This document shows positions 1-64,000 of a DNA stretch of 64,000 bases, piece after piece (the stretch's first letter is position 1; every line of letters starts with the position of its first letter). The notes under the pieces were generated by a model. That model made no database searches. It was not told the DNA's origin and was given only the letters and a program-made list of their open reading frames with translations. The stretch is from Lantana camara (lineage: Eukaryota > Streptophyta > Magnoliopsida > Lamiales > Verbenaceae). The DNA lies in assembly GCA_037501455.1 (NCBI GenBank), contig CM074864.1, forward strand, positions 40,016,001-40,080,000. The letters are read 5' to 3'. A program made the position numbers and the translations under genes.

Positions 1-1522
1 TTTAATTTTAAAATTTTATTTTTGAATATTTATTTTAATTTTTGAATAAAACTTAAAATTGGGATTTTTGAGAAATAGAAACTGTTTATATTTTGGGAAA
101 ATACATCTTTGATAAAATTATTAATTTTTAGAAATTAATTGGAATTTTATTGGTTTTAGTAAATTGGGATTTATTGAAAACTTTTATAAATAAGACTCGC
201 ATCAAGTCGTGTTTTAAGTCATTAGGACTTGAAACGGGAATTTTAATTTATTGGCTAAATTTAAATTCTCGCAAAAGCATGTTAGGTGATCATGGGTTTA
301 GACTTATGTATGCTTTTAATTTATGCACATGGATGGTTTAAATTGGGGTTGGAGCCCTATAGTTGCGTTTTTTCAATTGAGGTTGGAGCCTCACTTATGT
401 GCGTACTGTTATGTGATTTATTACGTAGCTTTCCATATTATTGTTTTGAGGCCGGGGTATGCCCCGTGTAATTGTCTAAGGCCAATATGAAGATTGAGCC
501 TTATTACTTTATGTCTTTTTTCTTTTTATTGTAATTTGAGAGTAGAGATAGGTGGTGAGGTTTTATTTTCATTTTGGAGACAATGCACCCATGGAGTAAG
601 ATGGATCACATTCAAGTAACAAGGAGGCCATAAGTGAAGACCCCTCAAAATGTTAGGGAGGGGAATCTCGATTGTAAAAATGTAATAGAGATAGGGCTCG
701 TATTTTGTTACCGCTTTCCCTTATGTGATTTAAACTGTTTATGTGGCATGTATATTAGAACTTGTGATTGTGGAGTGGCTCCCACATATCACGCATAAGA
801 TAGGTAGAACCCATGATCATTACATGTTAGTATCAGGCTAGGACATGTTATCTGTTTATGTGCTTGTTTGAAATGCATTTAAGTGTACTTGTATTAATCA
901 AGACTAATAAAATTGGATAACATATATGTTGGTGAGGTCGAACCGGACAACTCTTCGGTTGATTCGAAAATTCCCATTAAATATTAAGCTAATTTCGAAC
1001 AAATAGGTATTTAATTCGAGATGCAAATTTTGAATTAAATTCCCAGCATTCCATCAATAGGTTTTAAGTTTAGTAAGTGAAGCTAGTTATTGTCCGCGAG
1101 TCGTGGGATACCTAGTGGAGCTTATTAGTTCTTAGTTACCTAATTGATCATTTTAAATGGTCAATATTTCGTGGTCAATTTTAGCAAGGGCGATGTCCGC
1201 GAGTCGTGGGTCGTTCGAACTAAGTGTTGGTCATGATCTTATGATTGATGGGTCTGGCTTAACGCCTAAGTAAATATGGATGTCGCACGAGTCGTGGGTC
1301 CTTATTGAAACATAGGTGATGCAAAAAATAATTACTAAGAGTTCTAAAGGTGTTAGAATTGGTAAGTTGTACCTACCTAGGGTTTTACTTAGAATGTCCG
1401 CGAGTCGTGGGTTCGAGGTAAAATGCCTAGGATCTTAGTACCCATTGGGAAAAGTGTTCCTCTTAGATCTTTGGGAATTCTAGATCTTTGAAAAATAGTG
1501 GGAGCTACATTAGATTAAAATA
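1..1522. other. AT-rich unassigned repeat-like DNA
   Basis: No convincing coding region on either strand; the short ORFs here have no recognisable domain. The stretch is AT-rich and ends abruptly where in-frame Tek-1 pol sequence begins at about 1523. GGAGCTACA at 1501-1509 resembles the 3' ends of Tekay-like LTRs in this window, so part may be a decayed LTR, but no matching start or target duplication is visible. It contains a 17-bp motif repeated four times, listed separately. The junction at 1522/1523 is probably a deletion that removed the 5' LTR, gag, protease and most of the reverse transcriptase of Tek-1. Confidence 0.5.
1091..1411 (+). repeat. Four dispersed copies of a 17-bp motif
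   Basis: TGTCCGCGAGTCGTGGG occurs exactly at 1091-1107, 1194-1210 and 1395-1411. A variant with an altered centre (TGTCGCACGAGTCGTGGG) lies at about 1281-1298. Spacings are about 103, 87 and 114 bp. The motif is GC-rich in AT-rich surroundings, and the text between copies is not repeated, so this is not a simple tandem array. Function unknown. Confidence 0.8.
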
Positions 1523-3559
1523 GTGTTGACCCGGTTAACAAAGAAAGAGGTTAAATACAAGTGGGATGAGGCGTGTGAGAAGAGTTTCCAAACTCTTAAG
1601 GAAAGGTTGACTACGGCACCGGTTATAACCCTACCCGAGGGTTCAGAAGGCTACTCTGTTTACACCGATGCATCGAAGGAAGGTCTCGGTTGTGTGCTTA
1701 TGCAGAATGGCAAAGTTGTAGCCTATGCCTCTAGAAAGTTAAAAGATCACGAGAAGAACTATCCCACTCACGATTTGGAGCTTGCTGCGGTTGTCTTTGC
1801 TTTGATGAAATGGCGTCATTACCTCTATGGAGTTACTTTTGAGGTTTTCACCGACCACCAAAGCCTTAAGTATTTGTTCACTCAAAAGGATTTGAACGTA
1901 AGACAAAGGCATTGGATGGAGTTGCTTGAGGACTATGATTGCAAGATTCAATTCCATCCGGGTAAAGCTAATGTGGTCGCGGATGCTTTGAGCAGAAAAG
2001 CTAGTGTTTCGAGTTTGGAAGCAGGTTCTAGTAGTCAGAGTTCGGTGATCTTGGTTTCGGAAGCTCGTTTGGCTAATATTTCGATTCAACCGGATTTGAA
2101 GCAAAGATTGATAGAAGCTCAATCTAATGATCCAGAAATTCAGAGATTGGTGGCTAAGGCAAGGATTGATCCGGGAACCAAGTTCGGATTTGATGGTGCG
2201 GGATTGTTTCGGTTTAAGGCTCGGGTGTGTGTTCCAAAAGAATTTAAGCAGTTGGTACTTGACGAAGCACACAAGTCAGCTTATACGGTACACCCCGGTA
2301 CCACCAAGATGTACAAGGATCTAAGTACGTTGTATTGGTGGAACGGCATGAAGAGAGACGTTGCTAACTACGTTAGAAGATGTCAAACATGCCAAGTGGT
2401 GAAAGCAGAACACCAGAAACCGGGAGGAACTCTCCAACCACTTCCAATTCCCGAATGGAAGTGGGAGCAAGTGACAATGGACTTCGTGTCCGGCTTGCCA
2501 AGGACCAAAGGAGGTTTTGATGGAATTTGGGTTGTGAATGATCGGTTCTCCAAGTCAGCACACTTTCTTAAGGTCCGGATGTCCGATAAAGTGCCTAAGT
2601 TGGCAAGATTATACCGGAAAGAGATTGTTGTAAGGTTGCATGGTACCCCGGTTAGTATTGTTTCCGATAGAGATCCACGGTTTACCGCGAGCTTTTGGCA
2701 AGAGTTGCAGAAGTGTTTGGGTACGAAGCTTCTTTTTAATACCGCATCTCACCCACAAACGGATGGACAATCCGAGAGGTTAATAAAGTATCTTGAGGAC
2801 ATGCTTCGTGCTTGTGCCTTAGATTATCAAGACTCATGGGATGAGAACTTGGATTTGGTTGAGTTCGCCTACAACAATAGTTTTCAAGCATCGATTAGTA
2901 TGGCTCCGGACGAGGCACTGTATGGAAGGAAGTGTCGGTCACCTCTATTTTGGGATATTGATGAACGGAGATGGACTAAGGATGGTAAGCTCGATAGAGC
3001 TAAGAAACCAAAGGAAATTCAGGATACCATTGAGAAGGTGAAGGTGATTCGACAAAGGTTAAAGGCGGCTCAGGATCGGCAGAAGAGTTACGCGGATAAG
3101 AGAAGACGACCCTTGGAGTTTGAAGTGGGAGACATGGTTTTTCTAAAAGCATCTCCTAGAAAAGGGTTTGCTCGGATTGGTAAAGGCGGAAAGCTTAATC
3201 CGCGCTACTTAAGCCCCTTTGAGATTCTTGAACGAGTTGGGGAAGTAGCATATCGGCTTGATCTACCACCGAGTTTAACCGGGATACACAATGTTTTCCA
3301 TGTCTCACAACTTCGGAGACATTATCCCGATGAGTCTTCTATACTTCCAGTTGAAGAGCTATAATTGGAGCCGGATTTGACAATTAAGAAGCACCCGGTT
3401 AAAGTGTTGGATCGGAAGATGCAAGAGTTAAGAAACCGGCAAATCCCCTTGGTAAAAGTCTTGTGGCCTGATAAGAGATCCGAAGAAGCCACTTGGGAGA
3501 CCTAGGAGAAAATGAAACAGTTGTATCCGGAGCTTTTCAAGACCTCGCTTCGGACCTGA
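1523..3559 (+). pseudogene. Tek-1 pol C-terminal part: RNase H, integrase, chromodomain
   Basis: The first residues match the segment after the reverse transcriptase ([19 protein letters not shown]). RNase H follows, with its first catalytic Asp in VYTDASKEG near residue 48. The integrase zinc finger (two His, CQTCQ) ends near residue 295. The integrase core has Asp in TMDFVSGLP near 318, Asp in VSDRDPRF near 381 and Glu in DGQSERL near 418. The GPY/F-like module ([16 protein letters not shown]) precedes a chromodomain-like tail ending in EATWE. The open frame of 613 codons stops at TAA 3362-3364, but homology continues in the same frame through a second stop (TAG 3503-3505) to TGA 3557-3559. 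The aligned Tek-9 protein reads through both places. Reverse transcriptase, protease and gag are absent, so this is a dead fragment. Confidence 0.92.
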
Positions 3560-3572
3560 GGACAGGTCCTTT

Positions 3573-3587
3573 TGAAGGAGGGAGGTT
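3573..3587 (+). promoter_or_regulatory. Tek-1 polypurine tract
   Basis: Purine-rich TTGAAGGAGGGAGG lies directly before the TGTAAC start of the 3' LTR, the expected plus-strand priming site. Tek-7 has nearly the same tract at 51329-51343. Confidence 0.8.
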
Positions 3588-4339
3588 TGTAACATCCCGA
3601 TCGTTCAGACTTTCAGGTATTCGATTATGTGCATGATTTAATTATTTAATTATGTGATTATTTGATATTTATTAATTGTTTAAGTGCTTAATTGCTAATT
3701 ATTTGTTTTAAGGAATTGATTTATTTAAACGTTTAACCTTCTATGCTTTGTATCTTGTTCGTTTTGCCTCTGATTTCAATTCCGATTTTTGTGAATTTTT
3801 GTTATGTGTGAACTACGTGAGTTATGAACGTGCTTATGTGCTCGTTTTATGTTTCGGGACTTGTTTGGTTTGTTATCTTTTGATTCGTTTTTGGAGACGG
3901 AACTTATAGGGCTTTAAACGCTTTTAGCGCGCCTTGGGTTCCGGGCGGCATATCTTGAGTTCGGGAATTCAGATTCGAATTCCGTCACCTCCGTTGGACT
4001 CGTTTCGACGATTTGGGTTCAATGGAACAAGCCTCACATTTTTCTAAGTTCATTAAGACCTCCGACATTCGACCGAAACAAGCATCTCGCACCTAAAAGA
4101 CATGTTTTGACCTAACCTAGCTTTGTGGGACCCACTTAACTCAACTCAACCTTAACCTTGACTTTGTATCCATGAGTTAAGCTCTCCTCTCCCCCTTAAC
4201 CTCTGAAAACCGAAACCAAACCCCCCCTCATTCATGTTTTTCAGCAGCAAGAGAAGAAGGAAAGAGAAGGAAGAAAACCCTTGTTCCCTTTTATTGATTT
4301 TGAGCTCAAATCATCTCCTTTCTTCATCATTTCTTAAAG

Positions 4340-6363
4340 GTAAGTATATTTTTGTGTTCTCCACCCTTCTTTGCATGTTTTAATCCATTTTAATCCTGTT
4401 TTGCTTCAGATTTTGTAAGGGCTTGGGAGGTTGTATGAATAGGGACTTAGAAGGGATTTTTGTTCTTTTGACATGATTGATGTTTGTGGCTGTTTTAGGT
4501 GCTATAAACTGAGTATTTGAGCTTATTTCTCTTCCTTTTTGATGCATAACACTTGGTATGTGAGTTAGGAAGGATTTGTCTTTAGAAACCTTTTGGATTT
4601 GAATTGAGTTTGGAGCTTAAAACTTGATTTTAAAATCTACTCCTTTCTTTCTTTGTTGCTGTCAGGATTTTTGAGCTTTTTGGTTGGTTCTTTCCATTCC
4701 ATTTCGTGCCTTATGACTTGGTTATGTAGTATTTGGATAGCTTGATATGTTTTCTAAGTTTTTGCAAGCTTTTAGCTCTTAATTCAACTCCTAACTTGGT
4801 GTTTTTGCTGCTACTTTTGCTCATTCTGCTCCAGTTTTCTGTCAGCTTTGTTTTGATCATTGTGGCTGCGTTTTTATGGCTTGGATTGCATGAATTTGTG
4901 CTATTTTAATCTTCCTTTATGTGTTAACTTGATGTTGGTTTGGTTAGCTTTTAGTTTTGGTGACTTTTGGGGCTGAAATTCACGTTTTTTAGCTTCTGCC
5001 TCAAATCCATGGGGGTGGATTTTCCTTTTGAAAAAAAATCCACCGGGGTGGATTTGAGGCAGACTCTCCTGGCAAATCCATGGGGGTGGATTTTCCTTTT
5101 GGAAAAAATCCACCGGGGTGGATTTAGGTCAGTGGCTCCCTTTGCCCCAAACTTTGGTTTTCTTGTTTCGTTTCGCTTTCTTTTCGCTTTCCCAACCCTA
5201 GTTTGTTTTCCCTTGCTCTTCTAACATGTTATATTACGTGTTAAGCTTTATGTTATGAATTCTTGGCTCGTTTTATGATTTCGTTTGTGATATATGATCT
5301 TATATGCAATGTATGCTCTCATATGACCTAAGTTTGAATTCATTTCATTTCATTTGCATCATAAACATACATATGCATTTGCCGAGCGTATATTTGGTTC
5401 ATATTGAGTCTAAGTGGATCCCTTGTTGTTTGTTTTGTCCAATTGACCCTCCGGTTGACGACGAGGTTGATCTTTAGGCGTCCGTTTCACTTCCTTTTGT
5501 CACCACTACACGTCCGGAAGGTGAGGTTTTGTTCTTTTAGATATTATGACCTAAAACCCTAATTGCTTTGAATCCCGCGTGCGAGTTATGTATATTATAC
5601 GTTAAATACGTGTATGATATGTACTTTGAGGACTTGTTCCATTTGTTATAAGACTTTGAAAATGATTGGTATAGGTATATAAAATATTTTGCCATCGATT
5701 TGAAAACCTTTGATTCGTGTGACTGTGTACGCGAGAATTTGGCTTTGAAAGATAAGCTTTGTTGGAAAATATGATTTTTAACTATGTTTTGGGCCCGGAG
5801 AGTGGTATGGTATCTTGGGACGGCCGAGGGGTCGCCGGGCTCTTCCATCAACATTCTCTTTTGAGAGTCTCGCCTAACCTTAGGAGGTTAAGGAAGGGCG
5901 TTTCTCTTGAGCCGGCGGAAGTAATCGTCGAAGGTTCAAGGAAGTAATTAAACCTTGATTCGTGAGACTTTGATCGATAGTTAGGGCCGTCAACCCTTCT
6001 ATCACCCGGAGAAGATGGCTTATGATTTTGCTATGAATTTGTCTTTGTTTATGGAAGTTGAAGGATTAACTCGTACTCGCCGAGTTGTGTGAAATTGTAT
6101 GATCTATGAAATGGGAATGGATTCTTAAATACTTAAAATTGGTTGTTTTGGCCTTTGGCCTTTAACCCCCTTTTCCTATATATTTATTATCACGGAAAAT
6201 GATTTAGCATGCAAAAACCATCCCCGGTTCATGGATTTTTGTATGACTTTCGTTAAGTGCTTTGCTCCATACGTATTATTGGGTGCGTGTGTAGCCCCCT
6301 CACTAGTCGTTAGGACTAACCCTCTTTGTTGTTTCTTTTTTTTTTCCCTTCTTTGAGTTATAG
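4340..6363 (+). other. Putative intron inside the Tek-1 LTR
   Basis: Donor AAAG|GTAAGTAT at 4340. Candidate branch point CTAAC at 6316-6320. A long pyrimidine run (about 6321-6353) precedes acceptor TTATAG|G at 6362-6363. The donor is 752 bp into the LTR and the acceptor about 440 bp from its end. The same arrangement is seen in Tek-2, Tek-3, Tek-7 and Tek-9, which argues against chance. Splicing would remove about 2 kb of leader with many ATGs from the translated RNA. Seen: the signals. Inferred: that they are used. Confidence 0.6.
5003..5125 (+). repeat. Tek-1 paired palindrome array (AAATCCA...TGGATTT)
   Basis: Four near-palindromes of about 20 bp start at 5003, 5036, 5074 and 5106 (spacings 33, 38, 32). 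Two read AAATCCATGGGGGTGGATTT and two AAATCCACCGGGGTGGATTT. Each pair can also form one larger stem through its TTTTCC...GGAAAA spacer. The array lies inside the putative LTR intron. Confidence 0.9.
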
Positions 6364-6802
6364 GTTTCGTTGGAGTTGAGCTAGGCGGCAAGTTTGTCTT
6401 TTGGGTCTTACTTGTGTCTTAGCTCGGGTCTACATTTGCATTGTAGTGGTTTACTTCCTAGTATTTTTGAATTACAGAGTTATGTATTATGAATTTGGAG
6501 ATGAATACTTTGATACTTGGATTATTTTTGGCCCGGGTTGGGCATTGTGTAATTGTGGTTGATCTTGTGAACTCCTAACTTTGTGATATGTATGTATGTG
6601 ATCTTGGGCTTTGATTAGGTGTTGTTTATCGCTTCCGCTATTCTTCTTTGCACTCTGATTGAGGGTTTAGGCTGCCTAGCTAGAGAGTGAGTTTATTTGT
6701 CTCCCGTTCGCTACTGTTTGATACGTGTACGGATTCTCTATTTCGTTACACGTGTCAGACTCTAGTGCGGGGGATGTGGCGCCTCTCGCTCGGGGTGTTA
6801 CA

Positions 6803-9146
6803 AGTTAACTTCTTGCGAATCCTGTCTCAAAGGAAACATGTCCAAAGTCTCTTTTAAAGGAACTGTGGAATGTTCCATTAAGGTTTTGGATTTGATCCAT
6901 ACTGATGTTTGTGGACCGCTTAGTGTAAGCACAAGAAACAATCATCAGTATTTCATAACCTTTACCGATGACTTTAGTCGATATGGTTATGTATACTTAA
7001 TGAAGTATAAATCTGAAGCTTTTAAGAAATTTTTAGAATTTCAAAAGGAGGTTGAGAACCAAACTGGTCACAAGATCAAAGCACTTCGATTTGATCGAGG
7101 AGGCGAGTATCTTAGTCAAGAATTCCTTAATCATCTCAAAGATAATGGGATTATCTCTCACTGGACTCCTCCGTGAACTCCTCAGCTTAATGGAGTTTCT
7201 AAGAGAAGGAATCGAACCCTACTAGATATGGTTTGTTCCATGATGAGTTTCACTGACTTACCACCTTCTTTCTGGGGTTATGCCCTAGAAAGTGCAGCAA
7301 AGATTTTGAATCTAGTTCCCTCTAAGTCAGTCCCTAAAACGCCCTATGAAATGTGGCATGGTTAAATCCCTAGTTATTCTTACTTAAGAATTTGGGGTTG
7401 TCCTGCTTACGTGAAGATGACAGTGGGAGATAAGTTAGAATCTCGTTCTAACTTATGCTACTTTGTAGGTTATCCTGAGGAATCCATAGGATATTACTTC
7501 TATGATCAATCTGAGCAAAAGGTGTTTGTTTCTAGAAATGCCACTTTTCTTGAGGAACCGTTCCTTAAAGAAAAGAAAGGCAAGATCATAGAATTAGAGG
7601 AAGTACAAAGTGAGCCCACGCCTCCCACTGAAGAAACGTCTCCTTCTGATCAATTACAACCAATCACGAATTTCGATACACAGGTAAATCCTCTTCTAAG
7701 GCGTTCTGTACGCACTCCTAGACAGCCGGAGAGATGGTATGGATTCTTCCATGAAATCTCTCAAAAGGTTAATGATCCTTTAACATATGAGGAGGTACTT
7801 TCAGATTCTGACTCTGAACAGTGGATAGAAGCCATGAAATCCGAAATGGATTCCATGAACTCCAACCAAGTTTGGACCTTGGTAGATTTTCCTGATAGGG
7901 TCAAACCCATAGGTTGCAAATGGATCTTTAAGAGAAAGCTTGGAGTTGATGGAAGCATTGCAGCCTACAAAGCAAAACTGGTTGTAAAAGGATTCACTCA
8001 AGACCCGGCGTGGACTTTGATGAAACCTTTTCACCATTTGCAATGCAAAAGTCTATTCAGATCATGCTTGCCATTGCTGCGTATTATGACTACGAGATAT
8101 GGCAAATGGATGTGAAAACTACCTTTCTGAATGGTGACATTGATAAAGACATTTATATGGAGCAACCCATAGGTTTCACATTCAGTGGGAGTGAGCAAAA
8201 GGTTTGCAAACTCCAAAGATCAATCTATGGATTGAAACAGGCTTCTAGGAATTGGAATATTCGATTTGATGAATCAGTCAAAGCGTTTGGCTTCAATCAA
8301 ATTTCGAATGAATCATGTGTGTATAGAAAGGAATTGGAGACCTCAGTGCAATTCTTTGTACTATATGTTGATGACATCCTTATTATTGGGAATTCGAAGG
8401 ATGACATGAAAGTGACTAAGTTATGGTTATCGAACCAATTCGAGATGAAAGATCTAGGTGATGCGTCCTATATCCTTGGAATTAAAATCTATAGAGATAG
8501 ATCTAGAAGGTTAATAGGACTATCACAGTAGATGTACATTGACAAAGTATTGAAGAGATTCAATATGGAGTCAGCAAAGGTTAAGAACCTTCCTATGAGT
8601 GTAGGAACATGTCTTTCAAAGAACATGTGTCCTAAGACTAACCTTGAGAAGGAAAGAATGACTCATACACCTTATGCATCAGCAATAGATAGCATAATGT
8701 ATGCAATGTTATGTACTCGACCGGATGTGGCTAATGCACTTAGTGTAACAAGTAGTTTGCAATCTGACCCTGGAGATGGTCACTGGGCTGCCGTGAAGAA
8801 TATTCTCAAGTACTTGAAAAGTACTAAAGATTTATTCTTAGTTTACGGAGGTCAGAAAGATCTTAATATCGAAGGATACTGCGACGCAAGCTTTGCATCT
8901 GACTTAAATGATTTTAAGTCAATGTCAGGATACATTTTCTGCCTAAACGGCGGAGCAGTGAGTTGGAAGAGTTCCAAGCAAACGACCACTGCAGATTCGA
9001 CCACTGAGGCCGAATACTTAGCTGTAAATGATGCAGCTAAGGAAGGTGTTTGGATTAGAAACTTCACTCAAGAGTTGAATGTATATCCGCTTTGTGCTTT
9101 TCCTTATTGTAATCACAGACAATCTTTGAATGAAATAACGAATTGA
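6803..9146 (+). pseudogene. Cop-1 pol: integrase, reverse transcriptase, RNase H
   Basis: The frame opens within the gag-pre-integrase motif (SCESCLKGNMSK). The integrase core has Asp in IHTDVCGPL and Asp in LRFDRGGEYL, but the usual catalytic Glu in GVSERRNRT is Lys here (GVSKRRNRT). Reverse transcriptase runs from about 7800 to 8700 with an intact YVDD motif (LYVDDILIIG, near 8370). RNase H includes YCDASFASD and TTEAEYLA. Lesions: TGA at 7174-7176, TAA at 7362-7364, a frameshift near 8005, TAG at 8529-8531. After about 9085 the RNase H homology stops and the last 20 codons are unrelated, so its C-terminus has been lost. Confidence 0.9.
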
Positions 9147-9336
9147 GGAAACACTTCTTTGTATGCTCTTGTTTGGTATGCGTTTACTTTAGCTGTGCAT
9201 GTATGAGAACTCCCCTAATCCTGATGACTTTAAGACTCTACCATTTAGGTGAAATGGTTCATGAAATGAGCCCTATATCACATAAGTCATGATTAGTAAA
9301 ATACTCCAAGCCGATGAGTCCGACAGACAGTGGGAG
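9147..9336 (+). other. Cop-1 3' untranslated region with candidate polypurine tract
   Basis: No coding signal. AGTGGGAG at 9329-9336 directly precedes a TGTC sequence and could be the plus-strand primer site. Confidence 0.35.
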
Positions 9337-10393
9337 TGTCAACCTGACTCCTCTAAGGCTTGCTTGTGGGATCACGCCCTTGAGAAGGACCACCTTGTTT
9401 CATGGAGGTGCAAAGTGTATAGTTGATAATTGCGTGATACATGAGGGTGCTTACTTTAATAAGTAAGTTCACTGAGGTGCCCCATGTGAGAACATTCCTA
9501 AATGGGAAAGGAAGTTTCTATTTCAGGAAATAGAAACTTCCAGATTAGGAAATATCTCACGAGTCATTGATGTGACTAATTGATCCTTAAGACTTGAGGT
9601 TCCTTGTCACTTTATGAGTTAACTCTGTAGTCTTAGGTATAAGCTTTAAAGGGTGTCGCCTTAGACAACTGATTCAAGGCTTATGCTTGGGCTGCACAAG
9701 TGATTCATGAAAGTGAATGAGAATCAAGAAAGGACCTACACTTGCATATGCAAGGTGATCTCTTATTGTGTAAGTCATTCATATGCCCTATGGAGTCCTT
9801 GACCAAGGTAGTAGATCAAGACATCAAGAAAAGGGTTTCTTGGATTGAGATCAAATGGATATGAAATGCACTTAGCTTTAAGACCGGATTATTAGGGTTC
9901 TAATTATTCCCTTGGCCTAGATCTTGGTTGAGAGATAGTAAGTAGGAGGATTGTATCTCACATGAGTCAATGACTTAAAGGTTCTGTCGAATCCGAACAT
10001 TCCAATTCAGCTGGGGGTTAAACACCTGTTGCTAGACTATGGTCGTTTAATCTGTGGACTGATTAATTAATTAGTGAATTAATTAATTGGGTTCACTGCT
10101 AATTGAATTGAGAACCTAGAGGGTCACACACAACAACTTGGTTACATGAGTTGAGGCTTTAAAATGATTAAACGAGTTAATCGGGTCAAGAGAGTTCCAC
10201 ACGTGTGAACCACACGTGTGGCTCACGTGAGTGACACGTGTCTCACACGTGTGTAAGTATATGTGTATATTTATTTATGTGTTAAATAATTAATTTGATT
10301 AATTATTTAATAGACTTTGGTTTAATTTTGAATTAAAAAGAAAGTCTTATTTTGGAGAAAAATAATCTAGTTAATTAATTATACTGGCCGTAA
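9337..10393 (+). repeat. Probable partial 3' LTR of Cop-1
   Basis: Begins TGTCAACC after the candidate polypurine tract and runs without coding potential to the Tat-1 boundary, where its 3' end is lost. It contains a dense CACGTG palindrome array (10198-10253) followed by TATA-like AT-rich sequence (about 10258-10275), as expected of a U3 promoter. No second LTR copy is present in the window, so the boundary is tentative. Confidence 0.4.
10198..10253 (+). promoter_or_regulatory. Five CACGTG palindromes at 11-bp period
   Basis: Ten-bp palindromes start at 10198 (CACACGTGTG), 10211 (CACACGTGTG), 10222 (CTCACGTGAG), 10233 (GACACGTGTC) and 10244 (CACACGTGTG). Spacings 13, 11, 11, 11 put them on roughly one face of the helix. 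CACGTG is the G-box core bound by plant bHLH and bZIP factors. AT-rich TATA-like sequence follows within about 15 bp. Confidence 0.8.
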
Positions 10394-10437
10394 GGGTATG
10401 CCCTTCCAAATACTTGGGTATGCCCTTCCAAATACTT
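10394..10437 (+). repeat. 22-bp perfect tandem duplication
   Basis: The 22 bases at 10394-10415 recur exactly at 10416-10437. It sits where Cop-1 LTR sequence gives way to the proline-rich start of Tat-1 gag, so it may mark an old rearrangement junction. Confidence 0.85.
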
Positions 10438-11367
10438 GGGGATACCCGCCGTGTCCACCAAGTTATTATCCTACTCCCTACTATCCACCACCTCAAGCGC
10501 ATTTATACTGGCGAGGGGTAGCCCCAGAGGGTGCGCCGCCTCGAGAAGAAGTTGCGGAGTCAGGCCAGTGCCAGCGAGATGCGGATAAGAGACCTACCGG
10601 GGAAATCCAGGAGGCTATAGCCCAACCTAAGAAGAAGCCCATCGACTAGGGGGCATTTCACATCGCCGGAACTGCCAGTGAGTTCCGGGCCCGATCCCCC
10701 GTGGGCGGAAAAGCTGCCGACCCAAAGATGGTCCTAGTCTTTGACCGTTTAGGGGCAAGGGTTGATCCCAACGCCCGTAGGAGGGCTAACAGGGGGTTTC
10801 CAGTGGGAAAAGATGACCTCCGTAATAAGTTGCCCCAGTGTGACGACCAGATCCGCCTCAGGATATGTTGCCACTCGAGCGCCTAAGGCCTAGGGTACAG
10901 AACCCTCTCATTTAAGAGGTTGAGGACAATGAGCCCTACTATGAAAACGAGGAGCAGCCACTGCGACCGGAGAGAAGGCCCCCTCCACCCCCTCGTTGGG
11001 CGGGGTATCAAAGCATAAGGGAAACCAGATCCCCTTTCTGTGAAGAGATTATATCGGCCATGGCGGAGGATAAGATGCCCAATAATTTACCAACCTACGA
11101 GGGAACCTCTCACCCCAAAAGGCATGTCGATCGCTTTGAGATCGAGGTGAGGATGTTTGGCCATTCTTCGGATGTGTGGGCCAAAATATTTGCAACCATT
11201 TTGGTCGGGGCAGCCCAAGTTTGGTTCTCAAGGCTGCCCCCTCGAAGCATAAACTCTTATGATGACCTGGTGGAGCAGTTGATCTCTCACTTCTCTTAAG
11301 TCAAATGGGACAAATTGCCCTCCACTTACCACTATAATCTAGCACAGAGGGAGGACGAGACCCTGAG
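10394..11367 (+). pseudogene. Tat-1 gag, N-terminal part
   Basis: A proline-rich N-terminal region in which reading shifts among frames (stops near 10647 and 10884) leads into the best segment, in one frame from about 10916 to 11299. This holds an acidic, then proline-rich stretch (PERRPPPPPRW) and the core of the retrotransposon gag domain (LPTYEGTSHP, AAQVWFSRLPPRSI). TAA at 11297-11299 interrupts it, after which homology resumes in the same frame up to REDETL. There Tek-2 is inserted and gag continues at 30657. Tat/Retand gag is the closest recognised type. Confidence 0.75.
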
Positions 11368-13396
11368 TGTAGCACCCCAAACGGAAGGCGCCACATCCCT
11401 TGCACTCAGACCCGACCCGTATATGAAATGGGAGAGCCATACACGTGCCAAATCAGAGCAAACGGGGACTCACTCACTCACTATGCTAGGCGGGAACTAA
11501 ACCTTCGAAACCAATTAATCAATTTCAACATGATAAATGTAAATGCGGAAGCGGAACATATATTCACAATTAAATCAATCATAGTGACGGGTTCAACTAA
11601 CGTAGGTACCTAGTCCCGAAATTCAAACATAAACATAAGCTCAGCATTTATACATGTTTCAATGTGACTTAAACAAGTTACAATGTGCGTGTGGAAAGAC
11701 TCTGACTTAACCACAGGACTTGACAGACACAAAATCCCGCCTAGCACTCCAAAACCTACAAAAGAACTGAAAACAAAGCCGGGTTCAGTCTAAAGGAGAC
11801 CGGTGGGTATAAAACGGGGCATAAGCATAATATAAGATAATATTTAAACATTCACATGCAAGTTATAATCCCAAATAAGATTTTCAAAGTATTTCCAGAG
11901 TAGGTGAGATAAAGAAATCATCAAAGGGGATTATAACAACCAAATTCCATTAGGTCTTTCGTGGCCCGGCGAGTGGGCATGCATTATCTCCAACCATCAC
12001 CTTGTGTAGTTCATTAAACATTCATTCATTCTTTCTTTTCATGCATTACATTCTTTCTTTGTGCACATTCATGATCATTTACACCTCTTTCCTCCGGTTG
12101 GTGGACGGGTTAGCAAGACTCGGCCACCTCCTTCATTGACTAAAAGGGGTTACATAACTCCCCAGATGGCACTCAGCGTCCATTCCTCGCTAACTGCTAA
12201 TGAGGTCCGGTTACCCCGTACATTGGTTGGAACTTGTATGAGGGATCACCGTCGGCCCATGCCTCCCTGGATAGACACTCACACTAAGTCCCTGGGCCCC
12301 ATTCTGTGCGTTCATTCATTCTTTCTCTCCAAAACATTCGGTAGGGTTCATAAAAGAAAGGCTTTACGTTGAAATCATTGACTCTTGAAAACGACTCTAT
12401 ATATATATTATATTTTTGGCCGAAATCTTTACACATTGAGAGTACATAGGGTCATTCAACTAAATAGTAGAGAAACCCACCTGTACTCCTCTTACCGAAC
12501 AATACCAAGAAGAAAAGGAGACTCGAAAGTAACCTATGAACCCGGCACGTCTCCACCCTGGAGAAAACTGTACAAAGGACAAAGTAGTGTACTCATGAGA
12601 CTCAAGACTCAAAATGAACCATATATGATGCACGACAATGTATTAATGTGATATGATATGCATAAGATATAACAATGTGCCATGAAAATGTTCCTATGCT
12701 CAATTAATGCCACTTAGACATGTAAACAAGCTATTCACTCATTACACGAATAAATCATGTCCGTTCATTATCATTCTGTTATTAATATCCATCAGTCATT
12801 CAATACTCAATTCATATCACGTTATAATGCAGGTTAAAATGTACACGAATCATTTAGGGTAAAAAGGAATCCGTTAACCACGTAGGGAATGCATTGGTTA
12901 CAAGAAGAGTCACATTCGCACTTAAACTTTACACATCATATATTCATTAATTCATATCACAAAGTAACTTAAAGGCAAGAGAAACCACTTGGAGCACCAA
13001 ATGAATGCAAGGGAAGCGTATAGTACATTATGCGGTAGTACTTAAGCCATACATGTTGGTAGCTCAACAAAATCATATCGAATCAATCCATAAAATTCAT
13101 ATAATGGTCATAACACATATATTAACAAGTTAATAAAGCATGGGAATCATAAAAGAGGATATTATGTAATGAACACGTTCATGTGCACGATTAATATCTT
13201 AAAGACATATAACCTATCATTCCAATGCTTTCAAGAAATGTTTAAATCCGTTCAAGTTCATAATTTCCATATTTCATAACACCCAAGATAATACATGTTA
13301 GCATGGCATAGAAGTCATAAAAGAGGTGGAGGAAGATCAAACAAGCGAAGAAAAATAAGAAAAACAAAACCGGAGTAACAAAAACCCCGCAGGACA

Positions 13397-13520
13397 GAAT
13401 CCACCCCCATGGATTTTTCCAAAGGGAAAAATGCACCTCCATGGATTTCTGTTAGAAACTCTACTGACTCAAATCCACCCCCCGTGGATTTTTCCAAGAA
13501 AAATCCACGCCCGTGGATTT
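13397..13520 (-). repeat. Tek-2 paired palindrome array
   Basis: Four units start at 13397, 13429, 13471 and 13501 (spacings 32, 42, 30). They are relatives of the Tek-1 unit: AATCCACCCCCATGGATT and AAATCCACGCCCGTGGATTT types. The second unit carries a TCC to TGC change. Located in the putative LTR intron. Confidence 0.88.
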
Positions 13521-13712
13521 GGGTCAGTAGCCAAAAAACACAGGAAATAAGACAAAGTCACGAGAAAGGGGCAAAAATGCATTAAACCAACTCAAAACTC
13601 AACCAAAATCATACAAATTCAGGCTATAAGTTCAATCATCAAATCTGTCACAAAGGAGGAAAGAATGTAGCAGCCCATATCCTCCAAGATTGAGGCTAAA
13701 ACAGGGGATAAA

Positions 13713-13909
13713 TGTAATATCCCACATCGGAGGAAGAGGAGAACTAAGCCTTCCTTATAAGGGGGTGGATACCTCTTCCCTGTAGAGGCCTTTTCCTGGG
13801 TGGGCGCCTTTGGCTTAAATTCCACCGGGAAGAACAAAAACGTGAGGCTATGCCGACTTATGGATAGCAAAGCGGACAATATCTATAGGCGGGTTTTCGG
13901 GCTGTTACA
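13713..13909. mobile_element. TRIM-like solo LTR (197 bp)
   Basis: Runs from TGTAATATCCCACATCGG to GGGCTGTTACA and is flanked by a perfect ATAAA duplication (13708-13712, 13910-13914). The sequence type (CCTTATAAG, AGCGGACAATATCT) is a small non-coding LTR common in many plant genomes. It has a TATAAG promoter-like box and no internal domain. Inserted into the Tek-2 LTR after that LTR was in place. Confidence 0.85.
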
Positions 13910-15495
13910 ATAAAAGCTTGTAAACACATAGCTAACATGTAGAGCAACTCATATACTTCATGTACATGCAATTTCACACAAAATGGAGCCCAAGAAGTCA
14001 TCAAACAAACCAAAATTCTGACAGCAATTCAAACTGGGAAGCGCAGATTATATTCTCACATTTGGAGCTGAAATGAAGCATGAAATCAAGGTAAAACAGA
14101 ACATAATCATAGAGAAACATATGTAACACATAGCCATGCATTAACACACGAAATTGGATGCAAGAATTCATCAAACAAACTTCAAAAAACATGACAACAG
14201 TTCTGTCCAAAGAGAGCAGATTTGTAGCAGTTCGAACAAGGAAGGAGAAAGGCATGAAAGTTCACCCAAAGCTCAACCAAAACAATTTAAATGCAAGGAA
14301 ACATGTAGAGGAAGGTATGTACTTTGTAATCATGCAAAAAACATAAGAGGTTCATCCCAAAAATTCATGCATTTCAGCTCAAAAAATCACAGCAGCAGCA
14401 GATCACGTAGAGCCGATTGTATGCCAAGTTTCAGGCTCAAAACTCAATATTTCTTCAAAAGTTTTAATGGTAAATCATTCCTTACATAACCACCAAGTAT
14501 TAAGCATAAAAAATGGAGCATAATAAGTTCATATGATCAGCTTTCATGCCTCAAAGCTGTCATAACTCAAGCTAAACCATGGATGCAAGAATTCAAGTAA
14601 CCCTAACTATTCATGCATATCCTCAAACCCTTATCAAATCTGATGCATTTCATGACTTTCATGGATTAAAATAAGTATAAAAGAGAGGAGAATACACAAA
14701 TATACTTACCTTTAAGATTTGAAGAAGTATGGAGAAGATTTGGCTTCAAAATCTCAAGACATGAAAGGGCTTCTTTCTTCTCTTTGGATCAGATTTTCCT
14801 CTTTCTTGGGGGGATGAGTTCGAATGGCTGAGAGTGAGGGGAGAAAAAACACTTAACTCAAGTATAAAAGTCATGGGTTAAGGCTTGGTTAGGTTAGGGT
14901 GGTCCCACAAGTGAAGACTAGTCAAAGAAGTGGGCTTTTAAGCGAAAGGTGCTCGTTTCGACAGAATTTCAGAGGTCCAAATGGTTTAGAAAAATCTGAA
15001 TCTTGGTTGCTTGGCTTCCTTTCTTTGTTATGAGTCCAACACATCTTCCGGAATTCGAATCCGAATTCCCGAGCTCAAGTTACGCCGTCCGGAACTAGAG
15101 GTGTGCCGAAAGCCCTTAATCTCCCGACTTGGTCTCGTTCCCAAAATAAAATTCGTTAACACACCAAAAAAGATCGAAAACATGAAATGAGCATGTGCAC
15201 ATGTTCATAACACATAAATCTACAACATACTAAAATTACACAGAATTCCGAAATCAAAACAAGTAGGAACGGCACGCGAACAAAACATATAAGTGCATAA
15301 CATTCAAGAATTCATTTAAATTTCAAATATTCATAAAATAATTATATATTTTAACGAAATAATACTAATAATTAAAATGATATAATTAAAAATTATAATT
15401 ATAATAAATAATTAGTTACATAATTAAATAATTTAAATACGTAATTACGTAAACACATACATTAAACTAAACAACCGAAGAACCGGGGCGTTACA

Positions 15496-16253
15496 ACCTC
15501 TCCCCTTTAAAAGAATCCATCCTCGGATTCACTACTCGCCAGGAATAAAACAATGAGAGAACCCCCATCTCTCACAAGCAACAAGGAGAGAGAACTCCGT
15601 CCCTCGAACAACAATGAGAGAACCCCGTCTCTCGCACACAAAGAGAGCACCCCGTCTCTCAGAAACAACTAAAAGAGAGAACCCCGTCTCTCGCACACAA
15701 AGAGAGCACCCCGTCTCTCACAAATAACTAAAAGAGAGAAACGTACTAAGACATAAAGTATAACATATCAAGGAACAAACAGCACGAAGAAGGCATCAAA
15801 ACATTCAATTACGATAATGTATAAACAAATCAATCACACAAAGCCAGGTAATAATTATCACTTATATCCAACATCGATCATACCAAAAATAGTTATCATA
15901 CCAAGGAATCAAAGCACATATTACCAAAATTATTTGAGTTAACAATGCGTGTATGCATATGCCATGAATGTCTGATATACCGTTCACCGTGGAAACGAAT
16001 TTGAAGTTAAATCTTTCATAGTCCCAAGGCATGGTCCGAACCCAAAACTAGCTCAACTCTTGACTTATCCTCAATATCTTCAACATGTCTACTTGAAAAG
16101 CTGTTAAGATCCTCGATTGGTCTTATTCTTGATTCTACTCCGATTCTTACCTCTTCATATCTTCTTCTATCTCTCGATTGTGCGTTGACTTGGATCTAAT
16201 CATCTCGTCTTTGCAAACAAACCTTATTTCACGTCTCCAAATTTCAGATCAAC
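15496..16253 (-). other. Tek-2 internal 3' end: polypurine tract and pol terminus
   Basis: Minus-strand CTTTTAAAGGGGAGAGG next to the LTR (15496-15513) is the polypurine tract. The codons just upstream of it (about 15514-15545, minus) read like the conserved Ser/Asn-Pro-Arg tail of plant chromovirus pol (NPRMDSFKGE). A hairpin minisatellite follows at 15551-15740. The rest to 16253 shows nothing recognisable. Confidence 0.55.
15551..15740. repeat. Hairpin minisatellite (GAGAGAACCCCGTCTCTC)
   Basis: About six degenerate copies of an 18-bp unit with a GAGAG...CTCTC inverted arrangement and a CCCC loop. Two variants (GAGAGAACCCCGTCTCTC and GAGAGCACCCCGTCTCTC) alternate in a higher-order period of about 60 bp. 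Each unit could fold as a small stem-loop. It lies in the Tek-2 internal region beside the pol terminus. Confidence 0.8.
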
Positions 16254-16752
16254 TGTAACGCCCCAACAAGGGCATCCCACGCCTATCCCGCGCTACGGGC
16301 CTAGCTTGTATATAGAATTGCTATCCATATACCCGCCAAAATCGAAGCAAGCGGTGACAAATGGACATCCTAGCTAGGCGGTACTAGACTCACATTAAGA
16401 GAATTAAAACAAACACAAATACGCGGAAGCTTAAAACATACCACATGCATAAGAGTTAAAATTCAATATACCCACTTCAGACCTTCTCAAGTCAAATGAA
16501 AACAAATGGGAAAGATTAAATCATCAATTAAGTGACCAACACGGTCCAGCATGAAATGCTCAAAATACGGAAATGTAAATCATCCTAGAGACCGCCACGG
16601 TCCAACTAACAAGATAATAAATCCGATAACGTACATGCTAAATCCAAAACAACTCCAAGGTAACAAAACCAAATTAAAAGCAACAAACATAACTAGACAA
16701 CTAGACAAGACTCTCAAGAAAGACTGCCGCCTAGCATGACTCCAAAAGCAAC

Positions 16753-18674
16753 CTGCGGACACGAAAGGTAAAGAAGATCAGTTCAAACGGAACCGGTGAT
16801 GAGAAGTATACATAATATAATTAACATAAAACGGTTCAATGCATGCTCAAATCAAAGGTGTTCATGATCCGTTAACGTTTTTAGAAAACAATGCAGATTT
16901 TATAAAAATACGTATCATAAAACAAAGCACCGGTTCGGCGAGTACGAGCACTCCATCCTTACTTCCCAAACCAAGTGAAATCAAACCAATCCATCCTTAA
17001 CACCGTTGATGTCGAGGGTGTGCACCCCCCGATCATTGCAAAAGAACCATGGAGAAGTGGATCCATGAAACCGACCTTCTCCCAAGCTTACCTCAACCCC
17101 GAACCCTCCTCGGAGTCTTAGCAAACTTGTCCAAAAGTGGGTACTTCGTAAGGGTGCAACCGTCCGCCCTTGCGTTCCCGGTCTTACCACTTACTCCGCC
17201 CCGAGCGCTATCAAAAGAACCAACCAAGCAAGCGTCCTTGCAAGGTATAACAAAGGCTCGCTACACAACTCACACGTACATAATACTCAAATGAAAGTTC
17301 CGAAACCATTTTGGATATCTATCCCATATACCAAAACTCAAGTTTTACTTGTAAATCGTTTTCCATAAGCAAATATCCATAATACGAGCAAAGCTCACAA
17401 AACTTGGCTTATAATGCCTACATATACATTTCGAAAACGGGAGTTTAAAAAACCAATAAATATGAGAGGCCATATGTGTCCACAGTTTTGAAAACATTTT
17501 GATATGATAACTCCTCACCTTTACCAAGAACCTCGAAGATCAAGCACGAACAAGGAAGGTTACATGTCCGGAGACTCACCACCTAACAAGATAACGTACC
17601 AACAAAGGTAAGACTCGACTCGAAACCCAACAAGACGACGCACGGCTTGGACATGAATGTAAATATGTTAATGGTGTGCAAGGAATGTTCAACGATGGTA
17701 TAGATTGGCAATTATGATCATATTGCATCATATAAGTCATATATCAATTTCCTAAGTCATAAGTAATAAGCGACATATGAATCATACTTAACACAATTTA
17801 ATTAAACAAATAACTTAGTCAATTAAGATAACTTAAGCATGATTGAGGTATAAAGATCATAATATAAGGTATACATGAGATGTCACAACATATAACGAGG
17901 TCACAATACATTAGAGACATAATATAAATAAGTAAGGAACAAACAAGAAGCAAAACAAGTGAAACGGATCAAGAAAACAAGGCTGGGGAAAATCCACCCC
18001 CATGGATTTTCCTTCACAAAAAATCCACCCTCGCGGATTTAGTCCAGAGCTACTGCCTCAAATCCACCCCCATGGATTTTTACACAGCAAAAATCCACCC
18101 TAGCGGATTCTGCCCAGAACTTAAAAAAAAAAACGTGACAGCAACTACAAACTCGACTGGAATGAGTTCAAAACACCCCAAAACATGAAATTAAGCTTCC
18201 AAAACCACAAATAAGCATCATAAACCATCAAGTTACATAATAAAGAATTTAGGAACATTTAAACATCAAGAAATCTAACAATTCATGCAAGAACTTCATC
18301 TTCTACAAGTTTCAAGAAAGCTTCAAGCATAACAATGGTGAAATCAACAATCATTACAAGAAATTGTAGGAAATCTATCACATTCTCCATAAAAACACAT
18401 AAGGAACAAGAATCCATCATCAAATCAAGCTAAAACAAGCTTGAACATGAACATGCAAGAATTCTTCAGAAAAGCTTCAAAGGTCAACAATGGTGGTTTC
18501 TTCAAACAAGCATGAAAATGAGAAATTTTTACATCAAATCACTCCTAACATCATAAGAAACATATTTCCATCATAAAATTCGGATTTAATCCATCTAACC
18601 AAGAACCCTAGATTTCAAACTCAAGCTTCAAGTTCAAAGAAGAAGACCCATATAAGCATTCAAGCATTTCTTAC
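16753..18674 (-). other. Putative intron inside the Tek-3 LTR
   Basis: Minus strand: donor TTAAG|GTAAGAAATG at 18674; branch-like CTGAT; pyrimidine-rich run; acceptor TCCGCAG|G at 16753. About 1.92 kb. Contains the palindrome array at 17990-18110. Confidence 0.55.
17990..18110 (-). repeat. Tek-3 paired palindrome array
   Basis: Units start at 17990, 18021, 18060 and 18091 (spacings 31, 39, 31). First and third are AAATCCACCCCCATGGATTT. Second and fourth have TCGCGGATT or TAGCGGATT right arms, so the two halves of the array are copies of a 70-bp pair. Confidence 0.9.
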
Positions 18675-19400
18675 CTTAAGAGCTGAAAATGGAAGAGGGA
18701 ATCTTGTTCTTTAGTCTTGATTCTCCAAATTTAGTCTCCACTCTTGGCTCTTGAAGATGGCTTGAAGGTCTTGAGAGAATATGGATGGTCTCTTGAGAAA
18801 AGTGAGGGAGAGAGTGTGTTTCAATCTTGAAATAACGTAAGAATGGGTTTTGGTGTGTTAAATCTGATTTTGTAAATTGGGTCAGCCATATAGGGTCATG
18901 GAGCGGGTCATACGGGTCGGATTTAGGTGAAATTGGGGCTCAAATTGGGTCAGAATTGAAATTGGGTCGAAGGTCAACATTTAAAGGCTTAAAAGGTTGA
19001 CTTTTCGTAAAATGGCCATAACTTCTTCGTCCGAACTCCAAATCGAGCGATTCAGGAACCCACGAACTCATAATCGAATTATCTACTCAATTTCATTAAG
19101 TTCTAACCAATTCCAGGCTTGGAAAATAAATTTACCATATAGTCCCTAAATTATGCTTTAATATCCAAATAAGCACATTATTTCGTTTAACCATAAAGCA
19201 TGCTATCAAAACTCTTTAAGCACAATACGAGCACATACTTATCATATCAAATAGCCACATAAGTCATGTAAATCATGTTTTTCACATAAGCACCAAATGT
19301 CTATCAAATTAAGGCATAAATCCACATAAGTCATGCAAGGAAAGGTAAACCGTGCACTCTCGTACCAAACTTTACCTTGATCAGGAAGTGGGGCGTCACA

Positions 19401-21448
19401 TCAACCTTCGTTACGGTTCCTGTCTCCTTTTGTAGTTTAGTGAAGCTCTTGAAATTCGAATGTTGTTGTTGTTGTTGTTATTATTATTTTCTTTTTTTTG
19501 TAAAAATACATAACTTTTCCTTTTCCTGTATAGCTGAGAAAATCCGACGTCGACCTAATCTCTAATCTCTACTCTCCGCGACAACCTGGTTTAGTTCTTT
19601 GTTGTGTGCTTGGCTTGCTGGAATTCATTGACATCACCTTTAAAGATGACAATTCGATCGGTTTTCGTTTCTCAAAGCTGATTTAGAAATCCATCAGAAG
19701 TTCCCTAATAGAAATCAACTCAGGTGTGGTAACATAACTCTCACTTGGAAAATTTAAACCGAGAGTGCAATCTCATTCTTTTTCTATTACCATCATTAGG
19801 AATTTCATAACTGCCATTGTTTGCATTTTCGTTGTCCTTACTAGAAGTGACTTTCTCAACAGAACCATAAGTTTATCTCACGGTTGTGCTCTCCCCCTTA
19901 AAAAATTTAACCTTCAGCTGTTGGACTCTATCCATCAACCTATCACTTAATTGGAGTTCTTTATTCCCTCGAAGTTATCTTTCTTGGAATGTGCAACCCT
20001 TGGGAGAGGATTTATTCGGTATATTATTCACATTCACTTTAAAGTGATTGGTCTGAATAGCGGCCCGATTTATTTGTTTTCCAATTTCTTCTTTTAATCC
20101 TCTTGTAGCTCGAAATCTCATTTTCTTTTCTTGTCCGATCCGAATAGCCCGAAGTCAACTCCAACCCCTTTGAAATCTGAAATTCCAATCCCATCTTTAT
20201 CTGAACCGTATCGCCCGAAATGTTCTTCTTCAAATCTATTCGATAGGAATTTGATCAAAGTAGTTGTTAAAGTGTAGAACGGGGAAGACATCCTAACAAG
20301 CAAACACTAATAGGATGCATGTCGGGTTAGGATGTCAAATGCGTGTAACACGTATTCTCAACAAGGAATATGCAACACTTTTTGAGCAATTTTATCAATT
20401 AGAGATGCGCATATAAATAAAGGAATTAAATGATCTAAAGTGGTGTATGATGCACGTGCTATGGATGTATTAAACCTGTCACCGTAGTAGTAGTTTTAGC
20501 ATAAGATCCATTCCTTTAATCTCGATGTTACGGGCATAAGTTGTAAGTTTGAGCATTGTTCGGTCATTGATGATGCTTTCCAATCTTCGTTTACTTCCAA
20601 ATCCTTGCTTGCTTCCTTATCTCCTTGCATATCCCCAAAGTCCCGAGAAGATAATACAATTTGAATTCTTCATTATTCCCTGCTATTATTACTTTACATC
20701 CACTCATTGGTCCATGATGGTGATCGCATCCATTAAGCTTCCTTACTTCACCCCTTTGTAAAACCACACGATTGCCGACTCTCTATTCCATGCATCATAA
20801 TTGGAAGTCCTTTCAACGCGCCTTGCATCCAATCTCTTGAAATCTCCCAAGTTAACCTTTTAATTGTTCCACGATCTCAACTTCAAAGAACTCAGTGGTA
20901 AATGTTTGAGAACTTGATCTTAAATCAAGTGTCTTCATAGTTGGATGGTAAAAGTTCTACACCAATCCCATTGTCTCGCGTATCCTTGAAGTTGACGATT
21001 TGAATTCCCCTGATGCACGTACGTTAATAATCTTCAAGCTTTGTTGAGAGAACGAATTTGATGAACTTCTCCATGATTAAGGCCTTCTCTCACGATGCCG
21101 TGTAATGAAATGTAGCTCCATTTCGTAAATCATGAGGATGCAACGCCCGACCTTTCATTCTCGTTGATTCCACCGTCCCTTCTTTGAGAAGTAGAAAATA
21201 TTCATAGTTGAGGTTGATCAAGGCTTTGTTAATGTGGTAACATCCTATAACCAAAGCTTCAATTCGAATATAGATGCGTGTGGATTAGTATATGCTTATG
21301 GCACGTAGTTAGATTAATTAACACACACAAGATGCAAAAAGCAACGACTAAAGCAACGAAATTAAAAGAAGATCACATATAACAAGTAATTTCTCGCAAG
21401 CAACAAATAACCATGAAAATTCAATGCAATGCACACATTGGCCACGAC
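19401..21448. other. Unrecognised remnant, probably Tek-2 interior
   Basis: No domain recognised on either strand; ORFs are short. Contains a GTT/ATT microsatellite (about 19460-19488). The first five bases are the right-hand target copy of Tek-3, so at least the start belongs to whatever Tek-3 inserted into, presumably the Tek-2 internal region. The boundary with Tek-4 is not defined. Confidence 0.4.
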
Positions 21449-24183
21449 TCGAGAACCGGCCGGCGGCGGTGGACCGGTGGTGGACCGGCCCTGGACCGGC
21501 GGCTCCCTTTTTCGACGATATTTCCTGCAAATTGGCTAGGGGCTTTCGAAGACTTCGTTACAAGCTTTCCAACGGTATGCTCGGATTTTATTTTCGTTTT
21601 ACGGTTAGCGTTTAATTTCAATTTTCGTAGTTGGAATTTAGTTCGGCTTTTCATCAACGATGTCCGGCATGTTTGGTATTTTCTGAAATTGGTTGAGGGC
21701 TTTTGTCAAGCAGGCTGACGCGCACGTTTCTGTCCTTCCGGGGATTTTTCCGACCACCGGAGGCGGTGTTCCGGTGGCGGCCGGTGGCTGTTCGGCCGGC
21801 TACGGTGGCGGTATTCCGGCGACTTTCGGACAGTAGGTCCGTTTCATTGTGGTAAGTCCAACGCCACTTTCCGTTCGTCAATCGGATGCCCGGTTGATTT
21901 GTTATGAATTTTTGAAGTTATTGTATTTATTTTCGTTAATTGTTTTTAATTGTATAATGTGATCATGTATGAGCGATAAATGGAAATTATGAATTGTATG
22001 ATATATGAGAATATGTTATGTTGTATGAATGCATGATTCGTAATTTATTGAATTTATTTATCTCGTTTTATGCCTACTTGCTTAAGAATATTTTATTTAT
22101 GGGGTGTTAGTGTAATATTTGAAAACTAAATTGATAATGGGATTATATGAAACTTGAGAAATAAATTATGAAATGATATGTTATATTTAATTTTGAATGA
22201 ATCGATCAAGTATGCTATTTGTTGGAATATTAAACATTATGCATTATGTATTTATTTATCACATTTGTTATATGATCAATGTTTTAACTTCACGAGATTT
22301 GGACCATGATGAAATTAAATTATTATGCTTCGAATTATATTCCCTATGGGATGATATGAATTCTATAAGTTATGCATCCTCTAAGGTGTGAAATGATTGT
22401 GATTCGATATGAATGACTTAAATTGGATAAATGTGAACTAACTGTGCATCATTGTATTCGTGAGCATGGCCGTGCATCTTTGTGGTTGTGTTTGGAGTCT
22501 GAGTCTTGTGTTCTGTGTGTGTTCAATTGTTCAGGGGTTTTCCAGGGAGTGTCTGTCAGCTGTTTGGGTTCCGGTGGGACTTCTTGGCTCGGGTTTTCCA
22601 TTTCCGTCGGTGTAAGGTGAGGTTTTAGGATTTTTGTTTTAGTTAAAGCGACCTATGGCCCTATATGTTCGTTTTCAAGCCCGCATGCGAATATACTATT
22701 ATATATATATTAAATATGTGTCTTATGATATGTTATGAATCTGGTTAGTTCGATTTGATATGAATTCTTCTGAAATTATACGTATGAGCGTATATAAGCT
22801 TAAAAATGGTTTTTGCAATGAGGCTATGCTCCAAACCATGTGTCTTCATGCTAGCTACGGATTAGGATGACACGGAGAGGTACGTGTATAGCATATGCTG
22901 AGTTGCACGGTAAGGTATGTTTCTTTTGGTATATTTCTTAAGTTATGAATCGTATATTTCTAAGTTTCCCGAGTTAGGTATGTTTCTTATGAATCTTATG
23001 AATCCCTGGGCCCTGGAGGCGTGGGTAAGGATACCCGGGGCGGCGTTGGGCCGCCGGGATAAGCCTGTGCACGTGCTCCCCAAGGTATGTTGTGGGATCG
23101 GTACCCCACGTATCATTATAGAGTTGCACGATGTGGGCCCGTAACCCGCGTGCAGACTACCGGAGAGGTGGATGGAATACGGGAAGTTGAGTTTATGAAT
23201 TTTATGTATTTATGTTTCTTATGAATTCTTTCATTTAGAGGTATAGATGACCAGGTACTTGCCGGGTATTTGAATTCTTTTGTTATTTTGATTATGAAAC
23301 GGGATAGGATCTTTCGATTTCAATTAGAGATTTTATGTTAAGGTTTGAATCATTTTGAATATAAGAGTCCTTATGAGCTTTTGACTATGAATCAATCTGA
23401 ATATATGAATCCGTATGATTTTAATATGAATCCGTACGAGTTTTCGAACTTAAGAAGATATGAATATATGTATAAGTATGAGTTCAGTATGTTTTCGTTT
23501 GAATAAGATAAGTTATGTATAAGTTTGCTCAGTTTGATAAGTTTTGAATAAGTCAACTATACGTTTGATTTGAAAATGGTTTTGGTATGCAAAACCCTAT
23601 TCCCGGTTCATAGTCTTTCGTTTGATACGTGCTCTGCTCCCTATTATGTATAGTGAGTCTGTGTTTAGCCGCCTCACTCAGTCAGTGGACTGACCCTCGC
23701 CCCACCTATGTTTTTAGTTCGTAGGTGCAGGTTGTTGGAGTTTGGTGCTAGGCGGAGTTGAGTCAAGTCTTTGGTGTTAGTTCGGTCTGAGTTAGTTCAG
23801 TCTGCATTTACATTTGCTTTATTTGATTTCGAATCAATATGTAAGATATGTATATTTATGTTTGTGTATTTGTTATTGGAATTGCCCTTGTCGGGTTTTG
23901 TTATATGTTTAAAAGAGGCCTGAAGTGCCCAAGTCTGCATGTGAACCGTGTGTTTAATTCTGCAGTCCCGTGGCCAATGCATGTGTTTGATCTTTAGTCT
24001 TCCGCTGTACTCTGCTTTGTTAATTGGTTTTGCTTGACAGGCTCTACGTTCCGCCTAGCTTAGGTTGGATTTTTCGTTTATCACCCGTTCGCTGTGACTT
24101 GGTGCGTGTGCGGACGTTCCATTTCTTACCACGTGTCGGGTCATAGTGCGGGGGTGTGGTGCCCCACCGCTTGGGGTGCTACA
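21449..24183 (+). repeat. Tek-4: Tekay-like LTR fragment, 5' boundary unknown
   Basis: The 3' end is clear: GTGCGGGGGTGTGG then TTGGGGTGCTACA ending at 24183. Upstream lie the lineage blocks: CCCGGTTCAT block near 23600, CAGTC-loop-GACTG hairpin 23679-23692, acceptor GTGCAG|G at 23730, GCTAGGCGG at 23747, CCGCCTAGC at 24051 (124 bp from the end), GTGAGGTTTT block near 22617. No LTR start with a matching target duplication was found, so the left end here is only where lineage-like sequence becomes convincing. Confidence 0.65.
21454..21828 (+). repeat. Tek-4 CCGG-rich dyad clusters
   Basis: Two GC-rich clusters (about 21454-21505 and 21738-21828) made of CCGG palindromes and CCACCGG/CCGGTGG inverted motifs, for example CCACCGG...CCGGTGG at about 21754-21778. 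They may be the Tek-4 counterpart of the arrays in Tek-1/2/3/7/9, but unit length and spacing are less regular. ORFs here are composition artefacts. Confidence 0.55.
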
Positions 24184-27100
24184 TCACTGGTTAACGTCGG
24201 CACCTGGCTACCACCATCACCTGCTTTCCCATTTTTCCGAATTTGGGGTAAACCACCGGCCACCCCTGTTTCTTCAAGAGTTATTTTCAATGTTGTAGTT
24301 AATTACGTATATATTTCATTTAGTGTTGTAATTACTGGAATATGCATCTTTCTAGCCTATTTGTGGATTGAGTATCCTGTACAAATTTAATTGCTATGAT
24401 TGGTTGTTATTGATGTTAATGAATTACAAGAATTTGGTTCTTGTGAGTTAGCAAGCAGGGTGATTGAAATTCTGATGAGTATTTGGATCCTTTGGGTGTG
24501 ATTATAGTAAATTATAAGTTCCTGTATAATATTAGTTTCTTGAGATAAGCTTTGCATATGATTATTTTTATAATTGATTAGGATCTGATGGACTTAGTCC
24601 GAATTGTAATTTTCTTTTCCAATTCAATTTGATAACTTGTGTAATTTATTTTGTACATAATGGATTACTGAGTTTGGGAATTTGATCTCTAAAGCTATGT
24701 TCGTTTATGTAATTAAATCTAGTTTATGATACTATAATTTCTTATTACTGAATGTTTAATGTATTTAACATGTAAATGATTAATTGTGAAATTGTAACCA
24801 TGGCGTTAATTCTTAAGGATTAATGAATCTTAAGATAATCAATATACCTAGTAAGCATCTTCTGGTTAAGATTATACCATATGTTTTTCATCATTATGTC
24901 GTTGGCATTACAAGAATTGATTTGTAAATTATTACATGAAAAGATTTAGATATTTTTGTTAGCATGTTTGTAAGTAAATGAGGGTAAGGGATTCTTGGGA
25001 AACTGAAGTATGAAACTCTACGAACGAACTTAATTGATTTAAGGGTTCAAACTTGGATTTAATGGTATTGATTTCCCTATGTATGTTCAACTTATATGTT
25101 CAATCCTCTTTTGTTTTTGACCTTTCGTGCAAGCCACTCCCAGTTTATAAACATATTGGTTCTCAACTAAAAACTTATTTATTTCATAATTTCTCGAACA
25201 TATTGCCATACTTGTGTATTAATTTGATTGTACGACTTGAGTATGTGATATTTGTGTAAAATGCCAACTTTATTGCATGTATGCTTTCGTGGGACATTAA
25301 TTGTGCACATGAACACTTTCATATTATTCTTGTAATTTCTGTGTACATGTCATATCATTCCCTGTCATCTCATAATCATTGCCGTGCATCTCTATGTGGT
25401 TCATGTCTGAGTCGTGTCTCATAAGTACTTTGTATTTTTCTATCAGTGATCTCCAGGGCGGAGACAATCCGATCAAGTTTCTTCGTCTTCTCAGTTTCTG
25501 CGTCTCGTCGTTTCTCAGGTGAGGTTTAGGATTTTGTATAGTTAAACGACCTATGACCCCAATATGATGATTTCAATCCCCGCATGTGATTATATACTAT
25601 ATATACGATTAATTATGTGTAACACCCCAAACGGAGGATGCCACATCCCCCGCACTAAGACCCCGACCCGGTCATGAACTAGAAGGTCCAAGCCCGAATC
25701 CGAATCATAGCGAACGGGAGACCAACTCACACACTAGGCTAGGCGGATCTAACTTGACAAACTCAGAGTGCGGAAGCAATTAAAACAAAACATGCAAAGC
25801 AGGTGACGTGTTCAACTAGCATAAATACCTAGTCCCGAATCAATTCATAATCCAACATAATAAACAACATACATATCATCATAATGTCTACTAACATCCA
25901 AATACTAGCTTACTAACCCCACACGGGTTTAAGTCTAAGTAGAACATAAACATAACCTTCAAGTGTGAAACATAAATACATATCATAAATAAAGTATGCG
26001 ACAAACGCATCCTAATACCAACTAGACCGACAAGTGTGACTCAAGGGACTCACTTCCGCCTAGCTCAAGCCAAAAGGAAACCTGCAAACTAAAAGATAAA
26101 TGAGGTGTCAGTCAACTGACTGAGTGAGGGGGCTAACACACACCCACAATATATATATACAGAGCACAACACATATCAAAAGGGTGGATTCATGAACCGG
26201 GGATAGGTGTTGCATACTAGAACATTTCAAAACAACCCAAAATAGATATAGATATAAGTTTAGAAACCATTTTCAGAAAGACTCTATCCCGATTCATAAT
26301 TCCCATAACAGATCATAACATATGCTCGGCGAGTACGAGCTTCCAACCTCAACTCCTCATATCATAACAAAACAGAAATAACATACCAACCTCAACTCCG
26401 GGTGATGGTAGGGTTGCGCGACCCTAACCATCCATACAGTCGAGGGGAGTGCTAATGCTACTCAAACCCTCAGGACTCCGTTTCCCAACCAAACCTCCTG
26501 GTGGGTCCCGGTAGATCCTTTTCATACAGATAGAGTCTACGCACAGCTATATCCCCGACGGCCCGATACCATCCCGGGGGCTCCTTACCCGTAGCTCCTG
26601 GGCCCCATAACAGAACAGAACATAACATATACCAACTTTCATGGCAATCTAGCTACATAATCATAACATAACTTAACTTTTCGAAATAGCTTACATATAC
26701 CTTCATACTTAATTTCCAAAACTGAAGTTGTATCACAAGGTCATAATCATATCATATCCAACACCTATTTAATCGTATATATAGTATATAATCGCATGCA
26801 GGGATTGAAATCATCATATTGGGGTCATAGGTCGTTTAACTATACAAAATCCTAAACCTCACCTGAGAAGCGACAAGATACGAGAACTGACAAGACGAAT
26901 GCAAACTCGACCACGTTGTCTCCACCCTGGAGATCACTGTATAGAAAAGGAAATACAGTGTACTCATGAGACAAGACTCAGACATGAACCACAAAGACGC
27001 ACGGCGATGATTGTAAGATGACATGGAACAATATGACATGTTCATAGAAATTACAAGAATATCATGAAAGGGTTCATGTACACAATTAATATTCCACGTA

Positions 27101-29504
27101 ATAAATAAACAGGCATTGAGGTCATGTGCGAATCATAAATGCATAATTGAAGATAACAAAATGTACGAGCAAGTTTAAGAATCAACCAAAGGCATATTAT
27201 ATTCAATAACTTCATACTTAGATCACCCAACTAAAATACAAACAATTACACTTAATTTATATGATAAATTCAATCTAAAGCATAGCACTTACTCCTCTTG
27301 TTCCAACATAATTTATTCAAGATTCAATCTGATTAAAACTTCCCTATTCCAAACCATACTTATAATTATATATGCAAGGAGATTAATTAAACAATTAATA
27401 CACTCTTTCTTGACAATTAACATGCCAATTCATTATTTTCGTAAATATCAAGGAGACGAATTTCTTAGGTACATTGTTTCTTGAATATTTCTGCGCCGTG
27501 AAATATGACCGAAAGTACTTAGTTCCAAACACCAAACTTAATCCATTAATAACATATTTTACATAATACGTGAAGTTCCGAATTAAATAGAACCAGGCAG
27601 GAGGTATTTCATATTAATTAAATATCCTAACCCAAAAATCAATTACCAAGACTTGATCCGATTAAACATCAATTTCTTTCAAAATTCCTACATAAGTTCC
27701 GAAATAACCAGATTTATATATGTATACATTTCATGTCAAGATTACAAAATACATTATCAGTCCATTATTTCGAATTTGCCAAAGTTCCAAATCAATATAA
27801 CACTAATTGATCAAAACAAGGATTCACTTATGATTTATTAAGCAGTTCGGTCAGACTAATTAAATCCGATTGTCATTAGAATTTAACCATTACAACATAT
27901 GTTTCAAATAACAATTTTCTGGCAAACCAACCAACTACTCAAGTTCAGCTCAATATTTTATTTCACCAACACACAACTAAATAAGCTGAAAATAATAATT
28001 CATGTAAACTTGTAGTATTAGTAAGTCCAATTCGAAAATTAGAAATTATAAGAGTACCCCAAAGATTTAGAGTGGTGTCCAATTAAGTCCAATTGAGTTT
28101 CTCATAATTAGAAATTGATCCCCAAAGTTCAATAATTACAATTTAGCCCACATAATTTGAATTAAAGAGCAATTAAGCACTAAACATATACTTCAATTAA
28201 GTACATATATTTTTCATATGATCGTAGTTGAGTCAATTAAGTAATTAAGACATGAATAAAGCAATTCAGGCACAAGCAGAGTTAAATAAATAACAATCTA
28301 TTCACATGAAAACGACATCGTGTCTTGCTCTGAAAATGCGGGGTGTTACATTATGTGTTGGATATGATATGATTATGATCTTATGATATAACTCCAGTTT
28401 TGAAAATTAAGTATGAAGGCATATGTAAGCTATTTCGAAAAGTAAAGTTATGTTATGATTATGTAGCGAGATTGCCATGAAAGTTGGTATATGTTATGTT
28501 CTGTTCTGTTATGGGGCCCAGGAGCTACAGGTAAGGAGCCCCCGGGACGGTTAGGGCCGTCAGAGATATACCTGTGCGTAGTCTCCATCTATATGAAGAG
28601 GACGCACCGGGACCCACCAGGAGGTTTGGTTGGGAAACGGAGTCCTGAGGGTTTGAGTAGCATTAGCACTCCCCTCGACTGTATGGATGGTTATGGTCGC
28701 GTAACCCTACCATCACCCGGAGTTGAGGTTGGTATGTTATTTCTGTTTTGTTATGATATGAGGACTTGAGGTTGGAAGCTCGTACTCGCCGAGCATATGG
28801 TATGATATGTTATGGGAATCATGAATCGGAATAGAGTTTCTGAAAATTGGGTTTTGCTTTGAAACGCTTTGGTATGCAACACCTATTCCCTGTTCATGAG
28901 TCCACCCTTTTACTCTGTGCTATGCTCTTTATAAATATATTGTGGGTGTGCGTTAGCCCCCTCACTCAGTCAGTTGACTGACCCCCTCGTTTTATCTTTT
29001 AGTTTGCAGGTTTTCTTTTGGCTTGAGCTAGGCGGAAGTGAGTCTTCTGAGTCACACTTATCGGTCTAGTGGGTGTTAGGATACATTTGTCGCATACTCT
29101 ACTTATGTTATGTATTTATGTTTCATAGTTGAAGGTTATGTTTATGTCCTACTTAGACTTGAACCCGTGTGGGGTTAGTACGCTAGTACTTGGACGTTAC
29201 TAGATATTGATGATACTTATGCTGATTTTTATATTGGATTATGAATTGATTTTCGGGACTAGTATCTATGCTAGTTGAACTCGTCACCTGCTTTGCATGT
29301 TTTGTTTTAAATGCTTCCGCTATCTATTGTTATTGGTTTTAATGGCTTCCGCACTCTGAGTTTGTCAGGTTAGATCCGCCTAGCCTAGTGTGTGAGTTGG
29401 TCTCCCGTTCACTATGATTCGGATTCGGGCATGAACTTTTCATTTTATGACCGGGTCTGGGTCTTAGTGCGGGGGATGTGGCATCCTCCGTTTGGGGTGT
29501 TACA
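24184..29504 (+). repeat. Tek-5: Tekay-like LTR, interrupted by Tek-6
   Basis: Right part 28351-29504 is clear: CAGTC hairpin with CTGAC branch point (28967-28982), acceptor TTTGCAG|G at 29009, GCTAGGCGG at 29027, CCGCCTAGC at 29376, end GGGGTGTTACA. From about 25300 to 25617 it is homologous to the matching part of Tek-6. Between 24184 and 25300 homology is weak and I see no genes. No target duplication was found; its right end directly abuts the broken Tek-2 LTR at 29505. Confidence 0.6.
25618..28350 (-). mobile_element. Tek-6: solo LTR inserted in Tek-5, opposite orientation
   Basis: Flanked by a perfect TTATG duplication (25613-25617, 28351-28355). Minus-strand start TGTAACACCCCGC, end GGGGTGTTACA; 2733 bp; no coding. 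Same family as Tek-5: its left 1.15 kb is the reverse complement of 28351-29504, with about 93% identity where compared by eye. Carries GCTAGGCGG at 25738, CCGCCTAGC at 26056, the acceptor next to 26081 and the CAGTC-loop-GACTG hairpin at 26109-26122. Confidence 0.88.
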
Positions 29505-30656
29505 AAAAATTTATGCATTTCAGTTCAAAAACAACACAGCAGCGGCAGATCACGTAGAGCAGATTGTATGCCAAGTTTCAGGCTCAAAACTCAATATGTC
29601 TTCAAAAGTTTTAATGGAAAATCATTCCTTACATAACCACCAAGTATTAAGCCTAAAAAATGGAGAATAATAAGTTCATATGATCAGCTTTCATGCCTCA
29701 AATCTGTCACAACTCAAGCTAAACCATGGATGTAAGAATTCAAATAACCCTAACTATTCATGCATATCCTCAAACCCTTATCAAATCTGATGCATTTCAT
29801 GACTTTCATGGATTAAAAGAAGTATAAAAGAGAGGAGAATACACAAATATACTTACCTTTATGATTTGAAGAAGTATGGAGAAGATTTGGCTTCAAAATC
29901 TCAAGACATGGAAAGGGCTTCTTTCTTCTTCTTCTTTCTTCTCTTTGGATCAGATTTTCCTCTTTCTTGGAGGGATGAGTTCGAATGGCTGAGAGTAAGG
30001 GGAGAAAAGACACTTAACTCAAGTATAAAAGTCATGAGTTAAGGCTTGGTTAGGTTAGGGTGGTCCCACAAGTGAAGACTAGTCAAAGAAGTTGGTTTTA
30101 AGCAAAAGGTGCTCGTTTTGGCAGAATTTCAGAGGTCCAAATGGGTTTAGAAAAATATGAATCTTGGTTCCTTGGCTTGGTTTCTTCGTTATGAGTCCAA
30201 CACGTCTTCCGGAATTCGAATCCGAATTCCCGAGCTCAAGTTACGCCGTCCGGAACTAGAGGTGTGCCGAAAGCCCTTAATCTCCCGACTTGGTCTCGTT
30301 CCCAAAATAAAATTCGTTAACACACCAAACAAGATCGAAAACATGAAACGAGCATGTGCACATGCTCATAACACATAAATGTACAACATACTAAAATTAC
30401 ACAGAATTCCGAAATCAAAACAAGTAGGAACGATACGTGATCTAAATATATAAGTGCATAACATTCAAGAATTCATTTAAATTTCAAATATTCATAAAAT
30501 AATTATAGATTTTAAGGAAATAATACTAATAATTAAAATGATATAATTAAAAGTTATAATTATAATAAATAATTAGTTACATAATTAAATAATTTTAATG
30601 CTTAATTACGTAAACACATACGTTAAACTAAACAACCGAAGAACCGGGGCGTTACA
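29505..30656 (-). repeat. Tek-2 5' LTR fragment (right copy)
   Basis: Matches 14358-15495 of the left LTR at roughly 93-94% by eye, ends in the same GGGGCGTTACA boundary and is followed by the CTGAG target copy. The rest of this LTR is missing, replaced by Tek-5. Contains the leader exon and donor. Confidence 0.85.
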
Positions 30657-32311
30657 CTGAGGGAATTATTTACTTGATTTTCCCAAGTGACTGTAAGGTG
30701 GAAAGTCCCATTATGGATATGTTGATCACCGCCCTTCACTCTGCAATCAGGAACACGGACTGTGAGAATCAAATCACAGTCCAGAAACCCCAATCGATCA
30801 CTAAAATCATAGATATCATGGGGGATTGGATGAGGGTAGAAGAGGTCAAGCAGAACCAGAGAAGCGAGCAAAGAAAGAAGGGAGAATCCCATAGACCTCC
30901 CAAGGCGGATTTCTCTCACGACCCCGACCCAGGGCAAAACAAGTAATGGGGAGTGGGTTCAAGAAACATTTCACTCCCCTGAACAAGAGCATTGAGGAAA
31001 TTTACAATGTATCCAACAAAAAGTTTTTCAAAAATCCCGAACCCATCAAGGAAACCCAAAAAACCAGGGATTCCGGAAAGTATTGCAACTTCCACCAGCA
31101 AACAGGGAATAACACGTCTGAGTGTTTTACCCTCAAAGAGGAGATCGAGTGGTTGATCAAAGGGGGACTTCTCCAGGAGTTCATCAGGAAAATCGACGAC
31201 CTAGCCATTCGAGCCGAGGAGAGGGTCAAGAATAGCCCACCAAGACAAAGGAATGTCAAGCAAACCATGGAGCGCGACACGTATAATTTGCCCTGCCATG
31301 GTCGAATTGATATGATCACTGAGAGGCCTGCTGGGGGCGATTCCAAGACTACTCGAAAGCTCACTAGGAGGGAGGCCCAAAGAAGCTACACCAGGCCGCG
31401 AGAAGTGATAATAGTTGAGCCGCAAGAACCTTGGGTCCAGGAAGAAATTACCTTTAGCGCTAAGGATCCAGTTAATGAGCCCCATTGGGAGGGTAAAACT
31501 CCTAGCGGTCCGATGGTGGTCACTTCAGATGTCACTAATTTCGCTGTATCCAAAACTTTGATTGATAATGGAAGCTCAACAAACATTATCTTTTACTTGA
31601 CTCTCGAAAAGATGAAACTTCCTATGCGTATTCAATTTGAAAATATTCGAACTCCTTTGACAGGTTTCGAAGGCTCGAAGGTATATCCCAAAGGTCGGAT
31701 CCAGCTAATCACCTCCATGGGAACTCTCACTAAGAGGGCGATGCTGGAGATCGAGTATCTTGTAGTCGACCAACCGTCCACATACAACATCATTTTTCGG
31801 CGGCCGAGGCTGATCGATTTGAGGGCAATCATCTCAACCTACCACCAGCTTGTCAAATTGCCAACCCCCGAGGGCATCGAAGAATTGAGATGCGACGTCC
31901 CAACATCTTGGCCGTGTTACTCAATACGACGTCCCAACATCTTGGAAAAGATGAAGCGGCCAAACAAACAAGTGTTGCCGATAGTATCTCTGCCAAATCT
32001 CAATGACGAGGATCTGATCGATCGTGATATAGTCGACCCAGAAAGATCACACAAAATGACCTCTGCTTTGGTGTGAAAAGAAGAATACTCGATGGGAAGA
32101 TTGAGGCAACCAATAAGACCCAGCAGATTGTGTTGGTTCCTATCCAATCAGAGAAAACCACCAATATGAGAGTATCCTGCAAAGGAAAGGAGGCTGACCA
32201 CTGTATGTTGATCTAATTTTTGCAAGAGAATCCGGATATATTCACTTGGAGTGCCTCAGAACTCGAAGGGGTCAATCCAAGCGTGATCATGCATTATCTG
32301 AATGTCGACCC
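30657..32311 (+). pseudogene. Tat-1 gag end, protease and start of pol
   Basis: After the target copy, gag resumes, with a TGA codon and a frameshift in the first 50 bp, then a frameshift near 30945. The main open frame 30946-32076 has a CCHC-like knuckle (CNFHQQTGNNTSEC) and an aspartic protease with LIDNGSS at about 31558-31578 and the family motif STYNIIF before a degraded GRP. After 32076 another frameshift leads to the linker before reverse transcriptase, including one TAA, FLQENPDIFTW and HYLNVDP, at which Tek-7 is inserted. Domain order and motifs fit Tat/Retand elements. Confidence 0.85.
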
Positions 32312-33538
32312 TGTAATATCCCGCTCGTCCGGCCGTACAGGTACGCCATATCGAGAGTGTTACTTGCGTATTTAATTATTTATTTATGCCCTTTAAGTGT
32401 TTATTAATTGCTTATATGCCTACTTGAATATTCACTTGTATTATTTGTTACGTTTTATTATGTATTTGAACGTTTTGCCCCCGTTTGATCCCTTTCTTGA
32501 TCCGCATGCCCACGTATTTGTTCTTAATTTGGCACTACATGTTATGCATGAAATACGTGTTTTAAGAACTTGTTTACGTGCCCGTTATATGTTTTTGAAC
32601 TCGTTTGAGGTGGTCACGGACCATTTTGATGATTTTAGGGATTCGAGGTCTTAACTTGCTTTAGCACACCTCATGTTCCGGAAGACATAACTTGAGCTCG
32701 GGAATTGGGATTCGAATTTCGGAAGAAGAGTCGAACTCATAACGATGAAAGGAAGAGAGTCGAACTCATAACGATGAAAGGAAGCCAAGGAACCCAACTT
32801 CGTATTTTCCTAAACCAGTTTGAACCCCTGTATTTTGTCCGTATCGAGCCTCACGTACATTTTTGACCCCCTTGCACTAAAATGGCCAACAAATTGACTC
32901 ATTCTTGGGCTCATTTTCTCCTAACTTAATTCATTTTCCATTTCTCAGCCATTCATTTCATTTTTCAGTAGAGAAAAGGGGGAGAAGCAGCAACCAACCT
33001 AGATAGAGGAAGAGAGAAGAATAACACGATTCCTTTTTAACTTTGCAAGCTTGTTTTACCTCCGATTCACATCAAATTTGAAAGGTAAGTCCGGATTTAT
33101 GTTCTCTATCTCCTCCTCTTTCTTTTAAGTCTAGGTTTTCTGATTTTCATGATCATTTGAGCATGCTATGGATTAATTGATGAATAGTAAGGGTTTAGGG
33201 CCTATATGATGAATTTGAATGAAATCTTGTGTTTCCTTTTGAATTAATGCATGGATTTTGATCCTAAGTTATCCCTTATCATTTGCATGAACCGGTTTTA
33301 ATTCTATCTCAGGATTCATGAAGGTTTTATTCAAGAACTTGGAGCTTTTGTATGATAATGTACATGTTTGATCCCTTTCCCCCTTCCCTTGCATATAGAT
33401 TTAGTTTTAGCTTGGTTTGTGGAATGAAATTGATGCATATTTGTTGAATAATCTTTCCTATGCATGTTGAGTTGAGTTGGGATTGGTTTTCGTTGAGTTT
33501 TTGGGCTGTTTTCGTGTTTTGCCCCTGCTGCCATGAGG

Positions 33539-33748
33539 GGTCGCGGCCGCGATCGCGATCGCGATCGCGACCAGTTTATTTTTGGTCGCAGCAGCGACCC
33601 ATTTTTCCCCTTGTTTCAACTGCAGGTCATGTCTGCGACCATTTTTAGATCTTTTTGGGTCATAACTGCGACCTTGTTTAGGCTTAGTTTCGAGATTCAG
33701 GTCACGGGCCCGACCTTTTCATGAAGAAAATTGGTAGCGGCCGCGACC
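33539..33748 (+). repeat. Tek-7 5' LTR paired palindrome array (GGTCGC...GCGACC)
   Basis: Six units start at 33539, 33584, 33625, 33658, 33700 and 33733 (spacings 45, 41, 33, 42, 33). Best units: GGTCGCAGCAGCGACC and GGTAGCGGCCGCGACC. The first unit is stretched by about 12 bp of extra GATCGC repeats, which accounts for 45 instead of 33. The ORFs across it are artefacts. Confidence 0.9.
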
Positions 33749-34375
33749 ACCCCCTTGCTTCCGCATGTGTTGTTTTACTTCGTTCGTTCGTACTTTGCTT
33801 ACATTTTATGGTTCGTTTATGACTTATATGTTATGTTAACATATAATATTATGTGTTAAGTTATATGTTATGAATTTATGGGTTGATTTACATGCTCGTT
33901 TTTTATTTATGATCTCATATGCCTTATATGCTAACTCAACGTGTATGCATGACTCTAACTTTTGTTTAAGTGCCTCGTTTGATAATTTCTTGCATCTTAT
34001 AGGATATGCATACATAGCTAACTTAGTATATGACGTGTTATGTGTGTTATATGAAACTCATGAAGTCATTTAACGTAAATTATGAGACTTAAAACTTGTT
34101 ATGAATTTGCATGAGTTAAATGACATATCATTATATTTCTTATGCATCATTTGCATTCATATGCATATGCCGAGCATTTAAATGGTTCATTTTGAGTCTA
34201 AGGTTGTCTTTTGATCTTTGTTTTTTCCAGAGATTCGTCCCAACGGAAAGGAGGCGGTCCCTTAGACGTCTTTTAAGTTACTTCGTTCGAGTTGGTCGAC
34301 AAGGTGAGGTTTTCTTGCTTTTAGTTAAAATGACCTACAACCCTACCTGTATTTTTAAGCCCGCATATGACCTAA

Positions 34376-34376
<1 letters not shown>

Positions 34377-34408
<32 letters not shown>
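34377..34408. repeat. (TA)n microsatellite
   Basis: About 32 bp of TA repeats in the Tek-7 5' LTR. The matching place in the 3' LTR (about 62836-62851) has a shorter run. Confidence 0.95.
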
Positions 34409-34410
<2 letters not shown>

Positions 34411-34782
34411 TACGTGTATGATACGCATTTTTTGGGAATTGGCCCTTTTGTTATGAAATTATTTGAAAAAAATCACTTTCGTACATATACGTAACCTATA
34501 TTTTTGTTTGTTTGATTTGAAAAGGGGTTGGCGTGTGTTGTAACTAGCGAGATTTTGACTTTGAAAAGTAAGTCAAGAAAATTATGAAAATTTGAAAATT
34601 ATGAACTTACGATTTATGAATTATGAACTGTGCCCCAGAGTAGTGGTATGGCATCTCGGGTCGGCCGTGGGGTCGCCGAGCTCTGCCATCAACACGACTC
34701 CACTTTGAGAGATTCGCCCAACCTCGGGAGGTCGAGGGGAAGGATGTTTCTTGAGCCGGAAGTTAACCTAGTCGAGGGAGCG

Positions 34783-37700
34783 TGTAGCGCCCCCAAATAC
34801 GCTGCAACCCCACAACGTCGCACTTCCCAGGCGGATGTGAGACCTAGCACCTGAGAGGCACGCCGACGAACAGACGATGCTATACGATACCAGAGTAAGA
34901 AAACAGGGCAACGAAACTTGAAACATTTAAATCAACAGCTTATGTTTGGGGCAGTAAATAAAAGAATTGGAATAATTGAAAATTTATGAAAACATAGGAG
35001 CAATACCGTAGGATTAAAGTTGTTCATGATCTAAGAGTATGATACTAGAGGAATATAATAACTAGATGAGATTATAGTCTAACTTGGCTCAGTCAAGAGA
35101 ACCTGGGCTAATATGCACAAGATAATGGACTCTCTATGCTTTAAGATACCATCTAAAGAGTGATGACAATACCTGAAATCATGAATTTGAAAAGAGTGAG
35201 GGGTTAGTCAAAGTTTCTAAGTGAGGGGATGGTTGGAACTATATATATATGAATTGAACTTTTAGGTTTTTGACTGCAATACTTTTGTTCAAAAGATCCT
35301 ATTAGAAAAGTGAACAAGACTGAAGTAATAATTTTGAGAGCAATGGTTAAATAAATATACATAATAGGTTAACCAAGAAACTCCTTGGTTAGTACCCGAT
35401 AATAGGAAAATATTATATCAACAACAATACTGGGTTCATATTTATTTTAAAATAATGGAATAGGGGGTTATAGTCTATACTTTGAGAAAACATGAACCCT
35501 TTTTAGAACAATATGATGCCCGCAAGTTAGGCGTTCTCCAACCTTTACTCCTTAAAACTGAGAATAATCTTAACGACATCGATCAAGATGTCTTTACCAA
35601 TTAAATAAACAATATAATCCCTTTTTCCTCCGGTGTCACCTCAGGGAGCTACCCCTAGTGACGATATACATGAGTTTGGAAGGGACATACCTTTTCCCGT
35701 CACTTGATGTGGAATAACTAACCTCCAGTTAGACCATCACCAAGATCTAGTTGGCGGCTGATATAATAATAAACATTGGCGCTCGCCTCCCAGTCTATTA
35801 CTTCTACTGATACCACGGGGACCCACAATAAGAAAAGATATTTTACTTGCATTTAACGGTATTAGATAGATGGTAATGTATTACCGGAACATTATAACGT
35901 GAAATACTTTAATCTTTATAAGTAGACAAGAAAATATGAATACTTTAAAATGATTGATTTTGTATAGTAGAATAATATAAGTTGATATTAAAGTATTTTC
36001 CCAAAATGGGTAGTATCATTTATAAAAGGGTAAGACTTGAACTGTATTAGCGTAGGACTTAAAATATTATATATATATATATATATAGACTCACGATCCC
36101 AGTTGGAAACATTTAACCTCACCTACAATAACCAGGTATTATGTAATAATACCGGAGTCCTAGTTCATCCAGATCTTCACCTATGAGTGGTGATCAACTA
36201 TAAGTTTCTATTCCGTAACTAAAACTAAACACATAGAAAAGTTATCATAATAAAACACATCATAACATGAAATGAGATATAATAGTATTCTGATAAAATA
36301 TAACTTTCACATTTAAACAAGGCTTATAAAACAAGTGGTTGCTAATCTAGTTATAAATCTTAGTAAACTTCTATGTTATAAAATAAATCCATAATTTAAT
36401 AAAGAAATCTTATTTTGAAAATGATACATTAAAATATCCGATTTGAAAATCGTAAATGAATATCTTTATTTGAAGTTCCTATTTTAGTTTAACAAAAGTC
36501 AAAACTTGGATTTCTTTTAAAATAGAAATCCTATTTTTTAATATGTGAAACCTTGAACGTTTTTTAATCTCAAAATGATATTTGAAATATGAAACGTTTA
36601 AATGATTCTTGAAACTTTAATCCCCTATTTTATTTTATTAAAACATTAATCAAGAATTATTATTTAAATTTCAATTTATTCTTATTTATTTTGGAATCAT
36701 TATTTGTAAACAACTGCTATTTAAGTGTGGAGGATTAGACACATAGTTAAACACCTAATCTTTCATGCACTAACACACACTACACTCACACGGCAGACAC
36801 ACAATTCACACATTACTCAAGAACACTAAGAACATGTTCTTGATCGTACTTGAATATTCATAAGATGTTCTAAGCATTCTTGATTAAATTCATATTCATA
36901 ACATAAGATTAAAGCATAAATGAGCATAATATATAAACATTACCTGAAAATTAATTCATAAAAAAATTTCCTAAGCATGAATCTATTCAAATATTCAAGA
37001 ACATAAATATGAATATATAAACACATATCTAATTTATTTCATATAATAATCATGCATTTTCATAAATTAAATTCCTAACTTTAGTTCATGAAATATAAAT
37101 TCCTAAATCATAATTTCCTAACAAAAACATAAATATTTAACATAATTTAAAGCATATAAAATACACTAATTAAATTACCTAGAATAAAACATGAATTAAA
37201 GCATAAAAAAAAAATAAAACTAACCTTGAGAGAGAGAGAGAGCTAGGTTGTGGCGGAAATATTGGCGAGAGAGGAGAGATATGTGAGCTAAAAATGAATC
37301 TCTAGGGGGGGTATTTATAGGTAGGAATTATGGACCTAAGAGAAATTTCTAAAAATATGTAAGAAATGTGGAGAATTCTAAATCACAAAAATATATGAAA
37401 ATTATGTAGGAAATGTGGAGAATTTTGAATCTAAAAAATATGTAGAAATGTGGAGAATTTTGAAGTACAAAAATATGTAGAAATGTGGAGAATTTTGAAT
37501 CATACCTAGCATTTCTATTTTAGGAAAGTGATGTCATGGATGATGTCATATTTAATAAAAACAAATATAAAATAATGTAAAATTTATTTAAGAGTTGGGA
37601 AACGAGAGCTTGAAGTGGTAAAACTAGTGAAAAAATGAGCCAAAAATGAGCTTCGTCATGATTATAAATGTGTGACGTTTAGGTTTTTCGTTTGAAAGTT

Positions 37701-38656
37701 TGTAAAAGTTAGAGATTATGAAAATCATGATAAATTATATAAAACGAAGCTACAATGAAATTTAAAGATCGAGAAAGTGGTCATGGTTAGAGAAAAATTC
37801 AAGGAAAGTTTTAAGTATAATTTTGAATATTAAATATAATTAAACTTTTATGGTAAAAATAATGATTTTTAATAGGAAAAATATTTATGAAATAAACTAC
37901 AGTTGGAATTAGGTTTTGGTATGAGCATGAGAATTCATAAAATAATTCAAGGATAATTTTGACTATAATATTGAATAGCAAAAAGAGAATGAATAAAAAG
38001 TTGTTCACGGTAAGAATAGTAACTAGGGTTTTGAAGTGATTTTCGATACTACTGGAGTTAGAATAGGAATTAGGGTTTTTGGATGATATCAAAATTCTTG
38101 AAATGATTTAAGGATTCATTTGACTGTAATATTTGATAAGAAAAACTGTTCCGAGTAAATTTCTAATTTTATGGAATGAGTAGTGATCGAAGGGACCTAA
38201 TGGTAATTTTGATCAACAATTTTTGTAAAGAGTTTTGGGTCAGGGAAAGCATATGTAAGTAATAGGAAAACTACATGTTTCATGCTTCTAAGGTTCTATG
38301 AATTTGATAAGAGGATATGGCTTAGTAGATAAACAGTGACATGGGGAGAAAATCGTAACTTTGATTTAAAATTTCCAAAAAATGATTTTAGGACAAGAGA
38401 TGTGAGTTATGGTATTCAAGAGGTACGGATTTGAGTCTTTAGGATTCTATTGAGGGAATGAAGGCTCAGAAAATGAATAGTAATATGGGGTTTTGAATGA
38501 GATATCTCCCATAGTCACACAATAGCATGTAAGAACAAGTTAAAACAAATAGAAATGTGATGCATGAATAGCATTAGATGGATCAAAGTCTATAAACGCT
38601 TTCAATTTCTTTCAAAGTTTACCAATTCCAACTAGGCCCTGTTTAGGGCTGTTACA
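34783..38656 (-). mobile_element. Tek-8: 3.9-kb solo LTR
   Basis: Perfect GAGCG duplication (34778-34782, 38657-38661). Minus strand starts TGTAACAGCCC and ends GGGGGCGCTACA. No coding region, primer site or second LTR, so a solo LTR is the simplest reading. Putative leader exon rich in GAGA, donor CAAG|GTTAGT near 37224, and acceptor TTTCAG|G near 35175 with CTAAC upstream (about 35205) match the lineage plan. The GCTAGGCGG pair is not evident, so it is the most divergent member. Very AT-rich; 3874 bp. Confidence 0.75.
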
Positions 38657-38852
38657 GAGCGGGTAGGATCCCCCGACTCCAACACTTATGACTAGAGAAC
38701 GGCGTTGAGAGGACGCCATCTCATCCCCAAACAAAAAAGGTTAGATTGTTTATGAACTTTGTCTTGTTTTGATTATGATTATGATATGAAAGGAGTTAGG
38801 TTGGTTAGAAACTCGTTCTCACCGAGTTAGTTTGATTTTTAATTATGTTTCT

Positions 38853-40849
38853 TGTAGCACCCTAATCCCCAGGGCACCACATCCCCCGCACTATAGTCTC
38901 GATCCACGTATGAAATGGAAAGTCCATACATAAACCAAAACTATAGCGAACGGGTGACAATAAAAATGACGAGCTAGGCGGGACACTCTCCCCAACAAAA
39001 CCAGAGCGAACATGATAATGAAAGCGGAAGCAATAAAATCATTCATACATATAGGTACCATATTTACCGAATAGATATGTATAGATACCAACTTAACTAT
39101 CAATACATTATCATCTTTTAATAATATAAATGATCAGGTATCCCTAAAACGTGACAATAATGATTATAACAAAAGATACTAGAAGTGCTTTACATGAAGG
39201 TACGGTACTAGACTCGTGAAAGTGCAAAACTCGACTGGACACCCGCCTAGCACGACCACACGCTCAAGTACCTGAAAAGTGAAGTATCAGTCTACCGAAG
39301 ACTGAGTGAGGGGCAATAAATATATATAACACACATCACATGCAAGGTGTAGCCCCGGGTGAAGACTTTGGAAATGAAAAGGAATATATATAATTCAAGA
39401 AACTTAGTCTTTGCCCGAGATTACAACCAATCACTTTAACATTTTAGCTTAACATTTAATGAACTTGTGACCCCGGCGAGCAGGGGCGATTCTCCAACCT
39501 TTACACCAAACGTGACAATACGTGCTTGCTTTATCAGTTCAGTACATGATCATACAATTCCAATTAGTGTTCACATAGACAGTTTCATGCTTGAAATCAT
39601 GCAATAACCCGAGGATAACCCGACATCCCGGATTAATCCCCAGTTTCCTTCTTCCTCCGGTTGATAGCGAGTTTGCAAGGCTCGACTATCCACGACATGT
39701 TGTGTGTAGAGGACTTGACCCTCTAGACACGGAACTCCTTCCACCACTAATCTCCTAGTGGCTTCGGGGGTGATCCCAACAATGTGAGGATAATTCAAGA
39801 GTTACCCGTCAGCCCTTGCTTTCCCCGTTGGCTCAAGAATTACCCTCGGGCCCACGTCCAATCATGTACTCGCCGAACTTGCTTGAAATCATGACAATCA
39901 ATACTTTCTTGCTTGAAATGTTTATAACTTTGAAAACGTTTATAATTAAAATAGGTTTTGGCCGAAAATAGCACATAAGGGTGGTAGGGTTCTATAAACA
40001 TAACCTAAAACCCCACATTTTCTTACAAAATATGACAAGGATATACTCTACTGAGCCTGCTTCTCGTCCACGCCCTCTTGACCTGTGCAAACACGACGTG
40101 TATACGTGAGACAAGACCTAACATGGACCAAATATGACGAACGACGGAAATGTATCGAGATGACGATGAAAATGCAATGTGGCATGATAACATGTTGTTT
40201 CACTTCATAGTAACACATATTATAGCAATTCGGGGTCAAAGAAGTCGTCGGATCGAGGGGTCAATTTCGTAATTTTATGCAGTGAATTTTGTTCTGCAAG
40301 TCAGGTGGGAACGGCCGTTCCGGTCCCCTCTGACAAATGGGAACGGTCGTTCCCGTAATCCCCAAAAGCGCACCAATGATTTCTTTTTCAAAAACGCGCC
40401 TTACCTGGGAACGGCCCTTCCGGCACTAAGGCCAAAATGGGAACGGCCGTTCCCACAATGCCTTGAGGCTGGGAACGGTCGTTCCCAGTTCTGCAACTGA
40501 AGAAAATAGAGCAGAACAGGGGAAGGTTACGGGAATGCAAACAAAACCACCCAAAATCTATTTTTGATCATCAAAGCCAAAGTTTTCTGGGAATATACAT
40601 GCATATAGGTTCATAAGATGATAAACTAACACTCTAAACACTTAAAACACAAAATACCATCAAGAATTCAAGTTTCAAACTTATGATCAAACTTGATCAT
40701 TCATGCCAAATATCCAAGGATTCAAGCTATAACTCATGGCACAATTCATGAAATGATCTCATAATCATACCTCTAACTTCAATTAATTCATCTAGCTCAA
40801 AACGCACACGTGGCGTGCTTACCTGTTCATCCGGAACCGGGGCGTTACA
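38853..40849 (-). repeat. Tek-9 3' LTR (1997 bp, internally deleted)
   Basis: Compared with the other LTR it lacks about 620-640 bp (47231-47849 equivalents), joined near 40792. The missing part includes the leader exon and splice donor. It also has one palindrome unit fewer. GCTAGGCGG at 38973, CCGCCTAGC at 39243, acceptor next to 39271, CAGTC-loop-GACTG hairpin at 39288-39304. Confidence 0.9.
40307..40486 (-). repeat. Tek-9 3' LTR palindrome array (GGGAACGGCCGTTCCC)
   Basis: Five units start at 40307, 40339, 40407, 40439 and 40471 (spacings 32, 68, 32, 32). Units are GGGAACGGCCGTTCC, GGGAACGGTCGTTCCC or the decayed GGGAACGGCCCTTCC. They lie in the putative LTR intron. Confidence 0.92.
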
Positions 40850-40866
40850 ACTCTCCCCCCCTTAGA
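40850..40866 (-). promoter_or_regulatory. Tek-9 polypurine tract
   Basis: Minus-strand CTAAGGGGGGGAGAGTT directly before the 3' LTR start TGTAACGCCCC. Confidence 0.85.
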
Positions 40867-40887
40867 AGAATCTGGTACCCAGATTCT

Positions 40888-43707
40888 CTAGTCTTGTGTG
40901 AACAACTCCGGGTGGAACCGTTTCATCTTATCTTCTGTTTCCCACGTCGCTTCTTCGGTTTTGTCACTTCTCCACAACACTTTAACCATGGGAATTCTCC
41001 GGTTTCTCAACTCCTGAAATTTCCGATCCAAGATTCTAACCGGCCTCTGGACAAATGTCAAATTCGGTTCCAGCTCAACTTCTTCCACGGGGAGAATCGT
41101 GGTCTCATCGGGGTAATATTTCCTTAATTGTGAAACATGAAACACGTTGTGAATCCCCATAAGACTCGGTGGTAGGTCCAGTCGATAGGCTACCTCGCCT
41201 ATTCTTTCAAGAATCTCGAACGGACCTAAGTAGCGAGGATTAAGTTTTCCTCCTTTCCCGATCTAGGTGAAACCTTTCCTTGGTGACACCTTCAAGAATA
41301 CCCGATCACCAACTTCGAATTCTTGATCTCTTCTGCGCTTATCGGCATAGCTCTTTTGCCTATCTTGCGCGGCTTTCATCCATTGTTGAATCATTTGTAC
41401 TTTCTCAATCATAGCCTGAACAACTTTAGAAGGCCTTTCGAATCTTTCACCTTTCTTTACCCCTTCCTGTTTCGACCATTTCCATTCTTCCAAGTCGAAG
41501 AACAACGGAGATAGGCACTTTCTTCCATAAAGAAGTTCATAAGGAGCCATCCCGATCGAAGCCTGAAATTGTTATAAGCAAACTCGATTAAAGGAAGTTG
41601 TTCTGCCCACGAGTTCTGAAAATCCATCGCGCAAACCCAAAGAAGATCTTCCAAATATCTGATTAACCTTTCGGATTGACCGTCGGTTTGAGGGTGAAAT
41701 GCCATACTGAACTTAAGTTTCATCCCCCACACGGCCTGTAACTCCTGCCACAACTTAGAAGTAAACCTCGTGTCTCGGTCTGAAACGATGCTCACCGGAA
41801 TACCATGAAGTCGAATAATGTCTCTGTTATAGATTTCAGCCAACTTTGGAATCTTATAGGACATCCGGACCGGTAAAAAGTGAGCAGACTTTGTAAATCT
41901 ATCCACAATTACCCAAATTCCATCAAACCCGACTTTAACCTTCGGTAATCCAGAAACAAAGTCCATCGTTACTTGTTCCCACTTCAACTCGGGAATAGGT
42001 AACGGTTGTAGAAGTCCTGCGGGCTTTTGGTGCTCAGCTTTCACTCTCTGGCAAGTCAAGCAATGTTTCACATATTCTGCCACGTCTCTTTTCATCCCGT
42101 TCCACCAATAATATTGCTTCAAATCCTTATACATTTTATTTCCTCCCGGGTGGATCGAGTAGGTTGACTTATGAGCTTCTTCAAGTAGGACCCGTTTCAA
42201 TTCTTCAGGTATTACCACTCTGTTTTTAAAACGAAGTAACCCGGTCTCATCAAACCCAAACGGACTCTCCGGGTCATCCTTAGCTTTACTTATAAGCTTC
42301 TGAACTTCCGGATCCTTATTCTGAGCCTCAAACAACTGATTCTTTAATTCCAGCTGAATTGTGATATTGGAAACCCGAGCTTTTAGGATAATTGGAGCAA
42401 CTTCATCGCTTTCCTTTATTTCCAAACTCGATACACTCGCCTTCCTGCTAAGTGCATCAGCGACCACGTTTGCTTTCCCCGGGATGGTATTTAATTGTAC
42501 AATCATAATCCTCTAGCTTTTCCATCCATCGTCGTTGCTTCATGTTCAACTCTTTATGTGTGAACAATTATTGGAGGCTCTTGTGGTCGGTACAAATCTC
42601 AAAGGAAGTCCCGTAAAGATAATGTCTCCATTTCCCGAGAGCAAAGATCACGGCTGCAAGCTCTAGGTCGTGTGTTGGATAATTCCTTTCATATTCCTTT
42701 AGCTTTCGGGAAGCATAAGCGATCACTTTTCCTTTCTGAGTCAGAACACAACCTAAGCCTTCTTTAGAAGCATCTGTGTACACTGCATACTCCTCTGAAC
42801 CCTCGGGTAAAGTTAACACCGGAGCTGAGACTAACTTTTCTTTCAAAAAGTTAAAGCTTTGATCACACTTCTCGTCCCAGACAAACTTAACATCTTTCTT
42901 TGTCAATCGGGCCAACGGTGCAGCAATCTTAGAAAAATCCTGAACGAACCTTCTATAATAGCCGGCCAATCCCAAGAAGCTTCTAATTTCCGAGGCATTC
43001 TTTGGTTTCTCCCACTTGAGCACGGCCTCGATTTTCGAGGGATCGACTTCCAACCCTTTTCCTGAAATTACATGTCCCAAGAAGGAAACCCGATCGATCC
43101 AAAATTCACACTTGCTAAACTTAGCAAACAACTGATGCTCTTTCAGACTCTGAAGAACGAGCCTGCGATGTCTCGCATGCTCCTCGGCTGATTTTGAGAA
43201 AACCAGAATATCATCAATGAAAATCACCACAAACTTGTCGAGAAAAGGCCTGAAGATCCGGTGCATCATATCCATGAAAGCTGTAGGGGCATTAGTTAAT
43301 CCAAACGGCATAACCACGAACTCGTAGTGCCCGTACCGAGTATTGAATCCTGTCTTAGGAATATCCTCTGCTCGAATTCGCAGCTGATAGTATCCCTGTC
43401 TTAAATCCAATTTTGAATAAACTTTGGAACCCTGAAGTATATTGAATAACTCCTCGATATGTGGGAGGGGATACTTGTTCTTAATAGTCATCCGGCTCAA
43501 CTCCCTATAGTCGATGCACATTCTTAAAGTTTCGTCCTTTTTCTTTACAAATAGAACTGGTGCTCCCCAAGGTGAAGAACTCGGTCGAATGTAACCAACT
43601 TCCAACAATGCTTCCAGCTGAACTTTTAATTCCTTTAATTCCGCTGGAGCCATCTGGTATGGAGTCTTTGAATACGGCTTAGCATTCGGGAAAAAGATCG
43701 ACCACAA
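40888..43707 (-). pseudogene. Tek-9 pol: reverse transcriptase, RNase H, integrase, chromodomain
   Basis: Reverse transcriptase begins with [14 protein letters not shown] and has MCIDYRELS and the catalytic [10 protein letters not shown]. RNase H has [12 protein letters not shown]. Integrase has the zinc finger (His, His, CLTC), [16 protein letters not shown] and DGQSERL. The chromodomain-like tail ends EATWETEDKMKRFHPEL. Lesions: TAA at 42568-42570, a one-base insertion near 42479, a small deletion with frameshift near 41570, TAG at 41263-41265, besides the gag/pol frameshift near 43690. It aligns along its length with Tek-1 pol. Without these lesions gag and pol would form one long frame, as is usual for this lineage. 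Confidence 0.95.
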
Positions 43708-44986
43708 ATTCGATCTCTCGCTCAGGAGGCAAAGAATCCAACTTTTTTGGAAATACCTCGGGAAACTCCTTTACCACTTCGGTGTCCTCTAATTTCACCT
43801 GATCCTTGGGCTTGTTCAGAATGTAAGCAATGAACCCTGTAGCCCCGTCTCTGACTAATTTCTGAGCTTCTGAAAAAGAAAGTAGAGGTACGGTCCTCGA
43901 AGTACAGCCCGTGATAACCTCTGAACCCAACTGAACCTTCTTAGCCCGACAATCAACTGTAGCACAATGCCGGTATAACCATTCCATCCCCAATATAGCC
44001 CCGTATCTCTCCATTGGCATAACAATGAAATCTGTCAGAAACTCCCGACCTTCAATCACCACTGGAACATCCCTGTAAACCTGATCCGTCTCTCGCCTAC
44101 TACCGAAAGGAGTACTAACTAGATAGCGCACAGAAGTACACATAGCAGGCAAAGACAAAGTAATAGCAATAGAGTGCGCAAGAAAAGAGTGTGTAGCTCC
44201 TGGATCAAATAATGTATGGATGTTCGTGCCATGGATGCAAATAATACCTTCAACTACCGCTGCGGGATCTATCTCAGCTTCCTGCTCCTCCCCAGTGAGT
44301 GCATAAGCCTGGGCTCTCACAAGTGGCCTCGGACCTGCAGGTGGCGGATCCCGACGATCCGGACAACCGTCAACCAAGTGCTCGTTGCTCCCGCAGATCA
44401 AACATAAGCCTAACCGGTGTCTGTAGTTATCATAGTTGTGTGTAGGAAGCCCACAATATCTGCAGCCCGGTCTCTGAGGTGGCTGTGGTGGTGCTGGAGC
44501 TCTAGAAATATACTTGTTTCTGAACTCCCGTACGAAGACCTCCCAAGTAATCTCTGTCCCAGCTGCCTCCAAAACGATCTGGGTGCTCTCCCACCAAGAA
44601 TAGGCCTCGCCCTGAATAAGAGTAAGTGTACAGCGAGCCTTCTCCTGGGTATCACAAGGGATAAGCTGCCAGATCCTCTTGATCTCCTTCAGCCACATCT
44701 CTGCCTGAATATCGTCGCCCTTGTAGAACTTCGGGGGACGCTGGTTCTGAAATTCTCGTAATATGGTAGAAATAGGGTTCTCCTGAAGTGCTACCGGTGC
44801 TGGCGGGGGTGGAGGAACCCTGTCTTGTAGCCTCTGATCAATTAGCCCCACTACCGCGTTCATGAAATCCTGGGGCTGTGCCTGGTCAGGTGGAGGAGGT
44901 GGTGACCTCTCCCGACGATGATGTCGGCGATGATGATGTTGCCTATGTCTCGAGGCTCGGTTACTGGAGTGTCTGTCGTGCTCCAT
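43679..44986 (-). pseudogene. Tek-9 gag-protease
   Basis: 435 codons from ATG 44986. The N-terminus is rich in His/Arg and Pro. The capsid-like gag domain (KFYKGDDIQAEMWL, GEAYSWWES) is cut short: after FRNKYIS it jumps to a Pro-rich linker, so a large part of gag is deleted. Two zinc knuckles follow, the second canonical (CLICGSNEHLVDGC). The protease motif reads LFDPGATHSF, where DSGAT is expected, so Ser is replaced by Pro. The frame ends in DLFPEC because five T's replace four near 43690, shifting pol out of frame. Confidence 0.92.
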
Positions 44987-45218
44987 CCTGAAATCAGATC
45001 ACTACACATGCGTGGCTTGATTAATAAATGCAAATGTGTGCATATAATTCAACAATGTTAATAAACACACATTCAGGAAGAATCAAATAGCTCAAGTAAG
45101 GCAAAAATTCAAGTAATCAAGTAATTCAGTGAAATGCAGACTCTCAAATATCAAATAATCCTATGCCGTGCGACCTAGACTGACTTAACACGAGTCGAGA
45201 ACCTTGGTTTTGCAACCG

Positions 45219-45231
45219 GTCTCTGATAACA
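45219..45231 (-). promoter_or_regulatory. Tek-9 primer binding site (tRNA-iMet type, one change)
   Basis: Minus-strand TGTTATCAGAGAC, eight bases after the 5' LTR end. The canonical plant site is TGGTATCAGAG; one G is replaced by T. Confidence 0.75.
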
Positions 45232-45658
45232 CCTGTAGATGTAGCACCCTAATCCCCAAGGCACCACATCCCCCGCACTATAGCCTCGATCCACGTATGA
45301 AATGGAAAGTCCATACATAAACCAAAACTATAGCGAACGGGTGACAATAAAAATGACGAGCTAGACGGGACACTCTCCCCAACAAAACCAGAGCGAACAT
45401 GATAATGAAAGCGGAAGCAATAAAATCATTCATACATATAAGTACCATATTTACCGAATAGATATGTATAGATACCAACTTAACTATCAATACATTATCA
45501 TCTTTTAATAATATACATGATCAGGTATCCCCAAAACGTGACAATAATGATTATAACAAAAGATACTAGAAGTGCTTTACATGAAGGTACGGTACTAGAC
45601 TCGTGAAAATGCAAAACTCGGCTGGACACCCGCCTAGCACGACAACGCGCTCAAGTAC

Positions 45659-47297
45659 CTGAAAAGTGAAGTATCAGTCTACCGAAGACTGAGTGAGGGG
45701 CAATAAATATATATAACACACATCACATGCAAGGTGTAGCCCCGGGTGAAGACTTTGGAAATGAAAAGGAATATATATAATTCAAGAAACTTAGTCTTTG
45801 CCCGAGATTACAACCAATCACTTTAACATTTTAGCTTAACATTTCATGAACATGTGACCCCGGCGAGCAGGGGCGATTCTCCAACCTTTACACCAAACGT
45901 GACAATACGTGCTTGCTTTATCAGTTCAATACATGGTCATGCAATTCCAATTAGTGTTCACATAGACAGTTTCATGCTTGAAATCATGCAATAACCCGAG
46001 GATAACCCGACATGCCGGATTAATCCCCAGTCTCCTTCTTCCTCCGGTTGATAGCGAGTTTGCAAGGCTCGACTATCCACGACATGTTGTGTGTAGAGGA
46101 CATGACCCTCTAGACACGGAACTCCTTCCACCACTAATCTCCTAGTGGCTTCGGGGGTGATCCCAACAATGTGAGGATAATTCAGGAGTTACCCGTCAGC
46201 CCTTGCTTTCCCCGTTGGCTCAAGAATTACCCTCGGGCCCACGTGCAATCATGTACTCGCCGAACTTGCTTGAAATCATGACAATCAATACTTTCTTGCT
46301 TGAAATGTTTATAACTTTGAAAACGTTTATAATTATAATAGGTTTTGGCCGAAAATAGCAGATAAGGGTGGTAGGGTTCTATAAACATAACCTAAAACCT
46401 CACTCTTTCTTGCAAAATATGACAAGGATATACTCTACTGAGCCTGCTCCTCGTCCACGCCCTCTTGACCTGTGTAAACACGACGTGTATACGTGAGACA
46501 AGACCTAACATGGACCAAATATGACGAACGGCGGAAATGTATCGAGATGACGATGAAAATGCAATGTGGCATGATAACATGTTGTTTCACTTCATATTAA
46601 CACATATTATAGCAATTTGGGGTCAACGAAGTCGTCGGATCGAGGGGTCATTTTCGTAATTTTATGCAGTGAATTTTGTTCTGCAAGTCAGGTGGGAACG
46701 GCCGTTCCGGTCCCCTTTGAAAAATGGGAACGGTCGTTCCCGTAATCCCCAAAAGCGCACTAATGATTTCTTTTTCAAAAACGCGCCTTAGCTGGGAACG
46801 GCCCTTCCGGCACTAAGGCCAAAATGGGAATGGCCGTTCCCACGCTCGGCCGCCTTGTTTTAGTTTAAAAGAGGGGAACGCCCGTTCCCACAATACCTTG
46901 AGGCTGGGAACGGTCGTTCCCAGTTCTGCAACTGAAGAAAACAGAGCAGAACAGGGGAAGGTTACGGGAATGCAAACAAAACCACCCAAAATCCATTTTT
47001 GATCATCAAAGCCAAAGTTTTCTAGGAATATACATGCATATAGGTTCATAAGATGATAAACTAACACTCTAAACACTTAAAACACAAAATACCATCAAGA
47101 ATTCAAGTTTCAAGCTTATGATCAAACTTGTTCATTCATGCCAAATATCCAAGGATTCAAGCTATAACTCATGCCATAATTCATGAAATGATCTCATAAT
47201 CATACCTCTAACTTCAATTAATTCATCTAACACATAATTCCCAAACCCTAACCATATCAAATATGAGGAAGAATCATCACTTCCATGCAAACCAACC
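45659..47297 (-). other. Putative intron inside the Tek-9 5' LTR
   Basis: Minus strand: donor CAAG|GTTGGTTT at 47297 (weaker than in other LTRs), CTGAT branch-like site within the CAGTC/GACTG hairpin, acceptor TTTTCAG|GT. About 1.64 kb, holding the palindrome array. Confidence 0.45.
46694..46921 (-). repeat. Tek-9 5' LTR palindrome array
   Basis: Six units start at 46694, 46726, 46794, 46826, 46874 and 46906 (spacings 32, 68, 32, 48, 32). The extra unit relative to the other LTR (GGGAACGCCCGTTCCC at 46874) comes with about 48 bp of sequence and keeps the 32-bp pair spacing. Confidence 0.92.
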
Positions 47298-48611
47298 TTG
47301 AAAACTAAGAAATGAAGAAGGTAGATGATGATGATGATGATGATCTCCCTAATTTCCTTGAAATACTTCTTGAAACCTTGATGATTGAATGAAAATTCAC
47401 TTCTTCCCTTTTCCCTTGAAGAACCGAGAATGAGGAAGCAAAGTTGTTGGGAAATTTTTTGCTAGAAATGATCAAGAAAGAAGCTTGGAGATGCATTACG
47501 TAAAACCCATTTTTGAAATGTGTAAAATGTGCCAATTTGCCAATTAATCCTCTAACTCATGAGAGTATGCAATTGAGTATACATAGTTTTAAAATATGAT
47601 CAATTAGATCTTTGAAAGTTATGCAATTAAGTCCCTAGAACTTTAAAGAAATCTCCACTAGGGACAATTTGGTAATTTAAAACACTTTCGGTACTTGTTT
47701 CATGCACTAAATATTTTCCGTGTCATAAAATAATATTTTCAATGATATAAAATCAAATAATTCACATAAAGGATGTTTCATGAATTTTATAAAAGTATGA
47801 ATGCCACGTAAGAATATTATAAAATTAAAGAATATTAAATAAATCCTACGCTCAAAACGCACACGTGGCATGCTTACCTGTTCATCCGGAACCGGGGCGT
47901 TACATTTGTGGTTCGTGAAACGGGAGTGGACTTATAATTTGTAAAACTTGGTTTATTTTGGGCTTTTAGCCTTAAAATATTTTTTCTATATTTAGTATCA
48001 TGGCTAAAATATTTTAGAATGCAAAAACCACGCCCCGGTTCATGAACTCTTTAATTTGAATATGCCGTGCTCTTACGTATACGTACGCGTAAGTGTGTGA
48101 GCCCCTTCACCAGTCTTTCGGACTGATCCCTCCTCGTGGTTTTCTTTTTCCCTCTTTGTCTCTTGAGTTATAGGTGCAAGTCTTCAATTCGTGCTAGGCG
48201 GCGGTCTTTTATTTTCGAGTTGTTCGAGTCTTTAGTAGAGTCCTTTGCATACCTTGCATCATTATTTTTGAAATTTGGAATTATGAATATGATATGTTTT
48301 AAATTCCAAACTTTGGACTTGTATGAATTAAGTTAGCCCCGGTTCGGGCATGGCGTGTATAATTTGATTTATTGTATTTCTAGTATGAAGACATGTTTAT
48401 TGTATGTATGAAATCCTGGTGCTTCCGCATGTGTAATTGTTTATTCCTCGCACTCTGTATTAGGGTCTAGACGGCCTAGCCTAGGTAAGATTTTGTTTGT
48501 CTCCCGTTCGTCGTAAATTGGTGCATGTGCGGAGTTCCCATTTTGTTACACGTGTTGGGCTATGGTGCGGGGGATGTACTGCTCTTCGTTCCGGGGTGCT
48601 ACATCTTAAAT

Positions 48612-48623
48612 TGGTATCAGAGC
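48612..48623 (+). promoter_or_regulatory. Tek-7 primer binding site (tRNA-iMet)
   Basis: TGGTATCAGAGC eight bases after the LTR end at 48603, the standard plant initiator-Met primer site. Confidence 0.92.
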
Positions 48624-48792
48624 TCTTGGTTGTAAAATCGGAGCTCTAGCTTCGTGTCGGGGTCTGTCTAGGTCGTTCGGCTTAGGATTATGTGCTTGTT
48701 TGCATTTACTACATCACCTTATGTGAATTATTTGTATCATTTATGTCGATTGTTCACATGAACATGTACTAAACCCCGCACTCATCAATATT

Positions 48793-49809
48793 TTGGAATT
48801 ATTTTCTTATTTCAGGATGGCGTCTCAACATCAACATGTGCCATCAAAAGAAGGACACGAGAAACAAGTAAACTCAGTCTATAAGAAGTTTAAAGATTTT
48901 GATCCACGAAAGTGGTTTGGAGGTAACTATGTCGAGGCGGAGGAATGGATTTTTGAGATTACTTGGATTTGGGATATACTTTCGGGGACGTCACAAGAGA
49001 AGATGATTTGTACTTCTCGTTTACTCCGAGGCCAAGCTTCAAAGTGGCTTAAATAAATGAGAATAAAATTGGAAGAATCCGTAGAAGAATTTAAGTGGGA
49101 GAAATTTATTCGAGAATTCTGTTACAGATATATTCCTCCAAGTGTGATGGTTAAAAGACTTTGAGAATCTATTTGGATCTCGAGCAAGAATTAAAGAAAA
49201 TAGATGACCTCATAATGGAACTTGAGAGTTCAGGAGCCGATAAAGATTGCCCTAAGTTCCAGTGTTATCTACAAGGACGAAGAGACGAAATTCAACATGT
49301 TTTTCAAGCTTGAACGGTGCATACGTGGTCCGAGGATGTTAGAAGAACGGTTCAAGTTGAGATGGATAATTAATGGGTAGAGTCTCACATCTCTTATGGG
49401 GGACAATGATCGAGTTCGAGTTTGAGCAAGAGACCCATATCCCAAAGGGAATTTCAAGATGCCAACGACACCAAGAAGAAGAAGCTTCGACCACTGAAGA
49501 TGGATTCGATACCTCCCCAACCGGAAATAATTTGATGCTCGTATTGCCAAGGTCCGAATCATACAGAAGAAGTTTGTAGAAAGAAGTTGAGTAGATGTTT
49601 CAAGTGTGGGGAATTTGGGGCATTTGGTGAATGGTTGTCGGAAAAACAAGAATCCGAAACATATGAAGAACTATGATTTCAAGATATTAAGTCAAGTCCG
49701 AGTTGAAGCAAGTGGAGATAAAGAATTTGATGCCGAGTTTGACATTCCCGTTACGATGAAAGGTACACTAAACATTCATGGCATTTCATACATACACCTT
49801 TTATTTTAA
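48793..49809 (+). pseudogene. Tek-7 gag remnant
   Basis: The likely start is ATG 48817 (MASQHQHV); an in-frame ATG at 48793 is upstream. The first 80 codons hold the beginning of the gag domain (WFGGNYVEAEEWIFEI, RLLRGQASKWLK) and end at TAA about 49054-49056. Homology continues beyond (WEKFIREF) and is then broken repeatedly. Near 49591-49630 a zinc knuckle CFKCGEFG...HLVNGC is split between two frames by a one-base shift. The tail near 49700-49809 matches the region before the protease. Confidence 0.75.
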
Positions 49810-51330
49810 TTTCGGGAAAACTCATTTGCTCGATTTGTTTCTCTTGCTTGATTGCTTCTTGTTACTTGTTTTTGTTGCGCTTGTTGTTTTCTTTTACGTG
49901 AACTCTCTTCTTGAAGAGAGTTAATGAGTTGAGTACACGAGAGTATTGGTGAGTTGGATCATCGAGGTTACCCGGTGGATTTCTTGATGATGCCTTGCCG
50001 AGGTACGGAGCTACCTTAGGCGTGGGTTAGGTGTTCGAGCGCACCGTTTCATTGGTGGTCTCTTTTAGGAGGTCCATTAGGGGCTCAACGATACTTTCGG
50101 GTAATAGATTGAAGACTAACCCGTAGAGCGGTTGGTTATTCCGGGACAGTACGACAAGCTCTGTGGCTTACCTTTAGGGTAACCGAAGGGTCGAGCTAAG
50201 CATGAAGAGACAAAGATCAGAGTAAGGCTCTCTTAATGTTTCCTTGAAGGTTGGAATTCGTTACCACTTGATAGGGACATTGAGGTTGTCGTGATCTTTA
50301 TCCCAGAATTTGATCTTCTTTGAAGACTCCTTGTCTGTTCGTTTTTGCAAAGACGTGGGAGTTCAAGGCGTAGTTCGATGAAGCTCTTAGAAAGTAGTAT
50401 CATCCGTTCGGGTACTTCTTCGTGGAGTGCTTGGTCCTATCTAAGAAAGAGATGGGGTTTAAGGTGAGTTTAAACTACCTTGGGCTGCACAGGTTAACTG
50501 TGGAAGATAAATACCCTTTGCTCGCTACGAAAGTTGCTCATTCTTCTTCGAGAGCTTCGTGGTTGACACCAGGTGTAGTTTCTACAAGGGTATTATCAAC
50601 TACATATCAGAGTAGAAGAACCGAGAATTTCCTTAGAGAATAAGTCTCTAGTGTTATCGGGATTCAACAGGAGATTTGTCTTTCGAGGGGTAGTCATCCC
50701 GTTGACATGGATGACAATAAAGAGGCACGGTTTGAGTGGGAAGAGGTGTTTGAACAGAGTGTTCCCTTCGGTACTGGCTTTGCTGACCCGAGGGTTCTCT
50801 AAACTACATAGTTATAATCGAGGCACTAAGGAAGGCTTTGGTTGCGCGTGGCTTTTGGAAGAGTGTAGTTTACACCTCTAGAAGTTTAAGGTCACAAGAA
50901 TTACCTACTCATGGTTCGAGGACTTGAAGAGCCGGTAAAGATGTTTTGGCGTAAGAAGAGACGTTATAGACTTCGTGTAACAATGTCTAACGTGCCAACG
51001 GTTGAAGACCAACATCAAGAACTGATAGGTTTCTCCAACTACTTCCGAATTTTATTTGGAAGTGGGAGCAAATGGCTGAGGACTTAGTGTCTGGTTTGCT
51101 AAGGCTAAGGAGATCTCGTGAGATTCGAGTGGTTGCTCGTTCCGACGAGTTGACCCTTTTCTTATAGCATGGTTGTCTGATGAGATTGGAGAGCTTCAAG
51201 GTTTGGAAGAAGAGAAGGCCCTAGAGTCTTCAGCTCACATGGATCAGAGTGCCGCAACAAGAGTGTGGATTGGAGTTCATTTCAGAGTGGTTCTAGATCC
51301 TCCTTCAGGACCTGAGGACAGGTTATTTTG
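49810..51330 (+). pseudogene. Tek-7 pol remnant, eroded
   Basis: Only islands are recognisable: a reverse transcriptase piece (RLTVEDKYPL near 50480-50520), an RNase H piece (GTKEGFGCAW near 50820-50850) and an integrase piece (DLVSGLLRLR near 51080-51110). Intervening domain sequence is missing or scrambled. Total length about 1.5 kb, where an intact pol needs more than 3 kb. It cannot encode an enzyme. Confidence 0.65.
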
Positions 51331-51343
51331 AAGGAGGGGAGTT
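51329..51343 (+). promoter_or_regulatory. Tek-7 polypurine tract
   Basis: TTGAAGGAGGGGAGTTT-like tract directly before the TGTAACATCCCG start of the 3' LTR. Confidence 0.85.
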
Positions 51344-52665
51344 TGTAACATCCCGCTCATCTGACCGTACAGGTACGCCGTACCGAGAGTGTTATGTGCA
51401 CGTTTAATTATTTATTTATGCCCTTTAAGTGTTTAGTAATTGCTTATGTGCCTACTTGAATATTCACTTGTATTATTTGTTACGTTTTATTACGTATTTG
51501 AACGTTTTGCCCCCGTTTGATCCCTTTCTTGATCCGCATGCCCCCGTATTTGCTCCTAATTTGGTGACTACGTGTTATGCATAAAATAAGTGTTTTAAGA
51601 ACTTGTTTACATGCCCATTATATATTTTTGAACTCGTTTGAGGTGGTCACGGACCATTTTGATGATTGTAGGGATTCGAGGGCCTAACTAGCTTTAGCAC
51701 ACCTCTTGTTCCGGAAGGCATAACTTGAGCTCAGGAATTCGGATTCAAATTTCAAAAGAAGTTTCGGATTCATAAAGAAGAAATAAATCCAAAGAACCTA
51801 ACTTTGTATTTTTCTAAGCCCGTTTGGACCCTCGTATATCACCCGCATCGAGCCTCACGTGCATTTTTTACCCCCTTGCACTGAAATGGCCATATCTCCC
51901 TCAATTGTTGACCAAATTGACTCATTCTTGGGCCCACTTTCTCCTTACTTAATTACCTTTCCATTTCTCAGCCATTCATTTCATTTTTTAGTAGAGAAAA
52001 GGGGGAGAAGCAGCAGCCAACCGATATAGAGGAAGAGAGAAGAATAATACTATTCCTTTTTCACTTTGCAAGCTCGTTTCACCTTCGACTCGCATCAAAT
52101 TTGAAAGGTATGTCCAGATTTGTGTTCTCTATCTCCTATTCTTTCTTTTAATTCCATATGTTCTGATTTTCATGATCATTTGGGCATGCTATGGATTAAT
52201 TGGTGAATAGTAAGGGTTTAAGGCCTATATAATGAATTTGAATGAAATCTTGTGTTTTCTTTGGAATTAATGCATGAATTTTCATCCTAAGTTATCCCTT
52301 ATCACTTTCATGAACGGATTTTAATGGTATCTTAGGATTCATGAAGGTTTTATTCAAGAACTTGGAGCTTTTATATGATAATGTACATGTTTGATCGCTT
52401 TCTCCCTTCCCTTGCATATAGATTTAGTTTTAGCTTCGTTTGTGGCATGAAATTGACGCGTATTTGTTGCATAATATTTCCTTTACATGTTGAGTTGAGT
52501 TGGGTGTTGTGTGCAGAAATTGCATGATTTTAAGTGTTAAATAGATGATATTCTGGAGCCGTTTGATGCGTTTATGTGTTTATTTGACTCAGTTCAGGTG
52601 TCATTAGAGTTGGAGATACGAAACAGCGAAGCAGAGCGATTTCACGCATTTTTGGAAGAAAAAGT

Positions 52666-52877
52666 GGTAACTCCTGTTACCATTTAGCAGTACTAAAGGA
52701 GTAACTCCCGTTAATAGCCACAGGAGAACGGTTTTGACGAGAACAGAGGGGTAACGACCGTTACCCCTACGCAGAAGGAATTTGGTAACGCCCGCTACCA
52801 GTAAAAGCGTTAAGGCAATTTCAGGCCATTAACGGGCGTTAACGATGGCAAGGCAAAAATTGGTAACGCCCGTTACC
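52666..52877 (+). promoter_or_regulatory. Ath-1 U3 paired palindrome array, 5' LTR
   Basis: Six units of GGTAACGCCCGTTACC type start at 52666, 52700, 52750, 52784, 52828 and 52862 (spacings 34, 50, 34, 44, 34), so three pairs. The last unit ends 29 bp before the TATA box. The other LTR has identical spacing. Confidence 0.92.
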
Positions 52878-52906
52878 TAGGGCGGCGAGAAGTCTCCTAG
52901 GGCTGC

Positions 52907-52914
52907 TATATATG
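52907..52914 (+). promoter_or_regulatory. Ath-1 5' LTR TATA box
   Basis: TATATATG directly downstream of the palindrome array and upstream of a purine-rich leader; the same box lies at 60876-60883 in the 3' LTR. Confidence 0.7.
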
Positions 52915-54000
52915 TGCGTTTTTTGGAGTCCTTAAAAAAGAGGAAAAAAAAAGAGGAGAAGAAGGGAGAGACGCCAGAGAGAGTCAGAGAGAGAAAAAGA
53001 GTGTCCCTTCCAAGTTCAGACCTAGAGTTTGGAAGAAGACTCTGAGGTTCAGAAGATTTTCAGAGAATTCGAGAAGACGATAGGATTGAATTCCGAGAAC
53101 AATCTTTGGTTTTATTGTTGCTTTAATTCCTAAACTAATTCCTTTGATATTTAGTTTTAGTTTTTATATTAGTTTCGTTCTTGAGTTTTGCTGAATGTTT
53201 ATGAGTTTAATTGCTAGACTTTATTTAGATTCGTTGACCATGATTTATGTTAATGCAGTTTCCTTTAGTTTTATGATTTTTGCTTCAATTATGAGTAGCT
53301 AATTATCTAGGGCTAGGGGCAAGTGATGATGATTGCATGATGGATGTTTGATGAGATACTTGAATGACTTGTGTTAATTCTTAGTTTGAAAACTGGTTTG
53401 AATTAACTTGCGAAGGCCTGATCATCCGTAGCATGTGTCACAATTACCTATAAATCGAAAGAGTGATGGTAGTTTAGAGGGTTTTCAATACTTGTGAGTT
53501 GTATTTGGTCCTAGATTATACAACAGTAATCTTATTCCATGTCGAGCCGCTAGAATACTGAATTACACTAGTCTTGTTCCTATGGTTTAATTAACCATTG
53601 GTGATAGCGAGAGCAACATTGAACAATAATTAAGCACTTGGTTACACCTCGAGAGAGGGTAATTCAAATATAAGTGACTAGGTTGTAGAATTACACTTGT
53701 CAAACGGGTATCACATTGGCTCTTGATTGTATGATTCAAAGCTTTTTCTCCTGCCTGTTTAGTTTACTCAAGTAAATTCGCGTATTTAAATTTTTAATTG
53801 CAATTTTAGTTTCTTAATGTCTACATCAGTAGATTAATAGAAATAACCTTGAATTCGTTCAGTCTTTAGATTAGAGGGAAATAGAGAGTAGTGATTGATT
53901 TCCCTTCCCTGTGTGTTCGACCCTATTATGCTACGCGTATGTTAGTGTACACTTGCACGATTGGTTTTTAACTGTAGTAAAATCAGATACAACAAGTTTT

Positions 54001-54018
54001 TGGCGCCGTTGCCGGGGA
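54001..54018 (+). promoter_or_regulatory. Ath-1 primer binding site (tRNA-Asp)
   Basis: TGGCGCCGTTGCCGGGGA, six bases after the LTR end, the usual Athila-lineage primer site complementary to the 3' end of tRNA-Asp. Confidence 0.92.
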
Positions 54019-54151
54019 AGGCGTTTTAAGTCAATATTACTCAATTGTTTTGATCTAGTACTTTAGACTATTATTTTACTTTGTGTTTATTATCCTTGTT
54101 ACTGTGGAATTGGACTGAGGAATTCTTTTTCTTTGTGCAGGTTTACAGTGC

Positions 54152-55204
54152 ATGCGAAGAGCTCAAGATCCTGACTTAGTTCCATACGATCCGAAAATTG
54201 AGAGAACACTGAGTGTTATTAAGAGAAGAAATAAGAAGGAGAGAAAACCAATTTCTTTACCGATAGCTGAAGCAGACCGACCACCGCCACCGGCTATAAG
54301 AGATTATAACGTACCGCAAGCTGGAGCAATTCAGACTGCAACTTGTCCACCGATTGCAGCAAACAACTTTGAGATTAAACCAGCTATCATAAATTTGTTG
54401 CAGAATAATCCGTTTTCAGGACTATCTCCGGAGGATCCAACTTCACATTTGGAGTATTTTTTGGAAGTTTGTGATACCTTCAAACTTCATAATGTCACTA
54501 CTGATGCTATCCGAGTTAGGCTTTTTCCCTTTTCACTTAGGGATCGAGCTAAAGCATGGCTGAGTACTGTCCCAAATGAATCCTTTCAGACTTGGGCAGT
54601 ATTATCTCAGGCTTTCCTAGCAAAGTTCTTTCCACTTAGCAAAACCACGAAGTACAGGAATGATATCCAAGGTTTCAGGCAGTTGGATGGAGAGTCTTTC
54701 TATGAAGCTTGGGAAAGATTTAAGGATTTGCAGAAGAAGTGTCCACATCACGGAATTCCCGGATGGTTATTGATTCAGACTTTTTATAATAGGATATCCC
54801 CTACCTTTAGAGGAGCAATGGATGCCGCAGCTGGCGGAGCATTCTTAGCCAAATCTGAAGCAGTTGCTACTGAGTTATTGGACAATATGTCAAAGAACGA
54901 TGTTTTTATGCATGAAAGGAGCCATTCGCAACCAGCGAAGGTGCAAACAGGAGTCATAGAGTTAGATGGCTTAACCGCCATCAATGCTAAATTTGATGCG
55001 CTTAACAAGAAATTGGACCAACTAACTGTCAATGCAGTTGCGATACAGTCCCAACCAGTTCAGGTAACATGTGAAATCTGTAGTGGTCCACATGATTTTA
55101 ATATGTATCCTCATACCAATGCAGGAGAACAGGTGCAAGAGCAGGTGAACTACGCAAATAACTTCAAACCAGCAAATGATCCCTACTCAAACACCCCAAC
55201 CTAG
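54152..55204 (+). pseudogene. Ath-1 gag
   Basis: 350 codons from ATG 54152, which follows a pyrimidine run and acceptor-like TTTGTGCAG|G at 54140. The capsid domain runs from NNFEIKPAIINLL (about residue 70) through RLFPFSLRDRAKAWL, FLAKFFPL, GESFYEAWERFKDL and IQTFYNRISP to DAAAGGAF (about residue 230), all typical Athila gag. A zinc-knuckle remnant (CEICSGPHDF) is incomplete. The frame ends at TAG 55202-55204 because of a small deletion near 55190; homology continues in another frame. Confidence 0.92.
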
Positions 55205-56369
55205 GCCACAGTTCCCACCAAGGCAGCAATTTCAACCACGACCACCAGCCCAATTTAATGTTGCACCACCTCAGCAGGGGCAGAAGCCGGGTTGGGAGGT
55301 TGCACTTGAAAAGTTCATAACAGTGTCTACAGGTCGACATAAGAAGTTGGAAGCCCAAGTAGATCAAGTGGTAAATCAGACCAAAACTTTGGAGATTCAG
55401 ATTGGTCAGATTGCCCAATCTTTGAATCTGTGAGGCCCAGGAATGCTACCAAGCCAAACTGAAAACAATCCAAAGGAGTAATCCCAGGCCATAGTTGTAG
55501 GAGACAATAAAGATACAGAAGAACCGAACGAGTGTGCAAGTTCGGATGTTAAGGAGGTTGTGTTTGAAAAAGGAGTACTTGAGAAGGCTGATGAGAAAAT
55601 TGATTTTGAGAATGAGAAACTGGAGGAAGAAGTGATTCAAGAGGTGATTTCAAGCAAGGAGAAGGCTGAGAACTTCACTACTGTGATACTTACAGAGGAA
55701 TGCAGTGCTGTTATTCAGCATAAGTTTCCTCCAAAGCTTAAAGATCTAGGGAGTTTTTCAATACCCCTTACTATTGGTTCTTTACAATTTCATAATGTTC
55801 TATGCGATTTAGGAGCTAGTGTGAGTTTAATTCCATTATCTACTTGTAGGAAATTGGGAGTGAAGGAGCTCACGCCGACAAATATGACATTCCAATTAGC
55901 AGATAGATCGGTGAAATATCCGATAGGAATTTTGGAAGACATTTTGGTAAAAGTTGGAAAATTTCATATTCCCACTGATTTTGTAGTTCTTGATATGGAG
56001 AGCGATGAGAGGATGCCATTGATACTTGGAAGACCATTTCTGGCTACGGCCGGAGCAAATATTGATGTTTAGAATGGACGACTCACATTCAAAATAGGAG
56101 ATGAAAGAATGGAGTCCAGGAAGTTTGGTCCCAGGACACCATCCGCAAGTCCAGATAAGTGTTGCATCATTAAGGTTGTCAATAATACGCCCGAAGGAGA
56201 AACTCTGTTTACGGAGCAAAGAGTTGCAGTTGATTGGCAGAGAGGAACGAAGTTTCAGAGTGCGAGAATGAAGGATGCTTTGGATTTAGATACTTGGAGA
56301 TCAAGCTCTGGGTTCGAGAGTAACAAGAACGAGGTCACTCCTTGTGACTCGTTGCTTGGGAATTACTAA
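55176..56369 (+). pseudogene. Ath-1 gag end and aspartic protease
   Basis: Continuation of gag in frame 3, interrupted by TGA 55431-55433, TAA 55479-55481 and TAG 56070-56072. A Pro/Gln-rich linker and a short coiled-coil-like stretch (about 55305-55430) lead to an acidic Glu/Lys region and then the protease: LCDLGASVSLIP near 55800-55835, LADRSVKYP, PTDFVVLDM, PLILGRPFLATA. After the third stop the frame stays open to 56369, with no match to reverse transcriptase, and ends at GNY*. So pol is missing as a unit rather than decayed in place. Confidence 0.88.
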
Positions 56370-56816
56370 TCCTAGATTGGTTTCTGTAGTCAAGCTAACG
56401 ACTATAACTTAGAACTAACTTTATCTTTTTTCCTTTTCTCTTGTTTTGTTTTTGTTTCCGTTATTTTCGTTCCTGTAGTCCTTGTTTTCTCGGAATAATT
56501 GAGTTGTCTCTCTCGTTGCAGGTAACTTGATGGGTGTACTAGGTAGCCAGGTGCTAGATGGTGAGAGGGCTGTGATTTGAGCGTCATTGTCAATATTGAG
56601 GTCCATTTAATTTGTTAGTATGTTTGTGCATGGTTTAATTGTATTGATTGAGGAGAATGAATCGTTGATATGAATTGTTCAAGGTAATTATGTGTTTATT
56701 TGAAAATGGTGCACTGTGATTTGATTGAATATTATGAGTTAATTTCAGTTGATTGACGTGATTGAGCACCATTAGTTGTGTGTTTGTATTTTACATAAGT
56801 TTTGGGCGGAGTCTTG
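56370..56816 (+). other. Ath-1 non-coding spacer
   Basis: Between the protease frame and the internal palindrome array I see no coding or repeat structure. AT-rich. Confidence 0.6.
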
Positions 56817-57020
56817 AGTAACGTGCGTTACACCATTGTTAGTAATTTTTTTGTAACGCCCGTTAATGAGATCAGACATACCAGTTACTGAATGTAATGG
56901 GCGTTACACCATTGTTAGTAATTTTTTTGGTAACGCCCGTTAATGGACACAGGCGTGTTGGCCGACAGGGGTAACACTCGTTACCCCTTTGTCTTAGGAA
57001 CACCGGTAACGCCCGTTACC
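56817..57020 (+). promoter_or_regulatory. Ath-1 internal paired palindrome array
   Basis: Six units related to GGTAACGCCCGTTACC start at 56817, 56852, 56893, 56929, 56970 and 57005 (spacings 35, 41, 36, 41, 35): three regular pairs, the same plan and unit as in the LTR. A 76-bp tandem duplication covers units 1-4 (GCGTTACACC... at 56825 and 56901). It lies about 95 bp upstream of an internal TATA box. Confidence 0.92.
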
Positions 57021-57113
57021 GGTCCAACTGACGGAAATTGGATTTTAGGACCACGTTTTTAGGGTTAATTTAAGTCTTGTCCTACCTAATTTCGGTTTTC
57101 TTTCCCCCAAACC

Positions 57114-57671
57114 TATAAATACACTTGCACCCACTTATCCCACCTTACTAGAGATTCAATTGTTCCTTTGGGTCAATCATCTTCAACTAACAAGCAAGAA
57201 GCTTCCGCACCAAGTTTCATTCTTTACTCTCTTGTGAATCAAAGTAAGTTACCACTCCTTTGTCTTAGAGTATTTTTTTTTTGAAGTTAATTTTTCCAAT
57301 CTAAGGGATGAGAATTAGGATTGAATTGCGCGTTAGAGTTCTCCATGAGATTAAATTGATGAATTTTGGGAGGTTAACTATGCTAGAATTAGGATTGATG
57401 TTCTAAATTGAAGTTAACTTGAATTGGGTTAAAATTTTGAAGAATCCTAAAGTTCTAGGTAGCCTTGTTTTTGAATTTCGGAGTTGAAGGTAGAGAATTA
57501 TGAGGTTGAATTGTAGTAATTAAGCTAGTGTGAATTTGAGATTGAATAGCGTGAATAACTTGAGTTAAGACTAACCCACTAGGCTTAAGCACACAAGGTG
57601 TTTGATGAATTGTCTATGTGACTCGTGATTGATTTCTTGGTGCTTTGCTTTGCTATCATTGTTTGATTCAG
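57114..57671 (+). promoter_or_regulatory. Ath-1 internal promoter and leader intron
   Basis: TATAAATA at 57114-57121 is followed by a C-rich, then AT-rich leader. Donor TCAAA|GTAAGTTACC at 57244 and acceptor GATTCAG|GTACA at 57670-57671 define a 428-bp leader intron ending six bases before ATG 57677. The sum suggests an independent transcript for the accessory ORF. Seen: the motifs. Inferred: their use. Confidence 0.6.
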
Positions 57672-57676
57672 GTACA

Positions 57677-58909
57677 ATGGGTCGCACTAAGCGCTCTAAA
57701 GTCCCGGAACCTTTCACTACGTCATCCAGATTAGACCACCAACCTCTTGGGTCGGATAACGTAACAGTTAATGTCTTTGGGAACCCTTTCCAAAGGAATC
57801 CAACAAAGAATATTGTGGGTACTAAATTCTTCGACCGGATGGATAGATTGGAGGTTTGGAATAAAGTGCGGAAGCTTTTGAATAACATAGGTTGGTTGCC
57901 TTTTTTTGAAAGGAGGGATATGACTTATGGAGATATGACCGCTGCTTTCTTCCATACGATGAATTTTGATCCGGTAGACAACACTTTGACCTTCACTCTT
58001 GATGATATGGAGACTCGGACTTGGAGTGTGAGCAGAATTCGAGAGATTCTTCGGTTTCCAGCCAATGCCACCACTTCTTTACCCAGATGGAGCGAGACTC
58101 AGCGAGAGGAGGTGTGAAGATCCTTTCCCTTGAGGGAGGGTGTTCCTAGTTATTCTCCCCGGAGCATGCATGACAGCTATTTTGACTCTTTGACATGGAT
58201 ACTAGTCCATAGGGTTTTAGCCCTGGGATTCTATGCCAGATATGGGAGAGATAGCCATATTACAGAAACTGAGTTGGGCATCATGTATATGATGAAGGAA
58301 GGTATTAAGTTCGATGGTACGATCGAGTTCCTTTGGAAGCTGCAGGAAAGTGCGGGGAGTGTGACGGGCACGATTGCTCATGTAGGCTTTGTGACGATGT
58401 TTGCTAGAGAGATGAACTGGACACCGAGAGGGGCTTTGCCTATCAGTTTTGGACATACTGGTCCAGAGTACTTAGAGACCGTAGGCTTAGCTATACCTTG
58501 GGAGAGTGGAGAGCTGAAGCATAGTGTTCTGCCATGGTGGCCTATCCATGAGAGAGATCATTTCTGGCAAATGTACAGCTGGGGGATAGCCTGGTTCGAT
58601 GAGCTTTCTGCGAGGCAGAGGGAGCTCTTGGCTCGGATTCCTGACCGGCCTGATGATGAGTTTGCGGTTTTTCGCAATGCCACACCTGTTATTGCCGAGG
58701 TTAGTGACGACACTCCCGTGACTTTGAGAGACGTACGTGCAGAGTTAGCAGGATTGAGGGCTGACTTAACCACCGTTATTGCTAGAGTTGAAGATTTGGC
58801 ACATTATGTAGATAAGCGATCCAACGAGAGGACGGCCGAGTTGGAGACCAAGTTTGACGGGTTCAGTGCTCGCTTGGATAAGTATTTTAGAGGACCCCCA
58901 TCGCCCTGA
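57677..58909 (+). pseudogene. Ath-1 accessory ORF (Athila ORF1-like, 410 codons, one in-frame stop)
   Basis: Starts at ATG 57677 (MGRTKRSKVPEPF), chosen over 57629 because of the acceptor site just upstream. One frame runs to TGA 58907-58909, broken only by TGA 58115-58117 (codon 147), which may be CGA changed by CpG decay. The N-terminus is basic. The middle (FDRMDRLEVWNKVR, FFHTMNFDPVDNTLTF, WSVSRIREILRFP, WILVHRVLALGFYARYGR) resembles the plant proteins of unknown function linked to Athila (ATHILA ORF-1 type). The C-terminal 60 residues (VRAELAGLRADLTTVIARVE onward) look like a coiled coil, so a dimer is plausible. No RT, integrase or membrane segment. Function unknown. Confidence 0.7.
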
Positions 58910-60473
58910 TTTTGTTATCTTGATATTTTTCTCCCAGAGTTCTAGACATTTGTTTCGTTTATGCTTTACTATGTTTGGATATTTGTCTACACTTGACTTT
59001 TTGCTATGTTCAGTTTTCTGACTTGGTTTATGCAATGGAGCTTTTATTTTCATGAATTTATGACTATTATTATACTTGTTGGATGCATGTTGATTATCAA
59101 TTGCCTGTGCACTTGATCCGTGTTTTTAGTCACTTGTTCAGGTTCGGAAGCATAGCAAGCATGTTGCCGGTTCGTCAATAATCAGGAAGTTTGCTAACCC
59201 TTTAATTCTTTCAATTGCATGAGGACATTGCAAAGTTTAATTATGGGTGAAGAATGTGCATTCTTGCCATGAGCTTTATTGAATATTTGCATGAGTAGAT
59301 GTAATTTCACTTGTAAATTGCTAAAATTCGAGTAATTTTGAAAATGTTGAAAGTTTTCCCTCATTTTGAACTTTTTCTTTGAAGTTTGATCATTGAGCTT
59401 TTGCTAGAATAAGTTAGGCTTTTTGAATTGAAGAAAGTTGCATGAGATTTGATGATTTTGTGTGTTAGTAAGCCCTTATAGTTTGAGCACTGTTTTACGA
59501 AATAATGTACTTAACTTAGAGAGATGAGTTGATAATTTCCGAATAAGTCTAAGAGTTGATTAGGATGCATTTTAGTCCTATCGAGGCGAAATTTTGAATT
59601 AATAAAGGACTAAGGAAGTGAAGTAGGCAGTTGTTGTCGGAGGATTTTTAGTTTTTTTTCTATTTAGCCGTTTCTCACTAAATAACGCAAACCTATTGAC
59701 CCAGCTGAGCCTAATTGTTGTGCAAAGATTTTTGTAGCCACATTATAAGCCAAGGCACAACATAGAATTACCTACCTTGATAATTTTGTTCACCAAGGCT
59801 TGCTCATTTGATTCGGTATGACGAGTATCTATTCTTAGACCCCTTTTTATTTGTTCATGCGATTGATTGAGAATGAGGAGTCATTGAAAAAAGAAAGAAA
59901 ATGAAAAGAGAGTGAAAAGAAAAGATATGAAAAGAGAAAGAGCAAAGAAGAAAAACAAAATAAGATTGTGCAAAGGGTGAATTTGAAAGTGTGGGATTCA
60001 ATTGAAGACTGGGGAAAAATTCTTAGTGTTAATGGTGAATAGAAGTGTCCATGTGTTGATTAGAATAAATGATGTAAGCTTGGTGAGTAGTCACTTGATC
60101 CAATTTTCCGTAACCTTACCCTAAGCCTACATTACAAGCCCGAAAGACTTACTGATCCGAAGTCTCGATTTAATTCCATTAGTGGAGATAGGTGCGAAGA
60201 GTGTATTCCGAAGTTGATGATTGGAGCTTAGGAGTAAATTGTGAAGTTGTCGTTTTAATTTTTGTACATTGTATCGTTTGACTCACACACTACACAAGGG
60301 TTTACTTTTCATAATAAATTTTGAGGATTTCCTGTTTATGAGTATTTGATTTGATTGGCTAGACTTGTTTAGGCGAAGGTTGATGATTGCTTAGAGGAGA
60401 AGGTTTGATGAGGATGTGTGCACTCAATTTTTGTATTACTCGTGGACGAGCAATGTTCAAGTGTGGGACATTT
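58910..60473 (+). other. Ath-1 3' non-coding region
   Basis: No ORF of note. A purine-rich AAAAGAAAGAAAATG-like tract lies at 59884-59960. A CCTTACCCTAAGCCTACATT block near 60113-60132 is typical of Athila 3' regions. Next to the LTR, CAAGTGTGGGACATTT (about 60458-60473) is the likely polypurine tract. Confidence 0.6.
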
Positions 60474-61982
60474 TGTTGTGTGTAGAAATTGCATGATTTT
60501 AAGCGTTAAATAGATGATATTCTGAAGCCGTTTGATGCGTTTATGTGTTTATTTGACTCAGTGCTGGTGTCATTAGAGTTGGAGTTACGAAACGGCGAAC
60601 CAGAGCGATTTCACACATTTTTGGGAGAAAAAGTGGTAACTCCCGTTACCATTTAGCAGTACTAAAGGAGTAACTCCCGTTAATAGCCACAGGAGAACGG
60701 TTTTGGCGAGAACAGAGGGGTAACGCCCATTACCCCTACGCAGAAGGAATTCGGTAACGCCCGTTACCAGTAAAAGCGTTAAGGCAATTTCAGGCCATTA
60801 ACGGGCGTTAACGATGGCAAGGCAAAAATTGGTAACGCCCGTTACCAAGGGCGGCGAGAAGTCTCATAGGACTGCTATATATGTGCGTTTTTGGAGTCCT
60901 TGGAAAAGAGGAAAAAAAAGAGGAGAAGAATGGAGAGACGCCAGAGAGAGTCAGATAGAGAAAAAGAGTGTCCATTCCAAGTTCAGACCTAGGGTTTGGA
61001 AGAAGAATAAGAGGTTCAGAAGATTTTCAGAGAATTCGAGAAGAAGACAGGATTGAATTCCGAGAACAATCTTTGGTTTTATTGTTGCTTTAATTCCTAA
61101 ACTAATTCCTTTGATATTTAGTTTTAGTTTTTATATCAGTTTCGTTCTTGAGTTTTGCTGAATGTTTATGAGTTTAATTGTTAGACTTTATTTAGATTCG
61201 TTGACCATGATTTATGTTAATCCAGTTTCCTTTAGTTTTATGATTTTTGCTTCAATTATGAGTAGCTAATTATCTAGGGCTAGGGGGAAGTGATGATGAT
61301 TGCATGATGGATGTTTGATGAGATACTTGAATGACTTGTGTTAATTCTTAGTTTGAAAACTGGTTTGAATTGACTTGCGATGGCCTGATCATCCGTAGCA
61401 TGTGTCATAATTACCTATAAATCGAAAGAGTGATGGTAGTTTAGAGGGTTTTCAATACTTGTAAGTTGTAGGGTACAAAGAGATTTGGTCCTAGCTTATA
61501 CAACAATAAACTTATTCCATGCCGAGCCGCTAGAATAATGAATTACACTAGTCTTGTTCCTATGGTTTAATTAACTATTGGTGATTGCGAGAGCAACATT
61601 GAACACTAATTAAGCACTTGGTTACACCTCGAGAGAGGGTAATTCAAATATAAGTGACTAGGTTGTAGAATTACACTTGTCAAACGGGTATCACATTGGC
61701 TCTTGATTGTGTGATTGAAAGCTTTTTCCCCTGCCTGTTTAGTTTACTGAAGTAAATTCGCGTATTTAAATTGTTAATTGCAATTTTAGTTTCGTTACTT
61801 GTTAATTTCTGCATCAGTAGATTAATAGAAATAACCTTGAATTCGTTTAGTCTTTAGATTAGAGAGAAAAAGAGAGTAGTGATTGATTTCCCTTCCCTGT
61901 GGGTTTGACCCTATTGTACTACGCGTATGTTAGTGTACACTTGCACGATTGGTTTTTAACTGTAGTAAAATCAGATACAACA
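60474..61982 (+). repeat. Ath-1 3' LTR (1509 bp)
   Basis: Same ends as the 5' LTR. TATA box at 60876-60883. A few more differences lie in the U3 part than in the rest. Confidence 0.92.
60635..60846 (+). promoter_or_regulatory. Ath-1 U3 paired palindrome array, 3' LTR
   Basis: Units start at 60635, 60669, 60719, 60753, 60797 and 60831 (34, 50, 34, 44, 34), identical spacing to the 5' LTR. Unit 4 is the perfect GGTAACGCCCGTTACC where the other LTR has GGTAACGCCCGCTACC. Confidence 0.92.
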
Positions 61983-62044
61983 TTGGGATTGGTTTTGGTT
62001 GAGTTTTTGGGTTGTTTTCGTGTTTTTCCCCTGCTATCGTGAGG

Positions 62045-62225
62045 GGTCACGGCCGCGATCGTGACCAGTTCATTTTTGGTCGCTGTTGCGACATATTTTT
62101 CCCCTTGTTTCGACTGTAGACCACGGCTACGGCCATTTTCAGGTCTTTTTGGGTCACGGCAGCGACCTTTTTTAGCCTAGTTTCGAGATTCCTTTTCATG
62201 AAGAAAAGTGGTAGCGGCCGCGACC
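62045..62225 (+). repeat. Tek-7 3' LTR palindrome array
   Basis: Five units of GGTCGC...GCGACC type start at 62045, 62078, 62118, 62152 and 62210 (33, 40, 34, 58). Compared with the 5' LTR, unit 5 has been deleted and unit 1 lacks the GATCGC expansion. Confidence 0.85.
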
Positions 62226-63863
62226 ACCCCCTTGCTTGCGCATGTGTTATTTTGCTTTGCATTTTATGGTTCGTTTATGACTTATATGTTATGTTAACAT
62301 GTAATATTATGTGTTCAGTTATATGTTATGAATTTATGGGTTGATTTACATGCTCATTTTTTATTTATGATCTCATATGCCTTATATGCTAACTCAACGT
62401 GCATGCATGAGTCTAACTTTCGTTTAAGTGCCTCGTTTGATAATTTCTTGCCTCTTATAGGATATGCATGCATAGTTAACTTAATATATGACGTGTTATG
62501 TGTGTTATATGAAACTCATGAAGTCATTTTACGTAATTTATGAGACTTAAAACATGTTATGAATATGCATGCGTTAAATGACATCTCATTGTATTTCTTA
62601 TGCATCATTTGCATTCGTATGCATATGCCTAGCTTTTAAGTGGTTCATTTTAACTCGAAGGTTGTCTTTTGATCTTTGTTTTGTTCAGAGGTTTGTCCCA
62701 AAGGAAAGGAGGCGGTCCTTTAGGCATCTTTTGAGTCACTTCGTTCGAGTTGGTCGACAAGGTGAGGTTTTCTTGCTTTTAGTTAAAATGACCTACAACC
62801 TTACCTGTATTTTTAAGCCCGCATGTGACCTACGTATATATATATATATACTTAGAGTGTATGATACGTATTTTATGGGAATTGACCCTTTTGTTATGAA
62901 ATTATTTGAAAAAAAATGGTTTTATGGATATACGTAACCTATATTTTTGTTTGTTTGATTTGAAAAGGGGTTGGCGTGTGTTGTAACTAGTGAGATTTTG
63001 ACTTTGAAAATTAAGTCAAGAAAATCATGAACTTACGATTTATGAATTATGAATTGGGCCCCGGAGTAGTGGTATGGCATCTCGGGTAGGCCATGGGGCC
63101 GATTATGATATGAAAGGAGTTAGGTTAGTTAGAAACTAGTTCTCACCGAGTTAGTTTGATTTTTAATTATGTTTATGGTTCGTGAAACAGAAGTGGACTT
63201 ATAATTTCTAAAACTTAGTTTATTTTGGGCTTTTGGCCTAAAAATATTTTTTCTATATTTAGTATCAAGGGGTAAAATGTTTTAGAATGAAAAAACCACG
63301 CCCCGGTTCATGAACTCTCTAATTTGAATATATTGTGCTCTTACGTATATGTACGCGTGAGTGTATTAGCCCCCTCACTAGTCTTTAGGACTGACCCCTC
63401 CTTGTTGTTTTCTCTTTCCCTTTTTGTCTCTTAAGTTGTAGGTGCAGGTCTTCAGTTCGTGCTAGGCGGCAGTCTTTTATTTTCGAGTTGTTCGAGTCTT
63501 TAGTAGAGTCCTTTGCATACCTTGCATTTTTATTTATGAATTTTGGAATTATATATATGATATGTTTTAAATTCCTAACTTTAAACTTGTATGAATTAAT
63601 TTGGCCCCGGTTCGAGCATAGCGTGTATAATTTGATTTATTGTATTTCTAGTATGAAGACATGAATATTATATGTATGAAATCCTGGTGCTTCCGTATGT
63701 ATAATTGTTTATTCCGTGCACTCTGTGTTAGGGTTTAGACCGCCTAGCCTAGGTGAGATTTTGGTTGTCTCCCATTCGCCATAGCTTGGTGCGTGTGCGG
63801 AGTTCCCATCTCGTTACACGTGTTGGGCTATGGTGCGGGGGCTCTTCGCTCCGGGGTACTACA

Positions 63864-64000
63864 GACCCCAGTTTCAAGTCAATCAAGCAAAAGCTCAGAA
63901 ATGAAAGTGTAGCCCGGAACGAAATAATCGAGTAGCAGGTGAACAAATTACTCGAGGCAGGATATATCACTCCAGAGAAATATGTGGATTGGTTATGTAA
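63864..64000 (+). pseudogene. Tat-1 reverse transcriptase, N-terminal start (continues past window)
   Basis: After the GACCC target copy the frame resumes as SFKSIKQKLRNESVARNEII, interrupted by one TAG near 63933, and continues QVNKLLEAGYITPEKYVDWL. This is the conserved entry into Tat/Retand reverse transcriptase. It joins in frame to HYLNVDP at 32311 when Tek-7 is removed. Confidence 0.85.

Follow-up and report, generated by a model that had tools for sequence, protein, structure and literature searches.

The LTR retrotransposon Ath-1, located in a 64,000-nucleotide stretch of Lantana camara DNA (the window), carries arrays of the same paired palindromes at two kinds of site, namely before the TATA box of its LTRs and before an accessory ORF in its interior. 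Judged from sequence, this two-array arrangement is probably a selected two-promoter module, and it suggests that one DNA-binding factor switches on both likely promoters together. Control of the two promoters in one and the same manner, by a host transcription factor acting through the palindrome arrays, is the explanation we favour, with somewhat better than even confidence.

Architecture of the element and its palindrome arrays

The Ath-1 insertion is nested in another repeat, an uninterrupted paralogue of which lies at 33477-33481. Its family appears to be Athila-like Ty3/gypsy, an assignment based on the gypsy-type domain order PR-RT-RH-INT, with RT before INT, in the pol-bearing relative L054, the window element itself having no pol. 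The features of Ath-1 and of a comparison element in the same window are as follows.

52500-52504 (left) and 61983-61987 (right): target-site duplication TTGGG of the Ath-1 element
52505-53994, + strand: 5' LTR (TGTTGTGTG...CAACA), sharing 94.5% identity with the 3' LTR
52666-52877, + strand: palindrome array of the 5' LTR, six 16-bp units forming three pairs (34/50/34/44/34), kept in relatives
52907-52914, + strand: LTR TATA box TATATATG, 29 bp past the array, with TATA-like sequence at the aligned position in relatives
54001-54018, + strand: primer-binding site TGGCGCCGTTGCCGGGGA, read from the sequence and presumably matching the 3' end of plant tRNA-Asp
54152-55204, + strand: gag (PF03732, E 3.1e-19)
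55560-56072, + strand: aspartic protease (PF13650), with RT and integrase absent downstream
56817-57020, + strand: internal palindrome array, six units forming three pairs (35/41/36/41/35), found in 44 of 50 copies
57114-57121, + strand: internal TATA box TATAAATA, by sequence
57244-57671, + strand: predicted leader intron (donor GTAAGT 57244-57249, acceptor AG 57670-57671)
57677-58909, + strand: accessory ORF with basic N terminus (MGRTKRSK) and C-terminal helix, interrupted by TGA at 58115-58117
60474-61982, + strand: 3' LTR
60635-60846, + strand: palindrome array of the 3' LTR, with TATATATG at 60876
38853-47229, - strand: comparison element, gypsy-type gag-pol, LTRs 38853-40794 and 45240-47229

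A scan allowing up to three mismatches to GGTAAC-N4-GTTACC recovered all 18 palindromes of the three six-unit arrays where the initial annotation had placed them, with starts at 52666/52700/52750/52784/52828/52862 in the 5' LTR, 56817/56852/56893/56929/56970/57005 in the internal array, and 60635/60669/60719/60753/60797/60831 in the 3' LTR. The spacings and the 29 bp between the last LTR palindrome and the TATA box given there were likewise correct, and the distance from the internal array to TATAAATA, put at about 95 bp, measured 93 bp. The palindromes share the core GTAAC/GTTAC around a centre that is mostly GCCC or GGGC, and most units contain CpGs (CGCCCG or CGGGCG). The whole window held 45 matches versus 19.4 expected and 35 in the highest of 100 shuffles, and the 421-bp stretch around each array held six, versus a mean of 0.13-0.14 and a maximum of 2-3 in 2000 shuffles. 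Genome-wide, GGTAAC-N4-GTTACC occurred exactly at 8013 sites versus 35 for the reversed control.

Conservation of the arrays and the candidate internal promoter

The internal array was present in 44 of the 50 accessory-ORF copies examined, a GTAAGT splice donor followed 42 of these 44 arrays at a near-fixed distance, and 15 fetched copies besides the window carried both arrays with an identical motif at the two sites. These observations partly support the shared-motif, two-promoter proposal of the initial annotation, in which the accessory protein or a host factor would bind the palindromes and co-activate both promoters. The remaining six copies had different DNA at the array position: in L010, L016, L026 and L033 the family match begins only further in, L078 does not match the element, and in L084 another repeat fills the locus up to just before base 599. 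Similarly, where the LTR array was missing, three copies (L036, L041, L073) gave no match to 13 LTR references from both clades and L038 gave a single 32-base match away from the array, while in L085 the LTR sequence ends just before the array and is followed by other DNA. L084 and L085 are in fact one copy, which lost both arrays to other DNA. Motif turnover was rejected as the reason for the missing arrays, since the array-less copies examined have other DNA in their place.

Both arrays also persist in a pol-bearing relative whose accessory ORF is only about 35% identical. The within-pair step is 34-35 bp in both arrays, whereas the between-pair step is 41 bp in the internal array and mostly 45-51 bp in the LTR. 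Because the spacers differ and the internal array occurs in both clades, we rejected its origin by recent duplication of the LTR array. Between the clades, in an alignment anchored on the palindromes, identity was 0.829 for the palindromes, 0.926 for their core, 0.470 for the spacers, 0.353 for the leader and 1.000 for the donor; the stretch just upstream of the internal array was fairly well kept too (0.680). Within the Ath-1 clade, near copies compared with the window showed 0.895 in palindromes, 0.862 in spacers and 0.925-0.940 in flanks, and far copies 0.806, 0.579 and 0.753-0.805, respectively; in this clade alone, the palindromes are thus not better conserved than all flanks. All of these comparisons are between copies of one genome, aligned on the palindromes, and those within a clade are between copies of shared ancestry.

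Downstream of the internal array, the TATA box TATAAATA was unchanged in all 10 far copies compared within the window element's clade. ATGs are scarce upstream of the donor in this clade (1 per 2415 nt in near and 1 per 1050 nt in far copies), as opposed to 184 per 9200 nt (near) and 64 per 4000 nt (far) in the leader intron. Counting against the internal promoter, no TATA box was seen in the aligned pol-bearing clade, whose donors are preceded by 3 ATGs in 945 nt. An array followed by an ATG-poor leader and a donor resembles a first exon, and would mark a candidate internal promoter.

What may act on the arrays

In the explanation that we favour, the paired 16-bp palindromes would form an upstream activating array before the LTR TATA box, and the second array of the same palindromes would serve an internal promoter whose short, spliced transcript encodes the accessory protein. 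Each palindrome would be occupied by a dimeric protein, presumably a host transcription factor, and adjacent dimers may cooperate within a pair, as the constant 34-bp step suggests. With such a factor on both arrays, genomic RNA and accessory mRNA would be made in the same cells and at the same time. A host factor is preferred here since LTR arrays are present even where the accessory ORF is not. In an ORF-less relative, whose junction is spanned by 5 of 40 scored places (that relative included), the LTR arrays are retained and the internal array is absent. Other gypsy elements carry LTR arrays with another half-site: the comparison element, which has no long sense ORF besides gag-pol, contains GGGAAC-N4-GTTCCC palindromes in both LTRs, the closest neighbours 32 bp apart, and this palindrome occurs exactly at 40342 sites genome-wide versus 21 for its control. 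The variant GGCAAC-N4-GTTGCC showed no genome-wide excess (15 sites versus 21). As to the identity of the binder, GT-3 trihelix proteins bind GTTAC, and GT-3a and GT-3b dimerise, according to part of PMC4267404; this is a lead only, and GTTAC does not fit the GTTCC palindromes.

Alternatively, the accessory protein, or a complex containing it, could itself bind the palindromes at both promoters in the manner of the foamy-virus transactivator Tas, or lift silencing in the manner of VANC, a possibility to which we give appreciably less credence. Its Tas-like form, in which a sequence-specific regulator acting on the LTR and on its own internal promoter would close a positive loop that sustains transcription of the family, is equally tentative; it would explain why pol-less copies keep gag, protease and the regulator. 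The joint retention of internal array and ORF, and their joint absence from the ORF-less form, are consistent with such a loop. The loss of RT and integrase claimed by the initial annotation holds for the window element, with the correction that they are absent from seven of seven other copies checked as well, and a dN/dS of 0.16-0.29 between subfamilies shows the accessory ORF to be under purifying selection, a point in favour of the host-factor explanation too. In the window, however, the frame described as open from 57677 to 58909 is interrupted by the in-frame TGA, leaving two same-frame pieces (57629-58117, which contains the ATG at 57677, and 58130-58909). The basic N terminus MGR-T/S-KR recurs in most open frames and in a distant relative, and the C-terminal helix could dimerise; a single-sequence structure model of 58118-58906 was poor (mean pLDDT 39.9), and the 21 of its 263 residues that reached 70 lie near the C terminus.

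Homology searches argue against self-regulation insofar as Pfam gave nothing above cut-off, and no DNA-binding domain, for the two window ORF pieces and seven relatives. The ATHILA ORF-1 profile PF03078, which bears on the Athila assignment, stayed below threshold in L008 (E 0.12) and L040 (E 0.014; the best score was 14.7 bits versus a cut-off of 20.2) and was unlisted for the five other relatives and both window pieces, and none of the 986 candidates from a protein database search with the second ORF piece reached E ≤0.001. No match to PF20167 (Transposase_32) was listed for the window pieces and the seven relatives; when profiles were compared with this genome's own PF20167 copies, E was 0.12 and that of the reversed control 0.72, so this link was not used. 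The first 1.5 kb of eight loci with PF20167-type ORFs held 0-2 Ath-1 motif matches per locus, all with three mismatches, and no array. Self-regulation, and VANC-like self-targeting in particular, is also disfavoured because the motif is constant although the ORF drops to about 35% identity, and because of the LTR arrays in the ORF-less relative and, with another half-site, in other gypsy elements.

It is improbable that the arrays act through chromatin, as CpG boxes either resistant to methylation or attracting it, or as nucleosome-positioning elements, at both starts. The CpGs in most units would fit, as would the CpG islands which, in part of PMC2829016, Sirevirus boxes are said to form, but the best-kept part of the palindromes is TAAC/GTTA at a fixed 34-bp step, which a CpG effect alone would not need. 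Less probable still is translation of the ORF from spliced, LTR-initiated RNA, the internal array being a mere duplicated relic. There is an acceptor just upstream of the accessory ATG, part of PMC2829016 mentions predicted ENV splice acceptors for BAGY2 and Athila, and within the Ath-1 clade some flanks are kept at least as well as the palindromes. A relic, however, should decay like the spacers, whereas across clades the core is 93% and the spacers 47% identical; the near-fixed distance between array and donor and the ATG-poor stretch also argue for a first exon. Chance or an assembly artefact is excluded for practical purposes by the thousands of genome-wide sites and by shuffles far below the observed counts.

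Comparison with known systems

In foamy viruses, an internal promoter precedes the accessory genes. Pairing of an LTR with an internal promoter is thus shared with Ath-1; Tas is a described transactivator (PMC8670036, in part), whereas the Ath-1 ORF is only a putative binder. VANDAL21 resembles Ath-1 in combining an extra protein with clusters of a short motif in non-coding parts of the element itself (YAGTATTAY, non-palindromic; PMC5735166, in part), but it is a DNA transposon, and related VANC proteins have different motifs (same source), unlike the constant Ath-1 motif. Retand and sunflower Athila elements likewise have an extra ORF between pol and the 3' LTR, described in parts of PMC11963269 (antisense TRP28 ORFs) and PMC11728184 (an aORF with Transposase_32); the Retand ORF is antisense, whereas the Ath-1 accessory ORF is sense. 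Arabidopsis Athila gag/env elements mostly lack pol, and in some of them purifying selection maintains the ORFs for Gag and Env (PMC2410132, in part), reminiscent of the Ath-1 family in pol loss and selected ORFs; that paper reports no palindrome arrays or internal promoter, its main text mentioning neither palindromes nor promoters. Among works on LTR-element anti-silencing, no such arrays were found in the available parts of PMC12844716, PMC12859917 and PMC11728184.

The closest likeness is to the Sireviruses, and the two-promoter layout, a self-regulating form of which the initial annotation considered notable, already has a precedent there. As described in the parts of Bousios et al. (2010, PMC2829016) available, these Ty1/copia elements carry many palindromic boxes in front of the TATA box in their LTRs and further ones just before an ENV-like ORF, with linker boxes in all nine box-carrying elements that have ENV and in none of the four without it; an internal ENV promoter was proposed but not conclusively identified in that paper. 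Ath-1 likewise has palindromes at the LTR promoter and before an accessory ORF, whose env-like nature is putative. However, Sirevirus boxes have a CGG-CCG core (with the exception of Tnd-1; same source) instead of TAAC/GTTA, and Sireviruses place INT before RT, whereas L054 has RT before INT. Furthermore, the Ath-1 family differs in its units paired 34 bp apart, its donor, its ATG-poor leader and, in one clade, its TATA box. What is new here is thus that the host element is Ty3/gypsy (Athila-like), that the units are paired and that a candidate internal promoter is conserved. These points bear on how plant retrotransposons express their env-like or accessory ORFs and on the function of such ORFs, a question made directly testable by the arrays, which can serve as short DNA baits and in small reporters. 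The same logic in a second superfamily, with a different palindrome, fixed pairing and a first-exon layout, suggests that Sireviruses and the Ath-1 family arrived independently at one design.

Layout of the element and of its pol-bearing relative

Ath-1 is a pol-less, Athila-like Ty3/gypsy LTR retrotransposon, whose LTRs of 1490 and 1509 bp share 94.5% identity:

52505-61982, plus strand: whole element, with its LTRs and the target-site duplication TTGGG

Its primer-binding site, TGGCGCCGTTGCCGGGGA, presumably matches tRNA-Asp, and the coding order leads from gag and aspartic protease through a linker, the internal array, a TATA box and a putative leader intron to the accessory ORF. The uninterrupted insertion site survives in a paralogue of the flanks (33477-33481 within 32312-34672), 86% identical on both sides. 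The initial annotation had placed arrays of six GGTAAC-N4-GTTACC-type palindromes, in three pairs, before the LTR TATA box (52666-52877, again 60635-60846) and before the accessory ORF (56817-57020); their positions and spacings are correct, and each array is far above expectation, shuffles averaging 0.13-0.14 units where it has six. The ORF (57677-58909) contains an in-frame TGA (58115-58117) that the initial annotation does not mention, and its second piece spans 58130-58909.

That reverse transcriptase (RT) and integrase are absent, yet the palindrome-ORF module is kept, was borne out. In four far and three near copies of the Ath-1 clade (L055-L061), the gag-protease end runs straight into the same linker, and since RT and integrase were lacking in 7/7 upstream stretches checked, this pol-less layout is shared. 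A pol-bearing relative (fetched part C1:10166100-10174900, LTR arrays ~11.3 kb apart) encodes protease, RT, RNase H and integrase, arranged as in gypsy elements. It carries the same internal and LTR arrays, even though its ORF and the second ORF piece of the window share only 34.9% identity (E 5e-51); this copy is broken, its ORF matches falling in different frames.

Occurrence and conservation of the arrays

A search of the 1.27-Gb genome of the window with the second ORF piece produced 2450 first-look candidates, of which 145 became scored matches: the window itself and 144 others at 75-91% identity. Fifty copies were examined: 29 near (L006-L034), 10 far (L035-L044), the pol-bearing relative (L054/L063) and 10 of the latter's clade (L066-L085), chosen from 125 scored matches. 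The internal array was present in 44/50 (25/29, 10/10, 1/1 and 8/10, respectively), including the far copy L042 with three units only. Other DNA occupies its place in all six remaining copies, family similarity starting only further in in L010, L016, L026 and L033, and other DNA standing there in L078 and L084. As the scan was keyed to the Ath-1 motif, arrays with an altered motif would be scored as misses, and none of the copies so scored looked like this. The DNA replacing the array in L078 holds a cluster of ACACGTGT palindromes. Separately, five consecutive ORF copies at C2:88938914-88959889, the first four at 4758-4764 bp steps, look as if part of the element had been amplified in tandem.

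The LTR array, sought in 21 copies (10 far, L063 and 10 of its clade) as at least four units with at most three mismatches, was detected in 16, the weakest (L083) comprising two exact and two poor units. A chance unit in L036 was left out of this count, which would otherwise be 17. Among copies missing the array, L036, L041 and L073 gave no match to 13 LTR references from both clades, the sole match of L038 was 32 bases, and in L085 LTR sequence gives way to other DNA shortly before the array position; L084 and L085 are one copy that lost both arrays. The initial annotation had proposed searching for related elements to see if internal and LTR arrays change together; 15 fetched copies carry both.

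Alignments anchored on the palindromes, comparing the Ath-1 clade (window, L040, L035) with nine pol-bearing-clade copies, gave identities of 0.829 for palindromes and 0.926 for their TAAC/GTTA cores; spacers within the array gave 0.470, the adjoining upstream and downstream stretches 0.680 and 0.502, the leader 0.353 and the donor 1.000; L042, aligned with a partial array, was excluded from the count. Ten far copies compared with the window gave 0.806 for palindromes, 0.579 for spacers, 0.753-0.805 for flanks and 1.000 for the TATA stretch, and 25 near copies gave 0.895, 0.862 and 0.925-0.940 for palindromes, spacers and flanks. The apparent selection footprint on the palindromes is weaker within the Ath-1 clade than across clades; in young copies they do not stand out, which drift of most copies after insertion, together with rapid mutation of CpGs, would explain. 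Within a pair the step is 34-35 bp in internal and LTR arrays alike, but from pair to pair it differs between them (41 internally, mostly 45-51 in the LTR); this points to the pair as the candidate binding unit.

Palindromes were also observed in other elements:

40307-40486 and 46694-46921, minus strand: GGGAAC-N4-GTTCCC palindromes in both LTRs of a gypsy-type gag-pol element

Nearest neighbours here lie 32 bp apart. Another gag-pol element (L053 and L062, C1:405985-413371) has GGGAAC-type palindromes spaced 31/42/32, in arrays recurring ~7.3 kb apart, and a Transposase_32 (PF20167) copy, L045, has several distinct CGG/CCG-rich palindromes within 1.5 kb upstream of the domain.

Putative first exon and accessory protein

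GTAAGT follows within 330 bp of 42/44 internal arrays (all except L015 and L019; background 0.199 per kb per strand), 190-261 nt past the start of the last palindrome and at least 232 in all but one. The 105 nt before this donor contain one ATG in 2415 nt (near) and one in 1050 nt (far), compared with intron counts of 184 in 9200 nt and 64 in 4000 nt; the pol-bearing clade has three in 945 nt, with only 305 nt of intron for comparison. An internal TATA box was seen in the Ath-1 clade only. Taken together, donor position, ATG-poor leader and TATA box mark a putative first exon.

Nine ORF frames are open over at least 380 aa. Seven were compared pairwise (L009 and L012 excluded), with dN/dS of 0.16-0.29 between subfamilies, at dS 0.34-0.72, and 0.21 to 1.08 between close copies. 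A Pfam scan of the ORF, including seven relatives, gave nothing reaching cut-off; ATHILA ORF-1 appeared below it in two of the seven (E 0.014 and 0.12). A single-sequence structure model was unreliable except for a predicted helical part near the C terminus.

Candidate binding factors and known counterparts

Judged from sequence, a host factor is the more likely binder of the palindromes. L086 (C1:3849200-3855100), a pol-less relative, keeps LTR arrays, gag and protease with neither accessory ORF nor internal array, and the junction of this ORF-less form is spanned by 5/40 scored places including L086, the other four being 80-83% identical. Moreover, exact GGGAAC-N4-GTTCCC sites number 40342 in the genome versus 21 in the control; for GGCAAC, a third half-site, the count stays at background (15 versus 21). 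GGGAAC-N4-GTTCCC sites occur in the LTRs of the window's gag-pol element, whose internal part has no sense ORF of at least 100 aa beyond gag-pol, and GGGAAC-type sites occur in a further gag-pol element, known in part only. Proteins of the trihelix GT-3 type recognise GTTAC, and GT-3a and GT-3b dimerise (PMC4267404), properties compatible with the Athila palindromes though not with those containing GTTCC. A factor encoded by the element itself is less favoured, although internal array and ORF are present together and absent together, and the ORF is under selection in the pol-less form.

In Sireviruses, according to Bousios et al. 2010 (PMC2829016), palindromic boxes stand at two sites, ahead of the LTR TATA and ahead of ENV, the latter in 9/9 elements with ENV and 0/4 without; an internal promoter was proposed there, not conclusively identified. 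No report of a two-site palindrome layout in Athila or other gypsy elements was found among the open-licence titles, abstract openings and passages searched. Given the Sirevirus precedent, the layout counts as a variant of one already known, and its occurrence in Athila-like gypsy elements is, by that literature, new.
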